DNA of 64,000 bases from assembly GCA_901472405.1 (NCBI GenBank), contig LR590463.1, positions 4,092,001-4,156,000 of the forward strand, read 5' to 3'. Shown one piece after another: positions 1-64,000 of this stretch. Position numbers and translations under genes: made by a program. The stretch is from Serratia rubidaea (GTDB taxonomy: Bacteria > Pseudomonadota > Gammaproteobacteria > Enterobacterales > Enterobacteriaceae). Every line of letters begins with the position of its first letter. Position 1 is the stretch's first letter. The notes under the pieces were generated by a model. It searched no databases. It was not told the DNA's origin and saw nothing but the letters and a program-made list of their open reading frames with translations.

Positions 1-2
1 TG

Positions 3-830
3 TCCGGCGGCTGCGTGGAGGAGGATTTTCTGCAGCGCATCGCCGCCGGCGACTATCAGGCGGCCAGCCAGGTGGTGCGCTACGGCGAAGGCGGCCTGAC
101 GCCGAACGTGGCGCTGCCCTGCGGCGGCGTGCTGGACGTGCTGATCGAGTACCTGCCGGCCGGTGAACAGAGCATTCGCTATCTGGCGCAGATGGCCGCG
201 GCGCTGGACGGCCACCACGCGCTGGTCAAACGCCTGACGCTGCCGTACGCCTGTAGCGCATTGCAAGAAACCACCTTTGCCAGCGCCACCCGGGTTGAAC
301 GCCGCGGCGAGGAGATCGTCCTGCATATCGCCGCCGCGCCGCGCCTGCTGATCGCCGGCCTGTCCAGCGTGGCGCTGTACTGCGCAGAATTCGCCGCCGC
401 GCTGGGCTTTGAAGTGCTGGTGTGTGAAAACCGCCCCGACGCGCTGGAAAACTTCGCCGCGCAGTTAACGCCGGCGGTGACGCTGGTGCGGCAGTTCCCG
501 GCCAAATTTATTGAGGAAGGCGGCTGCCATGGCAACACCGCGGTGGTCGCCCTGACCCACGATCCGCGCGTGGACGATCTGACGCTGATGGAGGCAATCC
601 ATACCCCGGCGTTTTATATCGGCGCTATGGGCTCGCAGCAGAACAGCGCCCGCCGGCGCCAGCGGCTGCAGGACATTGCCGAATTTAATCCGCAGCAGCT
701 AAGCCGCATCCATGCGCCGATCGGCCTGGCGCTCGGCAGTAAAACCCCGGCGGAAATCGCCCTGGCGGTCATGGCCGATATCGTGCAGCAAAAAAAATAT
801 CCGTCCCGCAGCGGCGGGCGCCGCCACTGA
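3..830 (+). CDS. XdhC family protein, 5' end outside window
   Basis: The reading frame is open from the first bases, and the visible part begins SGGCVEEDF, the signature at the end of the first XdhC domain. The remaining 275 residues contain a Rossmann-like segment (LLIAGLSSVALYCAEFAAAL, about residues 113-132) and the motif FYIGAMGSQQN typical of the C-terminal XdhC domain. Family members help insert or sulfurate the molybdenum cofactor of xanthine dehydrogenase-type enzymes, or act on related nucleotidyl cofactors. The substrate enzyme is not in the window. The N-terminal 100 or so residues lie upstream. Confident on family, less so on exact role. Confidence 0.8.
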   Translation, partial: SGGCVEEDFLQRIAAGDYQAASQVVRYGEGGLTPNVALPCGGVLDVLIEYLPAGEQSIRYLAQMAAALDGHHALVKRLTLPYACSALQETTFASATRVERRGEEIVLHIAAAPRLLIAGLSSVALYCAEFAAALGFEVLVCENRPDALENFAAQLTPAVTLVRQFPAKFIEEGGCHGNTAVVALTHDPRVDDLTLMEAIHTPAFYIGAMGSQQNSARRRQRLQDIAEFNPQQLSRIHAPIGLALGSKTPAEIALAVMADIVQQKKYPSRSGGRRH

Positions 831-1001
831 TGTGGCATAATCCTGCCTGAAACAACGGGGCGGCCCCCCGTTTGACGCTGGCGCACGCCCGTGCCCGCCA
901 GACTGAAAACGATTACAATCAGGACACTGCCGCTTATTTGGCCATGATGGCTTTCCAAAATGCCTTCTCGATGATTAGAATCGTCTTAAAAACGGCTGAA
1001 A

Positions 1002-1017
1002 ATGTAACCGATTACAT
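1002..1017 (+). promoter_or_regulatory. GalR/GalS-type operator upstream of galP
   Basis: The 16-base near-palindrome ATGTAACCGATTACAT matches the enterobacterial gal operator pattern TGTAANCGNTTACA. It lies about 95 bases before the galP start. A weak CRP-like half site (TGTGA at 1021) follows directly, but its second half is poor. Control by galactose repressors is inferred from the known E. coli galP arrangement. Confidence 0.7.
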
Positions 1018-1109
1018 CAATGTGATCCGGCGCACTTTCAATAATCACCGTGATCAATAACATACCCTCAAAGCCATTCGGCGTTTTATATTCCCCTTTT
1101 GGAGACGTT

Positions 1110-2507
1110 ATGAGTACCGTAACAACCACAGGCAAAAGCCGGTCAAATGCCCAGATGACTTTCTTTGTCTGCTTCCTCGCCGCACTGGCGGGTCTGCTAT
1201 TCGGCCTCGATATCGGCGTGATTGCCGGGGCGCTGCCGTTTCTTGCCGATGAGTTCCAAATCACCGCCCACCAGCAGGAATGGGTGGTCAGCTCCATGAT
1301 GTTCGGCGCCGCGGTCGGCGCGGTCGGCAGCGGCTGGCTCTCTTACCGGCTGGGACGTAAATACAGCCTGATGATCGGCGCCGTGCTGTTTGTCATCGGT
1401 TCACTGTGTTCCGCCTTCGCCCCCAACGTCGAAGTGCTGGTAGTTTCCCGCGTGCTGCTGGGGCTGGCCGTCGGCATCGCCTCCTTCACCGCGCCGCTGT
1501 ACCTGTCGGAAATCGCCCCGGAGCGCATTCGCGGCAGTATGATTTCCATGTACCAGCTGATGATCACCATCGGTATTCTGGCGGCTTACCTGTCGGATAC
1601 CGCGTTCAGCTATAGCGGCGCCTGGCGCTGGATGCTCGGCATCATCACCATCCCGGCGCTGCTGCTGCTGATCGGCGTGATCTTCCTGCCGCGCAGCCCG
1701 CGCTGGCTGGCGTCACGCGGCCGGCATGAAGAAGCGCGCCAGGTGCTGGAGATGCTGCGTGATACTACGGCGCAGGCCAAGGCCGAACTGGATGAGATCC
1801 GCGAAAGCCTGAAGATCAAACAGAGCGGCTGGGCGCTGTTCAAAGACAACAAGAATTTCCGCCGCGCGGTATACCTCGGCATTCTGCTGCAGGTGATGCA
1901 GCAGTTTACCGGCATGAACGTCATCATGTACTACGCGCCGAAAATCTTCGATCTGGCCGGCTTTGCCAGCACCTCGCAGCAAATGTGGGGCACCGTGATC
2001 GTCGGCCTGGTCAACGTGCTGGCGACCTTTATCGCCATCGGTCTGGTTGACCGCTGGGGCCGCAAGCCGACGCTGAAGCTGGGCTTCCTGGTGATGGCGA
2101 TCGGCATGGGCGTACTCGGCACCATGATGAATATCGGCATCGCCAGCACCGCCGCACAGTACTTCGCCGTCCTGATGCTGCTGATGTTTATCGTCGGTTT
2201 CGCCATGAGCGCCGGCCCGCTGATCTGGGTGCTGTGCTCGGAGATTCAGCCGCTGAAAGGCCGCGATTTCGGCATCACCTGCTCCACGGCGGTGAACTGG
2301 ATCGCCAACATGATCGTCGGCGCCACCTTCCTGACCATGCTGAACAGCCTGGGCAGCGCGCCCACCTTCTGGGTCTACGCCGCGCTGAACCTGCTGTTTA
2401 TCGTGCTGACCATCGTGCTGATTCCGGAAACCAAAAACATTTCGCTGGAGCATATCGAGCGTAATCTGATGTCCGGCAAAGCGCTGCGCGATATCGGCTC
2501 ACGCTAA
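1110..2507 (+). CDS. galP: Galactose/proton symporter GalP
   Basis: A 465-residue sugar porter of the major facilitator superfamily, almost exactly the length of E. coli GalP (464). It has twelve predicted membrane segments, the first in [20 protein letters not shown], and the family signatures GRK after TM2, [15 protein letters not shown] after TM4 and VPETK-like IPETKN near the end. It imports galactose and other hexoses with protons across the inner membrane. I chose the ATG at 1110, preceded by TTTTGGAGAC, rather than an in-frame ATG 60 bases upstream, because similarity begins there. The galactose operator at 1002-1017 supports the assignment. Confidence 0.95.
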
Positions 2508-2512
2508 AACAG

Positions 2513-2591
2513 ACCAGGGCGCGACCTTCGCCGCGCCCTGGTAGGGAAAACTTATCCGGGGACGGGCGCACAGCCCGTCCCCGTTTTATTT
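2513..2591 (+). terminator. Double hairpin terminator after galP
   Basis: Two strong hairpins follow the galP stop. The first pairs 2513-2523 with 2532-2542 (11 bp). The second pairs GGGGACGGGC at 2558-2567 with 2573-2582 and is followed by GTTTTATTT, the usual intrinsic terminator layout on the + strand. On the other strand no T tract follows, so it mainly serves galP. Confidence 0.75.
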
Positions 2592-2599
2592 CCGCCGCG

Positions 2600-4248
2600 T
2601 TATTTCACACAGCGGGTGCACTGCGAGCTCTGAATCTTCTGGAAGAAGTCATTGCCTTTGTCATCCACCAGGATAAACGCCGGGAAGTCTTCCACTTCAA
2701 TTTTCCAGATCGCTTCCATCCCCAGCTCCGGATATTCCACGCATTCCAGACTCTTGATGCTCTGCTGCGCCAGCACCGCCGCCGGGCCGCCGATGCTGCC
2801 GAGGTAGAAGCCGCCGTGCTTGTTACAGGCGTCAGTCACCTGCTGGCTGCGGTTGCCCTTCGCCAGCATAATCATGCTGCCGCCGTGAGACTGCAGCAGA
2901 TCCACGTAGGAGTCCATCCGTCCGGCGGTGGTCGGCCCCAGCGAACCGGATGCATAGCCGTCCGGCGTTTTAGCCGGGCCGGCGTAATAAATCGGGTGGT
3001 CTTTCACATACTGCGGCAGCCCTTCGCCGCGCTCTAGGCGCTCTTTCAGCTTGGCGTGCGCGATATCGCGGCCAACGATAATGGTGCCGCTCAGCGACAG
3101 ACGGGTGGAAACCGGATATTGCGACAGCTGCTTGAGGATCTCGGCCATCGGACGGTTCAGATCCACCTTCACCGCTTCCCCTTCCCCGGCCTGACGCAGT
3201 TCCTGCGGGATATAGCGGCCCGGGTTGTGCTCCAGTTTCTCCAGCCAGATGCCGTCGCGGTTGATTTTAGCCTTGATATTGCGGTCTGCGGAGCAGGAAA
3301 CCCCCATGCCGACCGGGCACGACGCGCCGTGACGCGGCAGGCGGATCACGCGGATATCGTGGGCGAAGTATTTACCGCCGAACTGCGCGCCCAGCCCCAG
3401 GTTCTGCGCCTCTTTCAGCAGCTCCTCTTCCAGCGCCACGTCGCGGAACGCCTGGCCGTGCTCGTTGCCTTCGGTCGGCAGTCCGTCGTAATACTTGGTG
3501 GAGGCCAGCTTGACCGTTTTCAGCGTTGCCTCGGCGGAGAGGTGCCGCCAATCACGAAGGCCACGTGGTACGGCGGGCAGGCCGCAGTGCCCAGGGTGCG
3601 CATCTTGTCCACCAGGTAATCTTTCAGTTTGCCCGGCGACAGCAGCGCCTTGGTTTCCTGATACAGATAGGTTTTGTTGGCGGAACCGCCGCCCTTGGCG
3701 ATACACAGGAATTTGTATTCGTCGCCGTCGACGCTGTAAAGGTCGATCTGCGCCGGCAGGTTGCTGCCGGTATTCACCTCTTTGTACATATCCAGCGCGG
3801 CGTTCTGCGAGTAGCGCAGGTTGTCTTCGATATAGGTGTTGTACACGCCGCGCGACAGCGCGGCCTCATCGCCGCCGCCGGTCCAGACGCGCTGGCCTTT
3901 TTTACCGACGATGATCGCGGTGCCGGTATCCTGGCAGGTTGGCAAAATACCCTTGGCGGCGATTTCTGAGTTACGCAGAAATTGCAGCGCAACGTACTTA
4001 TCGTTTTCACTGGCTTCCGGGTCGGCAAGGATATCGGCAACCTGCTGCTGGTGCGCCGGGCGCAGCATAAAGGATGCGTCGTGGAAGGCGTGCTGGGCGA
4101 GGAGGGTCAGGGCTTCCGGCGCAACTTTCAGGACTTCCTGCCCTTCAAATTCGGCGACGGAAACGTGGTCGCGGCTTAACAGATAGTATTCGGTATCGTC
4201 TTTTTTCAGTGGAAACGGATCTTGATAATGGAACGGTTTATTCGACAT
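2600..4248 (-). CDS. fumA: Class I (iron-sulfur) fumarate hydratase, frameshift in read
   Basis: Restored length is about 549 residues, matching E. coli FumA/FumB (548). It interconverts fumarate and malate in the TCA cycle. The three cysteines expected to bind the 4Fe-4S cluster are visible: Cys105 in [10 protein letters not shown], one in [10 protein letters not shown] and one in the [14 protein letters not shown] segment. The first 240 codons (down to about 3540) and the rest lie in different frames. The break is at GGCACCTCTCCGCCGAG, next to the conserved GGTSAE motif, and both halves are otherwise intact, so a one-base sequence error is likely. FumA versus FumB cannot be separated with certainty. 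Confidence 0.9.
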
Positions 4249-4622
4249 TTATCTCTCACTTGCAACAATTAGCTGCGTTAAATTCACACTTTCAGCGCAT
4301 GACTCGGGTCGCTGCGTCAAAAAAACTCACCACACCTTACTTATTTTTTAGGTAGCCGGTTATTGCGCTAAATCGCAAAACGCCCCTGAATCGCGGGCGC
4401 TACGCCGTTTGAGCTTTTTCGACCACGTCCTGTGAGAACTGCGGGTACAGACTTATCTGGCACGTTTTATTATCCCGCAGTTAACACCTTCATTACAATC
4501 CGCAGCGCTCGATCGGCTTAGCATTGTGATGAAAAAAGCACGTACGCCTACATAAACCGATACGTTTTTTTCAGCCTGAGGCGTATTGCCAGCCCCGCGC
4601 GCCGCGTCGTATGCTAACGGCG
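4249..4622. other. Divergent fumarase/sprT intergenic region
   Basis: This 374-base stretch separates two divergent genes and must hold both promoters. It is richer in A and T than the genes. I see no convincing operator, and no small gene with a good ribosome binding site. Confidence 0.4.
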
Positions 4623-5153
4623 ATGAACAAAATCAGAATCCCTATCGCACTGCAACAGGCAGTGATGCGCTGTCTGCGGGAAAAACTGCAGCTGGCGCGG
4701 CAACATTTTGCCGAAGACTTCCCGGAACCCAAGGTCGTTTACCAACAGCGCGGCACCAGCGCCGGCACCGCCTGGCTGCAAGACTGGGAGATCCGCCTTA
4801 ACCCGGTGCTGCTGATGGAAAACAAGCAGGCGTTTATTGATGAAGTGGTGCCGCACGAAACTGGCGCACCTGCTGGTGTACCGCCGTTTCGGTCAGGCGG
4901 CGGCGCCGCACGGCAGCGAATGGCGCCGGATGATGGAAGAGGTGCTGCAGACGCCGGCCAGCCGCACCCATCAGTTCGGCATCGCCTCGGTGCAGAGCAA
5001 AACCTTCCCCCTATCAGTGCCGTTGCCAGCTGCATCAGCTGACGGTGCGTCGTCATAACCGCATCCAGCGCGGTGAAAGCGAGTATCGCTGCCGCCGCTG
5101 CGGCGAGAAACTGGTGTTTCGCCGCCGGCGAAACGCGCGAGCTGCGCGACTGA
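4623..5153 (+). CDS. sprT: SprT family zinc metalloprotease-like protein, frameshifts in read
   Basis: The translation in three joined frames follows E. coli SprT over its full length. It includes [13 protein letters not shown], the zinc motif PHELAH (an HExxH), and the C-terminal zinc ribbon with CRCQ and CRRCGEK. Three apparent one-base insertions break it: GAAACTG for GAACTG near 4858, CCCCC for CCCC near 5010, and one near 5119. Removing them gives about 175 residues ending at the TGA at 5151. The position between galP/fum and endA matches the E. coli order. Function in E. coli is poorly defined; the eukaryotic relative SPRTN cuts DNA-protein crosslinks. Confidence 0.85.
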
Positions 5154-5328
5154 CCGCCCCAGAGATCCTTAACTTGGCCCCCGGCCGCCGCTCTGCGTCA
5201 GCGGCCGGAGCGCCCCGCTCGCCCAGCACCGGCAACTCTGCCGAAGAAACAAATAATTAGCCTGATTTGCCACTGCCGGTGACTTCCGCTACCCTGCGTG
5301 CTTTTCCGATTTTGAGCTGTTTTGGAAT

Positions 5329-6027
5329 ATGCTTCGCAAAATTTTGTTCGCAATGGTTTTTCCTTTCTGGCGCGGTGAACGCGCATGGCATCAACAACTT
5401 CTCCCAGGCCAAAGCGGCAGCGGTAAAAATCAATCAGGACGCCCCCGGCAGGCTTCTACTGCGGCTGCCAAATCCAGTGGCACGGCAAGAAAGGCGTTCC
5501 CGATCTTAGCGGCTGCGGCTATCAGGCGCGTAAAAACGCCCAGCGCGCCGGCCGCATCGAGTGGGAACACGTGGTGCCGGCCTGGCAGTTCGGCCACCAG
5601 CTGCAGTGCTGGCGCGACGGCGGGCGCAAAAACTGCAACAAGGATCCGGCGTACCGTAAAATTGAAACCGATCTGCACAACCTGCAGCCGGCGATTGGCG
5701 AAGTGAACGGCGACCGCAATAACTTTATGTACAGTCAGTGGCGCGGCGGCGAAGGCCAGTACGGCCAGTGTCCGATGAAGGTCGACTTCAAGCACAAGCA
5801 GGCGGAGCCGCCGGCCCGCGCCCGCGGCGCCATCGCCCGCACCTATTTCTATATGCGCGATCGCTACCAGCTGCGCCTGTCGCGCCAGCAGACCCGGCTG
5901 TTTGAGGTCTGGGACCGGCAGTATCCGGTCAGCGACTGGGAATGTCGCCGCGAGGCACGCATCGCTAAGGTACAGGGAAACCATAACCCGTATATTCAGC
6001 AGGCCTTGCCAGCAGCGTAAAAGCTAA
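5329..6027 (+). CDS. endA: Periplasmic endonuclease I, frameshifts in read
   Basis: A nonspecific double-strand DNA endonuclease exported to the periplasm. The joined translation starts with a signal peptide ([19 protein letters not shown]) followed by [15 protein letters not shown] as in E. coli EndA. The catalytic core [12 protein letters not shown] (His-Val-Val-Pro type) and the motif [12 protein letters not shown] are present. Three apparent one-base insertions (near 5370, 5450 and 6006) break the frame. Removing the last extends the C-terminus to end in QQRKS at the TAA at 6025, as in E. coli. No terminator is obvious before rsmE. Confidence 0.9.
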
Positions 6028-6150
6028 ATAGTCTGCATAAGGGCAGCGGCCACGGCGCCGCTGCCGCTCGGCCGCCTTTGGGTATATACTCTTGGTCTTT
6101 CAGGACGCAGCGCTAACGGCTGCGAATTTCGTCAGGATTAGAACGTCACT

Positions 6151-6881
6151 ATGCGCATACCTCGCATCTATCACCCGGAACCGCTGAGTTCCCATTCGGA
6201 AGTCGCCCTGTGCGAAGACGCGGCCAACCACGTCGGACGCGTGTTGCGCATGAGTCAGGGCCAGGCGCTGCAGCTGTTCGACGGCAGTAACCAGGTGTTC
6301 GACGCCGAAATCACTCAGGCGGATAAAAAAAGCGTACGGGTGCGCGTCGGCGAAGGCCGGCTGGAAGATCGCGAATCGCCGCTGAACCTGCACCTCGGGC
6401 AGGTGATCTCACGCGGCGACAAGATGGAATTTACCATCCAGAAATCTATCGAGCTGGGCGCCAACACCATTACGCCGCTGTTTTCCGAGCGCTGCGGCGT
6501 CTCGCTGTCCGGCGAGCGGCTGGCGAAAAAACTCCAGCAGTGGCAGAAAATCGCCATCGCCGCCTGCGAGCAGTGCGGCCGCAACCGCGTGCCGCAGGTG
6601 CGCCCGGCCATGGCGCTGGAGGCCTGGTGCGCCGAGCAGGACGACAGCCTGAAACTGAATCTGCACCCGCGCGCCAGCCACAGCATCAATACGCTGCCGC
6701 TGCCGGTGAACCACGTCCGCCTGTTAATCGGCCGGAAGGCGGCCTGTCCGCCGATGAAATCGCCATGACCTCGGGGCACGGATTTACCGATATCCTGCTG
6801 GGGCCACGCGTTCTGCGTACCGAAACCACCGCGCTCACCGCAATTACCGCCCTCCAGGTACGTTTCGGCGATCTGGGTTAA
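6151..6881 (+). CDS. rsmE: 16S rRNA m3U1498 methyltransferase, frameshift in read
   Basis: A SPOUT-class methyltransferase that modifies uridine 1498 of 16S rRNA. The first 195 residues are intact. After LLIG the frame shifts, and restoring a C in GGCCGGAAGG (about 6733) recovers the knot motif GPEGGLS and the end VRFGDLG. The restored length of 243 residues equals E. coli RsmE. gshB starts 13 bases after the stop, as in E. coli, so the two are probably cotranscribed. Confidence 0.93.
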
Positions 6882-6894
6882 AGGAGAAAGCACA

Positions 6895-7844
6895 ATGATT
6901 AAGCTCGGCATAGTGATGGACCCGATCTCATCCATCAATATCAAGAAAGACACCAGCTTCGCCATGCTGCTGGAAGCGCAGCGTCGCGGCTGGGAGCTGC
7001 ACTATATGGAGATGGACGACCTCTATCTGCATGCCGGCGACGGCCGCGCCCGTACGCGCGTGCTGAGCGTAAAGGAAGATAAGGAAGCGTGGTTCAGCTT
7101 CGGCGCCGAGCAGGATCTGGCGCTGCAGGAGCTGGACGTGATCCTGATGCGTAAGGATCCGCCGTTCGATACCGAATACATTTATGCGACCTATATTCTG
7201 GAGCGCGCCGAGGTTAAAGGCACGCTGGTCGTCAACAAACCGCAGAGCCTGCGCGACTGTAATGAAAAGCTGTTCACCGCCTGGTTCCCGGAGCTGACGC
7301 CGGATACGCTGGTCAGCCGCAGCGCCGCGCACATCCGCAAGTTCCACCAGCAGCACGGCGATATCATCCTCAAGCCGCTGGACGGCATGGGCGGCGCCTC
7401 GATTTTCCGCGTGAAACAGGAAGACCCTAACCTGTCGGTGATTATCGAAACGCTGACCGAACACGGCAGCCGCTTCTGCATGGCGCAGAACTTCCTGCCG
7501 GCGATCAAAGAGGGCGACAAGCGCATTCTGGTGGTCGACGGTGAGCCGGTGCCTTACTGCCTGGCGCGTATTCCGGCGCAGGGGAAACCCGCGGCAATCT
7601 GGCCGCCGGCGGCCGTGGCGAAGCACGCCCGCTGAGCGAAAGCGACTGGCAGATCGCCCGCACCGTGGCGCCGACGCTGAAAGAAAAAGGCCTGGTGTTC
7701 GTCGGCCTGGACGTTATCGGCGACCGCCTGACCGAAATCAACGTCACCAGCCCGACCTGCGTGCGTGAAATCGAAGCGGCCTTCCCGATCTCCATCACCG
7801 GTATGTTGATGGATGCTATCGAAAAACGTCTGGCGACGCGCTAA
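6895..7844 (+). CDS. gshB: Glutathione synthetase, frameshift in read
   Basis: Joins glycine to gamma-glutamylcysteine using ATP, the last step of glutathione synthesis in the cytoplasm. The protein begins [19 protein letters not shown], and shows the ATP-grasp segment [18 protein letters not shown] missing G in the run at about 7580 (CAGGGGAAACC) splits it. Restoring it gives the [16 protein letters not shown] motif and 316 residues, the same length as E. coli GshB. The strong ribosome binding site AAGGAGAAAG precedes the start. Confidence 0.95.
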
Positions 7845-7954
7845 GCTGACGGCAGCGCGGGCGTTTGCGTCCGCGCTACCGATTGCACATCGTTTCCGCC
7901 CATATCGGTGCGGCGGCGCCACTATCCACCCTACTCACTAATCGACAGACCGCC

Positions 7955-8518
7955 ATGAATTTACAGCACCACTTTCTTATCGCCATGCCAACCATGCAGG
8001 ATCCCCGCTTCAAACGCTCGGTGATTTATATCTGCGAGCATAATGAAGAAGGCGCTATGGGTTTGGTGATCAACAAACCCGTGGAGCAGTTTACGGTGGA
8101 AAGCGTGCTGGAGAAGCTGAAGATTGCGCCGGCCGATCGCGATCCGGCCATTAGCCTGGATAAGCCGGTGTACGCCGGCGGTCCGTTGGCGGACGACCGC
8201 GGCTTTATTCTGCATACGCCGCAGCCTGGCTTCGACGCCAGCATTCAGATTTCGCCGGAGACCATGATTACCACCTCCCGCGACGTGCTGGAGACGCTGG
8301 GCACGCCGGAGCAGCCGCAGGAAGTGCTGGTCGCCCTCGGCTATGCCGGCTGGGAAAAAGGCCAGCTGGAGCAGGAAGTGCTGGAAAACGCCTGGCTGAC
8401 CGCGGAAGCCGACAGCGAAATCCTGTTCCATACGCCGATCGCCAACCGCTGGCGCGAGGCGGCCAACCGTCTCGGCGTCGATATCCGCAGCATCGCCAAC
8501 CATGCAGGGCACGCCTGA
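7955..8518 (+). CDS. yqgE: YqgE family (DUF179/AlgH-like) protein
   Basis: A 187-residue cytoplasmic protein, the same length as E. coli YqgE. It begins [20 protein letters not shown] and carries the family motifs [19 protein letters not shown] and [13 protein letters not shown]. An in-frame start 90 bases earlier exists, but similarity starts at the ATG at 7955. Its stop overlaps the start of ruvX (TGATG), which suggests translational coupling. Biochemical function is unknown; the gene almost always travels with ruvX. Confidence 0.93.
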
Positions 8519-8943
8519 TGAGCAACCGCACCCTCATCGCCTTTGACTTCGGCACCAAAAGCATCGGCGCGGCCATCGGCCAGGAAATTACCGGCACCGC
8601 GCGTGCGCTGACGGCGTTTAAGGCGCAGGACGGCACGCCGGACTGGCTGAAAATTGAAAAAATGCTGCAGGAGTGGCAGCCGGATCTGGTTATCGTCGGC
8701 CTGCCGCTGAATATGGACGGCAGCGAACAGCCGCTGACCGCCCGGGCGCGCAAGTTCGCCAACCGCCTGCACGGCCGCTTCGGCGTGAAGGTGGAACTGC
8801 ATGACGAGCGTCTGAGCACCGTGGAAGCGCGCTCGCACCTGTTTGACCGCGGCGGCTTCCGCGCGCTGGATAAAGGCAGCGTGGATTCCGCCTCGGCGGT
8901 GGTTATTCTGGAGAGCTGGTTCGAGCAGCATCCTGGAGCGTAA
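8518..8943 (+). CDS. ruvX: Holliday junction resolvase-like protein RuvX/YqgF
   Basis: An RNase H-fold nuclease of 141 residues (E. coli 138). The acidic catalytic positions are visible in [16 protein letters not shown] near the N-terminus, [11 protein letters not shown] in the middle, and [16 protein letters not shown] near the end. Family members process the 5' end of pre-16S rRNA. The last ten residues differ from the usual end, and the stop lies directly beside the broken usher gene that reads toward it, so the 3' end may mark a deletion junction. Confidence 0.93.
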
Positions 8944-11065
8944 GCTTCTGCGCCGGCGCGAAGCGGCTGAACATGATGGCTCCCGCCGTCGGCACCACCT
9001 CGATTTCCGGCTGCGGCAGCTCTTCATCGTCGGGCAGTTCGAAGGTGTCCAGCGACAGCCGGTTTACCCGATAAGGGGTCAGCGTGCTGACCACCGCATA
9101 GCCGCGCCAGTCGGTGGTGACGCCGTACTGGTTGTCGATGCCGATGCCTGCCGCACCGGGCACCTGTACAATCGCCATGGTTTCCCCCAGCGTTTGCCCC
9201 AGGGTCACGCCGCCGGCGTGCGCCATCAGGCTGCCGGCCAGCTCGATATTCTGCTGACGATAGTTGCGGCCGCGCGCGTAGCCAAGGCGCAGCGAACCGG
9301 CGTTGTACTGATAGCTGGCGCTGGCATCCTGGCTGCTGCCGGCGCTCTGGCTCTGACTGGTGCTAAGATCGTAACTCAGGCTGTAGTCCGACAGCAGCGT
9401 GCCGCTGACGCCGACCCGTCGGCTGTCGGCGCCGTTTTTCGCCAGCCGGTGATCGTAGTTCAACTTCATACGCGGCAGCGCCAGCTTGCCCAGCGGCACT
9501 GAAAACGACAGCCCGATCTGCCCCTGCTCTTTGCCGTAATTCCTGCGGCTGTATTCCGCATACAGGTTAACGTCCACCTCGCCCCAGGTTGCGCTGTACC
9601 CCAGCTCCACGCTGGTTTCGCCTTTATCCTGCCGCGCTTTGCCTCACGCGCCAGCGTCAGATACAGGCTGTCCGACTCGGAGAAGTACTGATTGTAGCGC
9701 GCTTCCAGACGGTATTTTTTCTCGGCGTCGAAGTCGCCGATAAACAGATCGTCCTCCCAATCCCACCAGTAGAGCGTCTGCTGCTCCACCGCATCGCCAA
9801 ACGTCCGGTAACGCTGCCGCGGGTAGTATTGCGCCAACAGGCTGACGGAGGACTCCCAGGATGGGATCGTTCTGGCATAGCGCAGACGCCACATACCGCC
9901 GCGATCGTCGGCGCCGCGGCGCGGCTGGCGAGCGGCGGCGTAGTTGTAATCCGCCGACAGCGCTCCCCACTGGTTAAAGCTTTTGCCAACGCCCACGGCG
10001 CGCTGCGATACAGCCGGACAGCAATACGCCGCCGTACAGCGTGGTTTTCGCCGGCAGGCCGTAGCTGACGGACAGTTGGCCAAACTGCGGCTGCTGTTGT
10101 TCGATACCGAAATAGGGCTGGTATTTACCCAGCGTCAGGTCGTACCTGAAACTGCCGCCGTGCACCAGATTCGGCATCGACGAGTAAGGCAGCTTGCGCT
10201 CGGTTTCCGTGCCGTCGCTTTCACGCACGGTAACGGTAATGTCGCCATCGGGGTCCGGCGGGTAAACGTCCTTGAGGATAAATGCGCCGGGGGAGACAAA
10301 GGTCTGATAAATCACCTCGCCGTTTTGCCGCACCTTAATCTCCGCGTTGCTGCGCGCCATACCGCGGATCCACGGTGAAAACTGCCGCAGGCTCTCCGGC
10401 AGCATCCGATCGTCCGACGCCAGCTGAATGCCGCGGTACTTCACGTTATCAAACAGGGTCGACGGCGTATGGTTATCGCCGATGCTCAGCAACGCGCGCC
10501 AGGCCTTCAGGTCGCGGTAGGCCAGCGCTTTTTCCGTATGCCAGCTTGGCTGCCCCCAGGCGTCTTTCTGGTAGATCGGCTGGTAACGCAGGCGCCAGGC
10601 GCCCAGGTTCAGCCCGGTATTCCACTCCGCAAACAGGCTATAGCGCCGTTCGGCGTCCCGATAGCGTTCGGCGGAGTAGTGACCATAGTTGAGTTGGTAG
10701 TCGATAAAACCGGCGTTGACGCCGTCGTCCCAGCGGTGGCTGATATCGCCGCCGCCAACCATGCGCGGCGCAACGTCCACCGTCAACAGCTGCGATACCG
10801 GTTCATAAAACAGCTGCACGCCGGGTTCGTCGGGCGATATACAGCCCCCGGGCGTGGTCGCCAGGCTGGCGGCCACGCTTTGCCGCACGCCCCACTCGCT
10901 GAGCAGGCTCGGCGTCACGCACGGTGCGGCCGCCGCATCCAGCTCAATGGCCGCGCGGCCTTTATAGGTATCGTTAAAAATAAGGTAAATCTTGTTCACT
11001 TCCGCCAGCGCGCAAGTGGTGGCAAATGCCAAAGGCAGTAAGGTAAAACGCAGGGCGGGCTTCAT
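8944..11065 (-). pseudogene. Fimbrial outer-membrane usher, C-terminally truncated, with frameshifts
   Basis: The start MKPALRFTLLPLAFATTC has a signal peptide and follows AAGGAACGA. The N-terminal usher domain shows CVTPSLLSEWGV, and the beta-barrel segment WIRGMARSNAEIKVRQNGEVIYQ (positions about 10270-10400) with SPGAFILKDVYPPDPDGDITVTV is typical of PapC/FimD ushers. Apparent one-base deletions occur near 9622 and twice near 10000-10012. Beyond these, the protein ends after AGAIMFSRFAPAQK, inside the region before the C-terminal domains, where the sequence runs into the end of ruvX. No chaperone or pilin gene is next to it. It is therefore a remnant of a fimbrial operon. Confidence 0.85.
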
Positions 11066-11111
11066 TCGTTCCTTGAGTATCAACCACACTGTTCCGGCGT
11101 TTTCTCACGCC

Positions 11112-11137
11112 AAAAAGAGGCGCAATAGTAGCGCCTC
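11112..11137 (-). terminator. Terminator after the DUF1090 gene
   Basis: On the minus strand GAGGCGC (11137-11131) pairs with GCGCCTC (11123-11117) across a 7-base loop, and five Ts follow. It lies between the DUF1090 gene and the usher remnant. Confidence 0.65.
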
Positions 11138-11190
11138 GCTCCTCACTCAGGTTGTTCGCCGCTTTCCGTGCGCGAACGCCGTCGGTCGGG

Positions 11191-11634
11191 TTATTTACGT
11201 GCTGCCGCCAGCTCAGCCTTTGCCTGACGCAGTTCAGCGGCCACTTCTTTAACTTCAGCCTGCTTTTCACGCAGCTTACGCTGATATTTAGCCACTTTCT
11301 TCACGTCGCCTTTCGCCTGGGCTTCGCGCAGATCGGCCTTGATATCACGGACGTCTTCTTTCTTGTCCATCAGCTTACGCTCTAACTTTTCGACTTTCTT
11401 CTGTACGTCAACCACGGCGCTGCCGGTGGAGCAGCGGGCATTGACTTCGCTCAGCGCGCGCTTCAGGCCGGCTACGCGGTTGTAGTTGCCGTATTTTTCC
11501 GCCTGCTGGATCTGATATTCGATTGCAGAACGCTTCGCGTCGCAGTTATAAGCGGCTGACGCCATGGAAGAGAAACCAACACCCAGCGCCATAACTACTG
11601 GCAGAACCGCCATTTTAGTCATCTTTTTCATCAT
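11191..11634 (-). CDS. DUF1090 (YqjC-like) periplasmic coiled-coil protein
   Basis: A 147-residue secreted protein with signal peptide MKKMTKMAVLPVVMALGVGF ending near ASA. The mature part opens with CDAKRSAIEYQIQQAEKYGN and a second cysteine in VNARCSTG, then forms a long charged coiled coil (about residues 70-145) ending in AELAAARK. This layout is that of the DUF1090/YqjC family, whose function is unknown. The start at 11634 is chosen because AAGGA lies four to eight bases before it; an earlier in-frame ATG has no such site. A terminator follows. Confidence 0.85.
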   Translation of the reverse strand: MMKKMTKMAVLPVVMALGVGFSSMASAAYNCDAKRSAIEYQIQQAEKYGNYNRVAGLKRALSEVNARCSTGSAVVDVQKKVEKLERKLMDKKEDVRDIKADLREAQAKGDVKKVAKYQRKLREKQAEVKEVAAELRQAKAELAAARK

Positions 11635-11735
11635 ATTATCCTTAAACATTACATGGACGCGGAGAGCCCGATGCCCCCCTTCCTGTCCACAACAAGTCTA
11701 GAGTTTTGCCGCTTACCTTAAAAGCCAACGGCATC

Positions 11736-14700
11736 TTAATCACGCTGTAGGAAAGGATGATTCTCCTGTAGTCCCTCAAGCCGTGAGGCCAGCCGCGCCG
11801 CTTCATCCAGCACGGCTTCAACCAGCGCCATTATCGCGGCTCTGCTGCAGCGCCCGGCACGCCTGGTCCAACGCCTCGACGTGCAGCAGCCGCGCGGCGC
11901 CCGCCAGCTTATGCGCCAGCGCCTGTATATCGTCCCACGGCACGGGCCGCCGCCGCATGGCCTGACGCAGCCGGTCGCCGTCCTCATGCAGGCAGCCCAG
12001 CAGCGTGGCGATAAACTCCTGCAGCACCGCCGGCTGCTGCAGCTCCGCCGGCAGCCGGGCGAGAAGATCCTCCTGATGCGCCGGCGCCCTCGCCGGCAGG
12101 CGCTGCAGTTTCTTGCGCAGCATCGCCAGATTGACCGGCTTAAACAGGCAATCGTCCATCCCGGCCCGCAGGCACGCTTCGCGCGCGCTCTCCTGTGCGT
12201 TGGCGGTCAGCCCCCAGATGGTTGACGGCGCAAGGTGCCGCTCGCGCTCATTCAGCCGTATCCGCCGGCTCAGGCTATAGCCGTCCATATTCGGCATATG
12301 ACAATCGGTGATGACCAGGTCGAAATGCGCCTGTTCCAGCAGCGCCAACGCCTGCTCGCCATCCTCCGCCGCGGTGGGAGCGTGGCCGAGATACGTCAGC
12401 TGCCGGCTCAGCAGCATGCGCCCGGCATGGTGATCTTCCGCCACCAGCACCCGCAGACGCCGCGCCGGCTTGGGGAGCGCCCTGTCGTTCGGCGGCGGCG
12501 CCTGCACCTGCAGCAGGCGCGCCACGGAGAGCGCCACGGTAAACTCGCTGCCCAGCCCGACCTCGCTGTTGACGCTGATAAAACCACCCATCATTGCCAC
12601 CAGCTTACGGCAGATGAACAGGCCCAGCCCCGCGCCGCCAACGTCGTTCTGCCCCTGAGTAAACGGCTGGAACAGTCGCTTCAGCGTGCGGGCATCGATG
12701 CCTTTGCCGGTGTCGGAAACCTGCAGGCGCAGATCGAAATGCTCTTTGGTGACCTTCTCCACCACCGCGCTTAGCGTGATCTGCCCCTGGCTGGTAAACT
12801 TGATCGCATTACTCACCAGATTCGACAGCACCTGCTTGAAGCGCACCGGGTCGACCAATACGTCGCCGGTAATTTCCGCATCGATCTCCAGCCTGAAATC
12901 CAGTCCTTTCTGCCGGGCGAGGCCGTCAAACAGCATGGCCATCGACTCGATAAGCCGCCGGATATCGGTGCGCTGCGGGTGCAGCACCAGACGGTCGGCC
13001 TCAATGCGCGAAATATCCAGAATATCGCCGATCAGCGTCAGCAATGAGTGCGCCGACTCATGGGCCACGCCCAGCAGTTCGATATCCGCCAGCTCATCGC
13101 CCGGCTGGCGGTTCAGCAGCAGCTCCAGCATGCCGATAATGGCATTCAGCGGCGTGCGTATCTCGTGGCTCATCGTCGCCAGGAAGGTGGTTTTGGCGCG
13201 GTTGGCGCGGTCGGCATGCTCTTTTGCCTGACTCAGCTGCTCGATCAGCCGGTCGCGCTCGGTCACGTCGAACCAGCCGCCGATTTTCCCCTCCGCCCGA
13301 TGCCCTTCGGTGATCCACAGCGAGTTCCACTGCTGCAGGGTGTGGCGCTGCTCACCCCTCTGTAAATAGCGGGTGACGAACATCCCCTTGCCCTTTTCGC
13401 CGTCGGTCAGCGCAATGTCCGACGCGCCGGGCAGCCCCAGCGGGATATCATCCAGCGAGGTGCCGATAATCTGCTCAGCCGTAGCGTCGATGGCGCGGTA
13501 AAACGAGGCGTTCGCCATCACGATCTGCCCCTGCAGGTTGGTCATATAGATCGGCAGCGGCACGGCGTCCATCACCAGCTGGCAACGCCGGCTCAGCTGC
13601 CGCTTGTTGCGCACCTGGCTGATGAAATACGCCGTAGCCAGCAGAATCAGCATCAGACTGGTGCCGAACAGCAGCGCGGGATAGTAGCGGAACCAGCGCT
13701 TGCCGCTGCTGCGCGCCCCTTCAAGCAGGTAAGTATTGTTGTACCAGTTGCTGGTCATGGCGTGGATATCTTCCGGCGGTATATTGAGCAGCGCCTTATC
13801 CAGAATGGTCGCCAGCGGGTATTCGGTGCCGGCGACGCCAATCACGAAGTGCGCCGGCTCGGTATCCAGCGACTCCAGAATATGCAGCCCGGACGGCTGT
13901 TCATGCGCCAGGAAGAAATCCGCGCTAATCATCGGCAGCACCAACGCCTCCACCCGGCGTTTTTTGACGGCGTCAATGCCGGCCTGCGGCGAGTCCACAT
14001 TGACAATGCGGCTTTCCGGGTAGCGCTCCTGCAAAAATGCCTTCAGCGGATGGCCGTCCACCAGCGCTATCACCTGCGGCTCGCCCTGCGCCTTCTGGCT
14101 CTCCAGCCCGACTAACACCCAGGAGTTGATCAGAAACGAGCGGGTGGTCATCAGGCCGTTTGGCCAGACGGAATCCAGCGTCAGCCCTACCACCACGTCC
14201 GCCTTGCCGGCGTGCACCGCATTGAGCGAGTCCTTGAGCGAGCGGGCGCGGATAATATCGAATTTCAGGCCGGTCCGGTCGGAGATGGCGTCCATCACAT
14301 CGGCGCTCAGCCCGCGAAACCCGCCCTGCACGTCGAAGAAACTCAGCGGCGGAAAGTCGCCGTTGACCACCACCCGCACGTGCGGATGATCCTCAACCCA
14401 CTTGCGCTCCAGCGAGGTCAGCAGCAGGTGCTCTCCCCCCTGCGACATCGGAATGCCGCCGTTCCAGCGGCTCTGGATCTCCGCCTGCGTACTTTCGGGA
14501 ATGATCGACAGCACCGCATCGAGGATCTTCTGCAGACGCACGTTGTCCGGCGCCAGGCCGAAGGAAAAGCCGCGCACCTCCTGCGGCGGCAGCAGCTGAA
14601 TGCGCAGGTTGTTCAGATTACCTTGATTAATCAGATAGCGGGCGACCGTCGCATCGCCGATAAAGGCGTCGAGGTTCTTGAAAGACAGCGCCTCCAGCGC

Positions 14701-15271
14701 GCGGCGGGGAACGTCCAGGCTCTGGTAGTGCGCAACGGGAAGCGCTGCAGTATGCGCGGGTTATTGCGGTACAGGCTCTCAATCGCAATCTCCTTCAGCG
14801 GCTGGAAGCGCAGCAGGCTGTCGGTGCGCAGCACCAGCGCCGGCGCCGCCGGCACATAGGCTCTGGTCAGCCGCAGGCCGGGGTCTTCTGCGCCCATCGC
14901 CGCCACGTTGCCGACCATATCCACCACGCCTTTCAGCAGATCCTGCCGCAGAGCGGCGTCATTTTCGTAGTAACGCACCTTGATCTGCACGTTGAGGTTA
15001 TAAGCGAGAATGCCGAGATAATCGGCATTGATGCCGCCATAATCATTGGCGCCGCTGGTAATATCAAACGGCGGTAATTCGGCGGCGCCAGGCCGAAGAC
15101 CAATACCCGTTTACGCCGCAGCCACAGCCAGTCGTCGCTGCTCAGATCGGGATCCGCCAATTGCACCTGCTGCCCGCGGCTGACCAAATTGATTTCCCGG
15201 CTTGGCGATAGCGTGACGGAATAAACACCGCCGGAAAACAGCGCCAAAAAAAATAATAGATATCTAGCCAT
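11736..15271 (-). CDS. BvgS/EvgS-type unorthodox hybrid sensor kinase, frameshifts in read
   Basis: Restored length is about 1178 residues, like EvgS (1197). Domains in order: signal peptide; two periplasmic solute-binding (Venus flytrap) domains, the second visible from HPHVRVVVNGDFPPLSFFDV; one membrane segment (YPALLFGTSLMLILLATAYF); a PAS domain; the kinase with H-box FLATMSHEIRTPLNAIIGML and G-box GGAGLGLFICRKL; a receiver (VLVAEDHHAGR, DLVITDCHMPNMDG); and a C-terminal Hpt domain (ALAHKLAGAARLLH). Frame breaks occur near 15080, 14727 and 11840, each explained by one base. It overlaps the upstream regulator by eight bases. The signal is unknown. Confidence 0.9.
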
Positions 15272-15896
15272 GAGTCTCCGAGCTTCCCTGCTCATTCAAT
15301 AGCGCATAAACTTCCTCTAATGATTTGCCATTGAACTTTTCAATCAGACGACTCTTATAAGTACTGATAGTTTTATTGCTCAGCAATAATCTGTCGGCAA
15401 TCTCCTTATTACTCAGCCCCTCAGACAAATAACGCAGCACCGTTAATTCACGATCGGACAGGCGCGCCAACGCATTATTATTTCGCACCGAGGTATTAAG
15501 CAGCGGCGTCACCGCATCATGAGGAAAACAGGCGTAACCCTGCAGCACCAGCTGGCACAGCGGCACCAGCTGGCTGATATCCCGATCTTTATGAAAGAAA
15601 CCGCGCGCGCCGGCGCGCATGGCCCGCTCCGCGTAGTTCTCTGCGGGGAGACCGGTATAGACAATAACCTTGATAGCGCTGTCCAACTGGCGAATGCGCT
15701 GGAGAACCTGCAGGCCGTCCATTTTATTCAGCATGATATCCAGAATCACCATGCCGGGCCGGCTCTCTTTTATTTTCGCCAGCGCCTCGGTGCCGCCATT
15801 CGCCGTTATAATTACATTATCACCTAATTGCGCCAGCATTGTTTTGACGGCAAAACAGATTGCCGGGTGATCGTCAACCACCAGCCAGGTATCCAT
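15264..15896 (-). CDS. LuxR/NarL-type response regulator (BvgA/EvgA-like)
   Basis: A 210-residue DNA-binding response regulator. The receiver begins TWLVVDDHPAICFAVKTML and has the phosphoacceptor aspartate in MVILDIMLNKMDG. The C-terminal helix-turn-helix reads LSDRELTVLRYLSEGLSNKE and on. The start at 15896 is preceded by AAGGA at a good distance; an upstream in-frame ATG is not. The stop overlaps the start of the sensor gene, so the two form one operon. By analogy with Bvg and Evg it may control fimbriae or other surface genes, and a broken usher lies two genes away. Targets are not visible. Confidence 0.9.
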   Translation of the reverse strand: MDTWLVVDDHPAICFAVKTMLAQLGDNVIITANGGTEALAKIKESRPGMVILDIMLNKMDGLQVLQRIRQLDSAIKVIVYTGLPAENYAERAMRAGARGFFHKDRDISQLVPLCQLVLQGYACFPHDAVTPLLNTSVRNNNALARLSDRELTVLRYLSEGLSNKEIADRLLLSNKTISTYKSRLIEKFNGKSLEEVYALLNEQGSSETHG

Positions 15897-16041
15897 AAGA
15901 ATATCCTTATTCATGGGCAAGAAAACCAGAATATAACTATGCCCTCCCGGGAAATTAATAACCGTAAGGAAGAGCAACAGCCCAATTATAAATAAAAGAC
16001 CACAACATCCATATTATCATTCTCGCGTCGGGATTGTGTCA

Positions 16042-17034
16042 TTATAAAATTCCCTGCGCAATACGTTGCTGCATTCCCTGAGCAAAGGTTTGCATGCCCG
16101 CCTGCGCGCCGCTTTGCAGCACGCTGGCCAGCTGATGCGTTTTTCCTTCACGGATCATGCTGCTTACCGCCGGCGTCGCCGTCAGGATCTCAAACACCGC
16201 CGTTCTGCCGCCTTCGGCCCTGCGCAATAATTTCTGCGCGATGACCGCCTGCAAACCGCTGGCCAGCTGGGCGCGCACGTAGGCTTTCTCCTCCGCCGGG
16301 AAGACGTCGATCACCCGCTCAACCGCCTGCGGCGCGTTGCGGGTATGCAGGGTCGCCAGCACCAGGTGGCCGGTTTCCGCGGCGGTCAGCGCCAGCCGGA
16401 TGCTGAGGCTGTCGCGCAGCTCGCCGACCAGGATCACGTCGGGATCTTCGCGCAGCGCGGCGCTCAGCGCCGCGTCGAAGCTGCGGGTGTCGCGCCCCAG
16501 TTCGCGCTGCTGAATCAGCGACAGCGCGCTGTGGTGGATAAACTCAATCGGGTCTTCCAGCGTCAGAATATGCCGCCGCTGATGACGGTTGATATGGTCG
16601 ATCATCGCCGCCAGCGTGGTGGATTTACCGCTGCCGGTCGCGCCCGTGACCAGAATCAGCCCCTCCTCACGCTCGGTGAGCGCCGGGATAATCGCCGGCG
16701 CCTGCAGCTGCTCCAGCGTCGGACAGCATTCCGCAATACGACGCAGCGCCAGCGACACGCCGGCGCGCTGATAAAAAAAGTTGGCGCGCAGCCGCGCGCC
16801 GCCCGCGGTTGTCAATGCGCAATCCAGCTGCCCGGCGCGCCGTAATTGCCGCTGCTGAGGCTCGTCAAGCAGCGCCGCGCACAGCCGCTGCACCGCCTCG
16901 GCGGGCAGGACGGCGCCGCCCGCCAGCGGCTGAAGTTCACCATCGATGCGCATCATCAACGGTTGGCCGGTACAAAGGTGCAGATCGGAAGCATTATGCT
17001 TTACACTAAGGGCCACAAATTCATCGATATCCAT
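16042..17034 (-). CDS. PilT-like type IV pilus retraction ATPase (YggR)
   Basis: A 330-residue hexameric ATPase with Walker A GATGSGKST, Walker B region VILVGELRD, and the Asp and His boxes LTLEDPIEF and HLVLATLHT. It starts MDIDEFVALSVKHNASDLHL, as PilT proteins do. It corresponds to E. coli yggR by position, next to yggS. No other pilus gene lies in the window, so whether it serves a type IV pilus here is open. It is divergent from yggS, with starts only 20 bases apart. Confidence 0.9.
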   Translation of the reverse strand: MDIDEFVALSVKHNASDLHLCTGQPLMMRIDGELQPLAGGAVLPAEAVQRLCAALLDEPQQRQLRRAGQLDCALTTAGGARLRANFFYQRAGVSLALRRIAECCPTLEQLQAPAIIPALTEREEGLILVTGATGSGKSTTLAAMIDHINRHQRRHILTLEDPIEFIHHSALSLIQQRELGRDTRSFDAALSAALREDPDVILVGELRDSLSIRLALTAAETGHLVLATLHTRNAPQAVERVIDVFPAEEKAYVRAQLASGLQAVIAQKLLRRAEGGRTAVFEILTATPAVSSMIREGKTHQLASVLQSGAQAGMQTFAQGMQQRIAQGIL

Positions 17035-17054
17035 ATCTATCTCCCGGGTCAAGA

Positions 17055-17761
17055 ATGAGCACTATCCAACAGAATCTGCAGGATGTCAGGAGCCGTATGC
17101 TCGCGCTGCCGAAAGTTGCGCACGCGCTCCGGAAGAGGTGACGCTGCTTGCCGTCAGTAAAACCAAACCTGTGGCGGCGCTCGCAGAAGCCATTGCGGCC
17201 GGACAGCGGGCCTTTGGTGAAAACTACGTGCAGGAAGGCGTCGACAAAATTCAGCATTTCAGCGCGCAGCCACAGGGCGCAGCGCTGGAGTGGCACTTTA
17301 TCGGCCCGCTGCAATCCAATAAAAGCCGCCTGGTCGCCGAACACTTCGCCTGGTGTCACACCGTCGACCGGCTGAAAATCGCCCAGCGGCTGAACGACCA
17401 GCGTCCGGCCGACATGCCGCCGCTCAACGTGTTAATCCAGATCAACATCAGCGATGAGCAGAGCAAATCCGGCATCGGCCTGGACGAGCTGGAGATGCTG
17501 GCGCAGGCCGTCGCCGCCATGCCGCGCCTGACGCTGCGCGGGCTGATGGCCATCCCGGCGCCGGAGACCGATCCTCAGCGGCAGCGGGAGGTCTTTGGCC
17601 GCATGCAGCAGGCCTTTTTGCAGTTGCAGCAGCACTACCCGCAGGCGGATACGTTGTCGATGGGCATGACCGATGATATGTCCGCGGCGATTAGCGCCGG
17701 CAGCACCCTGGTGCGCATCGGCACCGCGATATTTGGCGCCCGTGATTATTCGCAGGCCTGA
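17055..17761 (+). CDS. yggS: PLP homeostasis protein YggS, frameshift in read
   Basis: A cytoplasmic pyridoxal-phosphate-binding protein with an alanine racemase-like barrel. The PLP lysine is in LLAVSKTKPV, and FGENYVQEGVDK, HFIGPLQSNK and LSMGMTDDMSAAI are the family motifs. A missing C near 17101 (CGTATGCTC for CGTATCGCTC) breaks codon 15. Restoring it gives 235 residues (E. coli 234). proC follows 20 bases later in the same direction, as in Serratia and Yersinia. Confidence 0.93.
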
Positions 17762-17781
17762 CAGCACAGACGAGGAACGAT

Positions 17782-18602
17782 ATGCAACACCGCAAGATTA
17801 CTTTTATTGGCGCCGGCAATATGGCGCGCGCTATCATCGCCGGTCTGGTCAGCGGCGGTTATCCGGCCAATCTGATTAGCGTCTGCGCGCCGTCGCCGAA
17901 CAATCGCGATGCATTGGCCGCCGACTATGGCATTATCAGCAGCGCCGACAACGCCGCCTGCGCGCAGGAGGCCGATGTGGTGGTGCTGGCGGTCAAACCG
18001 CAGCTGATGGCCGACGTCTGCCAGGCGCTGCAGGGCCAGGTCAGTTTTGACGGCAAGCTGGTGCTGTCGATCGCCGCCGGCGTTCAGGTTGAGCGTTTCT
18101 ATCAGCTGCTCGGCCAGTCGCTCAATATTGTGCGCATTATGCCGAACACCCGTCGCTGGTCGGAAAAGGCATGAGCGGCCTGTACGCGCCGCCGCAGGTC
18201 AGCCAGCAGGATCGCGACTTCACCGGCGCGCTGATGGGCTCGGTGGGCAAGGTCTGCTGGGTGGACGACGAGAACGGCATTAACGGCGTGATTGCCGCCG
18301 CGGGCAGCGCGCCGGCCTACTTCTTCCTGTTTATGGAGTCCATGCAGCAGGCCGCCGAGCAGATGGGCTTCAGCCGTCAGCAGGCGCGCGAACTGGTGCA
18401 GCAGGCGGCCAGCGGCGCGGCGGCGCTGGTGGAAGCCAACCCGGAGACATCGCTGTCGACCCTGCGCGAGCAGGTAACGTCCAAAGGCGGCACCACCGCC
18501 GAAGCGCTGCGCGTGTTTAACGAACAACACCTGCCGGCAACCGTCGCTCAGGCGATGCAGGCGGCCGTTTCCCGTGCGCAGGAAATGGAAAAATCATTCT
18601 AA
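17782..18602 (+). CDS. proC: Pyrroline-5-carboxylate reductase, frameshift in read
   Basis: Reduces pyrroline-5-carboxylate to proline with NADPH, the last step of proline synthesis. The N-terminal Rossmann motif ITFIGAGNMARAIIAGLV and the family signature around RIMPNTPSLVGKGMSG are present; the latter requires one C restored at about 18147 (ACACCCGTC). The C-terminal dimer domain contains GSAPAYFFLFMESMQQAAEQ and TSKGGTTAEAL. Restored length is 273 residues (E. coli 269). It sits between yggS and yggT, an arrangement common in Yersiniaceae but not in E. coli. Confidence 0.94.
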
Positions 18603-18622
18603 TTAAGGAGCGAAACCACGCA

Positions 18623-19175
18623 ATGCTGACGCTGACTTTTCTGGTCAAGACCGTTATTGATATTTACGTTATGGTGCTGCTGCTGCGCATTTGGATGCAG
18701 TGGGCGCGCACCGATTTTTATAACCGTTTTCCCAGTTCGTGGTGAAAATCACCCAGCCGGTGGTGGGCCGCTGCGTCGCGTGCTGCCTTCGCTGGGGCCG
18801 ATCGACAGCGCCTCGCTGCTGCTGGCGTTCCTGCTGATGACCATCAAGTATCCGCTGCTGCTGCTGATTCAGGGCGGCGCCATGGCGCTCAGCCCGTATA
18901 ATCTGTTGTTCGGCCTGATTTCGCTGGTGAAGTCCGCCGGCTACCTGATCTTCTGGGTGATGATTATCCGCGCCCTGATGAGCTGGATCAGCCAGGGCCG
19001 CAGCCCGATTGACTACGTGATGTATCAGCTGACCGAGCCGCTAATGGCGCCGATCCGCCGCATCATTCCGGCCATGGGCGGCATTGATTTCTCGGCGATG
19101 GTGGTGATTCTGATCCTGTATCTCATCAACTACCTGGGCATGGATCTGTTCGGCGAGATCTGGTTCCTGCTGTGA
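18623..19175 (+). CDS. yggT: YggT family inner membrane protein, frameshifts in read
   Basis: A small membrane protein with two YGGT repeats, each ending in a PIRR or PLRR motif ([18 protein letters not shown] and [18 protein letters not shown]). Two missing bases, a C near 18724 and a G near 18765, split it. The restored protein is about 184 residues (E. coli 188) with four to five membrane segments. The exact role is unclear; it is linked with osmotic or potassium stress in E. coli. Its stop overlaps the GTG start of yggU. Confidence 0.9.
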
Positions 19176-19462
19176 GCGCCGTCACCCTGCTGCCGGACGG
19201 GCTGGTCATCAGGCTGTATATTCAGCCGAAGGCCAGCCGTGACCAGATTATCGGTCTGCATGGCGACGAAATAAAAGTCGCCATCACCGCGCCGCCGGTG
19301 GACGGCCAGGCCAACGCCCATCTGGTCAAGTTTCTCGCCAAGCAGTTCAAAGTGGCGAAGAGCAACATCACTATCGAAAAAGGCGAACTGGGGCGGCATA
19401 AACAGTTACGCATTATTCATCCGCAACAGCGCCCGCCGGTTATTGCGGCGCTGATTGATTAA
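19172..19462 (+). CDS. yggU: YggU family (DUF167) protein
   Basis: A 96-residue protein, the same length as E. coli YggU. It contains [20 protein letters not shown] and [20 protein letters not shown], the conserved core of DUF167. It starts with GTG overlapping the TGA of yggT (GTGA), so the genes are probably translationally coupled. No function is established. Confidence 0.93.
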
Positions 19463-19479
19463 AGCTTCAAGGTATTACT

Positions 19480-20075
19480 ATGCAAAAAGTCGTTCTTGCC
19501 ACCGGCAACCCCGGCAAAGTACGCGAACTTGCCGCGCTGCTGGCCGATTTCGGCCTCGACATCGTGGCGCAGACCGAACTGGGCGTTGAGTCCGCCGAGG
19601 AAACCGGCCTGACGTTTATCGAAAACGCCATTCTGAAGGCGCGCCACGCGGCGCAGGTCACCGGCCTGCCGGCGATCGCCGATGACTCCGGTCTGGCGGT
19701 GGACGCGCTCGGCGGCGCGCCGGGCATCTATTCCGCCCGCTACGCCGGCGAAGACGCCAGCGACCAGCAGAACCTGGACAAGCTGCTGGACGCCATGCAG
19801 GCGGTGCCCGCCGGGCAGCGCGGCGCCCGCTTCCACTGCGTGCTGGTCTATCTGCGCCACGCCGCCGACCCGACGCCGCTGGTGTTCCACGGCAGCTGGG
19901 CCGGTGAGATCACCACCACTTCCGCGGCCGCGGCGGCTTCGGTTACGATCCGATCTTCTACGTGCCGGCGCTGCAGCGCACCGCCGCCGAGCTGACGCGC
20001 GAGGAGAAGATCGCCGTGTCGCACCGCGGTCAGGCGCTGAAACTGCTGCTGGAAGCGATGCGCAATGCCCAGTAA
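19480..20075 (+). CDS. rdgB: dITP/XTP pyrophosphatase, frameshift in read
   Basis: Hydrolyses non-canonical purine nucleoside triphosphates such as dITP and XTP to keep them out of DNA. The start [20 protein letters not shown] holds the substrate-binding TGNxGK motif, and [20 protein letters not shown] holds the catalytic aspartates. The frame breaks near 19920, and one added base restores [14 protein letters not shown]. The restored length is 198 residues (E. coli 197). The end overlaps hemW by 11 bases. Confidence 0.94.
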
Positions 20076-21216
20076 CGCCGTGCAACTGCCGCCGCTCAGC
20101 CTGTACATCCATATTCCGTGGTGCGTGCAGAAATGCCCCTATTGCGATTTTAACTCGCATGCGCTGAAGGGCGAGGTGCCGCACCAGGAGTACGTCGACC
20201 ATCTGCTGGCGGATCTGGATGCCGACCTGCCGCTCACCGGCGGCCGTACCGTCAGCACCATCTTTATCGGCGGCGGCACCCCCAGCCTGCTGAGCGCGGA
20301 GGCGATGCAAAGCCTGCTGGACGGCGTGCGGGCGCGCATACCCGTCGCCAAGGATGCCGAAATCACCATGGAAGCCAACCCCGGCACCGTTGAGGCCGAC
20401 CGCTTCAGCGGCTATCAGCGCGCCGGCGTGAACCGCATTTCCATCGGCGTGCAGAGTTTCAGCAGCGAGAAACTGGAGCGTCTTGGCCGTATCCACGGGC
20501 CGGAAGAGGCCAAACGCGCGGCGCAGCTGGCCACCGGCCTCGGCCTGCGCAGTTTTAACCTGGATCTGATGCACGGCCTGCCGGACCAGTCGCTGGAAGA
20601 AGCGCTGGATGATTTGCGTCAGGCCATCGCCCTGAATCCGCCGCACCTGTCGTGGTATCAGCTGACCATTGAGCCGAATACCCTGTTCGGCTCGCGTCCG
20701 CCGCCGCTGCCGGATGACGACGCGCTGTGGGATATTTTCCAGCAGGGTCACGAGCTGCTGACCGCCGCCGGCTACCAGCAGTATGAAACCTCGGCCTACG
20801 CCAAGCCGGGCTACCAGTGCCGGCACAACCTGAACTACTGGCGCTTCGGCGACTATCTGGGCATTGGCTGCGGCGCGCACGGCAAGCTGACCTTCAGCGA
20901 CGGACGCATTGTACGCACCGAGAAAACCAAGCATCCGCGCGGTTTTATGCAGGGCAACTATCTGGCGAAGCAGCATGAGGTGGCGGCGGCGGACCGGCCG
21001 TTTGAGTTCTTTATGAACCGCTTCCGGCTGCTGGAAAGCGCGCCGCGCGACGAGTTCCGCATCTATACCGGGCTGGATGAGAGCGTTATCCGCCCGCAGC
21101 TGGATCGGGCGCTGGCGCAAGGCTATCTGACGGAAAATGCCGACCGCTGGCAGATTACCGAACATGGCAAGCTGTTCCTTAACTCGCTGCTGGAGCTGTT
21201 TTTAGCCGACGAGTAA
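20065..21216 (+). CDS. hemW: Radical SAM heme chaperone HemW
   Basis: A 383-residue radical SAM protein with the cluster-binding motif [10 protein letters not shown] (CxxxCxxC) near the N-terminus and GGGTPSLL after it. HemW proteins bind heme and deliver it to respiratory enzymes; they resemble coproporphyrinogen dehydrogenase HemN but lack a residue in its cysteine-rich region. The C-terminal HemN domain ends NSLLELFL. The gene overlaps rdgB and is followed by a clear terminator. Confidence 0.93.
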
Positions 21217-21220
21217 CCAT

Positions 21221-21250
21221 AAAAAAAGCGCCGAATCCGGCGCTTTTTTA
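21221..21250 (+). terminator. Intrinsic terminator after hemW
   Basis: AAAAAAAGCGCCG and CGGCGCTTTTTTA form a hairpin with A and T tracts on both sides, so it can work in both directions. It separates the yggS-hemW operon from the convergent DUF2442 gene. Confidence 0.85.
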
Positions 21251-21276
21251 TCAGGCTGCATGGTGGGGCCGCCGGG

Positions 21277-21498
21277 TCATATCCCCCGCCCCTTGAGCAA
21301 TCCGGCAATTGAGATATCTTCATCCAGTAACGGCCAATGGATACCTCTGGCGCTGAGTTCATACTCTTCCCGTTCAGCAGAACTCGCATGCTGCAGACGA
21401 GGAAACCAAACCAACGGCACGCCAAGCGTTCTGCCATCGCTGAGTTCCACCCACATCGAAACATCATCAAAGCGAACATTTTTAGCCGAAATAGTCAT
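21277..21498 (-). CDS. DUF2442 domain protein, possible antitoxin partner
   Basis: A 73-residue protein starting MTISAKNVRFDDVSMWVELS, with DGRTLGVPLVWFPRLQHAS, the core of DUF2442. It overlaps the 3' end of the DUF4160 gene by 17 bases, a tight coupling often seen in toxin-antitoxin pairs. DUF2442 proteins are frequently annotated as antitoxin-like, but activity has not been shown for most. The pair is inserted between hemW and yggN, which are neighbours or near-neighbours in E. coli. Confidence 0.8.
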   Translation of the reverse strand: MTISAKNVRFDDVSMWVELSDGRTLGVPLVWFPRLQHASSAEREEYELSARGIHWPLLDEDISIAGLLKGRGI

Positions 21499-21724
21499 TC
21501 CACGCCTCCAGAAACAGAGCATGATGCTCTTGCGTTACCGCCATCAGCACTTTCAACATCTTGTCGCTAAAGCCGTCGTTATATGCCAGCCGCACCTCAG
21601 GCATAAGCCACAGCTTAGCTTCGCACTCGGCATCCCTGACATGAATATGCGCTGGCTCCAACGGATTGCCTTCGTTCGAATAGAAGAAAAACCGGCACCC
21701 GCGAAAACGTAATACAACAGGCAT
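21482..21724 (-). CDS. DUF4160 domain protein, possible toxin partner
   Basis: An 80-residue protein, MPVVLRFRGCRFFFYSNEGN, followed by PAHIHVRDAECEAKLWL, the DUF4160 signature. I prefer the ATG at 21724 because the AAAGGA site touches the upstream ATG at 21733 with no spacing. It is the first gene of a two-gene unit with the DUF2442 gene. A toxin-antitoxin role is inferred only from size, overlap and the known pairing of these families. Confidence 0.8.
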   Translation of the reverse strand: MPVVLRFRGCRFFFYSNEGNPLEPAHIHVRDAECEAKLWLMPEVRLAYNDGFSDKMLKVLMAVTQEHHALFLEAWNDYFG

Positions 21725-21780
21725 CAACGTCATTCCTTTTTCGTTGATTATAGATTAACCAGCCTGTCAGAATCCCCACC

Positions 21781-22532
21781 CTATGGCAAGCGCATTATCC
21801 ACAATAAATGCACAGCTACTTTAAACGAGCCAAGCAGCGCCTTACGCTGTTCTTCCAGCGACGTGACGCGGTTGCAGACGTCGTGACCAAAGTTCTGGAA
21901 GTCCTGCTCCTGATTGTTCCACTCGTTCTGAATTGCCTTCTGCAGGCCGCCCAGGTTGCCCATAATCGCCTGCAGCGGGTTGCCGCCGCTGTTGGCCGCC
22001 TGCTTGACGCCCATTTCGTTCAGGCTGTCCTGCAGGACGCCGCCCATGCTCTGCTGCACCAGATTGCGGCCGTCCTGCTCCACCTGCGCAATGGCCTTGT
22101 GGTGGAACGCCAGGCCGTCGCTGCGGTGTTCGATAATCCGGTTCATCTGCTGCTTCAGCTGGCCGTTCAGGGTGGTCAGGCGGTTACGCACGTTGCTGTC
22201 GCTGCCAGTTCCTTGACGATCACCTTGTCCAGCGCCGCACGCGCCTTTTCCAGGTGCTGCTGCGCGCCGTTATCGATCCATGGCAGCTCTTTACGCAGCG
22301 CCGTCTGGTAGCGGAAGGCCTGCTGGCGCTGGCTGTCGCTCAGCGTCAGCGCCTGGCCGTCGCGGGTCACATCGCCGTCCGGCGAGATCTGCAGATTGCC
22401 GCTGGCGCCCACCACCTGCACGCTCTGCGGGCTGATAATCACATCGTCCTGAGGTTTAACATTGCACTGGTAGGCGGCGTGCGCCTGCGCCGCGGTAAAC
22501 AGCAATAACGCCAAAGCGGTTTTCTTCAACAT
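21781..22532 (-). CDS. yggN: DUF2884 family secreted protein YggN, frameshifts in read
   Basis: A periplasmic protein with signal peptide MLKKTALALLLFTAAQAHAA and a two-cysteine start (YQCNV). The body is alpha-helical and ends with FGHDVCNRVTSLEEQRKALL, as in E. coli YggN. A missing G near 22202 splits the gene in two frames. A second indel near 21818 probably adds a false tail, because removing one base gives a stop right after LLGSFK, near 21815. Function is unknown. Confidence 0.88.
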
Positions 22533-22593
22533 AATTTCTCCTGAGACTCCCTTCCAACCGTATACCCGTCAGGCGGGTAACCAACTGCGGGAT

Positions 22594-23515
22594 CTAAAAA
22601 ATCGAACGACCAATCCGTTGAGACAACAATTCCAGCGCCGCAGTTCCCGCCAGCGAGTTGCGGAGGCATCCAGCTCCGGCGACCAGACGACAATCGCCAT
22701 CTCGTCGGGCACGATCGTCACGATGCGCCGCCGACGCCCGACTTGCCCGGCATACCGACCCGGTAGGCGAATTCGCCGGCGCCGTCGTACATGCCGCTGG
22801 TCATCATCAGCGCATTGATCTGCCGCGCCTGCAGCGGGGAGATCACCGCATTACCCTGCAGATCGCGTCCGTTATTGGCCAGATAGACAAAGCTGCGCGC
22901 CAGCTCAACGCAGCTCATGCGCAGCGCGCAGTAGTGAAAGTAGGTATGCAGCACGGTCAGCACGTCATTTTCGAAGTTGCCGAACGACTTCATCAGATAG
23001 GCGATCGCCGCGTTGCGGTCGGAGTGTTCAAACTCAGAGCGGGCGACGCGCGCGTCATAGGCCAGGTCGTCTTCGCCGGCCAGCTGGCGCACCACTTCGA
23101 GCATCCGCTGTTTTGGCGCGCTCAGGCGGGTCTGCAGCATATCGCACACCACCAGCGCTCCGGGGTTGATAAACGGGTTGCGCGGCTTGCCCTGCTCCAT
23201 TTCCAGCTGCAGCAGCGAGTTGAACGGCAGGCCGGAAGGCTCTTTGCCCACCCGCTGCCAGATCTCGCTCTCCTGATAACGCGTCAGCGCCAGCGTCAGG
23301 CTCAGCACTTTGGAAATCGACTGGATGGAGAAACGTTCCGCCGCGTCGCCGGCCTGATACAGCGCGCCATCGACGGTGCAAACGGCCATGCCTAAACGCT
23401 CCGCCGGCACCTCCGCCAGCGCGGGAATATAGTCAGCGACCTTGCCGCTGCCGATCAACGGACGCACCTGCTGCAGAATCTCCGCCAGCAGCGCGTTATC
23501 CAATGCTGTTACCAA
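22594..23515 (-). CDS. glsB: Glutaminase GlsB, frameshifts in read
   Basis: Hydrolyses glutamine to glutamate and ammonia. The serine-lysine dyad is in [15 protein letters not shown], and [40 protein letters not shown] and [10 protein letters not shown] are conserved. The last 45 residues need two restored G bases (near 22730 and 22667) to give [16 protein letters not shown] and the end GRSIF. The restored length is 307 residues (E. coli YneH 308). The first codon is TTG, close behind AAAGAG, so the true start is uncertain by a few codons. Confidence 0.92.
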
Positions 23516-23618
23516 CTCTTTATTCTCCGGATAAAAGAAAGGCGCCCTCAGGCACCTTCCGACAATTCCGCGGTATGACGGGCCGGACGCAGCCGGCTCC
23601 GTTATTCACAACCGGCGA

Positions 23619-23945
23619 TCAGTCCCACCAGATATCAAACAGGTCGCTGACTTTCACGTCCGCCATATTGCGCGCTTCCAGCCATTTTTTCACCAGCTCG
23701 CGGTGCTCTTCCGTGCAGTGCCCCATTTTCTGCAGGCAGATCAGACCTTCCCACTGCAGATAGCCGCTGCCGTCGAAGGCCAGACCGTTAGGCTCGATCA
23801 CTTCATCAATAAAGGCGTCCAGGGTTGCGTCGATATCCTCAACCGCGGTGCCTTCGGCAAAGCGCCAGGCGACGGAGAAGCCCAGTTCCTGAAACTCTTC
23901 GATATGCAACTTTTTACGTAAACGACGACTGCGGTTCTTAGCCAT
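23619..23945 (-). CDS. yggL: YggL family (DUF469) protein
   Basis: A 108-residue protein, identical in length to E. coli YggL. It begins AKNRSRRLRKKLHIEEFQEL and ends MADVKVSDLFDIWWD. Its ATG overlaps the stop of trmB (TAATG), so it is translationally coupled. YggL is reported to associate with the 50S ribosomal subunit; the basic N-terminus fits RNA contact. Confidence 0.93.
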   Translation of the reverse strand: MAKNRSRRLRKKLHIEEFQELGFSVAWRFAEGTAVEDIDATLDAFIDEVIEPNGLAFDGSGYLQWEGLICLQKMGHCTEEHRELVKKWLEARNMADVKVSDLFDIWWD

Positions 23946-24664
23946 TATGCTTTCCTCTCAAACATCAAATCCCAAACGCCATGTCCCAGACGCTGGCCGC
24001 GTAATTCAAATTTGGTTAACGGACGCGATGCCGGACGCGGGACGTAATCGCCGGTTTCCGACTGATTACGGTAGCCTTCCACGCCGCTCATCACCTCTAA
24101 CATATGTTCCGCATAGTGTTGCCAGTCGGTGGCCATATGGAACACGCCGCCGACCTTCAGCTTGCGCAGCACCAGCTCGACAAACGGCGTCTGCACGATG
24201 CGGCGTTTATTATGGCGCGCCTTATGCCACGGATCCGGGAAGAACAGCTGCACCATCTCCAGCGAGCCGTCCGGGATCATATTCTCCAGCACCTCCACCG
24301 CGTCATGACACATCACGCGCAGGTTGCTGAGCCCCGCCTCATGAGCGTCGGCCAGGCAGGCGCCCACGCCCGGCGAGTGGACTTCTATCCCTAAAAAGTT
24401 CTGCTGCGGGTTGTTGCCCGCCATGGTCACCAGCGAGGCGCCCATGCCAAAACCAATTTCCAGCACCACCGGCGCATCGCGGCCGAACAGCGCGGTCAGG
24501 TCGACAGGCTGCGTCTGATATTCCACGCCCATCACCGGCCAGTAGTGGTCCAGCGCGTGCTGCTGGCCTTTGGTCAGCCGCCCCTGGCGGCGCACAAAAC
24601 TGCGGATGCGGCGCATGGCGCGGCCGTTTTCATCGAATTCCGGGGAGATGACGTCATTAATCAT
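23945..24664 (-). CDS. trmB: tRNA (guanine-N7-)-methyltransferase
   Basis: Methylates G46 of tRNA with S-adenosylmethionine. The 239-residue protein matches E. coli TrmB in length. The SAM motif is [13 protein letters not shown], and [16 protein letters not shown] is the family signature. Similarity begins at [19 protein letters not shown], so I use the ATG at 24664 rather than one 27 bases upstream. It is divergent from mutY. Confidence 0.95.
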
Positions 24665-24873
24665 AGTGCTTTCTGTCTGTTTGGCTGCCAATTAGGGAAA
24701 GGCGCATTATGCAAAGATAGTCCGGTTTAGCAAGTGTTCATCTTCTCTGTGCGGCATCTTTCCCGCCGCCGGGGACGCGGATAGCGTCAGCGTCGGAAAG
24801 TTCCGGTTTACACCACCACCGCACTATGCTGCAATCGCGCATCAATATCTGTCTGATACGAAACCCGATTATG

Positions 24874-25971
24874 ATGCAAGCCCGCCAGTTCTCGCACCAG
24901 GTGCTTGAATGGTACCAACGCTACGGGCGCAAAACGCTGCCGTGGCAATTAGATAAAACGCCCTATCAAGTATGGCTCTCCGAGGTGATGTTGCAACAGA
25001 CCCAGGTTGCCACCGTCATTCCATACTTTCAGCGGTTTATGGCGCGTTTTCCCACCGTCAGCCAGCTGGCCGCCGCGCCGCTGGACGAAGTGCTGCATCT
25101 GTGGACCGGGCTTGGCTACTACGCGCGCGCGCGTAATCTGCACAAGGCGGCGCAGACCATTGTCGCACAACACGGCGGCGAATTCCCGACCAGCTTCGAA
25201 GAAATCGCCGCGCTGCCCGGCATCGGCCGCTCCACCGCCGGCGCTATTTTATCGCTGTCGCTGGGGCAGCACTATCCGATCCTCGACGGCAACGTCAAAC
25301 GCGTGCTGGCGCGCTGCTACGCGGTAGAAGGCTGGCCGGGTAAAAAGCCGGTGGAAAACCGCCTGTGGCAGCTCAGCGGCGAGGTCACCCCGGCGCAGGG
25401 CGTCGGCCAGTTTAACCAGGCGATGATGGATCTCGGCGCGATGGTCTGCACCCGCTCGAAGCCGAAGTGCGAACTGTGCCCGCTCAGCGGCGGCTGCATC
25501 GCCTATGCCAACCACAGCTGGGCCAACTATCCGGGCAAGAAGCCGAAGCAGACGCTGCCGGAAAAAACCGCCTACTTCCTGCTGCTGCAACAGGGCGAAC
25601 GCGTCTGGCTGCAGCAGCGCCCGGCGGTCGGCCTGTGGGGCGGCCTGTTCTGTTTCCCGCAGTTCGCCGTCCGGCAGGAGATGGAACTCTGGCTGCAGCA
25701 GCGGGGTCTGAACGCAGAGCACGCGCAGCAGCTGACGGCGTTTCGCCATACCTTCAGCCATTTCCATCTGGATATCGTGCCGATGTGGCTGCCGCTCGAC
25801 AACGCCGGCGGCGCCATGGATGAAGGCGACGGTCTCTGGTATAACTTAGCGCAGCCGCCGTCGGTCGGGCTGGCCGCACCTGTTGAGCGCCTGCTGCAAC
25901 AGCTGGTCAAGCAGCCGCCGACCCAATCGAATCTATTTGGCAACAGCGCCACCGATGAGGAACTAGCATGA
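24874..25971 (+). CDS. mutY: A/G-specific adenine DNA glycosylase MutY
   Basis: Removes adenine mispaired with 8-oxoguanine. The helix-hairpin-helix region [20 protein letters not shown], the catalytic aspartate in [10 protein letters not shown], and the 4Fe-4S cysteines [17 protein letters not shown] are all present. The C-terminal NUDIX-like domain holds [13 protein letters not shown] and the [12 protein letters not shown] motif. The start is one of two adjacent ATGs (24871 or 24874). The stop overlaps yggX by four bases. Confidence 0.95.
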
Positions 25972-26240
25972 GCAGAACCATTTTTTGTACCTACCTGCAG
26001 CGCGACGCCGAAGGGCAGGATTTCCAACTGTATCCGGGCGAGCTGGGTAAACGCATCTTCAACGAAATCTCGAAAGAAGCCTGGGGCGAGTGGATGAAGA
26101 AACAGACCATGCTGATCAACGAGAAAAAGCTCAATATGATGAACCCGGACGACCGCAAGCTGCTGGAGGCGGAGATGGTGCGCTTCCTGTTTGAGGGCCA
26201 CGACGTCCACATCGAAGGCTACACGCCGCCGAGCGAATAA
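25968..26240 (+). CDS. yggX: Fe(2+)-trafficking protein YggX
   Basis: A 90-residue protein with the conserved start [20 protein letters not shown] and [18 protein letters not shown]. It protects iron-sulfur clusters against oxidative damage and is linked to iron traffic. The overlap with mutY, itself an iron-sulfur enzyme, is conserved in Enterobacterales. Confidence 0.95.
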
Positions 26241-26304
26241 CCTGTTTCGGGGCCGGCGCTGGCCCCTGCAATGCCCGATTACATTCATCAAAATACGGCT
26301 TAAG

Positions 26305-27381
26305 ATGAAGAAAATTTTAGCTTTGCTAGTGATAGCACCTTTATTGATTTCCTGTTCCGGTAAAAAAAGCGATGAGTTCAACGAAGCCTGGGTGAAAGAC
26401 ACCAACGGCTTCGACATTCTGATGGGGCAGTTCGCCCACAACATCGAAAATATCTGGGGTCTGAACGAAGTTCTGATCGCCGGGCCGAAGGATTACGTCA
26501 AATATACCGACCAGTATCTGACGCGCAGCCACATCAACTTTGATGCCGGCACCATCACCTTTGAAACCATCTCGCCGACCGATCCGGCCGCCAGCCTGCG
26601 CAAGGCGATCGTCACCACCCTGCTGATGGGCGACGACCCGAGCTCGGTCGATCTCTACTCCGACGCCAACGATATCCAGATCAGTAAGGAACCGTTCCTG
26701 TACGGCCAGGTAGTGGATAACAACGGCCAGCCGATCCGCTGGGAGTGGCGCGCGGCGCACTTCGCCGACTATCTGGTGCAGAACAAGCTGCAAAAACGCA
26801 CCTCCGGCCTGCACGTGATCTATTCGATCACCATTCAGCTGGTGCCGAACCACCTGGACAAACGTGCGCACAAGTACCTGCCGATGGTGCGTAAGGCCTC
26901 GGAGAAATACGGCGTGGAAGAGTCGCTGATTCTGGCGATTATGCAGACCGAATCCAGCTTTAACCCGTATGCGGTCAGCGGTTCCGACGCGCTCGGCCTG
27001 ATGCAGGTGGTGCAGCACACCGCCGGCAAGGACGTGTTCCAGATGCACGGCAAATGGGGCAAGCCAAGCCGCAGCTACCTGTTCGATCCGGCGAATAATA
27101 TCGATACCGGCACCGCCTATCTGGCGATTCTGCAGAACAACTACCTGGGCGGCATCAAAAACCCGACCTCGCGGCGCTACGCGGTGATCACCGCCTACAA
27201 CGGCGGCGCCGGCAGCGTGCTGCGCGTGTTCTCCAGCAACCGCAGCAAGGCGTTTGACGTCATCAACGACATGCAGCCGGGCGATGTGTACACCACCCTG
27301 ACCACCAAGCACCCGGCCAGCGAGTCGCGGCGCTATCTGGTGAAGGTGAACACCGCCCAGAAGAGCTATCGTCGCCGTTAG
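26305..27381 (+). CDS. mltC: Membrane-bound lytic murein transglycosylase C
   Basis: An outer-membrane lipoprotein that cleaves peptidoglycan. The lipobox LLISC places the lipidated cysteine at residue 17. The N-terminal MltC domain shows [20 protein letters not shown], and the SLT domain shows the catalytic glutamate in [23 protein letters not shown] and [15 protein letters not shown]. The length of 358 matches E. coli (359). A strong terminator follows. Confidence 0.95.
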
Positions 27382-27389
27382 TAACGCAA

Positions 27390-27416
27390 ACAGGGGCGCA
27401 ATGCGCCCCTGTTTTT
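27390..27416 (+). terminator. Intrinsic terminator after mltC
   Basis: ACAGGGGCGC and GCGCCCCTGT pair around an AAT loop, followed by TTTTTT. speC converges from the other side and could also use the stem. Confidence 0.85.
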
Positions 27417-27438
27417 TCCTCACGCCATGCGGCGGTTA

Positions 27439-29600
27439 CTACGGCTTGACCACGTAACCGAAGATCCGCTTCCAGCCGTGGTCCTTCTTCTCGACATACA
27501 CGCCCTGCAGCTCAGGCGAAAAGCCCGGCAGGCGGTTAATCCCCTCTTCCAGCGCCAGGAAATAACGCTGTACCGCGCCGCCCCACGCTTCTCCCGGCAC
27601 CACGCACAGCACGCCCGGCGGATAAGGCAGCGCCCCTTCGGCGGCAATGCGCCCTGCCGCCTGGGCAATCGGCACCAGTTCGACGTTATCGCGGACAAAC
27701 TCCACGTTGGCGTCCTGCGGGTTCATCATCACCGGCGGGAAGTGCGCCTGACGGAACATCTCTTTTTGCAGCTGTTTCACGTCATGGCTGACATACAGAT
27801 CGTGCATTTCCTGGCACAGCTGACGAATGCTGTAGTCGCGGTAGCGGCGTTCATGCTTGCGGTAGACCGTCGGCAGCACCTCGCTAAGCGGCGCATCCTG
27901 CTCAATGTAGCGCTCGAACTGCACCAGCTTGTCCACCAGCAGCGCCATTTTGGCCGGGTTTTCCGCCGGGGTCAGCAGGAACAGGATTGAGTTAAGGTCA
28001 CATTTTTCCGGCACGATGCCGTTTTCCCGCAGGAAGTCGGCCAGAATCGCCGCCGGTACGCCAAACTCGCTGTACTGTCCGGTCTGGGCGTCAATACCCG
28101 GCGTGGTCAGCAGCAGCTTGCACGGGTCGACCAGATACTGCTCCTGCGCATAGCCGGCAAAGCCGTGCCAGGCCGCGTCCGGCTCAAAGGTGAAGAAGCG
28201 TGCGTCGCCGGCGATATGCTCGCTGTCAAAGCTCTGCCACGGCTGCCCGTCCACCTGCGGCGGAATAAACGGCCGCAGCTGGCTGCAGCGCTGCAGCAGC
28301 TGTTTGCGCGTTTCAATCCCCAGCAGTACGCAGTCCATCCACATGCGCCGCCCCGCCTCGCCGGCGTGCATTTTGGCATTGACGTCCAGCGCGGCGAACA
28401 GCGGGTAAAACGGGCTGGTCGACGCATGCAGCATAAAGGCGTTATTCAGGTGCTTATGGTTACAGTGGCGCTTCTGCCCCTTGATATGGTCGTCTTTCTT
28501 GTGGATTTGCGACGTCTGTGAAAAACCCGCCTGCTGCTTGTGCACCGACTGGGTGACGAAGATGCCCGGATCGTGCTCGTCCAGCTCCAGCAGCAGCGGC
28601 GAACACTCCTTCAGCATCGGGATAAAGCCTTCATAGCCCACCCAGGCGGAATCAAACAGAATGTAATCGCACAGGTGGCCGATGGTGTCGATCACCTGCC
28701 GGGCGTTGTAGATAGTGCCGTCGTAAGTCCCGAGCTGAATAATCGCCAGCCGGAACGGCCGCGCCGTCTCGGCCTTGTCCGGCGCCACCTCGCGGATTTG
28801 CTGGCGTAAATACTCCTCGTTAAAGCAGCGGGCGTCGATGCCGCCGATAAAACCAAACGGATTGCGCGCGGTCTCCAGATAGACCGGCGTGGCGCCCGCC
28901 TGAATCAGCGCGCCGTGATGGTTGGACTTATGGTTATTACGATCGAACAGCACCAGATCGCCGCGCGTCAGCAGCGCGTTGGTCACCACCTTGTTGGCTG
29001 CGGAGGTGCCGTTAAGCACAAAGTAGGTTTTATCAGCGTTGAACACCCGCGCGGCGTGCTTTTGCGCATCCTTCGCCGATCCTTCATGGATCAGCAAATC
29101 GCCCAGCTTCACGTCGGCGTTGCACATATCGGAACGGAACAGGGTTTCGCCATAGAAATCATAGAACTGGCGGCCGGCCGGATGTTTGCGGAAGAACTCG
29201 CCCCCCTGATGCCCCGGCAGGCAAAGGTGGCGTTTTCCATTTCCACATAGGTTTTCAGCGTTTTGAAAAACGGCGGCAGCAGCGCCTGCTCATAGGCATC
29301 CGCCGCGGCTTCCAGCTGCGCCATATAAAACGCCTTGCTGGCGCCGCTCAGGGTGAAAACGCCGGTGACCAGCGGCAGGTAATCCGGTGAAAGCTGCTCT
29401 TCGCCCTCTACCGCGACAAAGGCCGGAATGTTAAACCCGGTCGCCTGCAGGCGCGCCAGAACGCCGTCGCTCACGTCGTCGACGGAAACCACCACCGCCG
29501 CCACGTCGGTATAGTCGGTGTGTTCGACGCGCACAACCTGGCGCAGGGTTTCAATGCTGGCGACCAAACTGGCGCTGGTTGCGATTTTCAATTCTTTCAT
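27439..29600 (-). CDS. speC: Ornithine decarboxylase, frameshift in read
   Basis: Converts ornithine to putrescine using PLP, the first step of polyamine synthesis. Restored length is 720 residues (E. coli SpeC 711). The N-terminal wing domain begins MKELKIATSASLVASIETLR; the PLP lysine is in TQSVHKQQAGFSQTSQIHKK, and HASTSPFYPLFAALDVNAK is conserved. One missing C near 29213 (TGCCGGGGC) splits it, and restoring it gives CPGHQGGEFF. It follows mltC as in E. coli, where speC sits nearby, so I call SpeC rather than the inducible SpeF. No SpeFL-like leader peptide is apparent upstream. Confidence 0.92.
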
Positions 29601-30086
29601 AGAGCTGACTCTCAAACTGTGCAGGATGAGGCGGTGCCGCCGGCACCTGACAAGATAACCCGCAGTTACCCGGTAAATAACGCCTGCGGCGACCCGCGGA
29701 CGCGAAACAGGCGGCGCAAGGTTATCGGGAACTGGCTTCAGCAGCAACCGATAGACATCAGTAAAATCAGCGTGATAGCGCTATTTTTAATAATGCCTAA
29801 CAGCGAGCATAAAGATGGGCTTACCGCATAGCCGGCGGGAAACTGGCGGCGTAGTCGCGGGGAACGCTCGGGAAACCGCAAAATATCAGCAGATGTGTGG
29901 CGCGTAATCGCGCTGACGTCATAAACCCCGTCATACCTGTAATCCTCTGCGGCAGTGAAAATTTGCGCAATGATTACATGTTTTTTTATACGCATCAAGA
30001 CGGCAGCAAACGCGCCTCAGTCAGAGGGGAAAATATCACTTATTGATTATTCGATGAGGTTAAAACAAACAACCGTTTAGGCTGCG
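29601..30086. other. speC upstream region without gene
   Basis: This 486-base region holds the speC promoter on the minus strand. A perfect GGTGCC/GGCACC hairpin at 29633-29647 falls in the expected 5' leader. I see no clear leader peptide and no other gene. Confidence 0.4.
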
Positions 30087-30212
30087 TATACCCTAAATAA
30101 TTCGAGTTGCAGGAAGGCGGCAAGGGAAGGAGTCCCGATGAGCTGACTCAGGTCAGTGATTCGGGTGACTGAGCGCAGCCAACGCATCTGCAGCTTGAAG
30201 TATGACGGGGAG
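30087..30212. repeat. ERIC-like intergenic palindromic repeat, copy 1
   Basis: A 126-base imperfect palindrome running from TACCCTAAATAATTCGAG to CTTGAAGTATGACGGGG. The central part (GTCCCGATGAGCTGACTCAGG...GATTCGGGTGACTGAGCGCAG) follows the ERIC pattern of short inverted halves around a turn. Such elements are common between genes in Yersiniaceae. Confidence 0.75.
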
Positions 30213-30338
30213 TTACCCTAAATAATTCGAGTTGCAGGAAGGCGGCAAGGGAAGGAATCCCGATGAGCTGACTCAGGTCAGTGATTCGGGTGACTGAGCG
30301 CAGCCAACGCATCTGCAGCTTGAAGTATGACGGGTATA
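30213..30338. repeat. ERIC-like intergenic palindromic repeat, copy 2
   Basis: A second copy in direct tandem with the first. Internally it differs from copy 1 at only about one position (GGAATCCC versus GGAGTCCC) plus the end bases, which points to a recent duplication. It ends in GACGGGTATA, the inverted form of the start. Confidence 0.75.
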
Positions 30339-30385
30339 TTTATATGGCTGATTCAGCGCAGTTCTCTGCGCTGAATCAGGAGGCG

Positions 30386-31729
30386 TTAGAACAGATTAAA
30401 CTTGTAATCGACCTGCAGTTCGATCGAGTGGTTCTGTGCCCGCATCGGTTTACCGTCGGCGGTCAGCTTCGGCCGGTTGTTCTGGCTTTGGTAGTTCCAG
30501 GACGGCCCGCCGGACAGCTGCAGGCTGAGATCTTTCACCGCGGACGGCGTCCAGCGCGAGTACATCAGGGTTTCACCGCGCTGGATGCCGTGCCCCTGGT
30601 ACTTCATGCCCCAACCGTAGTTGGTCACCATCCCCATTTCAACTTCCGGCGTGACGGCGTAGCCAAAGGTCCAGGCCACCATTTTTTCGTTGTTGCCGAC
30701 ATAGTCGTTGCCCCAGCTGTCGGCCATCGAGTTAAAGGTGCCGCGGCTGAGCTTCGCCAGGTGCCATTCGAAACGTCCCAGTCCCTGAGAGAGCTGCGCG
30801 CGCGTATAGGAGAAGCCGGCCTTGTTTTTCCAGCGTCCGGCCTGCCAGTTCACCGACAGCGCGGCATGGTAAGCATCGCGGTCGAAGGTTTTCTTGCTCG
30901 GCGACATGCTGGTCCAGTCCTGCAGACCGTGGTTCATATAGAGCTGGGTGCCGAGCACGGCGCGGTAGTCCGCCAGCATCGCCGGCCGCCAGTCAATCTC
31001 CAGGCCGTGGCGCTGGAGATAGTTATGGCTTTCACCGAAGAAGTAGCGGGCGGCGTATTCGCGCTGCGTATAGCTCAGCTCGCCGGTTGCAATCTGGCTG
31101 ATCTGCTTTTTATCGGCGGTGCGGAAGTGCACTTTATCCGGGGAATCCCTGTCGCTGTAGCGCGTGACATAGGCGCCGCGCAGGCGCAGCGGCCCGCTGC
31201 CGGTTTCCCCACGCCAGCCCAGATAGGTGCTTGGAATGGCGCGGGTAGAGTTGTTCAGCGCCCCCCACTTTTTAATTTGCTGCCAGCCGCCGTAGAGACG
31301 CAGGTAGGTATCATCATCCCCCAGGCGCGCCTTCATATACAGCTGCCCCAGCTTGTTAAAGCCTTTCGCCCGGCCGTCGTCGTTATACAACACGCTGCGC
31401 CCCCAGAAGTCATCGCTGGCGGCCAGTTTGACCACGCCATAGTAGGATGCGTCCATTCCGAGCATATCGTTGATATAGCCCGACTGGTAATCCAGCGTAA
31501 TGCCCTGCCCCCACGCGGTCTGGTTGGAGCGCGAGCCGTAATCTTCCGTGCTCAGGTTTTTAAATACGTGGCGAAAGGAGAGGTCGGCATGGCTGTCGTC
31601 AACAAAATCGGCAAAAACGCCGCCGAGTTTTTTATTTTCCGCCGCATCGACATTAAAAGCCGCCAGTGCCGCCAGAGGTAACATCATTAACAAATTACTT
31701 TTTTTACATCCCATTTTTTTATTTTTCAT
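30386..31729 (-). CDS. OprD family outer-membrane porin
   Basis: A 447-residue protein with signal peptide ending near FNVDAAENKK and an alternating beta-strand pattern ending in a terminal phenylalanine (QVDYKFNLF), as outer-membrane barrels do. The segments DASYYGVVKLA, TYLGWRGETGSGPLRLRGAY and AKLSRGTFNSMADSWGNDYV resemble OprD-type specific porins. Substrate is unknown. It lies next to cpdB and nupC on the same strand, so a nucleotide or nucleoside substrate is possible but unproven. Confidence 0.8.
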   Translation of the reverse strand: MKNKKMGCKKSNLLMMLPLAALAAFNVDAAENKKLGGVFADFVDDSHADLSFRHVFKNLSTEDYGSRSNQTAWGQGITLDYQSGYINDMLGMDASYYGVVKLAASDDFWGRSVLYNDDGRAKGFNKLGQLYMKARLGDDDTYLRLYGGWQQIKKWGALNNSTRAIPSTYLGWRGETGSGPLRLRGAYVTRYSDRDSPDKVHFRTADKKQISQIATGELSYTQREYAARYFFGESHNYLQRHGLEIDWRPAMLADYRAVLGTQLYMNHGLQDWTSMSPSKKTFDRDAYHAALSVNWQAGRWKNKAGFSYTRAQLSQGLGRFEWHLAKLSRGTFNSMADSWGNDYVGNNEKMVAWTFGYAVTPEVEMGMVTNYGWGMKYQGHGIQRGETLMYSRWTPSAVKDLSLQLSGGPSWNYQSQNNRPKLTADGKPMRAQNHSIELQVDYKFNLF

Positions 31730-31869
31730 AGAAAAGCTCCGTTTTCTATTTCGCCCAGGTATTGAAGTTAAGTAATAAAGAGGGCTGGCGCCCTCGGTTG
31801 ATGGTGCGCGTTTACGGGCTTTACCTGTTCCGGTAAAGCCCGTGTGTTATTTATTTCTTGAGTACTAAA

Positions 31870-33840
31870 TTATTTTTTATTCGCAGAAGGACTCTGCAGG
31901 TCAACCTTATAAATCGCAAAGCCGATGTCGTCTTTGCCGACATAGGTCATCGGATGCTGCGCCGACTGCTTGATAAGCTGCGCGGCATGCTCATCAGGCG
32001 AGGTCTCCATACGGATATCCAGCTTTTTCTCCGACGCGATCGGCGCAATGCTCCAGCCGTTCTGCGCCACCGGCGCATACTGGCCGTGCTGCTGGGTTTG
32101 GCGATTGATATAGTCGGCGATGATCGAACGCACTTCATCCGGCGCATTGATCACCACGTTCTTGTCGCCGGTGCCGGGGAATTTGCCGGTAAAGGCGCGG
32201 TAGTTGTTCACCGCTACCAGGAACTCGGCATTGTCATCCAGCGGCTTGCCCTGATAGGTGACCGAGGCAATGCGCTGCGCCTGCGGATTGATCAGGTTGC
32301 AGTCCACGTCATAGCGCGCCGGCTTGGTCACATCGATCTGGTAGCTGAGTTTATCGAACATATCGAAGTTGTAGGCACGGAAACCGTCCCAGTTCAGCAG
32401 CGACTGCGGCGCTTCGCTGTTCGGGTCGATCTGGTTATACATCCCCGCCGAGCACTCCAGCCACTGCTTCACATCCTTGCCCTTCACGCGCACGGCGGCG
32501 AGGGTGTTGGCATATTGATACAGCTGCGCCGCGTTGCGGAAGCTCAGATCGCCCTTGGCGATATCGACAAAGTCATCCGGCGCGTTTTTGCGGCCGCCCA
32601 CTTTAAACGGCGCGGCGGCGGTCAGCACCGGCAGATCGGCCAGATCCGGATCGCCCTGAATCATGCGTTCCACATAGGCGCGCTGCGCATCGCGGATCAC
32701 CTGCATCGCCGCCGTATCCTGCACCAGGGCCAGATAGGAGTCGATGCCGGCGGCCAGCTTGCCGATCGGCTTGTTGACGTATTCACGCGTGCTGTCGTGG
32801 GCATTTTTCAGCGCCTCGACCAGCTCCGGCTTCGCCGCCACCAGCGACTTACCCGCCTTACTGTCATAAATAGGACGCGCCTCGGCCTTGCCGGACGTCA
32901 CCTGCCATTTGCCCTCTTCACCTTCCAGCACCAGATCGATCACCCCCAGATGATCGGCCCAGCGGCCCGGCATCACGGCCGGCACGCCGTTTACCGTGCC
33001 CTTGGCGATATCCACGCCCGGCAGCGCAGCAAAGCTGGCGCTCGGGAAGACCCCGTGGGAGTGGCCAAAGGCGATGGCGTTAATGCCCGGCACCTGCGAC
33101 AGGTAGTAGGTCGAGTTTTCCGCCAGCGCTTTGTACGGGTCGGCGGAGATGCCGGAGTGGGCAATGGCGATGACCACGTCGGCGCCCTCTTTACGCATCT
33201 GCGGCACCAGCTTTTTCGCCGTTTCGGTGATGTCTTTCACCACCACTTTGCCTTCCAGATGGGCGCGGTCCCACAGGGCGATCTGCGGCGGCACAAAGCC
33301 GATATAGCCGATGCGCAGGTTATGCGTTTTACCTTCGCTGTCCTTCACCGGCGTATCGACAATCAGATACTGTTTGAAGTACGGCTTCTCGCCGTCGGCA
33401 TGGTAGACGTTGGCGTTGATGTACGGGAACTTGGCGCCGCTCAGCGCCTGCTGCAAGTAATCCAGCCCGTAGTTGAACTCGTGGTTACCCACGCTGCCCA
33501 CCGCGTAGTCCAGACGGTTCATCGCCTGATAAACCGGGTGCACGTCGCCTTTCTTCAGGTGCGCCGCGGCATAGTCGGCCATCGGGCTGCCCTGAATCAC
33601 GTCGCCGTTATCCACCAGCACGCTGTTGTCTACTTCCGCCCGCGCCGCATCGATCAGCGTGGCGGCGCGCACCAGCCCGTGCTGGGCCGTGGCGCGATCC
33701 TTGTAGTAGTCGTAATCCATCATGTTGCCGTGCATATCCGTGGTTTCCATCACCCGCAGATTCACCGTGGCGGCGTGGCAGACACCGGATATCATCACTG
33801 CTAATAACGTCACTTTACTGACTGATTTTAATAGTTTCAT
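31870..33840 (-). CDS. cpdB: 2',3'-cyclic-nucleotide 2'-phosphodiesterase/3'-nucleotidase
   Basis: A periplasmic enzyme of 656 residues (E. coli CpdB 647) that breaks down extracellular cyclic nucleotides and 3'-nucleotides to nucleosides. The signal peptide [20 protein letters not shown] ends near CHA. The metallophosphatase motifs are [34 protein letters not shown] and [11 protein letters not shown]; the C-terminal nucleotidase domain contains [20 protein letters not shown]. It lies 64 bases downstream of nupC, which can import the nucleosides it releases. Confidence 0.93.
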
Positions 33841-33904
33841 GCTTACTTTCCCTGTGTGTAAAAAATTGGCCGCCCGGCGGCCAAACTGCCCCGATGTGGC
33901 TGGC

Positions 33905-35085
33905 TTAAAACAGCAGCCCCACCACCGTCGCATTCAAGAAGCTGACCAGCGTTGAGCCGTACAGCAATTTCAGACCAAAGCGCGCCGCGGTATTCCCCTG
34001 CTTGCTGTCCAGCGCCTTGATCGCGCCGACGATGATGCCGATGGAGGAGAAGTTGGCGAACGACACCATAAATACCGAGATGATCGCCACGGTGCGTTCG
34101 GAGAAGTTAAAATCACCCTGCGAGAAGTTCAGCATCGCAACAAATTCGTTGCTGACGATCTTGGTTGCCATCAGGCTGCCGGCCTGCACCGCCTCATGCC
34201 ACGGTACGCCGATCAGGAACGCCAGCGGCGAGAACAGGTAGCCGAGAATATCCTGGAAAGAGATGCCGAACAGCGCAGCGAAGATGGCGTTGGCCATGGC
34301 GATTAAGGCGATAAAGCCAATCAGCATCGCGCCGACGATCACCGCCACTTTAAAGCCGTCGAGGATGTACTCGCTCAGTACTTCAAAGAAGCTCTGCTTT
34401 TCCCCTTCGCTGACGTCCAGCAGGTCTTCCTGCGGGTTCACCTGGTAAGGGTTGATCAGCGACGCCATGATAAAGCCGCCGAACAGGTTCAGGATTAACG
34501 CCGTCACCACGTAGCGCGGCTCCAGCATCACCATATAGGCGCCGATAATCGACATCGAGACCGTCGACATCGCCGAGGTGCACAGCGTATACAGACGATG
34601 CTCCGGCAACAGGCCGAGCTGTTTCTTCACCGAGATAAACACTTCAGACTGGCCGAGGATCGCCGACGCCACCGCGTTATAGGATTCCAGACGCCCCATG
34701 CCGTTGATTTTGCTGAGCCGAGGCCGATATACTTGATGATAAAGCCCAGAATGCGCCAGTGCTGCAAAATGCCGATCAGCGCGGAGATAAACACGATAGG
34801 CAGTAATACCGACAGGAAGAACGAGATCTCCCCTTTATTCAGCAGGCCGCCGAACACAAAGTTGACGCCTTCATTGGCGTAGGCCAGCAGATGGCCGAAT
34901 ACCCCGGCCACGGCGGCGATGCCGGTATTGCCGGCGTCCGTTTTCAGCAGTAACAATGCCATAACAAATTGGCACAACAACATCACACCCAGCGGACGGT
35001 AGCGAATATTTTTACGGTTATTGCTCACCAAAACTGCCAAAGCATAAATAACCAAAATGCTTAATATACCAATGAGATACTTCAT
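33905..35085 (-). CDS. NupC family nucleoside:proton symporter, frameshift in read
   Basis: A concentrative nucleoside transporter of about 393 residues (E. coli NupC 400) with nine to ten membrane segments. The substrate region [13 protein letters not shown] and the motif [20 protein letters not shown], followed by [18 protein letters not shown], are typical. One missing C near 34715 splits it; restoring it gives [17 protein letters not shown]. It is the first gene of a likely unit with cpdB. NupC, NupX and YeiM are hard to tell apart from sequence alone. Confidence 0.9.
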
Positions 35086-35443
35086 ATTTCTTCCCCGGGA
35101 AATTGTATGCCGCCCTGTCAGGGCGCATAGCCATACATATAAAAATGTTATTATAGGAACATATCAGACCAGCAATGTTATTAAAGTGACATTGAGCACA
35201 AAAAAGCCATTGTTCAACGGGAAACGCATGATTAATGGTTAAATTTTCGTTAAAACTGGCAGGCGGCAGTAAAAAGGGGCAGACAGGCGGCAGACGGGGA
35301 AAGAGTGCGGGAACGACAGCGGCGGCAGAGTCTGTGAACGCCCTGCCGGGTTGCAACGGATTGACTAAAAATGGAGCAACCAAACGCATTGCGGCAGAAA
35401 GCCGTTGACGGCTCCCGGCCTTTACGGTTTAATGCGCCCCGTT
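35086..35443. other. nupC upstream region
   Basis: This AT-rich 358-base region lies between nupC and the tRNA gene. It should hold the nupC promoter. I looked for CRP and CytR sites and found only partial matches (an AATGTTAT/GTGACATT inverted pair near 35175), nothing convincing. Confidence 0.35.
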
Positions 35444-35519
35444 GCCCGGATAGCTCAGTCGGTAGAGCAGGGGATTGAAAATCCCCGTGTCCTTGGTTCG
35501 ATTCCGAGTCCGGGCACCA
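35444..35519 (+). tRNA. tRNA-Phe (GAA)
   Basis: A 76-base cloverleaf: acceptor stem GCCCGGA pairs with TCCGGGC, the D arm contains GCTCAGTCGGTAGAGC, the anticodon stem-loop GGGGATTGAAAATCCCC carries GAA, the T arm has GGTTCGATTCC, and CCA is encoded. In E. coli pheV also lies close to speC. tRNA-Phe genes are frequent integration targets, and the sequence changes character right after it. Confidence 0.97.
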
Positions 35520-35526
35520 TATTCAG

Positions 35527-35552
35527 AAAAACCCGCCTATGGCGGGTTTTTC
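35527..35552 (+). terminator. Intrinsic terminator after tRNA-Phe
   Basis: AAAAACCCGCC and GGCGGGTTTTT form a hairpin just downstream of the tRNA, with A and T tracts for both directions. Confidence 0.85.
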
Positions 35553-35956
35553 GCTTTCTGGGATACGGAATCGTCATCAAACTCTGCTTGCAAAGCCAGC
35601 TTCCCCCCTTATACGCTCCCCCCTGCCATGCCACAGCACGCCATCCCCCATGGAGGATTCACTTATTGAGGCTTTTCCTGAATTTTTTGGGAGTTGTCGA
35701 CTCTTCCTTTCTAAACACCCCTCAGCACTGGGAGGAAAATAATGTTTTTCATAGATATTATAGGGTCTTAAATTTATTGCTTATCAAAAAATGAATATTA
35801 TGTGCCCCACACTTCTTTCATGACATTGATCATAACGGCTGAAAGGACAAAATGTTTAAGCACAATAGCCATCCAATATTGATATACGCCCCCATCGGAA
35901 AAAACGGACTTGAGTTTAATCCTATGGGGTCATCAGTTAAGTGAAATAATACCGAG
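35553..35956. other. AT-rich stretch after the tRNA, no gene seen
   Basis: About 400 bases between the tRNA terminator and the MFS gene. I found no integrase fragment, no repeat of the tRNA 3' end and no plausible gene. Its composition is lower in GC than the housekeeping genes. Confidence 0.4.
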
Positions 35957-37198
35957 TTATGATTTCTTTCTCGCTGCAGCAAGCGATGCGCTACCAGCAA
36001 TACACGCTATCGCCAATAAAAGCACTACCGTAAGCCCTAACAGCATCGGAGTAAAACCAGGCACCCATGTCACGATAAGTGGGCCAATACTGGCGCCAAC
36101 AAACAGTACAAACCCATTAAGCGCCATGCCTCCGGCGCGGTTAGGTACCGCCAGTTCTCCAAACTGCGTGATCATCGCCGGAACAGCGAGAGCCACACCA
36201 GTGACAAAGATCAAGCTGCCTATCGCTATACCAACAAGAGATTGCGATAACATGACCTCAACGGCCAATCCTGCAGCAGCCACCAAATAACCTGTTTTGG
36301 CAACACCCGGCATGCCTATCCGCGCAGCCAACGGCCCGACCAACAAGGCCATGAACATTCCCGGCAGTCCGACCAGACGCAGCATGATGACCTTGGCCGG
36401 ATCAAGACCCAATCCCATCATATGCGGCCCCAATGCCGTATACATCGCAACGAAAGACAAAAGAAGCATGATGTGCGCACATGACAGTAGCAGGATAGTG
36501 GGTTGTGTAACCAGTTTACCCAATGCGACGAAACGATGCCCAAGATGCCCATCAACAACGGTGCGCCCTGGTTCCTTTACCATCACAGAAATAAATGGAA
36601 TCATGATTATCAAACAGGCCCCGGTGACCAGGAAGACCCAAAACCATTCCCATCTTAACGCCATCCAACCTGCTAGCACTTGTCCAAAAATTCCTGCCAC
36701 GAGGAAAGACGTAGACATTGCCCCAATGGCGGTTGCCCGGTGGCGTGCCGGCATGGCTTCGGCAAGATAGGCCAACGCTACGGGGGCAAAACTGGATGCT
36801 GCCAGTCCTTGTATTATTCGCAATCCCGCTAACCATGGCAGCGAAGGCGCCATCGCACATACAAGAGTGCTCACGGACAGTGCGCTTAGCCCGATCAGAA
36901 TCACTGGACGCCGACCATACTGATCGGATAATGGTCCCCAGAGCAAAAATCCTCCGGCATAAGCCAGGCTAAAACAGGTGGCCAAAGCGAATGTGACCGC
37001 TCCCGGCGTCGACGGACTGAAAGCCTGGCCGACATACGACAACAAAGGAATGGACAGATAAAGCTGACTCAACACCAACAACGCAACAACAACCATGAGT
37101 ATGACAACCTTTCCGTTCGCCGAATACGCTTGATTAAGGCGCGCAGCTTCTCCTGAACCATGATTCGTCGGAGCAGTAACCTGTGAATGTTCAGTCAT
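35957..37198 (-). CDS. MFS transporter (drug/metabolite exporter type)
   Basis: A 413-residue transporter with twelve predicted membrane segments. Motif A appears as GPLSDQYGRRPVILIG after TM2, and the TM4-TM5 region reads RIIQGLAASSFAPVALAYLA with HRATAIGAMSTSF, as in the YnfM and Bcr-like exporter groups. The start MTEHSQV at 37198 overlaps the stop of the upstream SDR gene by eight bases, so the pair forms an operon. A divergent TetR gene beyond the SDR probably controls both. Codon use and base composition are less GC-rich than in the housekeeping genes, which suggests transfer. Confidence 0.85.
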   Translation of the reverse strand: MTEHSQVTAPTNHGSGEAARLNQAYSANGKVVILMVVVALLVLSQLYLSIPLLSYVGQAFSPSTPGAVTFALATCFSLAYAGGFLLWGPLSDQYGRRPVILIGLSALSVSTLVCAMAPSLPWLAGLRIIQGLAASSFAPVALAYLAEAMPARHRATAIGAMSTSFLVAGIFGQVLAGWMALRWEWFWVFLVTGACLIIMIPFISVMVKEPGRTVVDGHLGHRFVALGKLVTQPTILLLSCAHIMLLLSFVAMYTALGPHMMGLGLDPAKVIMLRLVGLPGMFMALLVGPLAARIGMPGVAKTGYLVAAAGLAVEVMLSQSLVGIAIGSLIFVTGVALAVPAMITQFGELAVPNRAGGMALNGFVLFVGASIGPLIVTWVPGFTPMLLGLTVVLLLAIACIAGSASLAAARKKS

Positions 37199-37910
37199 CG
37201 TATCCAACCTCCGTGGTTGACACCGTCTTTCCAATAATGACGGAATGTACCTGTCGTGCGGTATAGAGTTCCCAAAACTGTTTAGCGACGTCTTCCGGAG
37301 CGATCGTATGACTTTCTCCATCGCCGCCCGGCGTCCCCGTGACAAAGCCATTGACGATAATCTCACCGACATAGATGCCATGTGGTGCAAGAGTTTGCAC
37401 CAAAAGGTTTGTGGCTTTGTGTTGCGCGGCTACGCCGATAGCAAGTGCTGCATATTGAGTGGCAAAAGCGTTAATTTGCGGTGTATCAAGCGCCATAATA
37501 CCGCTGGTAGCGAGTACCGCCCCCTTAGAAGCAACAAGGTCGGTCAGACACTCTTGCACTGCGGTGATATAACCGGTAACTCGGGTCGAGAAGCTTTGGT
37601 TCAGCTCCTCAGGCAATGTGGACAACAGATCGCCTTCAGTATCAAGAAAAGCGTTCCAGTGCAAAATACCAATAGGGCCCAGCATTTCACGTGCATCCGT
37701 AATAGCGCTTCGTATTGCATCGTTCTTGCTCACGTCAGCAGGAAAAGATCGAACATTCATACCTTCAGACGTCAATTCTGCTACCGCATCAGCAAGGCGC
37801 CGAGCATTGCGCGCAATCAGCGCAACAGGGTAACCCGCCTTGCCAAAACGGCGCGCAAGAGCATGGGATATACCAGGACCATGTCCACAAATAAGGACAG
37901 TATTCTTCAT
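37191..37910 (-). CDS. Short-chain dehydrogenase/reductase
   Basis: A 239-residue protein whose N-terminus MKNTVLICGHGPGISHALAR gives the nucleotide-binding glycine motif (GHGPGIS). The catalytic area is weaker than usual: the position of the YxxxK pair reads FATQYAALAIGVAA without a clear lysine four residues on. It may be a diverged or non-catalytic member. It is cotranscribed with the MFS exporter and is divergent from the TetR regulator. Substrate unknown. Confidence 0.75.
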   Translation of the reverse strand: MKNTVLICGHGPGISHALARRFGKAGYPVALIARNARRLADAVAELTSEGMNVRSFPADVSKNDAIRSAITDAREMLGPIGILHWNAFLDTEGDLLSTLPEELNQSFSTRVTGYITAVQECLTDLVASKGAVLATSGIMALDTPQINAFATQYAALAIGVAAQHKATNLLVQTLAPHGIYVGEIIVNGFVTGTPGGDGESHTIAPEDVAKQFWELYTARQVHSVIIGKTVSTTEVGYDD

Positions 37911-37940
37911 TGTTCCAGACTCCTTTCAACATGAAACCAA

Positions 37941-37964
37941 AACTCCAACGTTTTAGTTGGATTT
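37941..37964. promoter_or_regulatory. Palindromic operator between SDR and tetR genes
   Basis: TCCAAC at 37944-37949 and GTTGGA at 37956-37961 form a perfect 6-bp inverted repeat around GTTTTA, with AA/TT matching two bases further out. It sits in the 107-base divergent promoter region, the usual place for a TetR-type operator. Confidence 0.6.
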
Positions 37965-38017
37965 GACTATAGTATGATTACGCGGCGGCAACAACCAATA
38001 GATGAGAGAGTAAAAAG

Positions 38018-38605
38018 ATGGCGTGGGATATTGAGGGAACTAAACGTAAAATTCTGGATGCGGCTACAAGCGAATTTGCCCGTTTCGGCCCTGATGGCAC
38101 CACCCTGGAACGTGTTGCCAAGCTGGCCGGCGTTAACAAGGAGCGTATTTATAATTACTTTGGCGACAAGCGTGCTCTGTTTTCTGCCGTGCTGCGACGC
38201 GAGTTGGCCAAAGTAGCATCAGTGCTACCTGTCACATCCTTTGCAGTCGAAAATATTGGCGATTATGCCGGACGAGTTTACGATTACCATCTTGAAAACC
38301 CTGAGTTGAGCCGGCTTATGCGCTGGGAGGGGTTGACGTTCAGCGGTGAGGTTCCAGACGAAGAACAACGCCGCGAATACTATGGATACAAGATCAAGGC
38401 AGTAGCCGACGGACAGCAACAAGGTTGCGTAACCCAAGCCATTGAGGCAGATCACCTGGCTTTTTTGGTGCTGGCACTGGCCGGATGGTGGTCCGCGGTT
38501 CCGCAGGTTGCTCGTATGTTAACAGGTACTGATAGCGCGGAAGAACATTCCAGAAGACGGGCCTCTGTCATCGAAGCTGCACGACGTTTGGCATCAGCAC
38601 CATAA
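38018..38605 (+). CDS. TetR/AcrR family transcriptional regulator
   Basis: A 195-residue regulator. The N-terminal helix-turn-helix reads ILDAATSEFARFGPDGTTLE then VAKLAGVNKERIYNYFGDKR, the standard TetR pattern. The C-terminal ligand domain contains SRLMRWEGLTFSGEVPDEEQ. It is divergent from the SDR-MFS operon and most likely represses it through the palindrome at 37941-37964; the ligand is unknown. Confidence 0.9.
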   Translation: MAWDIEGTKRKILDAATSEFARFGPDGTTLERVAKLAGVNKERIYNYFGDKRALFSAVLRRELAKVASVLPVTSFAVENIGDYAGRVYDYHLENPELSRLMRWEGLTFSGEVPDEEQRREYYGYKIKAVADGQQQGCVTQAIEADHLAFLVLALAGWWSAVPQVARMLTGTDSAEEHSRRRASVIEAARRLASAP

Positions 38606-38737
38606 CGTAATATTCCGCTGAAGGTAACGCTATCTGCAGCGTCAGGTGTGGCGTTCGTTTGGCCCACGGCGGCGCCATAGCGTAGAGACAACGGCGGGCA
38701 GCGGCGCTCTACCCCACCGCTGTCCGCCAAGCGTGAA

Positions 38738-39778
38738 TTACAGCGACATATCCACCACAATACGCCCTTCAATCTTGCCGGCGTGCATGCGCGCAAAGAT
38801 ATCGTTGATATTGGTCAGCGGCTCCACCGCGACGTTGGCTTTCACCTTATGGCGACCGGCAAAATCCAGCGCCTCCTGCAGATCCTTACGCGTGCCGACA
38901 ATCGAGCCGCGCACCGTAATGCCATCCAGCACCATGTCGAAAATCGACAGATCGAACTTGCCCGGCGGCAGGCCGTTGAGCACCATTGTGCCGCCGCGGC
39001 GCAGCGTGCCAATGGCCTGTTCAAACGCTTTCGGCGACACCGCCGTCACCAGCACGCCGTGCGCTCCGCCAAAGCTCTCCTGGAACACCTGAGCCGGATC
39101 GACCTGTTTTGCATTGGCCACCACGCTGGCGCCGAGCCGCTTGGCAAACGCCAGCTTGTCGTCGTCGATATCCACCGCCGCCACGTTGAGCCCCATCGCC
39201 ACCGCATACTGAATCGCCATGTGCCCCAGGCCGCCGATGCCGGAAATCACCACCCAGTCGCCCGGTTTGGTATCGGTCATCTTCAGGCCTTTATAGACCG
39301 TCACCCCGGCGCACAGGATCGGCGCCACTTCATTAAACGCCACGTTATCCGGAATGATGCCGACGTAGTTGGCATCGGCCAGGCAATACTCGGCAAAGCT
39401 GCCGTTGACCGAATAACCGGCGTTCTGCTGCGACAGACACAGCGTCTCCCAGCTGTCGAGGCAGTGCTCGCAGTGGCCGCACGCCGAGTAGAGCCACGGC
39501 ACGCCGACGCGGTCGCCCATTTTCAGGTGCTTCACCCCTTCGCCGATGGCCACCACCTCGCCGACGCCCTCATGGCCCGGAATAAACGGCGGATTGGGCT
39601 TGATTGGCCAGTCGCCTTCGGCAGCGTGCAGATCGGTGTGACACACGCCGGTTGCGGCGATTTTCACCAGAATCTGCCCCGGCCCGACGGACGGCACCGG
39701 CACCTGCTCAATCACCAGCGGTTCCCCGAAGGATTTCACCACTGCGGCTTTCATGGTGGTTTTGATTTGCATATTCAT
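38738..39778 (-). CDS. adhP: Zinc-dependent alcohol dehydrogenase, AdhP type
   Basis: A 346-residue medium-chain dehydrogenase that oxidises ethanol and related alcohols with NAD. Catalytic zinc ligands lie in [14 protein letters not shown] and [14 protein letters not shown], structural zinc ligands in [15 protein letters not shown], and the NAD site in [16 protein letters not shown]. It follows the aldehyde dehydrogenase gene by 30 bases on the same strand, giving a two-step route from ethanol to acetate under one sigma-54 promoter. Confidence 0.9.
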
Positions 39779-39808
39779 CTTTCACTCTCCATTTGATCGG
39801 ATGTGGAC

Positions 39809-41329
39809 TCAGAACAGGCCCAACGGCGCTGTGTCATAGCTGACCAGCAGATTTTTGGTTTGTTGATAGGCGCTAAGCGCCATTTTGTGGGTTTCACGCC
39901 CGACGCCAGACTGCTTGTAACCGCCGAACGCCGCGTGTGCGGGATAGATGTGATAACAGTTGGTCCAGACGCGGCCGGCTTTAATGCCGCGCCCCATGCG
40001 ATACGCCAGATTGGTATCGCGCGTCCACACGCCCGCCCCCAACCCAAACTGCGTTTCATTGGCGATGGCGAGCGCCTCTGCCTCATCGCTGAAGGTGGTG
40101 ACGCCAATCACCGGCCCAAAAATCTCCTCCTGGAAACAACGCATTTGGTTGTTGCCCTTGATCAGCGTGGGCTGGATGTAGAATCCGTTATCCAGCTCGG
40201 CGGCGATAAGCGCCCGCTCCCCTCCGGCTAAAATCTGACCGCCTTCGCGGCGGGCGATGTCGATATAGGAGAGGATTTTGTCAAATTGCTGGCGTGAAGC
40301 CTGGGCGCCGATCATGGTGTCGGTATCGAGCGGATCGCCGCGGCGAATGGTGGCGATCTTCGCCAACACCCGCTCCATAAAGGGCTGATAGATTGATTCA
40401 TGAATCAGCGCGCGTGAGGGGCAGGTGCACACTTCGCCCTGATTAAAGAAGCCGAGCACCAGGCCTTCCACCGCTTTATCAATGAAATCCTCTTCGCCCG
40501 TCATCACATCCGCGAAGTAAATATTGGGAGATTTGCCCCCCAGCTCGACGGTGCAGGGAATGATATTTTCCGCCGCGCAGGCCATGATGTGCCGCCCGAC
40601 CGGCGTTGAACCGGTGAAGGCAATTTTGGCGATGCGCTTGCTGGTTGCCAGCGCTTCACCGGCTTCGCGGCCAAAGCCCTGCACCACGTTCAGCACGCCC
40701 GGCGGGAACAGGTCGCCAATCAGCTCCATCAGCAGCGTAATGCCGAGCGGCGTCTGTTCCGCCGGTTTCAGCACCACACAGTTACCGGCCGCCAGCGCCG
40801 GCGCCAGCTTCCACGCCGCCATCATCAGCGGGAAGTTCCACGGAATGATCTGCCCCACCACGCCGAGCGGCTCGTGGAAGTGATAGGCCACCGTGGTTTC
40901 GTCGATCTCGGCGGCGCTGCCCTCCTGCGCTCGCAGGCAGCCGGCGAAGTAGCGGAAGTGGTCGATCGCCAGTGGCAGATCGGCGTTGAGCGTCTCGCGA
41001 ATCGGTTTACCGTTATCCCAACTCTCCGCCACCGCCAGCTTCTCCAGGTTAGCTTCCATGCGATCCGCCACCTGCAACAGCAGATTCGCGCGCTGCTGTA
41101 CGCTGGTTTTACCCCAGGCGTCAGCGGCCTGGTGAGCCGCGTCCAGCGCCAGCTCAATGTCACGCGCGTCGGAGCGCGGAAACTGAGCGATATCGCTGCC
41201 ATCCACTGGCGAGGTATTCATAAAGTACTGGCCGCTGAGCGGCTCGGTGAAGTTGCCGGCGATGTAGTTGCCGTAGGCCGCCTGGAAAGTCACCAGCGCG
41301 TCGGGCGTACCGGGATGTGCATAACGCAT
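39809..41329 (-). CDS. NAD-dependent aldehyde dehydrogenase (ExaC/AldB type)
   Basis: A 506-residue enzyme oxidising acetaldehyde to acetate. Conserved features are [20 protein letters not shown], the NAD motif [12 protein letters not shown], the catalytic glutamate in VELGGKSPN and the catalytic cysteine in [11 protein letters not shown]. The C-terminus [20 protein letters not shown] is typical. It is the first gene after the sigma-54 promoter at 41394-41409 and is divergent from an AcoR-type activator, the arrangement of acetoin and alcohol-induced aldehyde dehydrogenases. Confidence 0.92.
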
Positions 41330-41393
41330 CGCAAACTCCTTATTATCAGGTCAGAGGTTCTGAACGGGCAGCGCAACTGCCCACATCCTTCAT

Positions 41394-41409
41394 AGCAGCG
41401 CGCGTGCCA
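41394..41409 (-). promoter_or_regulatory. Sigma-54 (-24/-12) promoter of the aldehyde dehydrogenase operon
   Basis: On the minus strand the sequence reads TGGCACGCGCGCTGCT, with GG and GC separated by exactly ten bases as sigma-54 requires (consensus TGGCAC-N5-TTGCW). It is 65 bases before the aldehyde dehydrogenase start. A GAFTGA-type activator gene lies next door. Confidence 0.75.
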
Positions 41410-41517
41410 ATTTTTTCTCAACCCGTCGATGTCGTTATAAATTTATTTATCTTCAATCAATTAGCTCACAACCCCGCCATTAAACCTGCCGGCACTCCAG
41501 AGAAAAAGCCGTATCTG

Positions 41518-41534
41518 TGTTGCGTATCGCAACA
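41518..41534. promoter_or_regulatory. Candidate enhancer palindrome for the AcoR-type activator
   Basis: TGTTGCG-TAT-CGCAACA is a perfect 7-bp inverted repeat about 110 bases upstream of the -24/-12 promoter. A weaker relative, TACAGTATTGCAACA, follows near 41553-41567. This position fits an upstream activator site of a sigma-54 enhancer-binding protein, and it may also control the activator's own gene. Confidence 0.65.
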
Positions 41535-41592
41535 GTAAAAGAACCATTACGCTACAGTATTGCAACATTTACACCGAGGTATGAGGTCACGT

Positions 41593-43359
41593 ATGCAGGG
41601 AAATTCCGCCGCGTCTGACGTGCACGCCAACCCACTGTTAAGCGACTCCTGGTTTCGCAGCCAGCTGTATGGGCTGGAACGCAACGCCGACGATTTCCCG
41701 CGCGTACGCCAGGGCGAACTGGCCGATGTATTAGCCAACAACGCCGGCCTGCAACAGTTTGCCCAGCCGGTAATTCGACAGCTGGCGCAGCAGATGGCGG
41801 AGACGCAGTCGGTGGTGATTTTATCCGACGCCAGCGGGCTGGTGCTTAATACCTTTGGCGACACGCAGGCGCTGGAGAAAGCCCAGCGCTTTGCCCTGGC
41901 GCCCGGAAATCTGTGGAGTGAATGCGGACGCGGCACCAACGCGATTGGCACGGCGCTGGCGATTGACGATGGCTGCGAAATTCACGGCCGACAGCATTTT
42001 CTGACGCACAATCAGGGCCTGTACTGCGCCGCAATGCCGCTGCAGATGCCAAACGGCCAGGTTGCCGGCGTGATTGATGTCTCCGGTCCGGCGCACTTTC
42101 CTCATCCGCAGACCTTCAGCCGGGTGGCCGCGGCGGCAAAACAGATTGAATATCTCTGGGTTAAGCAGAGCCTGCATCCACAGCAGTGGCTGCTCAGCCT
42201 GCATCCGCTGCAGCAGGGCATCGACACCAGTGATGAGCTGCTGCTGGTGTTCTCTGACAATGTTCTGGTGGCGGCCAACCGGCTGGCCATGCGCGAACTG
42301 GCGTTGAGCGCCGATCGCTTTGCCAGCCTGACGTTTCAGCAGCTGTTTCCACAGCTGTCGCAGCAGGCCAACACGATCCCCGCCGCCGTCGACATCGGTA
42401 TGCAGCGCTACTGGTTCCGCCTGCGCGCGCCACAGCGCAGCCACTTCAGCGTGCCGGACAGTGCCGCATACGATCTGCCCTGCGCGCTGCGGCGTGACGG
42501 CGCAAAAATGGTGCGGCTGCTCGATGCCGGCGTTTCGCTGTGCATTTATGGCGAAACCGGCAGCGGCAAGGAGTACGTCAGCCGCGCGCTGCATCAGCAG
42601 AGTCGCTGGCGCACCGGCAAGTTTATCGCCATCAACTGTGCGGCGATCCCGGAAGCGCTGATCGAATCCGAACTGTTTGGCTACCAGCCAGGCGCGTTTA
42701 CCGGCGCCAGTAAAAACGGCTACATCGGCAAAATTCGTGAGGCGGATGGCGGCGTGCTGTTCCTCGATGAAATCGGTGATATGCCGCTGGCGCTGCAGAC
42801 CCGTTTGCTGCGCGTGCTGCAGGAAAAAGAGGTGGCGCCGCTCGGCTCCAGCCGCAGTTGGCCGGTTAATTTTGCCGTGATCTGCGCCACGCACCGCGAC
42901 CTGACACAGCGCGTGGCCGACGGTGAGTTTCGTGAAGATTTGTTCTATCGCCTGCAGGAGTTTGCTCTGACCATTCCGCCACTGCGCGACTGGCCGGACA
43001 TTGCGGGCTTTATTGACGATGTGTGGCAGGAGCTGGGCGCCGCGCAGCGCGGCGTCCGGCTGTCACCGGCGCTGCTGACGACGCTGGCGCGGCAGCCGTG
43101 GCCGGGCAACGTGCGCCAGTTACGCAGCCTGCTGCGCGTGCTGCTGGCGCTGGCCGATGAGGGCGAAGAGCTGAGCGAAAGACATTTGCCGGCGGAGTAT
43201 CGTCACACGCCAGCGCTGCCGCTGCGCGAACGTCACGATGAACGGCTGATCAGTGAAACGCTGCAGCGCTATGACGGCAATATCAGTAAAGCGGCGCAGG
43301 CGCTGGGCGTCGCGCGCAGCACGCTGTATCGCCGTGCGGCACGTGATAAGGGAGATTAA
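41593..43359 (+). CDS. AcoR-type sigma-54-dependent activator
   Basis: A 588-residue enhancer-binding protein. Residues 1-170 form a GAF-like sensor region (FALAPGNLWSECGRGTNAIG). The AAA+ domain has Walker A GETGSGKE, the sigma-54 contact loop GAFTGA, and Walker B GGVLFLDEIGDMP. The C-terminal Fis-type helix ends GNISKAAQALGVARSTLYRR. The ATG at 41593 is favoured by GAGGT six bases upstream. It is divergent from the aldehyde/alcohol dehydrogenase genes and very probably activates them on acetaldehyde, ethanol or acetoin; the inducer is inferred. Confidence 0.9.
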   Translation: MQGNSAASDVHANPLLSDSWFRSQLYGLERNADDFPRVRQGELADVLANNAGLQQFAQPVIRQLAQQMAETQSVVILSDASGLVLNTFGDTQALEKAQRFALAPGNLWSECGRGTNAIGTALAIDDGCEIHGRQHFLTHNQGLYCAAMPLQMPNGQVAGVIDVSGPAHFPHPQTFSRVAAAAKQIEYLWVKQSLHPQQWLLSLHPLQQGIDTSDELLLVFSDNVLVAANRLAMRELALSADRFASLTFQQLFPQLSQQANTIPAAVDIGMQRYWFRLRAPQRSHFSVPDSAAYDLPCALRRDGAKMVRLLDAGVSLCIYGETGSGKEYVSRALHQQSRWRTGKFIAINCAAIPEALIESELFGYQPGAFTGASKNGYIGKIREADGGVLFLDEIGDMPLALQTRLLRVLQEKEVAPLGSSRSWPVNFAVICATHRDLTQRVADGEFREDLFYRLQEFALTIPPLRDWPDIAGFIDDVWQELGAAQRGVRLSPALLTTLARQPWPGNVRQLRSLLRVLLALADEGEELSERHLPAEYRHTPALPLRERHDERLISETLQRYDGNISKAAQALGVARSTLYRRAARDKGD

Positions 43360-43559
43360 TCACGGTATTTTGCAGCTCTCCAACCCTGAATCTGCACCTG
43401 TGGGCTTCTCTCTGAAAACAGCGCCGGGCGAAACGGAAGTATTCGGTATTTATCTCTCATCAGGATTCACATCACAACAGCAGACGTCCCACGTCTGCAG
43501 AGTAATAAGATACGTTGCATCGTAGCTTTCAGCACCACATCTGCTGATGTGCCGATACA

Positions 43560-43660
43560 ATCCCAAACCTAGTAAAAAAATGCCCCTAACTGCCAAGGGG
43601 CAAAAAATCTCAATATCCGAATACAGACTAACAAACTAACTAGGGGGTTAGTTTTCGATT
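43560..43660 (-). ncRNA. Candidate small RNA A (two hairpins, intrinsic terminator)
   Basis: Reading on the minus strand, a perfect 8-bp stem AAACTAAC/GTTAGTTT (43654-43633, 6-base loop) is followed about 30 bases later by a terminator stem TGCCCCT/AGGGGCA (43602-43581) and a run of seven Ts. No open frame joins them convincingly. The layout resembles that of candidate B, 230 bases upstream on the same strand. Boundaries are estimates, and expression is not shown. Confidence 0.4.
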
Positions 43661-43819
43661 GAAATGATAACCAAAACAAACTATCACCTCAATAAATAAT
43701 CAAAAACAACTTAACTTTAAAAAATCTAATTCGTAAAGCAGAACGTACAATTAGATCAAAAAACACCCAACCAAAAATAAAAAAACACACCGATGAGAAA
43801 ATGCATGCAACAAATTGAA

Positions 43820-43910
43820 AATAAATAAAAAAGCCCCTCTAGGTGAGGGGCAAAAATAATTAACAACACCAGGAAAGGTAACATAGACAGACAATCCGTT
43901 ACCTCTCGAA
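43820..43910 (-). ncRNA. Candidate small RNA B (two hairpins, intrinsic terminator)
   Basis: On the minus strand AGGTAAC/GTTACCT (43904-43876) forms a stem, followed about 25 bases later by GCCCCTC/GAGGGGC (43851-43833) and TTTTTT. The order, spacing and GCCCC terminator stem repeat those of candidate A, so the two may be duplicated small RNA genes. A short open frame overlaps it but has only a TTG start and no ribosome binding site. Confidence 0.4.
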
Positions 43911-44713
43911 ACTATATTTGCCAGGGATGTTACTTTCAATAGCCGCCGTGCAATAATTAAACAAAACTTAAAAATCAGTTACGATAGCACCGTAAAGCAT
44001 TTTTTACATAACTGGTTTACCACCCGCTCGGACAGCAAAAAGCATTACGCTCCCCTCTGCGAAATCCATAACGCTTCTCTGGTGCCATCGATAAAAATAG
44101 CCATCAGCCTCTACCACAGCGAAAGTTACCCAACTGCTCATTTAATCAACAGCACTGATGCTTCCCGCCACCTTCCCAGGCCTCAGTAATGTATGGCCGC
44201 CTCCCCCAAAGCTCCGCAATGAATCCATAGCCTGGTCCCCTTCAGGAGAAAACAGCAAAGAGTTCTGGAGTTTTTTTCGTACCGCTCTACGCAATCAACC
44301 CACTCCACGACTCATCATCAGCGATACATAACGTGGCGCACGTGGTTGTCGAACATTTTTCACACAACCCTGCATATAGAAACCTGCCGCAGGCTTCCCC
44401 GCCAACCTACCGTGTATACACACCTAAAACTAAATGCTACCTAAACAAAACTAATAAGAATCACGAATCATTAAGCCGTTTAACTTTGTAAGAAACCCTT
44501 CGTAGAAATCCATCCTCTCTCACAATTAAAAAAACAAGCATGACAAAAACACCAGCAATCAACTGAAAACAAACGACTTTACAAAAGGAACACTTTAAGG
44601 AAATCAATCATAATGGCAAAAAATTATATACTAATGCGTTTTTCTTATAATAAGATACAGAAGCCAACCTTATGATTGGCATGGTGTTTAATTTATAGCG
44701 GCAAGGAAGTGAT
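43911..44713. other. AT-rich region before acs
   Basis: This region of about 800 bases is markedly AT-rich in its last part (44.4-44.7 kb), where the acs promoter must lie. I see several short open frames, none with a credible start signal or recognisable product. The more GC-rich part, 44.0-44.4 kb, may be remnant coding sequence, but I cannot identify it. Confidence 0.35.
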
Positions 44714-46669
44714 ATGTTGGCTGAATCGTTTCGACCTTTTAATTCCAGCGCAATTTCAGAACGTGCCCCGATTAGCCCGGCACAATACCAGCAGTATTAT
44801 CAGCAGTCGGTGCAGGACCCGGCCGCCTTCTGGGGAGAGCACGGCAAGATTGTTGACTGGATCAAGCCTTATACTCAGGTAAAAAACACCTCTTTCGCAC
44901 CGGGGAACATCAGCATCCGCTGGTTTGAAGACGGTACCCTCAACCTGGCAGCCAACTGTCTGGATCGCCATCTGGCCACCCGCGGCGATCAAACCGCCAT
45001 TATCTGGGAAGGTGACGACCCGGACCAGTCCAAGCATGTGACCTATAAACAACTGCATCACGATGTGTGCCAATTCGCCAACGTGCTCAAAGGCCTGGGG
45101 GTGAAAAAAGGCGACGTGGTGGCGATCTATATGCCCATGGTGCCAGAGGCGGCGGTTGCGATGCTGGCCTGCGCCCGCATCGGGCGGTGCACTCGGTGAT
45201 CTTTGGCGGCTTCTCTCCGGAAGCGGTAGCCGGGCGCATCATCGACTCCAACGCCCGCCTGGTGATCACCGCCGATGAAGGCCTGCGCGCCGGTCGCTCG
45301 GTGCCATTGAAAAAGAATGTGGATGATGCCCTGAAAAAACCCGGGCGTAACCAGCGTCGACAACGTGGTGGTCTTCCAGCGTACCGGCAAGCCCGGTTAC
45401 TGGCAGGAAGGGCGCGATCTGTGGTGGCACGAGCTGACCGCCGGCGTGTCTGCCGAGTGCCCGCCGGAAGAGATGAATGCTGAAGATCCGCTGTTTATCC
45501 TCTATACCTCCGGTTCGACCGGTAAGCCGAAGGGCGTACTGCACACCACCGGCGGCTATCTGGTCTATGCGGCGATGACCTTCAAATACGTCTTCGACTA
45601 CCACGATGGCGACGTTTACTGGTGCACCGCCGACGTCGGCTGGGTCACCGGCCACAGCTATTTACTGTATGGCCCGCTGGCCTGCGGCGCCATTACCCTG
45701 ATGTTTGAAGGCGTGCCGAATTACCCTGGCGTTAACCGCCTGTCGCAGGTTATCGACAAGCATCAGGTCAATATTCTGTATACCGCGCCAACGGCGATCC
45801 GTGCGCTGATGGCGGAAGGCGACAAGGCGATTGAAGGCACCCAACGCGACTCGCTGCGCATTATGGGCTCGGTGGGCGAACCGATTAACCCGGAAGCCTG
45901 GGAGTGGTACTACGAAAAGATAGGCAACGGCCAATGCCCAATCATGGACACCTGGTGGCAGACCGAAACCGGCGGCTTTATGATCACCCCGCTGCCCGGC
46001 GCCACCGAACTGAAGGCCGGTTCCGCCACGAAGCCGTTCTTCGGCGTACAGCCGGCGCTGGTCGACAACGCCGGTACGCCGCAGGAAGGCGCCTGCGAAG
46101 GCAACCTGGTGATGGTCGACTCCTGGCCCGGTCAGGCGCGTACGCTGTTTGGCGACCACGCGCGCTTTGAACAGACCTATTTCTCGACCTTTAAGGGTAT
46201 GTACTTCAGCGGTGACGGTGCACGACGCGACGAAGACGGCTACTACTGGATCACCGGCCGCGTCGATGATGTGCTGAACGTGTCCGGCCACCGCCTGGGA
46301 ACGGCGGAGATCGAATCGGCGCTGGTTGCCCACCCGAAAATCGCCGAAGCCGCAGTGGTCGGTACCCCACATAATATTAAAGGCCAGGCGATTTACGCTT
46401 ACATCACGCTGAATCACGGCGAAGAACCGACGCCAGAGCTCTATACCGAAGTACGCAACTGGGTGCGTAAAGAGATAGGGCCGATCGCGACGCCGGATAT
46501 CCTGCACTGGGCCGACTCACTGCCTAAGACCCGCTCCGGCAAAATCATGCGGCGTATCCTGCGCAAAATTGCCGCCGGCGATACCAGTAATCTGGGTGAT
46601 ACTTCGACGCTGGCGGATCCGACAATCGTCGATAGCCTTATAGAAGAACGCAAAATGATCATTGCTTGA
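44714..46669 (+). CDS. acs: Acetyl-CoA synthetase, two compensating frameshifts in read
   Basis: Activates acetate to acetyl-CoA through acetyl-AMP. Total span equals 651 residues (E. coli 652). The AMP-binding loop is [11 protein letters not shown], the tryptophan-rich pocket is [11 protein letters not shown], and the acetylation-controlled lysine is in [21 protein letters not shown] missing base near 45183 (CATCGGGCGGTG for CATCGGCGCGGTG) and an extra A near 45343 shift the frame for about 160 bases and then restore it, so the whole gene is probably intact. AAGGAAGTG precedes the start. Confidence 0.93.
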
Positions 46670-46700
46670 TTATTCCAACCAAGCTGACAGAAAATCCAGG

Positions 46701-46721
46701 GTGACTAAATTATTTAGTCAC
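46701..46721 (+). terminator. Terminator after acs
   Basis: GTGACTAAA and TTTAGTCAC form a perfect 9-bp stem with a TTA loop, followed by TATTTTAC, 32 bases after the acs stop. Confidence 0.75.
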
Positions 46722-46985
46722 TATTTTACACGCTCAGGATAAAAGGACGGATAAATGCCAGAGCAAGGTAATCATGTTATAACCAAGACTAGTAGGATAA
46801 AAAAACATCAAGGCTCACATAATAATAATCGCACCACGAAAACCACACAGCCAAAAACGGATGATAGTCAGCGCCCCTTTCTGACTCAGCGAAGATTTAG
46901 TCAATTTCCTTAAAATTATAAAACAAAAATATATTTACCAGGGCCGACACTCTTTACAACCTAATCAACTTTAATGGTGAACATA

Positions 46986-47201
46986 ATGTCTGCTATGTGT
47001 GATTATTACTACATCTGTCGAATAGTTAACTCGAAGGGAATGCATGATATACATGCTGGTTGGTGCAAAGATATCCCATGCATTATTTACAGAGAATACC
47101 TTGGACTGTTCGACACGCCTATAGATGCAGAAAAGGAAGCATTAAAAAGAGGGTATGAAAAGGTTATTGTTTGCTCGTGCAAACATTGTCAAAGTCCCTG
47201 A
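46986..47201 (+). CDS. Small cysteine-rich protein with C-terminal CxCxxC (paralog 1)
   Basis: A 71-residue protein starting MSAMCDYYYICRIVN after GGTGA. The end is GYEKVIVCSCKHCQSP, with a CxCxxC cluster that could bind zinc or iron. Its central part (DIPCIIYREYLGLFDTPIDA then EKEALKRGY) aligns with the convergent gene 47 bases downstream. I do not recognise the family. Base composition is AT-rich compared with the core genome. Confidence 0.55.
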   Translation: MSAMCDYYYICRIVNSKGMHDIHAGWCKDIPCIIYREYLGLFDTPIDAEKEALKRGYEKVIVCSCKHCQSP

Positions 47202-47247
47202 CGCATCCTTCCCGCTCTGTCTAACATACCATCAGGGCGGGTTCAAA

Positions 47248-47457
47248 TTACCGGGTATTTTGACATTGACTGCAAGGGCATACCGAAACCTGCCTGTATC
47301 CTTTTTCTTTTGCCTCTCTCATTGCCCTAAATGGAGAATTAAAATGACCTAAATCTTCAAGTTTGCTAAGGTGCGGAATATTATTGCAACTCGACACATA
47401 TATGTAATTAGCTTCTCCAAGACGGATCCTTTTGGTAACGTAATAACAGCCAGCCAT
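47248..47457 (-). CDS. Small cysteine-rich protein with C-terminal CxCxxC (paralog 2)
   Basis: A 69-residue protein starting MAGCYYVTKRIRLGEANYIY, preceded by an AAGGGGGG-type site. It ends GYRQVSVCPCSQCQNTR. Compared with paralog 1, it shares an early YY, the IP pair, LGxF, an EA pair, GY and the VCxCxxCQ end. The two genes face each other. Function is unknown; the shared cysteine cluster implies a metal site or disulfides. Confidence 0.55.
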   Translation of the reverse strand: MAGCYYVTKRIRLGEANYIYVSSCNNIPHLSKLEDLGHFNSPFRAMREAKEKGYRQVSVCPCSQCQNTR

Positions 47458-47644
47458 TAACCCCCCCTTCTTAACATCCCTTAATTCTTAAATATGAAAA
47501 TACGAATAAAAAGACAAGAAAACCAATCACAGATGATTTGTTAAAAAAATCTACATTTAACCAAATAGAAATACCGCAATCCGCCTTAACTAACAGACTT
47601 AATATTGATGTGTTTAGGCATTCAGCAAACAAAACTCATACAAA

Positions 47645-48177
47645 CTAACCATTCCATAAAAAAACAATCCTACTCATAACTCTGGAAAGAGCAGCACTGA
47701 TATTACTTCCGGTTCTAACTGGATATTTATTCCCGGTGGATAAAACAACCCAATATGTTAAACCATCTATATCCAAGCCGAAAAAATCAATTTCCCCCGC
47801 GAGCCAACTCACCAAACCACCCTTACCACTCAAAGGGATATGTAAACACCTGGACTCCCTGCTATCAATTCTGATGGGTAAACAATCTGGAATAATTCGC
47901 CCTAAAACGCTTTTTCCATCGCCCATTCTATATGATTCAATATCACCGGGCGTTCAGATGAGTTAACAAGCTTAAAATTGAGCGCCACAGGATCATATGC
48001 TCGCCCCTTTTTTTCCAAGCGGACGATTCCTGTTATATCTCCTCGTAGCGAAATACATAATGAAATCGCCATCCACAATCCGCTCAGCAGGAGAAAATGT
48101 AAAAACACCAAAAAAAACAAAATGGCCTTTTTCTCTGCAGAAAAAATCGTCCCTAAAAAGATACCGCCCCCATCCAT
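47645..48177 (-). CDS. Unknown membrane-anchored protein, frameshift in read
   Basis: Two frames join into one protein of about 178 residues. The first part has one membrane segment (AILFFLVFLHFLLLSGLWMA) followed by a soluble beta-rich stretch (YDPVALNFKLVNSSERPVIL). Adding one G near 47915 (GAATGGGCG) continues it as GDGKSVLGRIIPDCLPI to LSRVMSRIVFLWNG. I do not recognise the family. One N-terminal anchor and a periplasmic domain fit an immunity-like or surface role, but this is a guess. Confidence 0.5.
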
Positions 48178-48641
48178 GTATCACTTGATGATAAAATAAT
48201 TATACCTCACGGTTATACATCAGGACAATATCCGGGGATAATATCAACCTGAATATTTTTAGTAAAAACAAGCTCAGATTGAGAATTTTTAAACCTGCAG
48301 TCACAAAATAAAAAATCAACCTAAAAACATAAAAATTCATGCTCTCATTATAAATATGCCGTATACATACATTTACACCACATTGGCATGCTATTCATTA
48401 CCCGACTTCTATTCCTGTTGACACCTCCACGCCTGAATAATATAGTAATCAAGATTATCCCTCACCGAGGGGGTTAAAAATACAACAATAGCCCTACATA
48501 AACAAAAAATACACATAATCGCTTTAGTTATCATTATTTTAATAGCTATAAAACCCTATTGAACAATATTAGTGCACACAGGAACTTTATAATTAAAACG
48601 AAAAAAAATTAGAATAAACCATATACAAAAAAGAGGTCCCC

Positions 48642-48884
48642 ATGTGCATAGTGATGCTTATCACTATAATATTATTATTTCTGATCTCATGGTTTTTTAT
48701 GACGGTAATGCAGGAGCTAAAGCTATCATTTGGGTGACAATAAGCCTATTCTTCTTATGTTGTGCTGCCCTGTATTTCATCGAGTTACTTGGTGTTTTTC
48801 TGCTTTTTTCAAGCGTAGGATGTTTTATTTTTCGGCCGACTGGGTAAGCTAGGTAATTGGGGGGAAGCACTAGTTTTAACTTAA
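48642..48884 (+). CDS. Small membrane protein, frameshifts in read
   Basis: AAGAGGTCCCC precedes an ATG encoding MCIVMLITIILLFLISWFFM. The frame breaks near 48735 and continues as VTISLFFLCCAALYFIELLG and FLLFSSVGCFIFRPTG, then after another break as KLGNWGEALVLT with a stop at 48882. That gives about 80 residues with three hydrophobic segments. Its stop overlaps the next start. No homolog comes to mind. Confidence 0.45.
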
Positions 48885-49048
48885 TGAGCCTTATTTCCCT
48901 GGCCGTAGGATTCTGGATGACAATAGTAAGTGCTGAAAAAATAATAGTGCAAGATGCACTACAGGAGTTCAATATGAGAATAGAAGAAGATAAGCGTAGA
49001 AAGAAATGCCCCTCTCCTCCTATTTTACCGCAAACCGCCTATCGTTGA
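48884..49048 (+). CDS. Small protein with one membrane segment
   Basis: A 54-residue frame starting MSLISLAVGFWMTIVSAEKI, overlapping the stop of the previous gene (TAATG). A hydrophobic N-terminus is followed by a charged tail (EEDKRRKKCPSPPILPQ). The coupling with the upstream membrane gene suggests a two-gene unit of unknown role. Confidence 0.4.
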   Translation: MSLISLAVGFWMTIVSAEKIIVQDALQEFNMRIEEDKRRKKCPSPPILPQTAYR

Positions 49049-49180
49049 TGCGGCCATACCAAGGTGGTTGGTAAAAACAGCCACACGATTATCTATTTGT
49101 TACCTTATAAAAAATACGTCTCCCCAGCAAAATCTCATTGACCAAACCTACATATGTCATTGTTCAGCAATGCCTCAAGG

Positions 49181-49450
49181 CTAGTTAACCCAAATCAAAA
49201 CTACGTCAGGGAACCAGTCCAACGCCGGCCAGAGCAGCATCGCCGATTTAGCCGTAGTATCCAGCTGGGCCTTCGTTTCCCCGTCGCGGGCGCGGGTCAC
49301 CATCCCCTGCTGCACCGTAAAGTAAAACCTGGCAACGGCCTCACAATCCGCAGACTGTGCAATCTCATGCTTTTCCTGAGCAAGCAGCAGGCAGTTTTTC
49401 AGCCGTACAAACATTTCATGACGGCGGAGCCTTAGCTCATGGTTCAGGCT
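49181..49450 (-). pseudogene. C-terminal fragment of a TetR family regulator
   Basis: The last 89 residues of this frame, starting NHELRLRRHEMFVRLKNCLL and ending ALDWFPDVVLIWVN, look like the ligand-binding half of a TetR/AcrR regulator (CEAVARFYFTVQQGMVTRAR). No helix-turn-helix region is found upstream; the sequence there is unrelated. It is therefore a decayed fragment at the edge of the island. Confidence 0.6.
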
Positions 49451-49599
49451 GTCCGCTATAACAGCAGGATTCAGGCAAAAAAAACCGGCCACGGCAGCCG
49501 GAAGTGATGAATAGCAAAAAGCAAAATACAGCTTGGTAAGGATTACCAAGCCTTGGTAACAATAACGGACAGAAACGGTTTGCTCAAGTGACGACATTG

Positions 49600-49923
49600 T
49601 CAGTACAACCATCGACCCGCTCTGGCAGACTCTGCAAACATGCGTACGGTCAACGGTGGTTTGCTTTGTACCAACGGTTTGTTGGTGAACCATTTCCTGA
49701 AGAACCATTCATGCCGCCAGGGATAGTATTTGTTCCAATCCAGGGCAGAGACATCGACACCGAACACCTCATCGTATTTTCCGATGGCAAACTTTACTTC
49801 ATCGTCCTCGGCATATTCCTGCAACGGGTCATCCAGCTCTAACGGGATAGTCTTAAACGTGAAGGTCGCGAGAACGGATAGCTCTTCACGAAAGAAGGCC
49901 AGCACCTCCTCATCACTTACCAT
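49600..49923 (-). CDS. DUF1493 family protein
   Basis: A 107-residue acyl-carrier-like protein. DEEVLAFFREELSVLATFTF and ending LTVRMFAESARAGRWLY are the DUF1493 landmarks, with YYPWRHEWFFRKWFTNKPLV between. Its start lies inside the 3' end of the STM2901-like gene (TTATGGTAA), so the two are translationally coupled. The pair is known from Salmonella and other Enterobacterales, usually in variable regions; the function is unknown. Confidence 0.8.
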   Translation of the reverse strand: MVSDEEVLAFFREELSVLATFTFKTIPLELDDPLQEYAEDDEVKFAIGKYDEVFGVDVSALDWNKYYPWRHEWFFRKWFTNKPLVQSKPPLTVRMFAESARAGRWLY

Positions 49924-50366
49924 AACTTATCCTCTCCACGGGCAATCTTGTTGTAGCGCGTGGTGGCTTTTACCGTGATTTGGGCGATGTCGTTAGCCAA
50001 AATCACCCAGCCAAGAACCGGCACGGCACGGCCGACAAACACCCCGAGGTTGTTAACCATTCTGACCTTGAATTTTCGCACTGAGCCTTTTGTTACCGTT
50101 GGTAAAATTGCGCGTTTGAAGCGCACGTTTAAGTGTTTGCGGAAGAATAACGATGCGTGTGACGTTCCTGGTGTTGCTGTGCCCGGTTTACCTGGTACGT
50201 GTATAGAATTATCACCCAGAATTAATGCGGCGACGCCTAAAACATCTTGAACGCCTAACTGTTCCTCGACGGTATCAATCATGATCCAGAACAGCAACTC
50301 ATGCGCTGATAGGTTCGCGACGCCTTTATAAAAGTAAGTTCCATCCAACTCTTCAACAGTATCCAT
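49917..50366 (-). CDS. STM2901 family protein
   Basis: A 149-residue protein starting MDTVEELDGTYFYKGVANLS, with LGVQDVLGVAALILG in the first half and GVFVGRAVPVLGWVILANDI, a probable membrane segment, near the end. This matches the STM2901 family as I recall it. The start at 50366 is chosen because similarity begins there and GAGGGAACAGG precedes it. It is the first gene of a pair with DUF1493. Confidence 0.75.
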   Translation of the reverse strand: MDTVEELDGTYFYKGVANLSAHELLFWIMIDTVEEQLGVQDVLGVAALILGDNSIHVPGKPGTATPGTSHASLFFRKHLNVRFKRAILPTVTKGSVRKFKVRMVNNLGVFVGRAVPVLGWVILANDIAQITVKATTRYNKIARGEDKLW

Positions 50367-50684
50367 ACCTGTTCCCTCAACTAAACATGCTCGCAACATA
50401 ACCAATGATGGAGGGGTTTTCAATGTATGGGTAAGTTTCCTAATGGGACCCTGGTGAGGCGCAAGTTTAGGAAAAGAGGATGTAGGCGAGGCATTTCAGC
50501 GTTTAGGCGGCGCCTGTTTCACTGTTTTCTTCACCCCGTGGCATTCACTATAAGCGTCCCCTCACCTGATGGAACAGGGTGAAAATCACCCTTGAAATAT
50601 ATAAACCAAAGTGATATTAAAATCAGTTGGCCAAAATACGATAAATTCAATTTAAAATAAATTAATCAGAGAGTTAAGTTAAAG
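50367..50684. other. Region between STM2901-like and GNAT genes
   Basis: A 318-base divergent region. The half nearest the GNAT gene is AT-rich and likely holds its promoter. I see no recognisable gene or strong hairpin. Confidence 0.35.
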
Positions 50685-51095
50685 ATGAATATCAACATCA
50701 CCGACAACCCTAATCCGCAGGATGAAGCATTCGTTATAGACAGCCTGTGGGCGCACAACCATAAAACGCAGCCCGTAGATATTCATCCGCTGTTTCTGAC
50801 CGTCACCGACGACAATCAGCAAATCGTCGGCGGCCTGGTGGCGCGCACCTGGTGGGGCGGCCTGGAAGTGCAATATTTGTGGGTCGGCGATCGGTGCCGC
50901 AACAGCGGCTACGGCCGCCAGTTGATGCAGTTGGCCGAAGAAGAAGCCCGTAAGCGCGGCTGCCATATGGCTTACGTCGATACCTTCGACTTCCAGGCCA
51001 GAGGCTTCTACGAAAAACTGGGCTACCGGCTCTACGGCGAGCTGGGGGATTATGCGCATCGCCACACCCGCCATTATCTGGCGAAAAACCTGTAG
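50685..51095 (+). CDS. GNAT family N-acetyltransferase
   Basis: A 136-residue acetyltransferase with the acetyl-CoA motif LWVGDRCRNSGYGRQLMQLA (RxxGxG type) and the C-terminal ARGFYEKLGYRLYGEL. Substrate is unknown. It is followed after 17 bases by a LuxR-type regulator and then a permease, all in one direction, so the three probably form an operon. Confidence 0.88.
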   Translation: MNINITDNPNPQDEAFVIDSLWAHNHKTQPVDIHPLFLTVTDDNQQIVGGLVARTWWGGLEVQYLWVGDRCRNSGYGRQLMQLAEEEARKRGCHMAYVDTFDFQARGFYEKLGYRLYGELGDYAHRHTRHYLAKNL

Positions 51096-51112
51096 CGCGG
51101 CCTGAGGTGGGT

Positions 51113-51802
51113 ATGGGCTCTTCGCAGAAAAATGATGAATCTTATTTTAAGGGCCTCGTCACCATGATGGAGCACCTGAGCGAACCTTGGGGCATCAAGG
51201 ACCGGCAGTCCCGCCACCTCTATATGAACCGCGCCGCTTATCTCTATACCAATACGCCGCTGAACTTCGACGTCGCCGGCAAATATGACCACGAATTCCC
51301 CGCCGACTGGGCCGACTCTGCCGCCGACTTTATCGAGCACGATAAAATGACAGAGGCGGCGCGCGATCGGGTCACGGTGATCGAAACGCACTATTGGTAC
51401 GGTAAAGACAGCCTGACGCCGTTTATCAGCGAAAAGCTGCCGGTCTATAACGACGACGAGCAGATTATTGGCGTGATCTGGAACGCCAAACCGCTGAACA
51501 GCTTGTCGCCGCTGAAATACATCAATCAGCAAAAGCCCAGCATCTTGACCAGCGAGGTCAATCATGCGCTGTTCACCCGGGCCGAGCTTGATGTTATTTT
51601 CCTTATGCTGCAAAGGTTTACGGTGAAAGAGATCGCCAAAATCTATAGCGTCAGCAATAAAACCATCGAAAACCGCATTTACACCATTTACCAGAAAGCC
51701 GATGTGCATACCCAGCAGCAGTTCGAAGAGTATTGCCACTACGCTAATCTGGATAACTACATCCCCGACCGCCTGATAACCAAGGGCATTCAGTTTATCT
51801 GA
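51113..51802 (+). CDS. PAS-like/LuxR helix-turn-helix regulator
   Basis: A 229-residue regulator. The first 150 residues look like a PAS sensor (PWGIKDRQSRHLYMNRAAYL, and IIGVIWNAKPL). The C-terminal helix-turn-helix reads FTVKEIAKIYSVSNKTIENR and on, as in LuxR-type proteins of the HTH-only group. The ATG at 51113 is preceded by GAGGTGGGT. Lying between the acetyltransferase and permease genes, it probably regulates this operon. Confidence 0.85.
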   Translation: MGSSQKNDESYFKGLVTMMEHLSEPWGIKDRQSRHLYMNRAAYLYTNTPLNFDVAGKYDHEFPADWADSAADFIEHDKMTEAARDRVTVIETHYWYGKDSLTPFISEKLPVYNDDEQIIGVIWNAKPLNSLSPLKYINQQKPSILTSEVNHALFTRAELDVIFLMLQRFTVKEIAKIYSVSNKTIENRIYTIYQKADVHTQQQFEEYCHYANLDNYIPDRLITKGIQFI

Positions 51803-51822
51803 ACCACAAGGAAGCTCTCACC

Positions 51823-53124
51823 GTGATAAAGATCGAAGACTATCCGCTCACCCGGGTGCCGCAGGATAAAAGAGTGTCGTTTCTCAGCGTCGCCATCGTG
51901 CATATGGGCATGCTGACCGCACTGGACCAATTTATGCTCGGCGCCGTGCTCGGCAACGCCATGACGCTGGCCGATGCCTTCAGCGCCATTTTCGTCGGCA
52001 GCCTGATCTTCGGCGTGGTGACCTACGGCCTGGGGCTGGCGGGCATGCGCGAGGGGATATCCGGCAGCCTGCTGGCGCGCTGGTGCGGCTTCGGCCGTCT
52101 GGGATCGGTGCTGATCGGCGTGGTGGTGGCCGTCAGTCTGCTGGGCTGGTTCGGCATTCAAAACGCCATTTTCGCCAAGTCGCTCGACTTCGCGCTGGGC
52201 AATAAACTGGGCTTTGGCCTGGCCGCCGGGCTATCCGGCTCGTTGCTGACCATCCTGGTGGCGTTCGGCTTTAAAGCGCTGCGCATTGCCGCGCGCATCG
52301 CGGTGCCGATGTTCATCATGCTGGTGGCCTATATTTCGCTGACCACGCTTTCCGGCCATAACCTGCATGAAATTATCCAGCTCGCACCACCGGGCGAACC
52401 GCTGACCATCAGCGCCGGCATCACCATCGTCGTCGGCGGCGCCATCGTCGCCAGCCTGATGACGCCCGATCTGACCCGCTATGCCAAAAGCGGCAAGCAC
52501 GTGCTTGGCGTCACGGTCTTCACTATCGTCGCCGGCGAATTCGTAGTTAACGGCCTGGCGATCCTGATCGCCAAAACGCTGGGCACCGCCGACGTGGTGA
52601 CCATCATGTCGCAAGCGGCCGGCGGCGCCGGTCTGCTGGTGGTGGTGTTCTCCACCCTGCGCGTCAACGATCTTAACCTGTACTCCTCGTCATTAGGCAT
52701 CGTTAACGCGGTGGAAGGCATCACCGGCAAAAAGCTCAAGTACACCTACACCACGCTGGCCATCGGCATTCTGGGCACCACGCTGTCGGTGCTGGGCATT
52801 CTCGACCGTTTCGTCGACTTCCTGACGCTGCTCGGCGTCGTCTTCCCGCCGATTATCGGCATCATGCTGGTTGATTACTATCTGCTGCGCAGCCAACGCA
52901 AAATCCTGGACGAAAGCCGCCGTGCAGGCCGGCTGCCGGATGAAACAGCGGCCATCGGTTGGGCGGCGATCGTCGCCAGCATCGTCGGCGGCGCCGTCGG
53001 CCTGGCGACCGAATGGGGCGTGCCGACGCTCAACTCCCTGGTGGTCGCCAGCCTGCTGTATTGGCTGCTCAAACTGGCCTTCAGCCGGGCGCAAAAACCG
53101 CTGGCGTCACAGAAATCGCTCTGA
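51823..53124 (+). CDS. NCS1/CodB-like purine-cytosine permease
   Basis: A 433-residue transporter with about twelve membrane segments. VVAVSLLGWFGIQNAIFAKS, VVGGAIVASLMTPDLTRYAK and PPIIGIMLVDYYLLRSQRKI are hallmarks of the cytosine permease branch. It starts with GTG after AAGGAAG. No deaminase gene accompanies it, so the substrate could be cytosine or another nucleobase-like compound. A terminator follows. Confidence 0.88.
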   Translation: MIKIEDYPLTRVPQDKRVSFLSVAIVHMGMLTALDQFMLGAVLGNAMTLADAFSAIFVGSLIFGVVTYGLGLAGMREGISGSLLARWCGFGRLGSVLIGVVVAVSLLGWFGIQNAIFAKSLDFALGNKLGFGLAAGLSGSLLTILVAFGFKALRIAARIAVPMFIMLVAYISLTTLSGHNLHEIIQLAPPGEPLTISAGITIVVGGAIVASLMTPDLTRYAKSGKHVLGVTVFTIVAGEFVVNGLAILIAKTLGTADVVTIMSQAAGGAGLLVVVFSTLRVNDLNLYSSSLGIVNAVEGITGKKLKYTYTTLAIGILGTTLSVLGILDRFVDFLTLLGVVFPPIIGIMLVDYYLLRSQRKILDESRRAGRLPDETAAIGWAAIVASIVGGAVGLATEWGVPTLNSLVVASLLYWLLKLAFSRAQKPLASQKSL

Positions 53125-53130
53125 TCGAAC

Positions 53131-53156
53131 GCACGCCTCCCGTGAGGAGGCGTGCG
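53131..53156 (+). terminator. Terminator hairpin after the permease
   Basis: CGCACGCCTCC and GGAGGCGTGCG pair around CGTGA directly after the permease stop. The T tract is poor, so termination may be partial. Confidence 0.55.
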
Positions 53157-53233
53157 CTATATGGGGAAATGCAGGGTTCGCTGCAGAAGAAAGGGCCGAT
53201 TACACTGACATAAATTAACTTAGACAGATGTCG

Positions 53234-53653
53234 TTACGGCCTGCCCTCATAGCCGTCCAAATAGGTACCCTCAATCGCGTCCCCCATGGCCTTACGCTCT
53301 TTTGGTGAAAGGTTTCGGTCATCATTGTAAGTCCGCCCCGCAAACGTTGTTTTCCCCTGAATGGATGTCAGGAAATCTTCACTACGGAACAGGGAAACCC
53401 GTTTCATTGCCTCATCCCGGGACACACCTGCCGCCCTGTCCTTGATCCCCATCTCCCGGAACTGTTGGAAGAACGGCACCATCAACCGGGCGCTGTCGGA
53501 CTTTTTAATACGAAAATGCGGATCGAAACCCTCATCTGCCGCGTAAACATACTGTCGTGCATGGCGCTCAACGCTGGTTTTAGGGGCGCATGCCGATGTC
53601 ATCAATGCCGCAATCAGCATAGAGACAAAAAGAATCACATAGGGTCGTTTCAT
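53234..53653 (-). CDS. Exc2 family lipoprotein
   Basis: A 139-residue lipoprotein with lipobox MTSAC (lipidated cysteine at about residue 22). The mature part contains RQYVYAADEGFDPHFRIKKS, then FREMGIKDRAAGVSRDEAMK and LSPKERKAMGDAIEGTYLDG. I associate this with the Exc2 family, named after an entry-exclusion protein of colicin plasmids; the recall is moderate. It lies next to the bacteriocin genes, which supports a plasmid origin for the locus. Function here is unknown. Confidence 0.65.
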   Translation of the reverse strand: MKRPYVILFVSMLIAALMTSACAPKTSVERHARQYVYAADEGFDPHFRIKKSDSARLMVPFFQQFREMGIKDRAAGVSRDEAMKRVSLFRSEDFLTSIQGKTTFAGRTYNDDRNLSPKERKAMGDAIEGTYLDGYEGRP

Positions 53654-53959
53654 AAAGGTCTCCTTGTTAGAAAAAATTCCCTATTCAATCTTTGCACTCC
53701 CTCTCCTTTATACCGCCCAGGTAAAGAGTGTCAGGAGCCCAGGGAAAGCGGAATAAAAATAACACTTTTCTATACGAACCTTCACTGTCATTCACTATAT
53801 AAATTGGTCGAGATTACAGGTAATAACGACAGTGAAAACGCTCACCATAATACATTTGACGACAGCAGAAATCCCGACATGAAAACGCAAGTTCAGAAAA
53901 CCATCCCAGTTCGCCGGATAATGAGAATAACTCAAGCGAGTAACCTCCGTCCCCTTGGG
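53654..53959. other. Region between Exc2 gene and colicin promoter
   Basis: About 300 bases, AT-rich, with no credible gene. It contains the presumed promoter of the lipoprotein gene on the minus strand. Confidence 0.35.
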
Positions 53960-54012
53960 TTGACATCGACGTGGAGTGCTTGTAAATTACCCAATACTGT
54001 ATATATGTACAG
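53960..54012 (+). promoter_or_regulatory. SOS-controlled colicin promoter with LexA box
   Basis: TTGACA (53960-53965) and TAAATT (53983-53988) are separated by 17 bases, a good sigma-70 promoter. CTGTATATATGTACAG at 53997-54012 matches the LexA box (CTGT-N8-ACAG) just downstream of the -10. This is the classical arrangement of colicin genes, which are repressed by LexA and induced by DNA damage. Only one clear box is seen, where many colicins have two overlapping ones. Confidence 0.85.
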
Positions 54013-54054
54013 TATTAATTAAGGATAATTTATAGTCAGTTTACGGAGGTAAAC

Positions 54055-55230
54055 ATGTTTTTTAATACAAACACAAAGTTTAAGCTGCTTGCACCACGCA
54101 ATGAGGACAGCATGACAGTTTCGGGTTCAAGCGGTCGCCCAGGCCAACAGGACCCAGTGGAAATGCTGGGGGAAATGGAGGGAGTTCTTCGTCTGGCGGA
54201 AAACGTTCTTCACGGCTCCAAATTGTCGGTGAGTCACGAGCCAAAGCTCTAGGTATAAACCCGCAACATATTCTTTTTTATTATATTGATGAAGATCGAA
54301 ACATCATGGCCGTCACTCAAGGTTTCGTTATGGTCGATGATGATATACATCCTGCCAGAACCAATTTGGGTCCGGCACCTGCGGATTTACTCAATGACAG
54401 CGGTAACAGCGGTACTAAAAGTTATAGTAATATTACAGAACAATATGGTGGTGATATTTCTGATTCTCGCATCACTACATTGCATAAAATCATTAGGGAT
54501 AATGCTTTCTGGGCTAATCACTCAGACTCGGGCGTAAGAATAACCAACGCACGACAAGCAACTCTTGGAGCCAAATTTGAGCTAGCTAAGATTGATTTAG
54601 TCCGTAAAATCATAGAAGAGCAAAATTTAAAAAAAGACGAGAAAGAGGCATTAACAAAAGCCAGTGAACTGCTCGCTGACATGGGGGGTAAAATCGGCGA
54701 TGTTATTGGTGAAAAATACAAATCAGTGTCAAAGGAAATCGCCGAAAACGTTAGAAACTTTCAAGGAAAAACCATTCGCAGCCATACCGATGCCATGGCA
54801 TCCCTAAATAAAATCCTGGCCAACCCAGGAATGAAAATAAAAAAAAAGGTGACAGTGAGGCGCTGAGTAATGCGTGGAAACTCCTGAATGCCAACGATAT
54901 GGCAAACAAGCTTGGGAATCTAAGTAGGGCGTTCAAAGTCGCTGATGTAGCAATAAAGGTTGATAAAGTTCGAAAGAAGAGCATAGAGGGATATGAAACA
55001 GGGAACTGGGCTCCCCTAATGCTAGAGGTGGAATCCTGGGTTCTGAGTGTATGGCGGCAAGTCTGGCTATCGCATTGTTTGGCGCCATCATTGGTGCAAT
55101 GTCTCTCCCCGGCCTGGCAATAACAGCTTTAAATATATTTGGAATCATAGGAATAAGCTACTTAGCTTCGTTTATTGATGCAGGAATGGCCGATAGGATA
55201 AATAAAGAAATAATTCGCCAAGTGAATTAA
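54055..55230 (+). CDS. Pore-forming colicin with TonB-box-like motif and colicin A-type pore domain, frameshifts in read
   Basis: Restoring one base near 54153, one A in the run near 54847 and one G near 55048 gives 392 residues. Residues 18-22 read DSMTV, a pentapeptide like the TonB boxes of group B colicins. A glycine/serine-rich linker (about 23-52) follows, then a central domain of unknown receptor specificity (about 55-185, QIVGESRAKALGINPQHILF). Residues about 190-392 match the colicin A pore domain as I recall it: NFQGKTIRS, MANKLGNLSRAFKVADVAIK, SIEGYETGNWAPLMLEVESW and a hydrophobic hairpin. It should kill related bacteria by depolarising the inner membrane. ACGGAGGTAA precedes the start. 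No lysis gene is seen. Confidence 0.88.
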
Positions 55231-55237
55231 TAAAGTA

Positions 55238-55266
55238 AAGAGAGGTGGTTTTACCACCTTTCTTTA
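55238..55266. terminator. Bidirectional terminator between colicin and immunity genes
   Basis: AGGTGGT and ACCACCT pair around three Ts, with AAAG/CTTT extensions on each side. The stop codon of the immunity gene lies within the stem-loop, so the two convergent genes share this structure. Confidence 0.7.
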
Positions 55267-55785
55267 AAGGCCCTAAACGTACCGATAAAAAACCAAAGAT
55301 ATAAATAAGTAAACAAAAAAATAACACAGTACAGGCTAATATAAAAGAATGACAAGAAAATGTCATTTGTAGACATGAGGTTAAGTACCCGGGCCGAGTT
55401 AGTTAACTCTTTATTAGTAAGCAAGAAGCTATAAATCAATACCATGTAAAAAAAAAGAGAACAAAAGATAGAGTCTTAACAAATACCATTTTGGACTTAT
55501 CTTTTTTAACCTAAGTTTTTTGTTTGTAATCAAAAACAAAACAAAAGCAACAAATGGTGATGTTTTCACATAAACATCCATCACCTTGCTTAATAAAGGA
55601 CTTTTAAATGAATAAATTGCAGGCAGGTGACGGGTAATAGAGGCAACGTTATTCAACATGGTAGATGTTGGATCTTGAACGTAAATACCAATTATGAAAA
55701 AAAATGGCAACAGAGCAACAAACAGGACAAGAAACATCACTTTTGCCACCTGACCACCGTTATCAACCTCATTACGAATATCCAT
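55251..55785 (-). CDS. Colicin A-type immunity protein, frameshift in read
   Basis: Two frames join at an A run near 55446-55454 to give about 178 residues, the length of the colicin A immunity protein. There are four hydrophobic segments, the first in VMFLVLFVALLPFFFIIGIY. LLSKVMDVYVKTSPFVAFVL and STNDIFLSFFYISLYCVIFL align with the colicin A immunity protein as I recall it. Such proteins sit in the inner membrane and block the cognate pore. It is encoded antisense to the colicin, as for colicin A, and is expected to be expressed constitutively. Confidence 0.85.
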
Positions 55786-56138
55786 TTTAAATATACCACC
55801 ATCACATTTATTTCACCCTGAAAACCATAACGAAAATTAATAATAAATTGAATTATTCATGCTTATTAACAATAAGTTATAGCTTATCAGCACCCGCTCA
55901 ATGAGTATTCACTATGATAACGAATAAATCCAGCAGGAGTAGCAACACAATGAGGTTCTATCAGAAAAAAGAGAGCGCATTCATCTAACAAAAAGCCTGA
56001 AAAAAAGATAGGGGCACCCCAACTGCCGACAGTCCGACTCCCCCTATTTATACAAATCGCCTGCGGCGGATTTTTCATTTTCCGGGGAAGGTTCTTCATC
56101 GGACACCGCCCCCGAAGACATCGCCTATGCCGGCCGTA
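55786..56138. other. Region after the immunity gene, no lysis gene found
   Basis: This 353-base region is where colicin A plasmids carry the lysis gene. I see no small lipoprotein frame. A hairpin, AAATCGCC/GGCGGATTT followed by Ts near 56050-56072, may end transcription. A 70-codon minus-strand frame (55887-56099) has no recognisable product. Confidence 0.4.
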
Positions 56139-57083
56139 TTATCTCAATGACTTATCAACCAAAGCGCCCACCTGCACAGGGTTCGGTAATATCTTTAACT
56201 GATAAAACAAATCAGCCACCGGTTGCAGCCTGTCGATATCCTGCTGACTAACGCTATGCACACCTTTGGAGGTACGGCTCGCAATGCGTCGGGCGGTATC
56301 GAGCGGCAGACGCGTCAGCCGTGCGTAAACCTTGGCGTATTCTTCCGGGTTGTCGAGCGCCCACTGCCGCGCCTTGGCGACGCGTTCGGCAAAGTCTTTA
56401 ATGGCCGCCCGCTTGTCCGGGTCGGCCAGTGAGCGCGTGGTGGCGGTCAAAAAGCCAAGCGACGGCGTTAATCCCTGGCCATCGCGCAACAGGCGCGCAC
56501 CGTTCTGCTCCGCAACGCCCAGATAGGGATCAAACACCGCCCAGGCGGCGACTCTGCCGGTATTGAATGCCGCGCTGGCGTCGGTGGGCATCACAAACTG
56601 GATCTGTACATCTTCCCGCTGTAGCCCGGCCTCTTGCAGCGCCGCATACAGCAGATTTTGCGAAATGCTGCCGCGCGCCGACGACACCACCACCGTCTGC
56701 CCTTGCAACTGGCGGACGCTGTGGAGCGGTGAATCTTTGGGCACGATAATCCCGTTAGACTGGGCATAACCCACGTTGGTCTGAATTAACTTAAAATCCA
56801 CCCCGCCCGCCGCGGCCATTAAGATCGGCAGATCCCCGGCATAGGAGGTATCTACGGCGTCTGCGCGCTGCGCTTCAAACAGCGGCGCCGCCCCCTGGAA
56901 ATTGGCCCACCGATACTGATAGGGCGCATCTTTCATCACGCCGGCGGCCTCAACCAGACTGCGCAGCCCGCGCGCCTGATCGCCCAGCACCAAGCTGGCA
57001 TCGCCGATCGCCCCGTGCGCCAACGATGTCATCAGCAGCGCGGCGCTCAGCCCCGCGGCCCGAATTAACACAGCAACCTTCAT
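56139..57083 (-). CDS. SsuA-like ABC transporter substrate-binding protein
   Basis: A 314-residue periplasmic protein with signal peptide MKVAVLIRAAGLSAALLMTS ending near AHG. Segments YAGDLPILMAAAGGVDFKLI, SNGIIVPKDSPLHSVRQLQG and RVAAWAVFDPYLGVAEQNGA are typical of binding proteins for sulfonates, taurine or nitrate. It is the last gene of the minus-strand unit with the rhodanese and cysteine dioxygenase-like genes, so an organosulfur ligand is likely. Confidence 0.85.
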   Translation of the reverse strand: MKVAVLIRAAGLSAALLMTSLAHGAIGDASLVLGDQARGLRSLVEAAGVMKDAPYQYRWANFQGAAPLFEAQRADAVDTSYAGDLPILMAAAGGVDFKLIQTNVGYAQSNGIIVPKDSPLHSVRQLQGQTVVVSSARGSISQNLLYAALQEAGLQREDVQIQFVMPTDASAAFNTGRVAAWAVFDPYLGVAEQNGARLLRDGQGLTPSLGFLTATTRSLADPDKRAAIKDFAERVAKARQWALDNPEEYAKVYARLTRLPLDTARRIASRTSKGVHSVSQQDIDRLQPVADLFYQLKILPNPVQVGALVDKSLR

Positions 57084-57123
57084 CCTACCGTTCCTCTTTA
57101 CCGGCCATGTCTTGCCTGATGAT

Positions 57124-58703
57124 TCAGAGCACGTTAAAGCCATGCGTGGCGTCACGTTCCAGTTGCGCCACCAGCCCGAACTCCCAGTCCAGATACGCCT
57201 GCATCGCCTCACGCGGGTTGTCCGTCCCTTCATACGGACGGCGGTAACGATCGATCCGCGGTGAGATCAGGCGACCTTCCCCGCTCACCAGCGGCCGATC
57301 TTCGGCGATCCACGCCTGCGTTCCGCCGGCCAGCAGCCGTACCGGCTTGCCGGTCAGCGCGGCCACGTCCGGAACCGCATAGCGCGCCAGCAGGCTGCTG
57401 CCGCAGGTCAGCACGTAGCGTTCGGCCGGCGGCAGGTTTTCCAATGCCAACGGCAGCCGCGAGCGGATAACCCAGTGCGCGCCGGGAATATGGCGCGCCA
57501 CGTAGTTGGCGCTGGTGGTAAAGTCCAACAGCACCGTCCCCGGCTGCTCCAGCAGTTCAGCCAGCTGCGCGGGAGTGATTTCATCTGCCGGCGGCGCCGG
57601 CGGCAGCACGGCGGCGGGATCGCCCTGCTCGCTAAAATCATCGGCAGTCAGGCCGTCTAACACCGCGACCTCCCAGCCCATCTGCGCCAGCCAGGAAGCG
57701 CTCATATTGGCGCGCACGCCGTCATCGTCCACCAGCACCACGCGGGCGCCGCGTACGCTGGCATAGTGATCCGTCTCCTGCACCAGCTGCCCGCCCGGCG
57801 TGCTGTGGCTGCCCGCCACATGCCCGGCGCGATACGCCTCGGGGTTGCGTACATCAAACAGGTAGGTGGTGCGCGCCGTATCCCGCTGCCATAACGCCAG
57901 CGTTTCACGGTCAATGCGCCTTACGCCGGCCTCATCGGCTACCCGCCGCGCCTGCTGTCGGGCCTGCGCCAGATTATCCGCGCTATCCGGGTAGCGGCGC
58001 TGCTGCTGGTGTTCCAGCGCAAACCCCGCCAGCCCCAGCCGATGGTGCCGTTGCGTAACGCCGCCACCGGATTGGGGATGCCGGCATTAATCAGCGACTG
58101 GGTGCCGATAATGCTGCGCGTACGCCCGGCGCAGTTAACAATAACCCGGGTGTCAGGATTCGGCGCCAGCGCATGGATCCTCAGCACCAACTCCGCGCCC
58201 GGCACGCTGGTGCTGGTGGGGATGCTCATGGTCTGATACTCATCAAAGCGGCGCGCATCAACGATGACCACATCGGCATGGCGATCGATAAGCGCCTTAA
58301 CCTGCTCTGCGGTCAGCGATGGCGTGTTCCTGCGGTTTTCCACCAGTTCGCCAAACGCCTTGCTGGGCGTATTCACGTCCTGAAAAATTTCACCGCCGGC
58401 GGCACGCCAGCCCGCCAGACCGCCGCTCAGCAGGGCAACATCGTCGTAGCCGAACTGCCGCAATCGCCCTGCCGCCTGCTCAGCCAACCCTTCGCCAGCG
58501 TCATAAACGACGATCGGCGTGGTACGGCGCGGAATACGCCGATAGATTTCCAGCTCCAGTTTGCTCAGCGGAATATTCACCGCAAACAGCGGGTGGCTTG
58601 CCGCAAACTCGGCTTCTTCACGCACATCGATCAACGCCAGTTCCTGACCAGCCACTAACGCGGCGCGCAGCGTGGGAAAATCACGGTAAACAAAGGCAGT
58701 CAT
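57124..58703 (-). CDS. Four-domain rhodanese-like sulfurtransferase, frameshift in read
   Basis: Restored length is 526 residues after adding one G near 58035 (TGGGGCTGG). Four rhodanese modules can be traced. Modules 1 and 3 have acidic loops (VVYDAGEG and VLVDDDG) in place of the catalytic cysteine. Module 2 has Cys191 in IVNCAGRTRSI, and module 4 has a cysteine in YVLTCGSSLLA. Alternating inactive and active modules are usual in tandem rhodaneses. It lies two bases after the cysteine dioxygenase-like gene and 40 before the binding protein. A role in moving sulfane sulfur to sulfite is inferred. Confidence 0.85.
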
Positions 58704-58705
58704 AG

Positions 58706-59305
58706 TTACACGTCCTTAGAAAAGTCCAAGATATGAGTCGGTTGCGGATTGGAGTAGCCGGAAACGAAGGGCTTCACGACGCCACTTTCGCTGTACACCG
58801 CACGCCTGACGGCGCCGATATTGCCGCCATACACATGAATACTGATCGAAACGCGATCGCTAAACGCATTGCGGACCTGGTGAATATCCCCGTCCTGCTC
58901 GGACAGCTTCGCCACCTGGCCGACGGTTAACCGCTCGGCGTCGCCCGCGGTTCGGGGCATCCCCTGGGCGTCCAGCACGTAGCGCTGGTTAATTTCAGCG
59001 CCGCGCAGCACGCCAATCAGCCCCCACACGCGGTGGTCATGGATCGGCGTAATCTGTCCCGGCCCCCAAACGAAGCTGACGATGGAAAAGCGCTGCTCGG
59101 CATCCATATGCAGCAGGTACTGTTGATAGTGCTGAGGATGAGGAGCGGCGTATTCTTCCGCCAGCCAGTCATCCTGCCGCACCAGCTCGGCCAGCCGCGG
59201 CGCTGCCTGTGCCAGTCGCGCCGCATCGCTCAGCGGCTGCTGATGCAGTTGCTCCAGATGTTTGATGAACTGACGTAAACGGTCTAAAGGTAATGGCGTT
59301 GTCAT
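58706..59305 (-). CDS. Cysteine dioxygenase-like cupin protein
   Basis: A 199-residue thiol dioxygenase. TPIHDHRVWGLIGVLRGAEI carries the two iron-binding histidines, and ISIHVYGGNIGAVRRAVY carries the third. Such enzymes oxidise cysteine, or a related thiol, to its sulfinate with iron and oxygen. The family includes 3-mercaptopropionate dioxygenases, so the true substrate is open. It is the first gene of the minus-strand unit and faces the LysR gene across the repeated ATGCAT element. Confidence 0.85.
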   Translation of the reverse strand: MTTPLPLDRLRQFIKHLEQLHQQPLSDAARLAQAAPRLAELVRQDDWLAEEYAAPHPQHYQQYLLHMDAEQRFSIVSFVWGPGQITPIHDHRVWGLIGVLRGAEINQRYVLDAQGMPRTAGDAERLTVGQVAKLSEQDGDIHQVRNAFSDRVSISIHVYGGNIGAVRRAVYSESGVVKPFVSGYSNPQPTHILDFSKDV

Positions 59306-59363
59306 AAGGCTTTCCTGTCTGAGGCCTGCCTAGCACGCTAACAGAGAACCAAACATTAACTAA

Positions 59364-59392
59364 ATGCATTTTTTTGATAAACTAAAATGCAC
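59364..59392. promoter_or_regulatory. Paired ATGCA element, site 1 (between dioxygenase and lysR genes)
   Basis: ATGCAT (59364-59369) and ATGCAC (59387-59392) lie 23 bases apart, start to start, with GATAAA and an A run between them. The same arrangement occurs at 60341-60369 before the monooxygenase operon. It is a candidate binding site for the neighbouring LysR regulator. Confidence 0.5.
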
Positions 59393-59414
59393 AATACACA
59401 TAAACAGGAAACCC

Positions 59415-60302
59415 ATGCGTACAGACGATATTGATGCGCTGCTGGCAGTAGTGCAGTTTGCTTCGCTGAACCGGGCCGCGGAACACCTTGGCATCAGCCA
59501 GTCCGCCATCACCCGCCGCCTGCAAAGCTTTGAGCAAAGCCTGGGCGCCACGCTGCTGGATCGCCAGACCAAACCGCTGAAACTGACCGCCATCGGCCGC
59601 CGCGTGTATGAACAGTGCCTGACGATCAAACGTGAGACCAAGCGGTTGGAAAGCTTACTTAATCAGGATGCAGAGCCCAGCGGCCCGCTGCGGCTGGGGA
59701 TCCCGCAAAGTCTGAGTGAAATTGCCTTGCAGCCGGCGCTGGCGGCCCTCGGCCAACATTACCCGCAGCTGCGCCCGCAGGTCATGTGCGGCTGGGGCGG
59801 GCAGTTGCTCAAACGTCTGGAAAACGTTGAGCTGGACAGCCTGCTCGCCATGGGGCCGGCGCAGCAAACCTTCGATGGCAGCCTGGAGGCAAAAGCGCTG
59901 TGCCCGCTGGAGGTTGTCGTGATCGCCAGTAAGCACCTCAATCTCAGCGCCACCCGCCTCAGCGACTGCGCCCACCACGGCTGGATATTGAACCCCGACG
60001 GTTGCGGCCTGCGCGCCGGCCTAACCCGCGATTTACAGTCGCAAAGTCTGGGGCTGAAAATCAACGTGGAAACCGCAGGCGCACAGTTGCAAATCAGCCT
60101 GGTCGCACAAGGCCTGGGGCTGGGGCTGGTGCCGAAGGCCGCGTTAATCCACAGCCCGCATCAGCATGAGATCGCCGTGATGGAACTGGCCGACTTCCAG
60201 CCGAAAGTGCAGCTGTGGCAGGTCAGCAGCCGGGGGCTGGGTAACCTGCAGCAACCCACCACTTTTTTTGCCGAGAAGATCGTGCAGGAACTGTTGCACT
60301 AA
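59415..60302 (+). CDS. LysR family transcriptional regulator
   Basis: A 295-residue regulator. The helix-turn-helix reads FASLNRAAEHLGISQSAITR then RLQSFEQSLGATLLDRQTKP. The effector domain contains GPLRLGIPQSLSEIALQPAL and LVAQGLGLGLVPKAAL. The ATG at 59415 is preceded by AGGAAACCC. It lies between two organosulfur transcription units and presumably controls both, as CysB and Cbl do for sulfonate genes; the effector is unknown. Confidence 0.9.
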   Translation: MRTDDIDALLAVVQFASLNRAAEHLGISQSAITRRLQSFEQSLGATLLDRQTKPLKLTAIGRRVYEQCLTIKRETKRLESLLNQDAEPSGPLRLGIPQSLSEIALQPALAALGQHYPQLRPQVMCGWGGQLLKRLENVELDSLLAMGPAQQTFDGSLEAKALCPLEVVVIASKHLNLSATRLSDCAHHGWILNPDGCGLRAGLTRDLQSQSLGLKINVETAGAQLQISLVAQGLGLGLVPKAALIHSPHQHEIAVMELADFQPKVQLWQVSSRGLGNLQQPTTFFAEKIVQELLH

Positions 60303-60340
60303 TTGAATAAAAATAATGAGTTAGCCCAATAATAAATTAT

Positions 60341-60369
60341 ATGCATATTAAGATATGATAAAAATGCAT
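60341..60369. promoter_or_regulatory. Paired ATGCAT element, site 2 (before monooxygenase operon)
   Basis: ATGCAT (60341-60346) and ATGCAT (60364-60369) are 23 bases apart, start to start, the same spacing as site 1. The second half is preceded by GATAAAA in a similar way. It lies about 105 bases before the monooxygenase start. Confidence 0.5.
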
Positions 60370-60473
60370 TTAGATCATTAGAACCTTGCGTATAGGGTAT
60401 AAAAACAGCGCTGCTTATCGCCAATCCGTAGGCAGCGGCCAAGCCCTATCACGCATCCTGGCAAGGAGTTCTA

Positions 60474-61556
60474 ATGAGCGTCCAATTTTTAGGCATGATC
60501 GGCCACCGCCTGTCTTCGGAAATCATCCCCCCGGCAGGCCCGATATTCGACAGCGACTATATTGTCCGCTTTGCGCAAGTTCATGAGGCTGCCGGCTTTG
60601 ATCGGCTGCTGGTCGGCCACTGGTCCGATCAACCCGACGGTTTTTTGGTCACCGCGCTTGCCGGGCTGTCGACGCAGAACATCAAATTCTTACTGGCGCA
60701 CCGGCCGGGGTTCGTTGCCCCTACCCTGGCGGCGCGCAAATTCGCCACTCTGGAGCATCTGCTGAACGGTCGTCTGGCGGTGCATATCATCAGCGGCGGC
60801 AATGACGCAGAGCAGCGCCGCGACGGCGACTATCTCGATCACGATCAACGCTATGCCCGCACCGATGCGTTTTTAGACATCGTGCGTCAGGCCTGGACCC
60901 AGGATCGGCCATTCGATGCCCACAATGATTTCTACCGGGTCGAGCAGGCCTTTTCCGCCATCAAACCGCTCCAGACGCCGCATATCCCCATCTTTTTCGG
61001 CGGCTCGTCAGACGCGGCCATCGCCGTCGCCGGCAAACACGCCAATGTCTTTGCCCTGTGGGGCGAATCGCTGGCGCAAACCCAGGAAACCATCCAGCGC
61101 GTGCGGGCTGAAGCGGCCAAACACCAGCGCCAGCTCGACTTCAGCGTCTCCTTCCGGCCCATCATTGCCGCCACAGAAAAACAGGCCTGGGAAAAAGCGG
61201 AAGAAATCCTGCACGTCGCCACAGAACATGTCGCGCAGCGCGGCGTCGGGGCGAAAAACAAGCCCAACAGCGTGGGCGCGCAACGCCTGTTGGCCACCGC
61301 AGCGCAGGGCAACGTGGTGGATAAACGCCTGTGGACCGGCATCGCCAAACTGTACGGCGGCGGGCACAACTCAACCGCGCTGGTGGGCACCCCGGAGCAG
61401 GTCGCCGACGCCCTGCTCGATTACTACGATCTGGGGGTGAATAATTTCCTGATTCGCGGTTTCGACCCGCTTAACGATGCCGAGGAATACGGTAAAGAGC
61501 TGCTGCCGATCGCCCGCGCCAAAATCGCCCAGCGCGACGCCAGACAAAGCGCCTGA
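60474..61556 (+). CDS. LLM-class FMN-dependent monooxygenase (SsuD-like)
   Basis: A 360-residue flavin-dependent oxygenase. The barrel shows FAQVHEAAGFDRLLVGHWSD, FLLAHRPGFVAPTLAARKFA, HIISGGNDAEQRRDGDYLDH and PIFFGGSSDAAIAVAGKHAN, all characteristic of alkanesulfonate monooxygenases. With FMNH2 and oxygen, relatives release sulfite from sulfonates. CAAGGAGTTCT precedes the ATG. It is the first gene of a plus-strand unit with an SfnB-like flavoprotein and two binding proteins. No dedicated flavin reductase is visible in the window. Confidence 0.88.
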   Translation: MSVQFLGMIGHRLSSEIIPPAGPIFDSDYIVRFAQVHEAAGFDRLLVGHWSDQPDGFLVTALAGLSTQNIKFLLAHRPGFVAPTLAARKFATLEHLLNGRLAVHIISGGNDAEQRRDGDYLDHDQRYARTDAFLDIVRQAWTQDRPFDAHNDFYRVEQAFSAIKPLQTPHIPIFFGGSSDAAIAVAGKHANVFALWGESLAQTQETIQRVRAEAAKHQRQLDFSVSFRPIIAATEKQAWEKAEEILHVATEHVAQRGVGAKNKPNSVGAQRLLATAAQGNVVDKRLWTGIAKLYGGGHNSTALVGTPEQVADALLDYYDLGVNNFLIRGFDPLNDAEEYGKELLPIARAKIAQRDARQSA

Positions 61557-61573
61557 CGACAAGGGGATTCCGC

Positions 61574-62791
61574 ATGCCATCGCTCCGCTCTACGCCGTCG
61601 CTTGGGCAGCAGCACATTCACCCGCCGCTTGAACAAATCCGCGCGCAGCTGGCGCAGCAGGCCGCCGAGCTCGACCGCAGCGGCGCGTTCCCGCACGCCA
61701 ATCTGGCCTGGCTGCACCAGCATGGCCTGCTGGGGCTAGCCTGCGCGCCAGATTACGGCGGTGCGGGCGCCAGCCTTGCCGTCCTGCAGCAGGTGGTCAG
61801 CGCCATCGCGCAGGGCGAACCCTCAACCGCGCTCATCGTCTGCATGCAGTATCTGCATCACCTGCGCCTGGCTGCCGATACCGACTGGCCAGAGCCGCTG
61901 CGCAGCGCCGTCAGTCACAGCGCGGTGCGGCACGGCGCGCTGCTCAACAGCCTGCGGGTAGAGCCGGAACTCGGCTCCCCGACGCGCGGCGGCCTGCCCC
62001 ACACCGTGGCGACGCGCACGCCGACGGGCTGGCGGCTCAACGGCCATAAGCTTTATACCACCGGCATTGAGGGGCTGAGCTGGCTGGCGGTCTGGGCGCG
62101 CAGCGATGACGCTACCCCGTTGGTCGGCACCTGGCTGGTGCCGCGCAGCAGCGCGGGCATCACCCTTACCCCCAGCTGGAACCACCTGGGAATGCGCGCC
62201 ACCGGCAGCCATGAAGTGGTGCTGCAAAACGTTGAGGTGCCGCTCAGCCATGCGGTGAGCGTTTACCCGGCCGGTCAGCCGCCGGCGCCCAATACGGCGC
62301 GGATCCAGACCGCCGCCAACGCCCATACGGCCCTGCTGGCGGCCATTTATGACGGCATTGCCCAGACGGCGCGTCGCTGGCTGCTCGGCTGGTTGCAGCA
62401 GCGCGTGCCGGCCAGCCTCGGCGTCCCTTTGGCCACGCTGCCCCGCGTGCAGGAAAACGTCGGGCAGATCGATGAAATGCTGTTGGTCAACCAAAGCCTG
62501 CTGCGTCAGGCGGCCGCGCAGGCCTTCACCACCGAACAGGCCAATCTGGCGAAAATCACCATCACCGAAAACGCCGTCAATGCGGTGGGCAAAGCGCTGG
62601 CGCTGACCGGTAACCACGGCCTGACGCGCCACAACCCGCTGGAGCGTCACTACCGCAACGTGCTGTGCGGCCGGGTACATACTCCGCAGAACGACAGCGC
62701 ATGGGTTAACGCCGGCAAAGCGGCCTTGACCGGCGTCGCGCAGGGCACTGACTTTACACCGAAGGATAAGGATCACTATGTGGCGTCTTAA
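61574..62791 (+). CDS. Acyl-CoA dehydrogenase-like flavoprotein (SfnB type)
   Basis: A 405-residue member of the acyl-CoA dehydrogenase fold. GLLGLACAPDYGGAGASLAV in the N-terminal part, WNHLGMRATGSHEVVLQNVE in the middle and NHGLTRHNPLERHYRNVLCG near the end match the branch of FMN-linked desulfurising proteins such as SfnB and DszC. It begins 17 bases after the monooxygenase gene and overlaps the next gene by 14 bases. A role in oxidising a sulfur compound is inferred from the context. Confidence 0.8.
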   Translation: MPSLRSTPSLGQQHIHPPLEQIRAQLAQQAAELDRSGAFPHANLAWLHQHGLLGLACAPDYGGAGASLAVLQQVVSAIAQGEPSTALIVCMQYLHHLRLAADTDWPEPLRSAVSHSAVRHGALLNSLRVEPELGSPTRGGLPHTVATRTPTGWRLNGHKLYTTGIEGLSWLAVWARSDDATPLVGTWLVPRSSAGITLTPSWNHLGMRATGSHEVVLQNVEVPLSHAVSVYPAGQPPAPNTARIQTAANAHTALLAAIYDGIAQTARRWLLGWLQQRVPASLGVPLATLPRVQENVGQIDEMLLVNQSLLRQAAAQAFTTEQANLAKITITENAVNAVGKALALTGNHGLTRHNPLERHYRNVLCGRVHTPQNDSAWVNAGKAALTGVAQGTDFTPKDKDHYVAS

Positions 62792-63752
62792 ACACACTCT
62801 GGGTGCTGTACTGCTGCTCGCACTGACCGGCCAGGCGCTGGCCGCCGAGACGCGGGTTACCTTGCGTATCGCCGATCAAAAAGGCGGTATGCGTTCACAA
62901 CTGGAGGCGGCCAACGCGCTCAGCAACCTCCCTTACGCGATCAAATGGGCCGAATTCCCTGCCGCCGCCCCGCTTGCCGAAGCGCTCAACGCCGGCGCGG
63001 TTGATGCCGGCATCATTGGCGATGCGCCGTTGCTGTTTGCCCTTGCGCAAGGCGCACCGGTGAAAGCCGTTGCGGTCGATAAAAGCAATCCGGCGGGCAC
63101 GGCGGTTCTGGTCGGGGAGAACTCGCCGCTAAAAAGCGGCCGGGATCTGAAAGGCAAACGCATCGCCACCGGTAAAGGCTCCATCGGCCACTTTGTCGCG
63201 CTGAAGGCGCTGCAGCAGGCCGGCCTGACCACCGCGGACGTCCAACTGGTCTTTTTAGGCCCCGTGGATGCCAAGATCGCCCTGCTCAGCGGCTCGGTCG
63301 ACGCCTGGGCCACCTGGGAACCCTACACGACCCAGTTGGTGAAAACCGGGCAAGGGCATGTGCTGGTCAGCGGCGCCGGCCTGCTGCCGGGCAACACCTT
63401 CCTGGCGGCCACCGATGCCGCACTCGGCGACAGCGCCAAACGCCAGGCTCTGCAGGATTACCTCAATCGTCTGGCCAAGGCGGAGCGCTGGGCCTACGCC
63501 AATCTCGACAGCTACGGCGAAACGCTGGGGAAAATCATCAGGTTCCCGCCCGATATTGCGCGCGAACAGTTCGCCAGCCGCCGGCTACGCTGGCAACGGA
63601 TTGATGAACAAACCGTTCACCAACAGCAAGCCACCGCCGACTTTTATCTGGCTAACGGGCTGATTCGGCAGCCGCTTGACGTTACCCGCACCTTTGACCG
63701 GGGGTTCAGCATACCGCCGTTGACGCAACAACCGCAGGGAGACCAGCCATGA
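62778..63752 (+). CDS. SsuA-like ABC substrate-binding protein
   Basis: A 324-residue periplasmic binding protein with signal peptide MWRLKHTLGAVLLLALTGQA ending near LAA. IADQKGGMRSQLEAANALSN, AGAVDAGIIGDAPLLFALAQ, KGKRIATGKGSIGHFVALKA and SVDAWATWEPYTTQLVKTGQ are characteristic of aliphatic sulfonate binding proteins. It overlaps both neighbours, so the unit is tightly coupled. The permease and ATPase genes are not in view and may lie beyond the window. Confidence 0.88.
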   Translation: MWRLKHTLGAVLLLALTGQALAAETRVTLRIADQKGGMRSQLEAANALSNLPYAIKWAEFPAAAPLAEALNAGAVDAGIIGDAPLLFALAQGAPVKAVAVDKSNPAGTAVLVGENSPLKSGRDLKGKRIATGKGSIGHFVALKALQQAGLTTADVQLVFLGPVDAKIALLSGSVDAWATWEPYTTQLVKTGQGHVLVSGAGLLPGNTFLAATDAALGDSAKRQALQDYLNRLAKAERWAYANLDSYGETLGKIIRFPPDIAREQFASRRLRWQRIDEQTVHQQQATADFYLANGLIRQPLDVTRTFDRGFSIPPLTQQPQGDQP

Positions 63753-64000
63753 AACACACTGCCCGGTATTCACGCCGTCGCTTCCTCAGTCTGAGCAGCG
63801 GCCTGCTGGCGGCGCCGTTGTTAGCCGGCATCTCGCCCAGACTATTCGCCCACGATATGTCGGCCATGCCGCAGGCGGAGGGCCATGCGCTGCGCCTGCC
63901 CGCGCCGTATAAGCTGAAGCTGGCCATTAACCAGAGCGCGGTGTGCATCGCGCCCGTCACGGTGGCGGAGCAGCAACACTTTTTCAGCAAATATAATTTG
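63749..64000 (+). CDS. Tat-exported ABC substrate-binding protein, 3' end outside window
   Basis: The first 84 residues are visible. The N-terminus has a twin-arginine signal (RRRFLSLSSGLLAAPLLAGI). The mature part, YKLKLAINQSAVCIAPVTVA, then EQQHFFSKYNL, looks like the start of a sulfonate- or taurine-type binding protein. The ATG overlaps the stop of the previous gene (ATGA). The use of Tat export differs from the Sec signals of the two other binding proteins. Confidence 0.75.
   Translation, partial: MKHTARYSRRRFLSLSSGLLAAPLLAGISPRLFAHDMSAMPQAEGHALRLPAPYKLKLAINQSAVCIAPVTVAEQQHFFSKYNL

Follow-up and report, generated by a model that had tools for sequence, protein, structure and literature searches.

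A chromosomal gene for a pore-forming colicin with a TonB-box-like N-terminus, in broken reading frames as assembled, in Serratia rubidaea

Klebicin E of Klebsiella pneumoniae is described as a protein of 377 amino acids that has the TonB box EETLTVV and a colicin A-like pore domain and that depends on OmpC and the Ton system (PMC10906532). Colicin B is listed as dependent on FepA and TonB, and colicins A and N as dependent on the Tol system (PMC9558359); the same source gives OmpA/OmpF/LPS and Tol as the route of bacteriocin 28b from Serratia marcescens, whose published mass is 47.5 kDa (PMC13101503). The protein P0005 in the record L104 is also 377 amino acids long, with an EETLTVV box and 7/8 of the residues that the published description gives as critical, and because of this size, box and set of residues we take P0005 to be klebicin E or a very close relative of it. 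At L004 2866-4554 and L104 2821-3954, the genes for klebicin E and for P0002, a relative with DSMTV, have protelomerase genes as neighbours; both plasmid records come from Klebsiella and measure about 54 kb, and the arrangement resembles that of linear phage-plasmids.

The DNA analyzed here (the window) is a stretch of 64,000 nucleotides from the chromosome of S. rubidaea. It contains a chromosomal gene for a pore-forming colicin, which lies in broken frames as assembled, with the following features in and around it.

53234-53653, minus strand: gene for an Exc2 family lipoprotein, the upstream neighbour of the cassette (NF033828, E 1e-46)
53960-53988, plus strand: promoter-like TTGACA-17-TAAATT, on weak evidence (5 such sites in the region against a shuffle mean of 7.2, not above chance)
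53997-54012, plus strand: LexA-type SOS box CTGTATATATGTACAG, a perfect CTGT-N8-ACAG, 58 bp before the start codon
54055-54120, plus strand: N-terminus ending in DSMTV, frame 1
54105-54863, plus strand: open stretch in frame 3, covering linker (Gly/Ser) and central domain as well as the first third of the pore domain
54201-54632, plus strand: central (putative receptor-binding) domain
54633-54845, plus strand: first part of the pore domain, frame 3, matching solved colicin pore domains
54845-55040, plus strand: second part of the pore domain, frame 2
55033-55230, plus strand: hydrophobic hairpin and C-terminus of the pore domain, frame 1
55243-55259, minus strand: terminator-like hairpin where the colicin and immunity genes converge
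55251-55785, minus strand: colicin immunity gene (Colicin_im), in two frames (55429-55785 and 55251-55445)

The start codon, ATG at 54055, is separated by 4 bases from a GGAGGT motif. The sequence-only reading had treated 54055-55230 as a single protein of 392 residues, but that figure (1176/3 = 392) counts through stops, which occur throughout the straight reading of this stretch, and the breaks in frame had been missed. Ordered by homology, the coding pieces pass through frame 1 (54055 to about 54120), frame 3 (54105-54863), frame 2 (54812 to about 55040) and again frame 1 (about 55033 to 55230), ending at the stop at 55230; there are three frame changes within 54055-55230 and one more in the convergent immunity gene. 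As assembled, the colicin stretch encodes no functional protein; in the living strain the gene probably codes for about 390 residues. Other elements of the earlier reading held up: DSMTV is present at residues 18-22 (54106-54120), a Gly/Ser-rich linker follows it, and the unfamiliar central domain, put at about 130 residues, spans about 140. The proposed chimeric layout of a TonB box, a receptor domain of its own and an A-type pore was likewise borne out, and is complete in an intact relative (G629).

The three pore pieces match, in order, the solved pore domains of colicins A, N, B and S4. Colicin A was the best match among solved structures for the first two pieces (E 4.4e-25 and 3.9e-29), colicin N was the best match for the last (E 4.1e-10, with colicin A at 6.1e-4), and the colicin B pore domain matched the first two of the three pieces at 85 and 82 bits and left the last unmatched. 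By homology, the killing domain is placed in the A/B/N/S4 group rather than with colicin A in particular. Against the PF01024 cut-off of 23.4 bits, pieces of the broken gene scored 14.0 and 21.4 bits and the last piece gave no score, while the intact G629 relative scored 56.7 bits. Because of the broken reading frames, a PF01024 family search therefore misses the colicin gene, and the search of the source genome was negative (0/1).

A TonB-box-like motif near the N-terminus, as in group B colicins, is present here as DSMTV, and the toxin probably enters target cells via the TonB system. The best short match of the N-terminal piece was the N-terminus of a Klebsiella colicin, MPEDSMTV. TonB-box-like motifs occupy the same N-terminal place in 5/6 relatives of the central domain, giving such an N-terminus to 6/7 aligned proteins that carry this domain; the remaining one, from G715, has a colicin-A-like N-terminus. 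Among 915 ORFs of at least 200 aa, taken from stretches of three related genomes, the strict pattern [DE][TS][LM][TV]V occurred within the first 30 residues in none and a looser form in four, both patterns having been set after DSMTV was seen. The alternative, a Tol-dependent entry like that of colicins A and N with DSMTV as an incidental match, would fit a pore of the A/N group, the published account of bacteriocin 28b as Tol-dependent (PMC9558359), and the G715 protein, in which the same kind of central domain follows a colicin-A-like N-terminus that resembles, by eye, that of the ColA_N-bearing Serratia E36 colicin. However, Pfam scans of the N-terminal and frame-3 pieces gave no ColA_N (PF22348) match, nor was this domain found in any piece here, though it was detected in the Tol-type-looking E36 protein, and the rarity of DSMTV-type motifs at N-termini, together with their counterparts in five of the six relatives, also argues against Tol entry, which we regard as improbable.

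The central part of the protein looks undescribed. None of seven members (0/7) matched any Pfam family, and the domain had no match by sequence among solved structures; two structure predictions from two-row alignments were of low confidence (mean pLDDT 54.7 and 48.8) and gave nothing in Foldseek at E<1. The domain was not met in literature searched with general terms, a kind of search that cannot show absence from print. The window's copy is 37-42% identical to those of six aligned relatives, and it matched Pantoea bacteriocins at E 3e-18 and 2e-26, the latter value being relative to candidate stretches only. It occurs in two Pantoea agglomerans plasmid records and one Pantoea sp. contig, the latter being the one find of a two-row profile that was scanned with no more than two short patterns. 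An exact-peptide scan of genome contigs with the frame-3 piece found no relative, and searches among phages and among viral contigs found none. In the family survey the domain was present in 5/392 genomes, namely the source genome, G464, G590, G629 and G715; the order-wide survey found it in 1/394, the source genome only, and a second survey around G629 with a seven-row profile in 3/294, none of them additional, the last of these surveys sharing genomes and thus not being independent. The source genome was also the sole match in a survey of 60 relatives. PF01024 matched in 30/392 family genomes and coincided with the central domain only in G464, G590 and G629.

The relatives in G629 and G590 come from two other genera and have the same layout intact. 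The first has 382 residues, with EDTMNV near its start, the central domain, the pore domain and an adjacent Colicin_im gene; the second is longer, at 417 residues, and has GTITV, a charged insertion, the central domain, the pore domain and again an adjacent Colicin_im gene. The G464 relative (L128 849-2112) combines GTMNV, the central domain and the pore domain, is split over frames, and adjoins an open immunity frame. The G715 relative (L140 133-2106, minus strand) is a 658-residue bacteriocin in which the central domain stands between the colicin-A-like N-terminus and a Pyocin_S domain. Across seven bacteriocins, the central domain is combined with pore or Pyocin_S-type killing ends. It might be a new receptor-binding module for an outer-membrane target of no described colicin, shuffled as a unit between TonB- and Tol-type arms and between pore and Pyocin_S-type ends, with one receptor served by both energy systems; we offer this tentatively and consider it rather doubtful. 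A compact chromosomal pore-forming bacteriocin of another kind was seen in G322 (L106, minus strand), as a 319-residue open frame whose N-terminal part is different, near a gene for an immunity-like membrane protein.

The first part of the convergent immunity gene matches PF03857 (E 3.4e-15), and each half finds its place, in the right order, in alignments with single intact immunity proteins. Upstream of the colicin gene, the LexA-type box is one of 2 CTGT-N8-ACAG matches in the window, against 0.45 expected (9/100 shuffles reach 2); the other site lies at 49449-49464. In the G464, G629 and G715 relatives such a box precedes the start by 39-48 bp (43 bp in G629), and none was found within 400 bp before the starts of the G590 relative and of the Pantoea bacteriocins L003 and L010. 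Between 53100 and 56300 we recognised no lysis gene, the one lipobox-like ORF there, of 34 residues, seeming fortuitous; the region 45000-64000 showed no tRNA. The left flank (50436-53125) matches the sister species G001 at 92%, and to the right of the cassette there was only a 28-base match to G001, with 40/216 candidates scored; in G001 itself we detected neither a colicin pore domain nor a match to the cassette. From the low GC and the Exc2 neighbour, we infer that the cassette was acquired from a plasmid. Genes for Exc2 family lipoproteins recur near colicin genes elsewhere (L002 1824-2222, L006 4223-4636, L101 9300-9722 and L103 5345-5752), an Exc2-like ORF is also present in L008, and these colicin-associated Exc2 genes sit on several plasmids. 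Further along the window, at 57124-58703 on the minus strand, two adjacent ORFs look by eye like one rhodanese-like sulfurtransferase cut in two, which may be a further frame break of the assembly.

The source genome is a single contig of 5.0 Mb with a listed completeness of 91.24%. We compared conserved ORFs of at least 200 aa in 20 stretches of 20 kb from this genome and from each of three relatives. Frame changes were present in 5/23 (G010 as reference), 2/11 (G027) and 10/26 (G001) of the conserved genes of the source genome, the window included, against 0/65 over six control comparisons among G001, G010 and G027 (0 of 17, 6, 11, 11, 15 and 5), the comparisons sharing genes and thus not being independent. 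Forward tests with other thresholds gave 8/26 and 8/27. A reverse test, with ORFs of the source genome against G001, had shown changes in 6/25, and was set aside and replaced by the three-reference test because an ORF that is itself shifted matches in another frame. ORF N50 was 332 in the source genome, versus 395, 389 and 382 in the three relatives. Counting one-base differences from G001 over 41 kb, the source genome lacked 36 bases and had 25 additional ones, most of them away from long homopolymers; shortened runs are thus not the sole kind of error, and some of the differences are true ones. Since conserved genes change frame in this genome and in none of the 65 control cases, the assembly therefore carries indels widely, and given this high rate of broken conserved genes elsewhere in the genome, we think it fairly likely that the frame breaks at the colicin locus are mainly assembly indel errors rather than the result of decay.

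The breaks lie in AT-rich DNA (GC 43% and 33%). Nine-A runs are found at one colicin break (54839-54847) and at the immunity break (55448-55456); of the other two colicin breaks, one falls in a stretch with a five-G run and one at no long homopolymer. The locus has 4 frame changes in 1.73 kb versus 0.3-0.8 expected (P 0.0003-0.008), an excess over the genome rate that would suit a true pseudogene, in which an acquired colicin-immunity cassette has decayed and nothing is made. Breakage of the toxin gene and the immunity gene alike would be consistent with such decay, as would the occurrence of colicin genes in two frames on two Salmonella plasmids (L002 2444-3552 and L008 2474-3759) and the split relative in G464, a genome listed as 100% complete although its colicin gene is split, which indicates that real decay happens in this group. 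Decay nevertheless seems to us somewhat unlikely, since indels run through the whole assembly, nine-A runs coincide with two of the four breaks, and, the breaks apart, the start site, the LexA box and all parts of the gene are in good order. The same nine-A runs could point to programmed or phase-variable frameshifting that makes or switches the full protein, but four separate frame changes would be required, the intact relatives need none, and the same defect runs across the whole assembly, so that we give this explanation almost no credence.

With assembly error as the preferred account of most of the breaks, we favour, on balance, a horizontally acquired, SOS-regulated colicin-immunity cassette of TonB type. 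In such a cassette, DNA damage would relieve LexA repression of the colicin gene, as the box suggests, and the central domain may then dock on an outer-membrane receptor of related bacteria. The disordered N-terminus would bring DSMTV to TonB in the periplasm, which, to judge from the motif, would pull the toxin in. The C-terminal domain, like its homologues in colicins A, N, B and S4, would insert in the inner membrane and depolarise the cell, while the convergent Colicin_im protein is predicted to protect the producer.

Through this locus a small group of colicins comes to light whose receptor-binding domain is apparently undescribed; this domain is found on pore and Pyocin_S-type ends and with TonB-type and colicin-A-like N-termini. 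This group is natural material on how the choice of receptor is coupled with the energy system, and Tsx, given as the receptor both of colicin K (Tol) and of colicins 5 and 10 (TonB) (PMC9558359), is a published precedent for one receptor with two energy systems. It is also a warning that an indel-rich assembly hides such colicin genes from family searches, PF01024 having been silent in the source genome.

Bacteriocin 28b is, like the colicin of the window, a chromosomal colicin-like pore former according to print, and is set apart by its published description, with a mass of 47.5 kDa and a route through OmpA/OmpF/LPS and Tol; the earlier worry that 28b might be a described relative is lessened, though not removed, by this published size and Tol route. 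The Pantoea bacteriocins L003 and L010 share a TonB-box-like GTMTV, a Gly/Ser linker and a central domain in the same range of identity, but have about 700 residues and a charged helical region, and in L003 a Pyocin_S domain replaces the pore, as a Pfam scan showed. Colicins A and N have the closest solved pore domains, whereas they are Tol-dependent in print, and here no ColA_N was found and the central domain is unmatched. Colicin B is TonB-dependent in print, and two of the three pore pieces here, the first and the second, match its A-type pore, but it is larger (511 residues in 1rh1), and its receptor is FepA, with a receptor domain unmatched by the central domain here. The pore domain of klebicin E is only 33-38% identical to that of the window colicin, and its OmpC-binding central domain showed no similarity (hhalign probability 0.4%; BLASTP on the relative P0002, E 0.97); because the central domains are unrelated by sequence, OmpC is not to be assumed as the receptor. 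In other respects klebicin E is alike, with a similar size, an N-terminal TonB box, a Gly-rich linker, a small globular central domain, a colicin A-type pore and an SOS box, and its compact layout with an adjacent immunity gene is found here in pieces, with the frames broken, and intact in G629 and G590. The contrast drawn by the sequence-only reading between TonB colicins and an A-type pore fails, since colicin B and klebicin E combine both: a TonB box with an A-type pore has colicin B as an earlier example and klebicin E as its compact precedent.
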